From assembly GCA_020348925.1 (NCBI GenBank), contig CP070758.1, positions 218,234-242,860 on the forward strand: a DNA stretch of 24,627 nt. The letters run 5' to 3'. The notes under the pieces were generated by a model. That model was not told the origin of the DNA. It saw only the letters and a program-made list of their open reading frames with translations, and did not search any database. The position numbers and the translations under genes are program-made. Source of the stretch: Gemmatimonadota bacterium (GTDB lineage: Bacteria; JBHIER01; G020348925). Each line of letters starts with the position of its first letter. The first letter of the stretch is position 1. Shown here piece by piece: positions 1 to 24,627 of the stretch.

Positions 1-132
1 GCAGTTCTGCGAATCGTTAAGATCCTATCTCCCTCATGAAGACTTTTCTCGTTTCATGATTCTTGTAAAGGCGGAATGCCACACTCCTTCCGAGTATTAT
101 CTCTATCAGAATTATCCCAATCCCTTCAACCC
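1..132 (+). repeat. 132-bp perfect direct repeat, copy 1
   Basis: Bases 1-132 match 2895-3026 base for base, offset 2894. The repeat covers the linker and the first residues of the sorting domain up to the codons for NPFNP. The left limit cannot be seen because the window starts inside it. Confidence 0.95.
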
Positions 133-376
133 AACGACCGATATTATATATTTTATACCGGATGGGAGATCACCCACCCATACAACTTTGAAGATCTACA
201 ATGTATTAGGTCAAAGGGTACGGACATTGATTGACGAGCGAAAGGGGCCGGGATTATACTCAATCAACTGGGACGGAAAAGACGAAAAAGGTCATGAAGC
301 TCTCAGTGGCGTCTACTTATATTGCCTTAAGATAGGGGATTTCATCGCGACGAGGCGGATGCTCTTACTCAAATAA
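2..376 (+). CDS. C-terminal end of a T9SS-sorted secreted protein (5' end outside the window)
   Basis: The frame is open from base 2, so the gene begins upstream and the ATG at 56 is internal. The visible 124 codons begin with a helical linker (QFCESLRSYLPHEDFSRFM), then the T9SS-type signature [14 protein letters not shown], then a beta-rich sorting domain ending in SGVYLYCLKIGDF and RRMLLLK. By family knowledge such domains direct export through the outer membrane and are usually removed or anchored at the surface. The first 132 bp are identical to the corresponding part of the next gene, after which the two diverge completely. The enzymatic or adhesive part of the protein is not in the window, so its function is unknown. 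Confidence 0.85.
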   Translation, partial: QFCESLRSYLPHEDFSRFMILVKAECHTPSEYYLYQNYPNPFNPTTDIIYFIPDGRSPTHTTLKIYNVLGQRVRTLIDERKGPGLYSINWDGKDEKGHEALSGVYLYCLKIGDFIATRRMLLLK

Positions 377-456
377 TGGTGTAACAGATTTCCTGAAGTG
401 AAGAATGAACCAACCTTAGACGGAATACGACTTGGACTTTAGAGGAGTGAATTCCA

Positions 457-3246
457 ATGAAAATATGTGCCAAGGTCACCTTCTTGCTCTTACTGCTCCC
501 AGGTATTGTATACACACAAGGAACCGTTGAACGTACTTCATTTATGAGTACCATACTGGGAAGCTCGAGAACATTTGAAATATATTTACCGGAAGGATAC
601 GATCCTGACGAACCACTTCGATATCCGGTCGTCTATTTTCTTCACGGGAGCGGATTCGCCACATACCCGGAGATATACACTGCTCTGGATATTCTGATCG
701 GGGACGGTGCTGTCAATCCGATGATTCTCGTTCAGCCGGACGGTTTAGTGGGTTCTTACGCCAGCTATCACACGAACTCCGAGTTGTGGGGAGATTTTGA
801 GGACTTCACAACAGGCGAGCTTATTGAATATGTAAATTCATTGTATAAAACCATCCCTTCGCCGGCGAGGCAGTGCATTATGGCACATTCCTGGGGAGGA
901 TACAGCTGCATGAAGGTGGCCTTGAAACACCCTGACCTGTATCTTGCCGTGGCCTCGCACGGAGGTACCCCTGATCTCAACGTGGGCGTTTCGGTCTGGC
1001 GACCCCATGTTCTGGCCGAACACGGGAATTCTCCACCTTATGAGTACGATCCCAATGCAGGTGTTTTTTCAATATCGTTGTATGGCTGGGCCACCGCTTT
1101 TTCGCCGAACCTCGATAATCCTCCGCTTAATGTCGATTTTCCTCTGGACGCCAACGGAGCTATTGTCGATTCGGTGTTGTCGATATGGCGCCCGCACAAC
1201 CCTACCCATCTCGCATCTCAACTCCCTCCAGACAACAATCTGACCATATATTTTGAATGTGGGACAAACGACGAGTTCGAATGTTATTCCATGAATGCTG
1301 CTTTTGCAGAATCCCTTGACGCCTTGGGAATACCCCACGATTTCCGATCGTATCCAGGTGACCATTTCGGCCAGTTGGAAGAACGTTTCCAAATTTCATT
1401 GGCCTTTCTCGATTCTCTCATGAAAGTTAGGCCCGCCATCTATATTCAGCCCGATTTTATAGGTGAACCTTTTACGGGCCATGCACCGCTAACTGTTCAA
1501 TTCACAGACCTCTCCTTTGCCAACCCGCCGGTAACAGCTCGTGCTTGGGATTTTGATAACAACGGTATTATTGATTCCGAAGAACCGTCTCCGATCTGGA
1601 TTTATGAGCAGCCGGGCATATACACCGTGCGTATTGAAGTCTCCAGCGATTCACTTTCAAGTGAACGGATCGACGAGGACTACATTCAGGTCTTCGACGG
1701 TGAAAGCGCCCTCTTGTTTACAGGCAATAGTAGCTGCGCCACCTGTCCCGCAGCACCTCATCTTAACCTCACCGAGGCAATCACCATTGAGGCATGGATT
1801 CACCCTACCGGATGGGGAACATTTGAAACATTCGGGCTCGGACGAATATTTGACAAACAGAACATCTCCTTGTATCTCGTCGACTCGTATCTTTCCTACA
1901 ATTCTCACAGTCTCGTTTTCCACCTTATTCATGAAAACGGAACGGTGAGTTATACGAATACTCCTGAAGGGTCGATTGTTCTCAATGAATGGCAGCATAT
2001 TGCAGTAACGTATAATGGTGAAAACATTGTTAACATCTACATCAACGGCATCGAACAACCGGTCTGGCACGCAATTCCACCCTCAGGCAATATCCAAGAG
2101 AACGATGATGAAGATGTAATATTGGGCAATTCTTCAGACCACAGCTGGACATTCGATGGTCGCATAGATGAAGTGCGTATCTGGAATGTAACCCGCACTG
2201 CAGAGAAAATCCGTGAGAACATGGATGTCTCTCTGTGCGACAATGAGCCAGATTTGGTGGGCTACTGGCAGATGAATGAGGGAAACGGTGAGACGATTCT
2301 GGACAAATCCGGACATGATCATACCGGAGTCTTATTCGATGTATTATGGAGAGACGGTGCGCCTCTGAGTCAATCATCGGCGGATAGTGATGAAGACGGA
2401 ATCTCCGATTGTATTGATAACTGTCTTAACCAATTCAATCCAATGCAAGAGGATAACGACGAAGACGGTGTGGGTGATGTCTGCGACAATTGTCCGGAGA
2501 TGAGGAATCCTGAACAGGCGGATGCTGACAATGACGGAACGGGTGATGTCTGCGATTCGTGCACGGATATAGACGATGACGGTTACGGAAATCCGGGCTA
2601 CACTGCGAACACCTGCGATGAGGACAACTGTCCCGGAGTTTATAATCCGGATCAGCTCCCCTTTGATCAGGGTGATCTGGACTGCAACAGCGGGATCGAT
2701 GTCCTTGATGTGCTGGCCGTGATCAACCACATCCTGGCCTCTGCCCCACTCCACGGCAAAGTCCTCGACCGGGCCGACTGCAACGGCGATGGAGGTGTCG
2801 ATATTCTGGATGCCCTGGGTATTATAAATGTTATTCTCGGAACAGGTGAGTGCATTCCGACAGCCTTGAGACCATCACTCACACCTGAAGTATTGCAGTT
2901 CTGCGAATCGTTAAGATCCTATCTCCCTCATGAAGACTTTTCTCGTTTCATGATTCTTGTAAAGGCGGAATGCCACACTCCTTCCGAGTATTATCTCTAT
3001 CAGAATTATCCCAATCCCTTCAACCCTGAGACACAGATTGCCTTTGATCTTCCCCAGGCATCAAGGGCGACGATCACGATATACAACCTGTTGGGTCAGA
3101 TTGTGGACGTGTTGTTCGATGGAGAGGCGAATGCAGGCCGCCATGCGGTCATGTGGAATGCTTCTGAAATCTCAAGCGGTATCTATCTCTATCAATTAAA
3201 AACGAGAGATCTCACAATTACGAAAAAAATGGCGCTGATAAAGTAA
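457..3246 (+). CDS. Secreted esterase with PKD, LamG, TSP3, dockerin and T9SS sorting domains
   Basis: This 929-residue exported protein starts at an ATG preceded by AGAGGAG (441-447) and carries a signal peptide of about 20 residues. Residues ~25-325 form an esterase-D/enterochelin-esterase-like alpha/beta hydrolase. The nucleophile elbow is AHSWGG (Ser145), with candidate acid Asp272 in GTNDEF and base His303 in PGDHFG. A PKD domain (~330-412) contains AWDFDNNG. A LamG/concanavalin-like domain (~415-590) ends in GRIDEVRIWN. TSP3-like Asp/Cys repeats span ~642-735, a dockerin pair ~738-797, a linker ~808-842 and the sorting domain ~845-929. It probably hydrolyses an ester of a polysaccharide or similar polymer at the cell surface, with PKD/LamG binding the substrate; the substrate is unknown. 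The gene lies between two copies of a 132-bp direct repeat, the second inside its own 3' end. Confidence 0.9.
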   Translation: MKICAKVTFLLLLLPGIVYTQGTVERTSFMSTILGSSRTFEIYLPEGYDPDEPLRYPVVYFLHGSGFATYPEIYTALDILIGDGAVNPMILVQPDGLVGSYASYHTNSELWGDFEDFTTGELIEYVNSLYKTIPSPARQCIMAHSWGGYSCMKVALKHPDLYLAVASHGGTPDLNVGVSVWRPHVLAEHGNSPPYEYDPNAGVFSISLYGWATAFSPNLDNPPLNVDFPLDANGAIVDSVLSIWRPHNPTHLASQLPPDNNLTIYFECGTNDEFECYSMNAAFAESLDALGIPHDFRSYPGDHFGQLEERFQISLAFLDSLMKVRPAIYIQPDFIGEPFTGHAPLTVQFTDLSFANPPVTARAWDFDNNGIIDSEEPSPIWIYEQPGIYTVRIEVSSDSLSSERIDEDYIQVFDGESALLFTGNSSCATCPAAPHLNLTEAITIEAWIHPTGWGTFETFGLGRIFDKQNISLYLVDSYLSYNSHSLVFHLIHENGTVSYTNTPEGSIVLNEWQHIAVTYNGENIVNIYINGIEQPVWHAIPPSGNIQENDDEDVILGNSSDHSWTFDGRIDEVRIWNVTRTAEKIRENMDVSLCDNEPDLVGYWQMNEGNGETILDKSGHDHTGVLFDVLWRDGAPLSQSSADSDEDGISDCIDNCLNQFNPMQEDNDEDGVGDVCDNCPEMRNPEQADADNDGTGDVCDSCTDIDDDGYGNPGYTANTCDEDNCPGVYNPDQLPFDQGDLDCNSGIDVLDVLAVINHILASAPLHGKVLDRADCNGDGGVDILDALGIINVILGTGECIPTALRPSLTPEVLQFCESLRSYLPHEDFSRFMILVKAECHTPSEYYLYQNYPNPFNPETQIAFDLPQASRATITIYNLLGQIVDVLFDGEANAGRHAVMWNASEISSGIYLYQLKTRDLTITKKMALIK
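2895..3026 (+). repeat. 132-bp perfect direct repeat, copy 2
   Basis: This copy is identical to bases 1-132 and lies in the same reading frame relative to its gene. Homology stops right after the NPFNP codons, so the two genes share the linker but carry different sorting domains. Confidence 0.95.
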
Positions 3247-3269
3247 TCATCATTATCATGGAGGATCAC

Positions 3270-6257
3270 ATGAAGAGAATGTCTCTCGCTTTGATTGTTG
3301 CGGTCCTAATTACGACCTCTGCCCATGCCGAGGCAGAAACAGTTCGAGCCGGAATAGCCTCCCAAAACCACATCCCATCACACATGGCGCATGTGCACGT
3401 ACCGTTTATCCCCAACGATGGGCACTTCGACGAACAGGTGGCGTATTCCGCCCGGACATTCGGGGGGACTGTATTCATTACGCATGATGGTGACATCGTC
3501 TATTCCCTGCAAAATGCTAATGAAGACGCTACAATCAAAGGCGTGGCTCTCAGAGAACATTTTATCGGTTTCTCATGTATACACTCATCGGGCGAGGATC
3601 CATCTGTCGCTACCGTAAACCACTTTAAGGGAAACGACCCGTCGAAGTGGAACAGTAATATTCCCACTTACGGGCTGGTAAGTCTCGGTGAGGTATACGA
3701 AGGTATTATCGTAAAGCTCAAGGCCCACGGGAACAACGTTGAGAAGCTCTTCTTTGTGCAGCCCTGGGCCGATCCAAGGGATATCCGGATAGAACTTTCC
3801 GGTGCGGACGGCCTGGGATTAAACGATGCTGGCGAATTGGAGGCAACGACGCCTCTCGGACCGATCTCCTTTTCCAAACCCGTCGCTTATCAGGAGGTTT
3901 TCTGTCATCGAGCATACGTCGAGGTCACCTACACAGTGAAGGGTAACGAGTACGGCTTCAGTGTCGGGGACCATAATCCTGAAATTCCTCTCATCATCGA
4001 TCCACTTTTGGCCTCCACATTTCTTGGGGGCAGCAATACCGATGATGATTACGAGCCTGTCGTCGCTCTCGATGAAAGCGGAAACGTATTTATCAGCAGC
4101 TACACCTATTCCACCGATTTTCCGACGTCCCCCGGCGTTTACGACGGAAGTTTGAACAGCACCATCGATTGTTTCGTATCAAAGTTTGACAGCGATCTGA
4201 CGACCCTCCTCGCATCCACATTTCTCGGAGGGAGTTCCGGTCAGTGGGGCTCTTCAATAATTGTAAATACGACCGGAGAGATTTATGTTTGTGGCTATAC
4301 GGAATCTCCTGATTTTCCAACTACCTTCAATGCCTTCGATACAGATCACAACGGAGGTAGAGATCTCTTTGTATCAAAGTTTAATAGCAATCTTACATCG
4401 CTGCTGGCCTCAACTTTCCTGGGAGGAAGTGAGAATGAAGGTGACCAGTGGCCGAGAACGGGCTTGGACCTTGACGGGAGCGGGAATGTCTTTGTGACCG
4501 GTCTCACCAGGTCCTCGGATTTCCCAACGACATCCGGTGTCTACGATGAAGAATACAACGGTGGAACCGGAGGGGGAGACGTCTTTCTGGCAAAATTTAA
4601 CAGGAATCTGACGACACTTCTTTCCTCCACATTCCTCGGGGGGAGCGGTGTTGAGTGGCGACCCACAATAGCCCTGGATGGAAACGAGTCCATCTACCTG
4701 ATTGGCGAGACCCAGTCATACAATTTTCCGACGACCTCAGGCGCATATGACCCGAGTTTCAACGGTTTTTCAGACATATTTGTAGCAAAGCTAGCGACTG
4801 ATCTCACGACGCTGTTCGCTTCCACCTACTTCGGAGGAAACAGTAGTGAAGAGGCTCTTTCGATACAGGTGGATGAAGATGGACAGGTTTACATAGCCGG
4901 ATACACCTGGTCGCCAAACTTTCCCAGCACTCCTGATGTGTACGATCCCAGTTTCAACGGTTCACGAGACGCGTTTATTGCTATATTTGACAACGATCTG
5001 ACAACGCTTCGGGCCGCCACGTTCCTTGGTGGAAGCGACCAAGATAACTGTCGATCCATGGTCCTGGATGAAAGTGGGAACGTCTATGTAACCGGCAACA
5101 CGTTATCATTTAATTTTCCCACCACGCCCGGCGCCTATGATGAAACGTACAACGGCGGTACTCCGCACGGAGATGCTCTTGTGGCAAAATTGAACAGCGA
5201 CCTGACATTGCTTTTGGTCTCAACCTACTTCGGAGGAACGCTCGACGACGTTGTTGACCGCATGGCCATAGATGACGACAATAATGTTTATCTTGCCGGC
5301 TCCACAACATCTTCGGATCTCCCCACAACGTCCGATGCTTACGACAGAACATACAACGGCGGCGGTGATGACGTCTTTGTTACCAAGTTCTATCTGGAAT
5401 CGGATTTCGACGAAGACGGGTGGCCCAATGTGGTTGACAATTGTATGTATGACTACAACCCGGGCCAGGAGGATTCCGACGGGGATCAGGTCGGGGACAT
5501 GTGCGACAACTGTCCGAACAATTCTAATCCGGATCAGACCGACAGTGATAGTGACGACTCAGGGGATGCTTGTGACAACTGTCCGAATGATCCCAATCCG
5601 GATCAAACCGACGAGGACGGTGATGACTCAGGAGATTTTTGTGACAACTGTCCCGACGATTCGAATCCCGATCAGGAAGATGCGGACCATGATGGAAGAG
5701 GTGATGTTTGCGATCCATGTCCGCATGATCCGGACAACGATGCGGATGAAGACGAATTGTGTGCAGATGAAGACAACTGTTCACATGACTACAATCCTGA
5801 CCAGCTTGATAGTGATGAAGATTCTGCTGGAGATATCTGCGACAATTGTCCGGAATCTGCCAATCCCGATCAAATGGATGCCGACAATGATGATTTCGGC
5901 GATGTCTGCGATTCGTGCACGGACACTGACGGCGACGGATTTGGAAATCCGGACTATCCTGACAATACGTGTGAGAGTGACAACTGTCCCGGTACCTATA
6001 ACCCGGATCAGGAGGACGGCGATGGTGATGGAGTCGGTGATGCCTGCGAATTTATGCAGGGTGATATAAACGGCGACGGGAATACCGACGTCCTGGATGC
6101 ACTGGCTGTGGTCAACCATATCCTGGGCACAGATCCTCTGATCGAGGATTCCTTCAATCGTGCCGACTGCAACGGCGACGGTGGTGTCGATATCCTGGAT
6201 GCCCTGGGTATCATAAATGTAATACTGGGTACAGGCGAGTGTGCTTCTGGCATTTAG
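3270..6257 (+). CDS. SBBP beta-propeller protein with TSP3 repeats and dockerin, lacking the sorting domain
   Basis: The start chosen is ATG 3270, five bases after GGAGG (3260-3264) and followed by signal peptide MKRMSLALIVAVLITTSAHA. An upstream in-frame ATG at 3258 overlaps the ribosome binding site and the next gene uses the same GGAGGAT-YACATGAA layout. The product is 995 residues. A DUF7948-like N-terminal domain (~30-240) precedes seven SBBP repeats (~246-705), each marked by a variant of ASTFLGGS about 60-70 residues apart, which suits a seven-bladed propeller. A long stretch of Ca-binding TSP3-like units (DNCPNDPNPDQ type, ~711-925) and a dockerin pair (~931-990) follow. Translation stops just after GTGEC, where all neighbours continue into linker and sorting domain. 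Probably an exported surface protein; enzymatic activity is not evident. Confidence 0.88.
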   Translation: MKRMSLALIVAVLITTSAHAEAETVRAGIASQNHIPSHMAHVHVPFIPNDGHFDEQVAYSARTFGGTVFITHDGDIVYSLQNANEDATIKGVALREHFIGFSCIHSSGEDPSVATVNHFKGNDPSKWNSNIPTYGLVSLGEVYEGIIVKLKAHGNNVEKLFFVQPWADPRDIRIELSGADGLGLNDAGELEATTPLGPISFSKPVAYQEVFCHRAYVEVTYTVKGNEYGFSVGDHNPEIPLIIDPLLASTFLGGSNTDDDYEPVVALDESGNVFISSYTYSTDFPTSPGVYDGSLNSTIDCFVSKFDSDLTTLLASTFLGGSSGQWGSSIIVNTTGEIYVCGYTESPDFPTTFNAFDTDHNGGRDLFVSKFNSNLTSLLASTFLGGSENEGDQWPRTGLDLDGSGNVFVTGLTRSSDFPTTSGVYDEEYNGGTGGGDVFLAKFNRNLTTLLSSTFLGGSGVEWRPTIALDGNESIYLIGETQSYNFPTTSGAYDPSFNGFSDIFVAKLATDLTTLFASTYFGGNSSEEALSIQVDEDGQVYIAGYTWSPNFPSTPDVYDPSFNGSRDAFIAIFDNDLTTLRAATFLGGSDQDNCRSMVLDESGNVYVTGNTLSFNFPTTPGAYDETYNGGTPHGDALVAKLNSDLTLLLVSTYFGGTLDDVVDRMAIDDDNNVYLAGSTTSSDLPTTSDAYDRTYNGGGDDVFVTKFYLESDFDEDGWPNVVDNCMYDYNPGQEDSDGDQVGDMCDNCPNNSNPDQTDSDSDDSGDACDNCPNDPNPDQTDEDGDDSGDFCDNCPDDSNPDQEDADHDGRGDVCDPCPHDPDNDADEDELCADEDNCSHDYNPDQLDSDEDSAGDICDNCPESANPDQMDADNDDFGDVCDSCTDTDGDGFGNPDYPDNTCESDNCPGTYNPDQEDGDGDGVGDACEFMQGDINGDGNTDVLDALAVVNHILGTDPLIEDSFNRADCNGDGGVDILDALGIINVILGTGECASGI
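3428..3503 (+). repeat. 76-bp tract identical to 6603-6678
   Basis: This perfect match lies within the otherwise diverged N-terminal DUF7948-like regions of two adjacent paralogues and encodes DEQVAYSARTFGGTVFITHD and a few more residues. A second nearly identical stretch surrounds LGEVYEGIIVKLKAHGNNVE (about 3683-3777 and 6858-6952). Confidence 0.9.
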
Positions 6258-6411
6258 AGATCATTGATCACTCCTGAAGTGATTCGATTCCTGCAATCCC
6301 TTCGAGCCTTCCTGACGGATGAGGATTTTGCTCAATGTTTGATACTTCATATAAAACCATGTTCGAGAAGAGTATTCTCTTTTTGAAATTATCCCAATCC
6401 ATATAATCGTG
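6258..6411 (+). pseudogene. Decayed linker and sorting-domain remnant of the SBBP gene
   Basis: Reading on in the same frame past the TAG at 6255-6257 gives ITPEVIRFLQSLRAFLTDED, clearly homologous to the linker of the neighbouring genes (TPEVLQFCESLRSYLPHED). A TGA follows at about 6385-6387, then NYPNPYNR, a relic of the NYPNPFNP signature. The rest of the sorting domain is missing and the sequence runs directly into the ribosome binding site of the next gene. This is seen directly in the sequence. A nonsense mutation followed by deletion is the likely history. Confidence 0.85.
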
Positions 6412-6420
6412 GAGGATTAC

Positions 6421-9400
6421 ATGAAAATAACGTCACTCGTTTTGATAATCGCTGTCGGAATCATGATCTCTGCAAATGCTCAGATCTTTGAAAATCAAGT
6501 GAGCACGTCAGGCAAAGATAACACTGCTCTAACCACAGAAACCCGCCTCTCATCGCAAATGGCAAGTCTGCACATTCCTTTCATTGCCAATGACGGACAA
6601 TACGACGAACAGGTGGCGTATTCCGCCCGGACATTCGGGGGGACTGTATTCATTACGCATGATGGTGACATCGTCTATGCCCTGCAGCACGTTCAGCGGG
6701 ACAACACACTCTCTGGTGTAGCTCTCAGAGAACAATTCGTCAGATTTTCACGCTTCCGGATAACTGGAGAGAACCTGTCCAATGCCACCATAAACAGTTT
6801 TACAGGAAACGACCGATCGATGCGGACACGGAACATTCCCGCCTACGACCTCGTGAATCTCGGTGAGGTATACGAAGGTATTATCGTAAAGCTCAAGGCC
6901 CACGGTAACAATGTTGAGAAGCTCTTCTGTGTGCAGCCCTGGGCCGATCCTGGGGACATCAGGGTAGAACTCTCCGGTGGGGACGGTTTACGGGTCAATC
7001 CTGCCGGTGAACTGGAGGCAATGACACCTCATGGGACGGTTTCCTTTACCAAACCAATTGCATATCAGGAAGCTTTCGGTCAGCGTTTTTTTGTCGAGGT
7101 CGCTTATCGAGTTCATGGAAATGAATATGGTTTCAGTGTCGGGAATTATAATCCTGAACTTCCTCTCATTATTGATCCATTACTGGCTTCGACATTCCTT
7201 GGGGGAAGCGGTGACGAGGTAGCCTGGCCATCCGCCGGACTGGCCGTTGATGGTGAAGGCAACATATATGTTGCGGCGACCACATATTCAGCCGACTTCC
7301 CCGCAACCACCGGGACATACATGATCGACCACCAGGGCGGAAACACCGATGTGGTTCTATGCAAGTTCGACGGGGATCTCTCGACGCTGCTCGCAGCCAC
7401 CTATCTCGGCGGAAATTCAGACGACGGGACGCCGTTCATCGCCATCGATGGAGATGGCAACATCTTCGTTACGGGTGAGACATCCTCATCGGACTTCCCC
7501 ACCACGCCCGGTGCCTTCAGGGAGACCCGCCCCGGGCTCGTTGACGTTTTTGTCGCCAAGTTCAGCAATGACCTCACGACGCTTCTGGCCAGCACCTATC
7601 TCGGCGGTTCGGTCCGCGACGATCACGCCAAAATCGCCGCGGACGACCTCGGCCACGTCTTTGTCACCGGCCGAACCCAGTCATCCAACTTTCCCGTCAC
7701 GGAGGGCGCTTTCGACGAGAGTCACAATCCGGGTTACGATGTTTTTCTGTCCAAGCTCAGCAATGACCTGACGACCCTTCACGCTTCCACCTTCCTGGGA
7801 CCCGGCTGCGCGGATGACCGTCCGGCCATCGATCTGGACCACGACGGCAATCCCGTCGTGACAGGGACCACAGAATCGTTCTCCTTTCCGACCACTCCGG
7901 GAGCCTACCAGGAGTCCTTCGGGGGTCAACTCGATATCTACGTGGCGAAACTGAACGACGATCTCAGCGCCCTGGTCGCCTCGACCTTCATTGGATCGGC
8001 CAGCTTTGAAATGGGCTACGGCGTGGCCGTCAGCAGCGACAACTCCGTCTTTGTGACATCGCACCCCACCGCCAGCTATCCCACCACCCCGGGTGCGTAC
8101 CAGACGACCTTCGGCGGCGGCGTGGCGGACGCCGGCGTCGCCAAGCTGGACGCCGATCTGACCACATTGGTCGCTTCAACGTATATCGGTGGCAACGCCA
8201 ACGATGCCGCCATATCCGTTGCCCTTGATAACGACGGCAACGTCCTCGTGTCCGGCTACACCGACTCCCCGGATTTTCCCGTCACACCCTCAGCCATCGA
8301 TCCTGACTACAACGGCTCAGACGACGGCTTTGTGGCCAAACTGTCACCGGATCTATCCACCCTTTTAACGTCGACCTTTCTCGGCGGCTCTGCATCCGAC
8401 GACGCAAATGCCGTTACCATCAATGACGAAGGTACAATCATCATCAGTGGCTCTACCGCTTCCACCAATTTCCCCACTACAAGCGGTGCCTACGATGAAA
8501 GCCAAAACGGCGGCAGAGACGTTTTCGTTGCGCTGCTTGATTTCTCCCCCTTCACCCGCGTGACCGACGGCGTCGTCGTCACTGATGGCGGACTGTCCGT
8601 GGGTGCCTGCTGGGTCGATTACGACGGGGACGATCTCCCCGACCTCTACGTGGTGAACGATGGAAACGACGAGATATCCAGGAATAATTTTCTCTATCAC
8701 AACGAGGGAGACGGGACATTCACCAGGGTTCACGATCAGCCCATGGCAAATGACGGCGCCAGCAGCTACGGCGCCAGCTGGGCCGATTATGACAACGACG
8801 GAGATATCGACGTCGTTCTGGCCAACTTCAAGGGCTATGCCAATGTCCTCTATGTGAACGACGGGTTCGGCCATTTCACCGCGGACGTTGCCAATCCAAT
8901 CAGCCAGGATGCGGCCGGCTCCACATCCCCCAGCTGGATCGACTACGACCTGGATGGCGACCTGGACCTGTTCATCGCCAATTCATCCAACGACCTGGAT
9001 GAATATCCGCCCTTCGAGAATTTTCTCTATCGCAATGATGAAGGGACATTCACCCGGATCACCACCGGTGACTTGGTCACCCTCGCCCGGCACACCTACG
9101 GAAACTGCTGGGGCGACTACGACAGTGACGGCGATCCCGATCTTGTCAATTCGAACAACATGCCGGAGCCTCTCGATCTGTTTCGCAACGACGGCTCGGG
9201 TACGTTCACGCGACTTCCCACCGATGTGTTCGGCTCTGTCAGTGCAAACGGAGGCGGCGCCGCCTGGGCCGACTACGATAACGACGGCGACCTGGATCTG
9301 TTTGTCGCCAACTTCTGGCCGGGACCGAGCTTCCTGTATCGGAACGACGGCGATGGTTCCCTCACCAACCTCATCGGTCACGGCCTGGGCCTGGTTTCCG

Positions 9401-10869
9401 GCCGGGCCAACGGCGGCGCCTGGGCCGACTATGATAACGACGGTGACCAGGATATCTTTGTCTGGCTGAATGATTACGAGGTCCCTGCCAATGCCCTGGG
9501 GTATCTCTTTGTCAATAATGGAGACGGCTCTTTCACCAGGCTCTCCCCCGCTTCTTTCGAGTGCGACGCCTGCAGAGGGAACACCGCCGTCTGGGGCGAT
9601 TACGACCGGGACGGGGATCAGGACCTGTTCGTCGCCCGGGCCATGTGGGAGCTGGGGCACACCGACAATTTGCTCTTTCGAAATAACACCTCCGGAAACC
9701 ACTGGCTGGTCGTGAAGCCCACCGGTGTTTTATCGAACCGATCGGCCATCGGCGCCAAGGTCAGGGTAAAGGCGACCCTTGGCGGGAGCCCTGTCTGGCA
9801 GATGCGCGAATTGAGAAGTCAGACAGGCGCCCATGCCCAGAGTCCCCTGGAGACACACTTCGGCCTGGGGGATGCCACCATCATTGACTCGATAAGAATA
9901 GAATGGCCCAGCGGCATGGTCGACATTCTGACCGACGTGAATGTCGATCAATTCCTCGTCGTTACCGAAGGAGAATTCGGCGACCTGGACGGTGATGGCA
10001 TTGCCGACATCATCGACAACTGTCCCAATAATCCCAATCCTGATCAAGAGGATAACGATGCCGATGGTGCAGGCGATATCTGCGACAACTGTCCGGACGA
10101 CGCCAATCCGGATCAAGCGGATGCCGACAGCGACAACACCGGTGACGCCTGTGACCTTTGCACCGACACTGACGGCGACGAATACGGCGATCCTGGCTAT
10201 CCGGCCAACACGTGCCAGGAGGACAACTGTCCGACCGTCCATAACCCGGATCAGGCTCAAGCCGAACAGGGCAACATCAACTGCGACGGCGGAATCAACG
10301 TGCTGGATGTGCTGGCAACCATCAACCACATCTTGGGCATAACGCCCCTGGTCGGTGCCCCCCTCGACCGAGCCGACTGCAACGGCGACGGCGGCGTCAA
10401 TATTTTGGACGCTCTGGGTATCATTAACGTTATCCTCGGTACAGGCGAATGCGAACCAACAACCGCAAAACCCGTTCTCACTTCCAAAGTCATCCAGTTC
10501 TGCGAGTCGTTGGAGTCCTCTCTCACTCCTGAGCAATTTTCTCGGTTCATGGCGCTTGTGAGGGGAGAATCCCAAACTCCTGCGGAGTATGCTCTCTCCC
10601 AGAACTATCCCAATCCTTTCAACCCCTATACAGAAATCAGGTATCAGATCCCAGATGTGAGATTGCCCGCCCACACCACCCTGAAGATTTTCAACACTCT
10701 CGGACAGGAGATCCGGAGGTTAGTGGATGAACCTCAGGAGACCGGGTATTACACTGTTACATGGGATGGCAGGGATGAACACGGTCATCCCGTGAGTTCA
10801 GGCGTGTACTTCTACCAAATAGTTGCGGAGGATTTTTACAAGACGAGGAAAATGTTGCTCTTGAAATAA
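6421..10869 (+). CDS. Giant secreted protein with SBBP propeller, FG-GAP/VCBS propeller, ASPIC/UnbV, TSP3, dockerin and T9SS domains
   Basis: ATG 6421 follows GGAGG (6411-6415) and encodes signal peptide MKITSLVLIIAVGIMISANA; an in-frame GTG at 6409 lies upstream of that site and is less likely. The product is 1482 residues. A DUF7948-like domain (~30-245) is paralogous to that of the previous gene. Seven SBBP units follow (~254-710), then seven FG-GAP/VCBS units (~711-1090) with the core [16 protein letters not shown]. Next are an ASPIC/UnbV domain (~1093-1183, with AIGAKVRVKA and IRIEWPSG), TSP3-like repeats (~1187-1280), dockerin (~1283-1344), linker and sorting domain (~1397-1482, [13 protein letters not shown]). 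The Asp-rich loops suggest calcium binding. By family this is a surface adhesion or binding protein; no catalytic site is visible. The central ~2.4 kb looks more GC-rich than the ends. Confidence 0.9.
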   Translation: MKITSLVLIIAVGIMISANAQIFENQVSTSGKDNTALTTETRLSSQMASLHIPFIANDGQYDEQVAYSARTFGGTVFITHDGDIVYALQHVQRDNTLSGVALREQFVRFSRFRITGENLSNATINSFTGNDRSMRTRNIPAYDLVNLGEVYEGIIVKLKAHGNNVEKLFCVQPWADPGDIRVELSGGDGLRVNPAGELEAMTPHGTVSFTKPIAYQEAFGQRFFVEVAYRVHGNEYGFSVGNYNPELPLIIDPLLASTFLGGSGDEVAWPSAGLAVDGEGNIYVAATTYSADFPATTGTYMIDHQGGNTDVVLCKFDGDLSTLLAATYLGGNSDDGTPFIAIDGDGNIFVTGETSSSDFPTTPGAFRETRPGLVDVFVAKFSNDLTTLLASTYLGGSVRDDHAKIAADDLGHVFVTGRTQSSNFPVTEGAFDESHNPGYDVFLSKLSNDLTTLHASTFLGPGCADDRPAIDLDHDGNPVVTGTTESFSFPTTPGAYQESFGGQLDIYVAKLNDDLSALVASTFIGSASFEMGYGVAVSSDNSVFVTSHPTASYPTTPGAYQTTFGGGVADAGVAKLDADLTTLVASTYIGGNANDAAISVALDNDGNVLVSGYTDSPDFPVTPSAIDPDYNGSDDGFVAKLSPDLSTLLTSTFLGGSASDDANAVTINDEGTIIISGSTASTNFPTTSGAYDESQNGGRDVFVALLDFSPFTRVTDGVVVTDGGLSVGACWVDYDGDDLPDLYVVNDGNDEISRNNFLYHNEGDGTFTRVHDQPMANDGASSYGASWADYDNDGDIDVVLANFKGYANVLYVNDGFGHFTADVANPISQDAAGSTSPSWIDYDLDGDLDLFIANSSNDLDEYPPFENFLYRNDEGTFTRITTGDLVTLARHTYGNCWGDYDSDGDPDLVNSNNMPEPLDLFRNDGSGTFTRLPTDVFGSVSANGGGAAWADYDNDGDLDLFVANFWPGPSFLYRNDGDGSLTNLIGHGLGLVSGRANGGAWADYDNDGDQDIFVWLNDYEVPANALGYLFVNNGDGSFTRLSPASFECDACRGNTAVWGDYDRDGDQDLFVARAMWELGHTDNLLFRNNTSGNHWLVVKPTGVLSNRSAIGAKVRVKATLGGSPVWQMRELRSQTGAHAQSPLETHFGLGDATIIDSIRIEWPSGMVDILTDVNVDQFLVVTEGEFGDLDGDGIADIIDNCPNNPNPDQEDNDADGAGDICDNCPDDANPDQADADSDNTGDACDLCTDTDGDEYGDPGYPANTCQEDNCPTVHNPDQAQAEQGNINCDGGINVLDVLATINHILGITPLVGAPLDRADCNGDGGVNILDALGIINVILGTGECEPTTAKPVLTSKVIQFCESLESSLTPEQFSRFMALVRGESQTPAEYALSQNYPNPFNPYTEIRYQIPDVRLPAHTTLKIFNTLGQEIRRLVDEPQETGYYTVTWDGRDEHGHPVSSGVYFYQIVAEDFYKTRKMLLLK
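6603..6678 (+). repeat. 76-bp tract identical to 3428-3503
   Basis: Second copy of the perfect match (offset 3175). Identity islands among diverged flanks are the pattern expected from gene conversion between tandem paralogues, or from strong local constraint at DNA level. Confidence 0.9.
9988..10286 (+). repeat. ~300-bp near-identical TSP3-dockerin segment, copy 1
   Basis: This stretch aligns without gaps to 12548-12846 in the next gene with only scattered substitutions. It covers the TSP3-like repeats and the start of the dockerin. Both genes also resemble each other strongly in the sorting domain (around 10630-10710 and 13195-13275). Confidence 0.88.
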
Positions 10870-10928
10870 GCCTCGGCGGATTTCGAAAAACTCTTTTCCC
10901 AAATCCTGGAGATCAAGGGGAGGATTGA

Positions 10929-13430
10929 ATGAAGCATATATTTCCAAGAATATCGGGTACACTTTTATTATGGGCAGGAGGAATGGTTTCGATTTTCATG
11001 CTGGCTCCCGTTTTCTCCACATCCCAGGTTACCCAACTCACACATGATCCGGAATGGGCGAAACATCCTGTTCGGTCACCGGACGGCTCGGCAATAGCCC
11101 TTGCGTCAGACGAAGTGATACATCTTGAGCACGATGATCAATTCACCCGAATCTATGAGGGTGATCTCGTCACCGACGGCGGCAGCTCACAAGGCGTGAG
11201 CTGGATCGATTACGACAACGACGGCTATCTGGATCTGTTCGTCAGTAATCTGATCTGGCCCACCGGTCAGGACAACTGGTTATATCATAATAACGGCGAC
11301 GAAACTTTCAGTAAAATCACTGAGGGAGATATCACCCATGACGGTGGTCTATCGCGGACCAGCACCTGGGGCGATTGCGACAACGACGGCGATCCGGACT
11401 GCTTCGTATCGAACTGGCCGGATGAACGCAACTTTCTCTATCTCAACGACGGCCATGGCACCTTCACAAAGGTCACTACGGGGGAAATAGTCAATGAAAA
11501 CAGGGGTTCCCCGGCCGCCGCTTGGGCCGATTACGACAACGACGGCGACCTGGACCTCTTTGTGGCCAATTACGGTCCAAATTCCCTGTTTCGAAATGAC
11601 GGTGAAGGATTTACCAAAATCACGAGTGGGGATATCGCGACCGATGTCAGTGATTCGTACAGCGCAGCCTGGGGTGATTACGACAACGACGGCGACCTCG
11701 ATCTCTTTGTGACCTCCAACTACGGAAACCTGAATAACTATTTCTATAAAAATAACGGGGACGGGACCTTCGAAAAAGTCACCGGTCAGAATATTGTCAG
11801 CGACGGCGGAGAATCCTTTGGTGGCAGCTGGGGTGATTACGACAACGACGGTGATCTGGATCTCTTTGTGCCGAACATCTCGTACTCGACCGACGGCAAC
11901 AATTTCCTGTACAACAATAATAGTGACGGAACTTTCACCAGAATCACGCAGGGCGACATCGTCAATGACGGCGGATACTCCTTCGGCAGTGCCTGGGGCG
12001 ATTACGATAATGACGGCGACCTGGATCTGTTCGTGTCGAACTATCCCGATGGGGGACAAAGCCGAGACTTCCTTTACGAAAACAATGGGGGTGGGACCTT
12101 CTCAGGCGTAACGGGTGAAGGAGTCGTTACCGATGAAGGAGCCTCATACGGGGCCGCCTGGGGTGATTACGATCGGGACGGCGATCTGGATCTGTTCGTC
12201 GCCAAATTCGCGGATCAAAACGAGAACAATACCCTCTACCAGAACAATGGGAGTAATAATAACTGGATCAATATAAAATGTGTGGGAACGATTTCAAACA
12301 CTTCGGCCATCGGGGCAAAGGTTCGCATCAAAGCGTTCATTTACGGCACTCCTACTTGGCAGCTCCGTGAGATCTCAGCACAAACAGGATACTGCAGCCA
12401 AAACAGCCTCAATGCTCATTTTGGTTTGGCTGACGCGACATTAATCGACTCAATCAAGATCGAATGGCCCAGCGGTACGGTTGATATCCTGACCGATATC
12501 GATGTCAACCAATTTGTAATCATAACAGAAGGTGAGTGCGGTGATTTGGATGGAGATGGCATTGCCGATGGAAACGACAACTGTCCCAATAATCCCAATC
12601 CTGATCAAGAAGATAACGATGCCGATGGTGCAGGCGATATCTGCGACAACTGTCCGGACGACGCCAATCCGGATCAAGCCGATGCTGACAGCGACGACAC
12701 CGGTGACGCCTGTGACCTTTGCACCGACACTGACGGTGACGGTTACGGCGATCCCGGCTATCCGGCCAACACGTGCCAGGAGGACAACTGTCCGACCGTC
12801 CATAACCCGGATCAGGCTCAGGCCGAACAGGGCAACATCAACTGCGATTCCGGTATCAACGTCCTGGATGTACTGGCCGCCATCAACCACATCTTGGGTA
12901 TAACGCCCCTGATCGGTGCTCCTCTCGACAGAGCCGACTGCAACGGTGATGGAGGCGTCGATATTTTGGATGCCTTGGGTATTATCAATGTCATCCTGGG
13001 TACAGGTGAGTGTGCCCCAAATTCTCTGAAACCGCTCGTCACTCCTGAAGTCATTCGGTTCTGCGAGTCCCTTGAGCCCTATCTCCTTTCTGAAGAGTTC
13101 GCCCTGTTCATGTCTCTGGTGAAAGCTGAGTACCAGACTCCTGACGGGTACTATCTCTCCCAGAACTATCCCAATCCCTTCAATCCGCATACAGAAATGA
13201 GATATCAGATCCCAGATGTGAGATTGCCCGACCACACCACCCTGAAGATTTACAACATTCTTGGACAGGAGGTGCAGACGTTGATCGATGAGGTCCAGGA
13301 ACCGGGTTATTACACTGTCATATGGGATGGTACGGATGAGAGAGGTCAAAAGGTGAATTCAGGTGTGTACTTCTATCGGTTAACAGCGAAGAACTATTGT
13401 CAGACAAGAAAAATGTTGCTCGTAAAATAA
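10929..13430 (+). CDS. Secreted FG-GAP/VCBS propeller protein with ASPIC/UnbV, TSP3, dockerin and T9SS domains
   Basis: ATG 10929 follows GGGGAGG. The 833-residue product begins with a hydrophobic export signal (~1-33). A short segment (~34-58, [10 protein letters not shown] and SPDGSAIAL) resembles a single TolB/PD40-type blade. Seven FG-GAP/VCBS units (~71-437) carry the motif [14 protein letters not shown]. An ASPIC/UnbV domain (~443-535), TSP3-like repeats (~536-635), dockerin pair (~637-697), linker and sorting domain (~748-833, [13 protein letters not shown]) follow. The order from FG-GAP onward is the same as in the preceding gene, so it is a shorter paralogue without the SBBP half. 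Probably a calcium-stabilised surface binding protein; ligand unknown. Confidence 0.9.
12548..12846 (+). repeat. ~300-bp near-identical TSP3-dockerin segment, copy 2
   Basis: Collinear with 9988-10286 in the previous gene, same length, a small number of mostly single-base differences. Points to recent duplication or conversion of the C-terminal module. Confidence 0.88.
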
Positions 13431-13470
13431 TTCAGGGAGGATGGGCGCACTTAAAACCTTTGCACCCGAA

Positions 13471-13476
13471 AGGAGG
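13471..13476 (+). promoter_or_regulatory. Strong Shine-Dalgarno that fixes the start of the UGA-containing gene
   Basis: AGGAGG lies five bases before ATG 13482. The alternative GTG at 13626 has no purine-rich site before it. This supports initiation upstream of the in-frame TGA. Confidence 0.85.
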
Positions 13477-13481
13477 AGACC

Positions 13482-15839
13482 ATGAGAAAGGCATTCATTT
13501 TTATGCTGTTCTCAGTTGCTTTGACCTCAGCTATCCTGGGCGAAGCGCAAGCCGCCCAGCGAATGGTTCTGGCCGAGCTCTTCGCCAACAACTCTTGAGT
13601 ACCTTGTGGCGTAGCGGCCCCCCGTGTGAGGGTCCTTGAAGAAAATTATCCCGAAATCCTGACTATGATTCAGTATCACCCTTGGTGGCCAGATTCCTCC
13701 GAAGTTTTCTACGTGGCCAATAGGCATGAAAATCGCGCCCGAAATATGTATTACGACAACGAATTTTTACCCCACCTTTTTCTTGACGGATTCATTGACG
13801 CCAGTAATGACCCGGGGGACGACACCTGGTTCAACATGGTCACCGACAGGGCTCAGGTGGAGAGTCCCCTTGAGATGAACCTTGAAATCGATTTTGACGG
13901 ATCGGGCGGCACCGTGTACGCTCACATCACCGCCGAGGAGGCCATTACTCAATCCGATCCGGTGATCCACTTTGTTCTCACCGAATCGGAAATCGAACAT
14001 GAGGCGCCCAACGGTATCTCTCTCCATCACAACATCATGCGCAAAATGCTCCCGGACGAGAAGGGTGAATCTTTCACGATCCAGGCGGGCCAGTCACTCA
14101 ATCTCTCACGAGAATTCATTCTCCAGCCCGAATGGGTGCCTGAGAGCTGCGCTTTTGTTGTTTTCATTCAGGATAATGTGACCGGCGAAGTGCTCCAGGC
14201 AGCGAGGTCGAGGATTTTCACTTCGATCTCGATGATGACTTACAGTCTCACCGAGCCGGATGGAGATGGTGATGGAAATTTCGAGCCCGGGGAAACCGTA
14301 CATCTATTCCTCTCCCTGATGAACTTCGGCCCTCTCGCTACGGATGTTTCGGTTCTCTTGACTTGTGATGATCCGGATATCTCACTTCTGACGAGTGGAA
14401 TTCAGTTTGAAGATATCCCCCTCAACACCACAATGGACAACTCTGCTTTCCCCCTCATTTTCCAGATCGACCAGTCCGTCGGGGCCCACTATACGACTCT
14501 GACTGCTGAAGTGACGGCCAATGGTGGGCAGGTTTCATTTCAGGAGAGCATCGAAATTCTTGTGGGAAAACCCGAAATCCTCATCGTGAACGACGATCAC
14601 CTTCCTCCTCCCTACTCCTGGGACTATGATGCCGAGGGCTTGTACCGAAGGGCCCTTGACGACAGAGGCGAAACCTATCACGTCTGGAATACGCAGGTAT
14701 CCGGTACGCCGGAGGGATACCTGCTGCAGGAGTATGAGATCGTAATCTGGTTCACGAGTGTGTCTGACTTCACTCTGAATACGGAGGATGAAGCTGCTCT
14801 GACATCATTCCTGGACTCAGGCGGTCGTCTCATCATCAGCGGCGAGGACATTGGCGCTGATCTGGCATCCTCAGACTTTCTGAGCGAACACCTTCATGCC
14901 CAGCTCATGAGCGACAACAGCAGCAATCCCATTCTCTCCGGAGTACAGGGAGACGTCATCAGCGGGAACGTATCCTTCATGTCCATCAACGGCATCGAGG
15001 GGGTGAATAATCGCCCTGACGTGATTGGGCCGCTCTCAGGGGCCACGCCGTTTTTCACCTACGGTGTCTCAGGTGAGCCGGCCGCCATTCGGTACGGAGG
15101 TGACTACAAAGTTGTCTATTTTGCCTTCGGTTTCGAGGGCATTTTGGACTTCTATAACGCGGAGAACAGTTCTACCCTGAGAGCCGATCTCATGCAAAAC
15201 ACACTGAACTGGCTGAGACAGGAGTTTACACCCCAGGTCGGTGATGTGAACGAGGACAGTGCAGTCGACATACTCGACGTGTTGTGGGTGGTGAACATCG
15301 TCCTTGGGATAGACGTACCAACATCCGGACAGGAGTGGGCAGCCGACTGCAACGGCGACGGGGGAATCGACATCTTAGACGCATTGGGCATTATTAACGT
15401 GATTCTCGGGACGGGCGCATGCTCCTCGACAACTGTGAAACCAACACTCACATTTGAAGTTATGCAGTTTTGTCAATCGTTGAAATCGTACCTCTCCCAT
15501 GAGGAATTTGATCGGTTCATGACTTTGATCAAGGGAAATGCGCAGGTTCCAGTTGAGTTCCACCTTGCTCAGAACTATCCCAATCCCTTCAACACCAACA
15601 CAGAGATCAAATTTCAGATACCGGTTGAAACATCCATGCCGCACGTTACACTAATTGTCTATAACCTTCTCGGTCAGGAGATAAAAACCTTGGTGAACGG
15701 GTTGAAGGAACCGGGTGTTCACACTGTGACCTGGGATGGGAAGGATAACTTTGGAAGCGGTGTTTCCAGCGGTATGTATTTCTATCGCTTCAAAGTGGGC
15801 AAATTCATGGCCATGAGGCGCATGATACTGTTGAAGTAA
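13482..15839 (+). CDS. Candidate selenoprotein: thioredoxin/Omp28-like secreted protein with UxxC motif, dockerin and T9SS domain
   Basis: ATG 13482 has an ideal ribosome binding site and a signal peptide ending in GEAQA. Codon 39 is TGA (13596-13598) inside LAELFANNS-TGA-VPC, followed in the same frame by 746 open codons. The position matches the first Cys of a CxxC in thioredoxin-fold proteins of the Omp28-related type, so the natural reading is Sec39-x-x-Cys42. The fold continues with YHPWWPDS and the cis-Pro-like PHLFLDG (~97). Next are a beta-rich region (~135-245), a CARDB-like region (~245-360, with GDGNFEPGETV), a ThuA/glutamine-amidotransferase-like domain (~363-580, EILIVNDDH and GGRLIISGED), dockerin (~586-647), linker and sorting domain (~694-785, [11 protein letters not shown]). 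If TGA is a stop instead, this is a disrupted gene and the GTG at 13626 would give a 737-residue product with no signal peptide. Role is probably extracytoplasmic thiol/selenol redox chemistry; the substrate is unknown. Confidence 0.75.
13596..13640 (+). promoter_or_regulatory. In-frame TGA (Sec39) and candidate bacterial SECIS hairpin
   Basis: After the TGA, 25 nt lead to a hairpin. CCC (13621-13623) pairs with GGG (13630-13632), enclosing loop GUGUGA (13624-13629). The lower pair GG (13616-13617) with CC (13634-13635) lies across an asymmetric internal loop. Alternatively GGCCCC pairs with GGGUCC around an 8-nt loop. Bacterial SECIS elements typically have a small apical loop starting with GU some 16-37 nt after UGA, which this fits. 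The stem is short and imperfect, so it remains a candidate. Confidence 0.5.
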
Positions 15840-15900
15840 GGATCAATTCATTGAAGCCGAAGCACGGGGATCTTACAAAGAACAGACCTGACAAAACCGA

Positions 15901-16968
15901 ATGAACAACAGATCCAACACAAAATTAGTCCACGCATTGGATCCAGGGGTAATAACCACACTCCCGGGGCGGAGACCTTTCGTGAGGAGGGAATTCTTAA
16001 TAAAGCTCTTCATTTTCTCCTCCATATTCGTACTGAGTGTGGACACGCTTTATAAATATTACCACGGTATAACCTATTTGAAGAGAGAAGATTGCATCCT
16101 CTATGCGATACTTCCGAAGTGGGCTTTCATTCTCTTCGAACACTTCATCGAACTCATCCTTATCGTGGTCGTCGCCATTTTCGCGGCGGCCATCATCGAA
16201 AAATACTTCATCAGATTGAAGAAATTCATCCCAAAAAACACGCTCTCAGCCTTTATCTATGCCTCGGTCATACCGGTCTGTTCCTGCAGCGCCATTCCTC
16301 TCGTGCCGGCCATGAAAGACAAGCTCCCTTTTCGGGCCATCATCACCTTTGTCGTTGCAGCACCTCTTTTGAATCCGTACATCATTATGCTTTCAGTGAC
16401 TGTTTTGGGATTACGATACGCCCTGGTGAGGATTTTTTGCTCGTTCATTCTTGCAGTGGCCTCCGGATATATAGCAGAGATGCTGTACAGGCGAATGAAA
16501 CATCAGGAGCTTGGTGTCTGGAACGGCTGTCATACCAGAGAAAACTGCATGGCGGAAGGGAAAAGTGTTTATGAAGATACGTTCATGATCTTCAAAAAAA
16601 TCTTTCCCTTCCTGATCGTTGCCGGCGTTCTGAGTGCTGTTTTCGACCAGTTTGTTCCAAGGCATCTCTTTGACAATTACGATCTGAGTAATCATTTCCT
16701 CGGAACCGGTCTCGTCATCCTCATTGGAGTACCCGTCTATTTCTGCAACGGCGCAGATGTTCTGTTCTTGCAGCCACTATTGCAATACAGCCACTTGCCT
16801 CTCGGAACAGCTATGGCCTTCTCTCTCACCTCGACCTCTGTCTGCATCTCATCACTGATCCTGCTGATTAAATTTATCGGGAAAAAACTCACCTTAACCA
16901 TTTTAGCCAGTGTTGTCATCATAACCTTCTTGTTGAGCCTCGGAATCCAACTCATCTCAATGGTATAA
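15901..16968 (+). CDS. ArsP/DUF318-family permease
   Basis: This 355-residue integral membrane protein belongs by motif to the ArsP_1 (DUF318) permease family. It has hydrophobic segments at about 33-50, 73-100, 115-135, 146-170, 173-195, 235-250, 266-283, 303-323 and 328-352. The hallmark VCSCSAIPLVPAMK (CSCS at 127-130) and the later VYFCNGADVLFLQPLL are visible. A cytoplasmic or periplasmic loop at ~207-218 contains NGCHTRENC, a Cys/His cluster that could bind metal or thiol-reactive ligand. Relatives export organoarsenicals or are predicted metal or metalloid effluxers; the substrate here cannot be told. No clear ribosome binding site precedes ATG 15901, so the start is uncertain. It stands 61 bp after the surface-protein cluster and ~550 bp before tupB, and belongs to neither block clearly. 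Confidence 0.85.
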   Translation: MNNRSNTKLVHALDPGVITTLPGRRPFVRREFLIKLFIFSSIFVLSVDTLYKYYHGITYLKREDCILYAILPKWAFILFEHFIELILIVVVAIFAAAIIEKYFIRLKKFIPKNTLSAFIYASVIPVCSCSAIPLVPAMKDKLPFRAIITFVVAAPLLNPYIIMLSVTVLGLRYALVRIFCSFILAVASGYIAEMLYRRMKHQELGVWNGCHTRENCMAEGKSVYEDTFMIFKKIFPFLIVAGVLSAVFDQFVPRHLFDNYDLSNHFLGTGLVILIGVPVYFCNGADVLFLQPLLQYSHLPLGTAMAFSLTSTSVCISSLILLIKFIGKKLTLTILASVVIITFLLSLGIQLISMV

Positions 16969-16986
16969 TCGACGGACGTTTTGATC

Positions 16987-17008
16987 GCCCGGTTTACGTA
17001 TGCCGGGC
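16987..17008 (+). terminator. Possible weak terminator hairpin after the permease gene
   Basis: GCCCGG (16987-16992) pairs with CCGGGC (17003-17008) around a 10-nt loop, 19 bp after the permease stop codon. The following bases are A/T-rich but not a T tract, so termination strength is doubtful. Confidence 0.35.
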
Positions 17009-17338
17009 AAATATAGTTACACGTATATATATCCCTACTCTGTTCTGTCCTAATACCTCCCAAAGGAAATCCCTATACGATCAAGATTAAGATACCAGTT
17101 TCGTCCTTCGGCGACGCTCTTTATCTTTTATAACGTAACCGTTTGACGTAACCGAAACGGGCCACGTTGAATGATCTGTCTGGTTAATATCATCTTAAAG
17201 AAGGCATCCCATGGTTCATCACATTCGCACCTATTGCATGGTCATTCCTTATTCTACGGGGCAGGCATCGTAACCGTAACCTTAACCCTATCCCTAAATG
17301 TGCATCCGTGGCAAAGAATACGGATAAAAAGAAACTCC
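17009..17338. other. Non-coding gap before the tup promoter
   Basis: I see no convincing gene here. A frame of 81 codons at 17171-17416 lacks a ribosome binding site and family features and overlaps the promoter and the start of the leader. The nonamer ACGTAACCG occurs twice, 13 bp apart (17133-17141 and 17146-17154), and a third GTAACCG follows near 17270. These could be binding sites for a regulator of the transport genes, but nothing proves it. Confidence 0.5.
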
Positions 17339-17367
17339 TTGACTTTACATCCAAAAAAGGATATTTT
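17339..17367 (+). promoter_or_regulatory. Sigma70-type promoter for the tup leader
   Basis: TTGACT (17339-17344) and TATTTT (17362-17367) are separated by exactly 17 bp in an A/T-rich context. Transcription would begin near 17374, placing the structured leader described next at the start of the transcript. Confidence 0.6.
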
Positions 17368-17414
17368 AAGGTTTCGAAAATATCTCAGAGCCATTGTGTC
17401 TAAAGGACTTCCAT

Positions 17415-17493
17415 GATACGATGGCCGACAGGGCAGATGGGGGAAACTCCGCTGCCTCCCGTGTTTGGAAAGGAGATGCGAAGGGATAAAGTC
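17415..17493 (+). ncRNA. Moco/Tuco-riboswitch-like leader
   Basis: The leader contains CCGACAGGGCAG and CTGCCTCCCGTG. GGCAG (17432-17436) pairs with CUGCC (17452-17456), and inside it GGGG (17439-17442) pairs with CUCC (17447-17450) capped by a GAAA tetraloop. The GCCUCC element after a GNRA-capped hairpin is reminiscent of the molybdenum/tungsten cofactor (Moco RNA motif) riboswitch, which by established knowledge sits upstream of oxyanion transport and pterin cofactor genes. Its position directly before an intrinsic terminator and tupB fits transcriptional attenuation by cofactor. The match is from memory of the motif, not from a covariance search. Confidence 0.65.
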
Positions 17494-17522
17494 AGCGCCT
17501 GTAGAACACGGGCGCTTTTTTT
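17494..17522 (+). terminator. Intrinsic terminator in the tup leader (likely riboswitch expression platform)
   Basis: AGCGCCTGT (17494-17502) and ACGGGCGCT (17508-17516) form a 9-bp stem with one G-U pair and a 5-nt loop, ending in a run of seven T (17516-17522). It lies 23 bp before the tupB start, so it controls read-through rather than ending an upstream gene. Confidence 0.85.
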
Positions 17523-17545
17523 GTTACCCAATATTATCAGGTTCT

Positions 17546-18238
17546 ATGCAGTATCTATTTGAGGGCATTGCCAAAGCACTAAGTTTGATCTCATCTCTGG
17601 ACCCGGAAGTCCTCTCAGCTGTCTGGGTTTCGCTCCGGACCTCTGTCACTGCTATTGCTTTCGCTTCCCTGATCGGAGTTCCTATCGGATTCTTAGTGGC
17701 GACACACAATTTTCGGGGTAAGCGACCGGTTGTCTTACTACTGAACACGCTCATGGCACTCCCGACTGTTGTCGTCGGCCTGATCGTGTACTCTTTCCTG
17801 TCACGTCAAGGTCCTCTGGGACCACTCGGATTGCTCTATACACCCTCAGCCATGGTCGTGGGGCAGTTCATTCTGGCCACTCCCATTGTGGCAGCCCTCA
17901 CACTCACGGCGGTTCAGGGCATAGACCCAAGGGTTCGCCAAACAGCAGTCACTTTGGGAGCAAATCGACTCCAACTGGCAATGACGATGACTTCCGAGGC
18001 TCGATTTGCGATTACGGCGGCTATTATTGCCGGCTTTGGACGCATCATCGCTGAAGTCGGCTCAGCCATGATGCTCGGCGGAAATATTAGGGGCTACACC
18101 AGAACCATGACCACAACTATAGCCCTCGAGACGAGCAAGGGCGAATTCGCTCTCGGAATTGCCCTCGGAGTTATTCTATTGATCGTTGCCTTCACTGTAA
18201 ACATCCTTTTTCAAGCGTTGCAGAGGCGAGGGATATGA
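17546..18238 (+). CDS. tupB: Tungstate ABC transporter permease
   Basis: The product is 230 residues, the usual TupB size, with five or six membrane spans. It begins MQYLFEGIAKALSLI and carries the ABC-permease coupling region around VRQTAVTLGANRLQLAMTM and the family stretch IIAEVGSAMMLGGNIRGYTR. ATG 17546 is chosen because the longer frame (TTG 17465) would translate the riboswitch and terminator; the site before ATG is weak (CAGG). By family it forms the membrane channel for tungstate, or possibly molybdate, import. It overlaps tupC by four bases (ATGA), showing translational coupling. Expression is probably set by the leader RNA. No substrate-binding gene (tupA) adjoins it. Confidence 0.88.
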   Translation: MQYLFEGIAKALSLISSLDPEVLSAVWVSLRTSVTAIAFASLIGVPIGFLVATHNFRGKRPVVLLLNTLMALPTVVVGLIVYSFLSRQGPLGPLGLLYTPSAMVVGQFILATPIVAALTLTAVQGIDPRVRQTAVTLGANRLQLAMTMTSEARFAITAAIIAGFGRIIAEVGSAMMLGGNIRGYTRTMTTTIALETSKGEFALGIALGVILLIVAFTVNILFQALQRRGI

Positions 18239-19251
18239 ATCAAGGACCAATACTTGAACTTCTCAACGTCAAGCACAGCTATAACCGACGCATCGTTCTC
18301 GACATACCCGACATGTCCTTTCAGTCAGGTGGGCTCTATGGAGTCGTCGGTCCCAATGGTGCAGGAAAGACGACCCTGCTGAAAATATTGAGTTTCCTCG
18401 AGGAACCGAGAGAGGGCAGCATCCGATTCGAGGGACAGTTCGTGAATTTCTCGGAGAACGGACTCAATTCTTTACGGCGGCAGACGACGCTCGTTATGCA
18501 GGACCCGCTCCTCTTTCACAATACGGTCCTGAAGAACGTAGCCTACGGATTATGGGTGAGAGGTGTTGAGAAATCCGAGAGGATGAGACGGGCCCTGAAA
18601 GTTCTGGACACCGTCGGCTTGACTCGATACGCCGACCAGAAAGCACAGAACCTTTCCGGTGGCGAGATCCAGCGCGTCGCCATCGCCCGTGCCCTGGCCA
18701 CCAATCCTAAAGTACTTCTTCTGGACGAACCCACGGCCAATCTCGATCGACCCCACACCTCCTCCATCATAGATACGCTTCGGGATATTAATACACAGTT
18801 CGGAACAACCATTATCCTGGCCACCCACAATTTGAGACAGGCGTACGGCTTTTCCAATGACGTCATATCCCTGTTGGACGGGCGTTCCGTCGGAAGTCAT
18901 CCGGATAATCTCTTCCAAGGTAAAATTGTCGAACAAAACGGCCGAACCTGGTTATCGATCGACGATAGTTACGGCTTTTATATTGTCTCCGATCGACGCG
19001 GCCCGGCGTACGCCTCGGTAGATCCGAAGGAGATCATAGTTTCACGGGAACCTTTTGATTCCAGTGCCCTCAATTGCCTGCACGGGAAAATCGTCGGCCT
19101 TCATCAGGAGGGGTCCCTGATCCGACTCACAGTTGATACCGGAGTGCCCTTCGTCTCGTTGATCACGATGACGTCTTTTGAAGAAATGCAACTGAATATC
19201 AACACGACTGTCTATCTCACGTTCAAGGCAGCCTCCGTCGAGGTCTATTAA
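18235..19251 (+). CDS. tupC: Tungstate ABC transporter ATP-binding protein
   Basis: This 338-residue ATPase energises TupB. Walker A is GPNGAGKT (39-46), the Q-loop Gln89 is in VMQDP, the signature is LSGGE (140-144), Walker B LLLDEP (161-166) and the H-loop His198 is in ATHN. Residues ~235-338 form a TOBE/Mop-like C-terminal domain (GKIVGLHQEGSLIRLTVDTG), the oxyanion-sensing region found in molybdate and tungstate ATPases. The ATG overlaps the tupB stop, so the two genes are one operon. TupC versus ModC assignment rests on the neighbouring TupB-type permease. Confidence 0.88.
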   Translation: MNQGPILELLNVKHSYNRRIVLDIPDMSFQSGGLYGVVGPNGAGKTTLLKILSFLEEPREGSIRFEGQFVNFSENGLNSLRRQTTLVMQDPLLFHNTVLKNVAYGLWVRGVEKSERMRRALKVLDTVGLTRYADQKAQNLSGGEIQRVAIARALATNPKVLLLDEPTANLDRPHTSSIIDTLRDINTQFGTTIILATHNLRQAYGFSNDVISLLDGRSVGSHPDNLFQGKIVEQNGRTWLSIDDSYGFYIVSDRRGPAYASVDPKEIIVSREPFDSSALNCLHGKIVGLHQEGSLIRLTVDTGVPFVSLITMTSFEEMQLNINTTVYLTFKAASVEVY

Positions 19252-19297
19252 TATGACATCTCGGAAATTCTACGATTTACGAGATGTATCAGGGGGT

Positions 19298-19393
19298 TTG
19301 GGGGAAAGGATGCGCTTTCCCCCAAGGGGCAACAGGATTTCGATGTGAGCTGGTGGAGCATCGAAATCCGCCATAGGGGCGAAAGCCCCTTGG
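19298..19393. repeat. Palindrome-rich intergenic element between tupC and moeA
   Basis: The gap 19252-19485 contains nested perfect inverted repeats. TTGGGGGAAAG (19298-19308) pairs with CTTTCCCCCAA (19315-19325). GGATTTCGATG (19335-19345) pairs with CATCGAAATCC (19359-19369). AGGGGC pairs with GCCCCT around GAAA (19375-19390). CCAAGGGGC (19322-19330) can also pair with GCCCCTTGG (19385-19393). Such multi-hairpin units are usually dispersed genomic repeats, though a structured RNA cannot be excluded. Short frames on the minus strand here look spurious. Confidence 0.75.
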
Positions 19394-19430
19394 GAACGTT
19401 GCGAGCAAAGCGAGCTCAGTTCGATTATGA

Positions 19431-19453
19431 GCCACAGAGACGCGGAGACACGG
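19431..19453. repeat. CACAGAGA-type dispersed repeat, copy 1
   Basis: GCCACAGAGACGCGGAGACA and three further bases match 20727-20749 with 3 differences in 23. Both copies flank moeA, one just before it and one just after. Variants of this purine-rich motif are common as intergenic repeats in environmental bacterial genomes. Confidence 0.7.
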
Positions 19454-19485
19454 ATATAAACAAGAAACAATTTTGAGGAAAATCC

Positions 19486-20715
19486 ATGGCACCCTTTTGG
19501 AAGGTTATTACGAGGGAAGAAGCGGAGCAACTATACGCAGACATTAAACCGCTGGAGTCGGAGCGGGTACACATTCAGTATTGTTTGGACCGAGTCTTGG
19601 GAGAGGACATCATTTCAGAGGTTGACGTCCCACATTTCCCCCGATCAAACATGGACGGCTACGCCGTTCGAGCGGAGGACACGTACGGAGCCTCGGAAAG
19701 CTCACCCATAACTTTGAAGATCGTAGGTAAGGTGGACATGGGAAAGGTAGCAGACCTTTCCATCTCGCCTGGAGAAGTGGCTCACATCGCCACAGGCGGA
19801 ATGCTTCCTGAGGGAGCGGATGCCATGGTCATGGTGGAATATACGGAGGCTCCTGAGAATGATAGGGTAGCCATCAAGAGGGCCGTAGCACCTGGAGAGC
19901 ATATCGTCTCAATCGGAGAGGATATAAAGCGTGGTCAACTCCTGTTGAAAAAAGGCAACCGGCTGAGGGCCCAGGATATTGGGGTTTTAGCCGCTGTTGG
20001 TGTAACGGAGGTGGCAGTACATCGCCGGCCCCGCGTTGGTATTCTTTCCACCGGGGATGAGATTGTGCCTCCTGAGGTGGAACCGAAACCCGGACAAGTG
20101 AGGGGCACGAATATCTATACATTATCGGCTTTGACAGTGAAGTTCGGTGGTGAGCCCATCGACTTCGGGATCGTTCGTGATGAATTCGAGACGTTGAAGG
20201 AAAAAATAGCCGCGGCAATCCAGTCGTGCGACATCGTCGCCATTTCGGGTGGCAGCTCCGTGGGGACCCAGGATATTACATTATGCGTCATCAAATCCTT
20301 TGAGGCAAAAGGAATTCTGGCTCACGGCGTCGCCATCCGGCCGGGAAAACCGACGATTCAGGCTCTGGTCAGTGGGAAACCTGTGATCGGACTGCCAGGC
20401 CATCCGGTCTCGGCAGCCGTCGTTTACGGGCTCTTGGTGAAGCCCATCATTTACCGACTGACAGGCGCGTCGGAGAACCTTTCCGAGCAAGCCGCGATTC
20501 GGGCCAGGCTGTCCCAAAACGTCCCCTCCCCCTCGGGCCGGGAGGATTACGTGAGAGTAACTTTGAGGCGTGAGGGAGACCTGTGGTGGGCGGACCCGAT
20601 TTTCGGGAAATCGGGCGCCATAACGACCCTCACGAAAGCGGATGGACTCGTGAAAATCGACCTCGAACTCGAGGGACTGGAGGAGGGCCAATGGGTCGAG
20701 GTGAAACCCTTTTAG
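19486..20715 (+). CDS. moeA: Molybdopterin molybdenumtransferase MoeA (paralogue 1)
   Basis: MoeA inserts molybdate or tungstate into adenylated molybdopterin in the cytoplasm. The 409-residue product is full length. It shows RSNMDGYAVRAEDT (53-66), the MoeA/MogA-fold motifs STGDEIV (188-194), SGGSSVGTQD (254-263) and RPGKP (285-289), then GLPGHPVSA (302-310) and a C-terminal beta domain ending EGLEEGQWVEVKPF. ATG 19486 follows GAGG (19475-19478). It is separated from tupC and from the second moeA by repeat-filled gaps, so it may have its own transcript. With a divergent second copy nearby, this one keeps the standard motifs and is the better candidate for the general enzyme. Confidence 0.93.
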   Translation: MAPFWKVITREEAEQLYADIKPLESERVHIQYCLDRVLGEDIISEVDVPHFPRSNMDGYAVRAEDTYGASESSPITLKIVGKVDMGKVADLSISPGEVAHIATGGMLPEGADAMVMVEYTEAPENDRVAIKRAVAPGEHIVSIGEDIKRGQLLLKKGNRLRAQDIGVLAAVGVTEVAVHRRPRVGILSTGDEIVPPEVEPKPGQVRGTNIYTLSALTVKFGGEPIDFGIVRDEFETLKEKIAAAIQSCDIVAISGGSSVGTQDITLCVIKSFEAKGILAHGVAIRPGKPTIQALVSGKPVIGLPGHPVSAAVVYGLLVKPIIYRLTGASENLSEQAAIRARLSQNVPSPSGREDYVRVTLRREGDLWWADPIFGKSGAITTLTKADGLVKIDLELEGLEEGQWVEVKPF

Positions 20716-20726
20716 TCTGGAGGTTC

Positions 20727-20749
20727 GCCACAGAGATGCAGAGACACAG
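20727..20749. repeat. CACAGAGA-type dispersed repeat, copy 2
   Basis: GCCACAGAGATGCAGAGACA and three further bases; see the copy at 19431-19453. It starts 11 bp after the moeA stop codon. Confidence 0.7.
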
Positions 20750-20781
20750 GGCCTGAATAATGCGTAAATACAAACAGAAGC

Positions 20782-20866
20782 TGTCATTCCTGCGCATGCA
20801 GGAATCTCCTCGATTTTTACAACAGACTCTCAATGAAGGAGATTCCGGGATAAACCCGGAATGACA
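20782..20866. repeat. 85-bp MITE-like palindromic repeat
   Basis: The unit is bounded by TGTCATTCC (20782-20790) and GGAATGACA (20858-20866). Inside are hairpins ATTCCTGC/GCAGGAAT (20786-20805) and ATTCCGGG/CCCGGAAT (20842-20862), and the arms GGAATCTCCT (20801-20810) and AGGAGATTCC (20837-20846) are complementary. There is no coding capacity. The structure resembles the TGTCATTCC-type miniature inverted repeats found widely in bacteria. Confidence 0.8.
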
Positions 20867-20883
20867 TAGCACAGAATGTCTCT

Positions 20884-20965
20884 CGTTCCCAAACTCTGTT
20901 TGGGAACGTAAATGCTCAAGGAAACTCCGTTTCCGTTTCAATACAACTCCCAGATCGGAATCTGG
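20884..20965. repeat. Cluster of three short hairpin repeats
   Basis: CGTTCCCAAAC/GTTTGGGAACG (20884-20908), GGAAAC/GTTTCC around TCC (20920-20934) and CCAGAT/ATCTGG around CGGA (20950-20965) follow each other. They resemble a known type of dispersed GTTCCCAA palindromic repeat. Together with the 85-bp unit they fill the 311-bp gap before the second moeA. Confidence 0.75.
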
Positions 20966-21026
20966 AAGAGAGCATTAAAGGAAATTCGTATACGACACAC
21001 TTAGAAAGTAAAGAAAGGTACAGAAG

Positions 21027-22229
21027 TTGAAGAGAACAATCTATCTGGAAAAACGGCCGTGGAGTGAAGCCCTTGAACTCTTTCTCGATACGTTCAGGGA
21101 CATGTATCCGCTGCAAGGCGAGGAGGTACTTGTTGAACAAGCTTTGGACAGAATCGTCACCTCGGATGTCACGGCCAGAATCTCTTCACCCCATTACGAT
21201 GGTTCGGCCATGGATGGTGTCGCGGTTCGATCCGAAGACACCATCGGTGCCGATCTCTCCACGCCGAAGCAACTCAAAGTCGGCACAGAGACCCATTTCG
21301 TCGATACCGGTTCACCTCTCCCCCAGGGGTTCGATGCCGTCATACAGATCGAGGACGTCCATGAGATTGATGACGAAACCATCGAAATTTACTCGCCCGT
21401 CGCCCCGTGGCATTACGTGAGAAGAATAGGAGAAGATGTCAAGGAGGGAGATCTCCTCCTTCGCCAAAACTCCCGAATCGGGCCTTACGACATCGCTACA
21501 CTCTTGGCAGGAGGAGAAACAACAGTCACCGTCCGAAGCAAGCCAAAATTTGGCGTTTTGCCGACAGGTTCCGAACTGGTCGAACCGGGCAGCGCCCTGA
21601 AGCCCGGTGACATCATCGAATTCAATTCCCGCATGGTCAAAGCCCTCATCACCCAATGGAGCGGAACGTGCCAGCGATATGCTATCGTCCCTGATGAATT
21701 CGAAACGGTGGAAACAAGCGTGAAGAAAATCTTAGAGGATAATGATGCGGCCATCATCATTGCCGGCTCATCAGCAGGGCGAAGGGATTTTACGCCTCAA
21801 GTCGTAGAAGAGTTGGGTGACATTATCGTCCACGGAGTGAACGTCATGCCGGGAAAACCTGTGGTTCTGGGTAGAATTGAAAACAAACCGGTCATAGGAT
21901 TACCGGGCTATCCGGTCTCCGCTGCAGTCATTATGGATCTCTTTATCAAACCCCTCGTCTGCACGATGCTCGGCACTCCCATAATAGAAAGACGAAAGAT
22001 CCAAGCATCTTTGACTCAGAAGATCTACTCGAAACTGGGCATGGAAGAGTTCGTGAGGGTAACCATCAAGAAAGATAAGGAGAAAGTTATTGCTACTCCG
22101 TTAACACGAGGAGCAGGCGTGATCTCGTCTCTGGCCAAAGCCGACGGTATACTGCGCATTCCAGATAATATGGAAGGACTGGAGGCAGGATCAGAGGTCG
22201 AAGTGGAGCTGCTCAAAGAGATATGGTGA
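21027..22229 (+). CDS. moeA: MoeA-family protein (divergent paralogue 2)
   Basis: The 400-residue product starts at TTG 21027, nine bases after AAAGG; the N-terminus YLEKRPWSEALELFLDTF supports it, since the next ATG would cut this conserved helix. It has SSPHYDGSAMDGVAVRSEDT (53-72), PTGSE (179-183) where paralogue 1 has STGDE, AGSSAGRRD (246-254) in place of SGGSSVGTQD, MPGKP (274-278) and GLPGYPVSA (291-299). The changed motifs suggest a specialised role, for example tungsten rather than molybdenum insertion; this is inference. It lies eight bases before moaA and is probably the first gene of the moeA-moaA-moaC-MOSC operon. Confidence 0.9.
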   Translation: MKRTIYLEKRPWSEALELFLDTFRDMYPLQGEEVLVEQALDRIVTSDVTARISSPHYDGSAMDGVAVRSEDTIGADLSTPKQLKVGTETHFVDTGSPLPQGFDAVIQIEDVHEIDDETIEIYSPVAPWHYVRRIGEDVKEGDLLLRQNSRIGPYDIATLLAGGETTVTVRSKPKFGVLPTGSELVEPGSALKPGDIIEFNSRMVKALITQWSGTCQRYAIVPDEFETVETSVKKILEDNDAAIIIAGSSAGRRDFTPQVVEELGDIIVHGVNVMPGKPVVLGRIENKPVIGLPGYPVSAAVIMDLFIKPLVCTMLGTPIIERRKIQASLTQKIYSKLGMEEFVRVTIKKDKEKVIATPLTRGAGVISSLAKADGILRIPDNMEGLEAGSEVEVELLKEIW

Positions 22230-22236
22230 TTTCAAA

Positions 22237-23214
22237 ATGAAACCTTATAAAAACCCTTTCGGGGGTGCGATAGACTATTTAAGAATCTCAATTACCGACC
22301 GCTGCAATCTGAGATGTGTCTATTGCATGCCGCCGGAAGGTGTAACGCCCTCACCCCACGAGAGCATTCTCACGTACGAGGAAATCTGCACGCTGGTCGA
22401 AATCGGAGTGCAGCATGGAATACGAAAGGTGCGTATCACAGGCGGCGAGCCCCTTGTCAGACGAGATGTCATCAGTCTTATCACATCTCTCAACCAAATC
22501 TCCGGCCTGGAGGAGATCACCCTCACCACGAACGGGGTATGTATCAGCGAGTTTGCTCCTGACCTGAAAGCCGCTGGAATTTCTCGGATCAATATCTCCC
22601 TGGACACTTTGAGCCGGGAGAAATTTACCCGAATCACCCGTCGTGACGATCTCGATTCTGTGCTGCGTGGAATCGACACGGTTTTACAAATGGGCTTTGA
22701 ACCGGTCAAGATCAACGTCGTGGCTATGAAGGGTTTGAACGACGATGAAATCGCTGACTTCGGAAAACTGACCATTGACCGTTCTCTCCATGTGAGATTC
22801 ATCGAATTTATGAGTCTGGGAGGATTCGCGCGAAAACACAGCAGCTACTTTTTCCCCGCCGATATGGTACAAAAGAGACTGGAGAGGGTGGGTCCGCTGG
22901 AACCGGTGAATCCGATAAAAGGCAACGGTCCTGCCAGGTATTTCACGTATCCCAACGCTCTGGGAACGGTTGGGCTGATCAGTCCTCTCAGCCACGGCTT
23001 CTGTGAGATGTGCAACCGGTTGCGGGTGACCGCCGACGGAAAATTGAGACCGTGCCTTCTCTCCGATGTCGAGCTCGACGTAAAAAGGGTCCTGCGTATG
23101 AATGGGGGCAAGGAGGCCGTTTCGAATCTTTTCCAACAGGCCATGGTTCAGAAAACGTTCAAACTTGAAATGAATAATAGTAATCATCGCTTTATGAGAT
23201 CGATTGGAGGGTAG
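22237..23214 (+). CDS. moaA: GTP 3',8-cyclase MoaA
   Basis: MoaA is the radical SAM enzyme that converts GTP to 3',8-cyclo-7,8-dihydro-GTP, the first step of molybdopterin synthesis. The N-terminal iron-sulfur cluster motif is [10 protein letters not shown] (Cys23, Cys27, Cys30). ITGGEPLVR (~68-76) binds SAM. The second cluster is C256-x2-C259-x13-C273 (HGFCEMCNR). The C-terminal RSIGG ends in the conserved Gly-Gly needed for activity. At 325 residues it is full length. GGTGA lies 8 bases before the ATG. moaC starts five bases after the stop. Confidence 0.96.
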
Positions 23215-23218
23215 TATT

Positions 23219-23707
23219 TTGAATGATAAAATACAAGAAACACCAAAATTGACCCACCTCGATGAAGAGGGCCGGGCCAAAATGGTGGATGTCACGGACA
23301 AGGCCGTCACGAAAAGAATAGCTGTGGCGGAGGGAGAGATCAGGTTGCGGCCGGAGACATTGCGGCTCATAGCGAATAAGGCTATTCCAAAGGGAGACGC
23401 CTTCGGTGTGGCACGGATCGCCGGCATCTCCGCCGCAAAAAAAACAGGCGAACTCATCCCGCTGTGCCACCCCCTGCCCATCACCCACGTCGATATCGAC
23501 TTTCATATCGATGAAGCGAAGGGCCACGTTCGCATCCGGTCGAAAGTCTCGGTGGAGGCGAAAACAGGCATAGAGATGGAGGCCCTGACGGCTGTCTCGG
23601 TTGCGGCATTGACGATATACGATATGTGCAAGGCCGTCGATAAGACCATGGTGATTTCGGATATTCGGTTGATAGAGAAAAAAGGAGGCAAAAGTGGATC
23701 GGCCTAA
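23219..23707 (+). CDS. moaC: Cyclic pyranopterin monophosphate synthase MoaC
   Basis: MoaC converts the MoaA product into cyclic pyranopterin monophosphate. TTG 23219 is preferred because GGAGG (23206-23210) precedes it by eight bases and it follows the moaA stop; a TTG at 23204 would overlap moaA. The 162-residue product has the family length. It shows KMVDVTDK (21-28), [13 protein letters not shown] (80-92) and [20 protein letters not shown] (115-134) followed by DMCKAVDK, all typical MoaC active-site elements. The last 14 bases overlap the MOSC gene. Confidence 0.95.
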
Positions 23708-24131
23708 AGTCATCTCGGTGAACATCAGCGATACGAAAGGGGTGAGAAAGACACCGATACCTGAGGGGCAGCTCGAGGTGGGGATCGGTCTGGTGGACGA
23801 CGGCCATTCCGGCACCGACAGGCAGGTCAGTCTTTTGGCCATGGAAAGTATCGAGAAGATGCGGCAGAAAGGATTGGATGTGAATCCCGGTGACTTCGCC
23901 GAAAACATCACCACGGAGGGCATCGACCTCATGGCCTTCCCCATCGGTACGAAGCTATCGATTGGGGAACATATTCTTTTGAAGATCACTCAGAAGGGCA
24001 AGGAATGTCCCGAGCCGTGCGCCATCTACTACCAGGCTGGTGAATGCGTCATGCCCAAGGAGGGCATCTTCGCTGATGTAATCACCGGAGGCAAAATCGC
24101 TCCTGGTGATTCGATAGAGGTTTTAGAATGA
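23694..24131 (+). CDS. MOSC-domain protein
   Basis: The 145-residue product starts at GTG 23694, five bases after AAGGAGG (23682-23688), and overlaps moaC, so it is translationally coupled. The single domain has [16 protein letters not shown] (36-51), [12 protein letters not shown] (65-76) and the Cys-containing segment [20 protein letters not shown] (102-121) followed by [12 protein letters not shown]. These are features of MOSC proteins, which by family bind or transfer sulfur for the molybdenum cofactor. Cys105, Cys109 and Cys118 are candidate sulfur carriers. Its place in the moa operon suggests a role in cofactor maturation or sulfuration. The exact reaction is unknown. Confidence 0.9.
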
Positions 24132-24208
24132 GGATCATCTCTAAGTTAAGATCTAAGTTTTCTCTGCTGAGGAAGACAGATAAAGTGCCCTGAAGGCTGA
24201 GCCGTTAG

Positions 24209-24236
24209 AGCGACAGGCAAGCGAAGCGTCGTTTTT
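24209..24236 (+). terminator. Weak terminator candidate after the moa operon
   Basis: AGCGAC (24209-24214) can pair with GTCGTT (24228-24233) including one G-U pair, and T bases continue to 24236. The loop is 13 nt and the stem short, so this is tentative. Confidence 0.3.
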
Positions 24237-24247
24237 ACGGTGTCTGA

Positions 24248-24371
24248 GTCCCTGCGTAAGCGGGGACGAGTTTCGGAAAAACAGCGAAGCGAGCCGTAGA
24301 TGGTCCCGGCGAAGGCTTTGGGCTGGATTTTCTTTTTGCTTCTTTTTCTTTGGACAGCAAAGAAAAAGAAG
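24248..24371. repeat. Dispersed-repeat-like element with a 14-bp perfect palindrome
   Basis: It begins with a hairpin GTCCCTGC/GCGGGGAC around GTAA (24248-24267). It ends with CTTCTTTTTCTTTG (24339-24352) and CAAAGAAAAAGAAG (24358-24371) around GACAG. The palindrome could act as a terminator in either direction because each arm is T-rich. Short frames across it (such as 24300-24554) look spurious. Confidence 0.65.
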
Positions 24372-24627
24372 AATCGTCATCTCGATCTTAAGACATCAAC
24401 CTTTGTTCATCTTCAAGACATTCGTGGTGTTTTAGACATTGCCTTCAACCAAAATGGAGAAGAATCTAATTTTGAAACAAGTATGATTTCTCCGTATCTT
24501 TCGAAAATTACACTGTATTCACTGCGAGCAACGCGGATCGTGACGCTATTGTAGACGGTACAGAGGTGCTACCCGGCGACCAGAGCGCAGAGTTGGGCAC
24601 AGAGCAAGGCGGCGTAGGTACCGATCA
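24372..24627. other. Window end without a convincing complete gene
   Basis: No start codon with a ribosome binding site is seen. The plus-strand frame 24476-24627 is open to the window edge and reads like protein (YDFSVSFENYTVFTASN, then DGTEVLPGDQSAELG), but it is preceded by TGA at 24473 with no start. It may be the 5'-broken remnant of a gene continuing outside the window. Confidence 0.4.

Follow-up and report, generated by a model that had tools for sequence, protein, structure and literature searches.

A selenoprotein with a thioredoxin-like fold and a UxxC motif was described in a 2008 ocean metagenome study as 'hypothetical protein GOS_C', represented by 74 sequences with selenocysteine (Sec) and 312 with cysteine (PMC2398784), and it is entered as NF045500 in Table 1 of a 2026 review (PMC13188914). 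NF045500 carries the NCBIfam name Omp28-related selenoprotein, and a literature search found no paper that pairs a selenoprotein with Omp28. The closest solved fold to the protein described here is that of HBP35 of Porphyromonas gingivalis (PDB 5y1a), which is secreted and sorted to the cell surface by the type IX secretion system (T9SS), and for which thioredoxin activity has been measured as the reduction of insulin via its Cys pair (PMC2907840). Moreover, HBP35 binds hemin, outside its CxxC region (PMC2907840). The Omp28 family itself (PF11551; PDB 2r2c) is a further relative.

This paper describes a gene within the window, i.e., the whole stretch of 24,627 nucleotides that was analysed, in which an in-frame TGA opens a UxxC motif in an Omp28/thioredoxin-like domain. 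The reading of this TGA as Sec is strongly supported by comparative genomics, and the gene product is probably a genuine selenoprotein, predicted to be exported via T9SS to the surface and to have a thioredoxin-like redox role.

Reading frame and domain architecture

The frame runs on the forward strand from ATG 13482 to TAA 15837-15839 over 786 codons, contains no internal TAA or TAG, and has a TGA at codon 39 as its sole internal stop, upstream of which 47 codons are open in the same frame. The residues around the site read LFANNS-U-VPC-GVAAPRV, and the features of the gene are collected in Table 1. In standard ORF calls, the window gene is listed as starting at GTG 13626, as the sequence-only reading had anticipated, and thereby loses both its signal peptide and its active site; two TGA-containing paralogues in the same genome are cut short in the same manner, with the same losses.

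Table 1. Features of the selenoprotein locus, in positions of the window.
Feature	Position	Strand	Basis
Strong ribosome binding site, AAAGGAGGAG	13469..13478	+	Sequence; precedes ATG 13482
Predicted selenoprotein gene, 785 residues, Sec as residue 39	13482..15839	+	Frame and homologue comparison
Predicted signal peptide, residues ~1-25 (MRKAFIFMLFSVALTSAILGEAQAA)	13482..13556	+	Inspection; hydrophobic helix in model; similar homologue N-termini
Omp28/thioredoxin-like domain, residues 26-245	13557..14216	+	PF11551 40.2 bits (cut-off 34.9); NF045500 52.7 bits; HBP35 5y1a Z 25.5
UGA codon predicted to be read as Sec (U39), first residue of UxxC	13596..13598	+	Frame and homologue column
Cys42, partner of Sec39 in UVPC, family-invariant	13605..13607	+	Homologue alignment
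Putative bacterial SECIS-like hairpin, GGCCCCCCGUGUGAGGGUCC	13616..13635	+	Apical loop with G ~24 nt after UGA; bSECIS model; paralogue conservation
GTG taken as start by standard gene caller, inside SECIS hairpin	13626..13628	+	Standard ORF list
Ig-like (CARDB-like) beta-sandwich, residues ~247-362	14220..14567	+	Predicted structure; structural matches
Class I glutamine amidotransferase/ThuA-like domain, residues ~363-583	14568..15230	+	GH42, ThuA-like and GATase chains, Z 13-18
Dockerin type I, residues 587-642	15240..15407	+	PF00404 42.7 bits (cut-off 22.9)
T9SS type A sorting domain (FlgD-Ig-like), residues 699-782	15576..15827	+	TIGR04183 31.7 bits (cut-off 23); PF13860 40.6 bits

The AlphaFold2 model of the protein has a mean pLDDT of 85.1, with the dockerin region modelled poorly (below 50 in places). 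In the Omp28/thioredoxin-like domain it places a strand at residues 29-34, a helix at 40-55 right after U39, a strand at 60-65, a helix at 81-90 and a strand at 98-101, the last of which is preceded by the invariant Pro97 in a thioredoxin-like arrangement. A structural search with residues 24-247 returned HBP35 as the best match (rmsd 2.2 over 217 residues; Z in Table 1), and the family profile aligns the Sec/Cys pair with the Cys pairs of HBP35 and of archaeal thioredoxins. The domains named in the sequence-only reading held up in this analysis: the signal peptide is consistent with the hydrophobic helix and with the N-termini of homologues, the CARDB-like part corresponds to an Ig-like beta-sandwich, for which a Pfam match was absent over residues ~247-362, the amidotransferase-like part matches GATase, ThuA-like and GH42 folds, and the profile scores of the C-terminal domains place the protein among the predicted type I dockerin proteins and type A T9SS cargo.

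The TGA codon, the selenocysteine machinery and the hairpin

Among 68 distinct homologous domains from the window's own and other genomes, the Sec column holds TGA in 23 and a Cys codon in 45 (29 TGC, 16 TGT), with other residues absent, and TGA does not occur elsewhere in the domain (no other one among 13,757 domain codons). Because this column holds TGA in 23 domains, Cys in 45 and nothing else, the TGA of the window gene is more than chance. The residues that precede it are conserved, and in the family alignment U39 and C42 are jointly invariant, as is a proline at the thioredoxin cis-Pro place. Two tandem paralogues in the window's genome, with domain identities of 55% and 52%, carry TGA at the same codon, whereas a third (L015; TTCEPC), with a domain 42% identical to that of the window protein, has a Cys codon and lacks the PRVxVL stretch that in the three Sec paralogues encodes the hairpin.

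The two tandem TGA paralogues lie on the minus strand of locus L093 (6491-10465) and follow the same domain plan; both stop at the dockerin and have no T9SS tail, which makes a different mode of retention or export probable. Another genome, G104, has a tandem array of two Sec copies and one Cys copy of the domain (L074, 1468-6000), an exchange of Sec and Cys between neighbours, and its other contigs carry a further two Sec copies. A contig scan yielded a single relative, in KSB1, which matches only residues 423-785, outside the Sec domain.

The genome of the window (5.04 Mb, one contig, 96.3% complete) contains a tRNA-Sec (65.8 bits; called tRNA-SeC by ARAGORN) as well as SelA (520.8 bits), SelB (396.5 bits) and SelD (372 bits), and selA, selB and selD are adjacent on the chromosome. 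SelD has an in-frame UGA of its own at the usual place (RCAGUASKL), and the genome therefore encodes at least one well-known selenoprotein. Every one of the 16 tested genomes that carry TGA copies has a tRNA-Sec, versus 12 of the 23 that have Cys copies only (11 without; Fisher p 0.0008), where this p-value and those given below are indicative only, since the homologues are related and the genomes were sampled by the tool. The sole internal stop, a homologue column of only Cys or TGA, and the presence of the Sec machinery bear out the proposal of the sequence-only reading that Sec is inserted at the UxxC motif through an in-frame UGA.

The published bacterial model of the SECIS element (bSECIS) asks for a loop of 3-9 nt with a G in its first two positions, at 16-37 nt from the UGA, and a stability of -7.5 kcal/mol or better (PMC13188914). 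These criteria apply to 21 of the 23 Sec genes versus 24 of the 45 Cys genes (p 0.001), and the SECIS alone proves little, since half of the Cys genes satisfy the model as well. The hairpin of the window gene passes with a G-containing loop at 24 nt and -7.8 kcal/mol, barely inside the limit. Among the three Sec paralogues of the genome, the DNA of the block CCCCCGTGTG..GGTCCTT hardly varies, and hairpin codons for an identical amino acid are codon-identical in 5/5 cases versus 32/94 in the rest of the domain (p 0.006); the peptide of the Cys paralogue differs at the place where these genes encode the hairpin. In seven homologues from five other genomes, moreover, the sequence around CAGUUG, 36 nt from the UGA start, forms a hairpin in which pairing is 100% and three pairs show compensatory changes.

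The window copy of the hairpin has lost two of the base pairs found in its paralogues and gained one, and is weaker for that reason: as a bare hairpin it folds at -6.6 versus -11.3 kcal/mol for the paralogues, and when the 55 nt starting at the UGA were folded without constraint, the stability was no better than that of shuffled sequences. The case for a SECIS element would stand on the published model, the conservation among paralogues and the covariation in homologues.

Export machinery and genomic neighbourhood

Matches to the T9SS components SprA (708 bits, in frame) and PorU (738 bits) are present in the window's genome. The genome also holds 81 cohesin matches and about 50 matches to T9SS tails, which amount to a large surface cohesin-dockerin set. 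Upstream of the selenoprotein gene, positions 457-13430 of the window encode four large exported proteins in tandem, i.e., an esterase with LamG, a DUF7948 protein with SBBP, and two proteins with FG-GAP and ASPIC/UnbV; a dockerin occurs in all four, and three of them have a C-terminal T9SS cassette resembling the one in the selenoprotein, the T9SS tail being absent from gene 3258-6257. Downstream, the region 15901-24131, in which most genes were named by eye from the sequence, contains an ArsP_1 permease followed by an ABC transporter, apparently of the tungstate/molybdate type, as well as cofactor genes (two MoeA-like, MoaA, MoaC and MOSC). A substrate-binding protein for this transporter was not seen in that region.

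Competing readings and comparison with known systems

If the TGA were a true stop, the locus would represent a pseudogene or encode a short secreted peptide, with the downstream frame a leftover or restarting at GTG 13626. The gene model given by a standard gene caller and the weak hairpin of the window copy are in line with such a stop, which is nevertheless very improbable in view of a frame that is otherwise intact over 785 codons, the conserved residues ahead of the TGA, and the recurrence of TGA in 23 genes, only alongside tRNA-Sec among the tested genomes; moreover, the product from GTG 13626 would end in a T9SS tail while lacking a signal peptide. A sequencing or assembly error that turned TGC or TGT into TGA is less probable still, and practically negligible, with TGA at the same codon in two paralogues of the same genome and in homologues of 16 other genomes, and nowhere else in the domain. 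Decoding of the UGA as another residue, by a reassigned code or by suppression, is formally compatible with a lone UGA and equally close to negligible: TGA is the ordinary stop of other window genes, including one in an ATGA overlap at 18235, and the code is therefore not reassigned; the complete Sec machinery, the UGA in SelD and an aligned residue that is always Cys all argue against it.

A different alternative accepts the Sec residue and holds that the protein serves mainly for binding, of heme or metal or as a cell-surface scaffold, with a UxxC role that is minor, structural or metal-binding. The hemin binding of HBP35 and the naming of other Omp28 relatives merely as outer membrane proteins favour this view, which is improbable, albeit less so than the three readings above; it sits poorly with the joint invariance of U39 and C42 and the invariant proline at the cis-Pro place. 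Sec is typically retained for catalysis, which also speaks against it.

Under the preferred reading, a surface-exported selenoprotein with a redox role, comparative genomics suggests that SelB and Sec-tRNA(Sec), guided by the hairpin 20-40 nt past the UGA, would insert Sec at codon 39. The signal peptide would direct the protein to the periplasm, and its C-terminal type A domain would mark it for type IX transport to the cell surface, as the domains and the presence of SprA and PorU suggest. There, the fold and the aligned active site point to the UxxC of the Omp28/thioredoxin-like domain acting as a selenol/thiol-disulfide oxidoreductase, like the CxxC of HBP35, and reduction or thiol exchange is the favoured direction in our analysis. 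Finally, the dockerin might tether the protein to the cohesin-bearing surface proteins that are abundant in the genome. The most elaborate version, a selenoenzyme outside the cell that leaves via type IX, is docked through its dockerin to a cohesin-bearing scaffold and carries out redox reactions on substrates there, while its amidotransferase-like domain adds a second activity, is offered tentatively and considered rather unlikely as a whole.

Like GOS_C/NF045500, the window protein combines a thioredoxin-like fold and an Omp28-related domain with one Sec in UxxC, whereas the beta-sandwich, the GATase-like domain, the dockerin and the T9SS tail appear to be additions; no NF045500 member above the cut-off was found in 386 genomes. 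It matches positions 30-268 of the 377 in the profile (239 positions), and because its score of 52.7 bits lies far below the curated cut-off of 200, it is regarded as a divergent relative and not filed as an NF045500 member. Elsewhere in the window's genome, a TSP_3 and dockerin stretch (L064, 1501-1806) matches NF045500 positions ~266-376, and calcium-binding repeats may therefore be part of the known family already, so that even a dockerin-like part might be no novelty. The earlier designation as a probable new selenoprotein is sustained for the mechanism and not for novelty in kind, since the core is related to GOS_C; judged from sequence, relatives of the selenoprotein core are already known from ocean metagenomes, and the window protein is a divergent, dockerin-carrying form of longer architecture. 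As for the Omp28 family, residues 89-245 score above the Pfam cut-off, and this match starts only past the CxxC region.

With HBP35, the window protein shares the fold, the aligned active-site pair, secretion and T9SS sorting to the surface, as predicted from its domains, whereas HBP35 has Cys in place of Sec, lacks the dockerin and the amidotransferase-like part, and is 13-15% identical. A secreted, surface-sorted selenoprotein with this set of domains had been considered unusual in the sequence-only reading; for the idea of a surface T9SS thioredoxin, HBP35 is a Cys precedent. The comparison ties GOS_C-type selenoproteins, to which no function has been attached so far, to HBP35, by which an anonymous family gains a testable activity and location, and it suggests that T9SS bacteria carry out redox reactions based on selenium at their surface or outside the cell.
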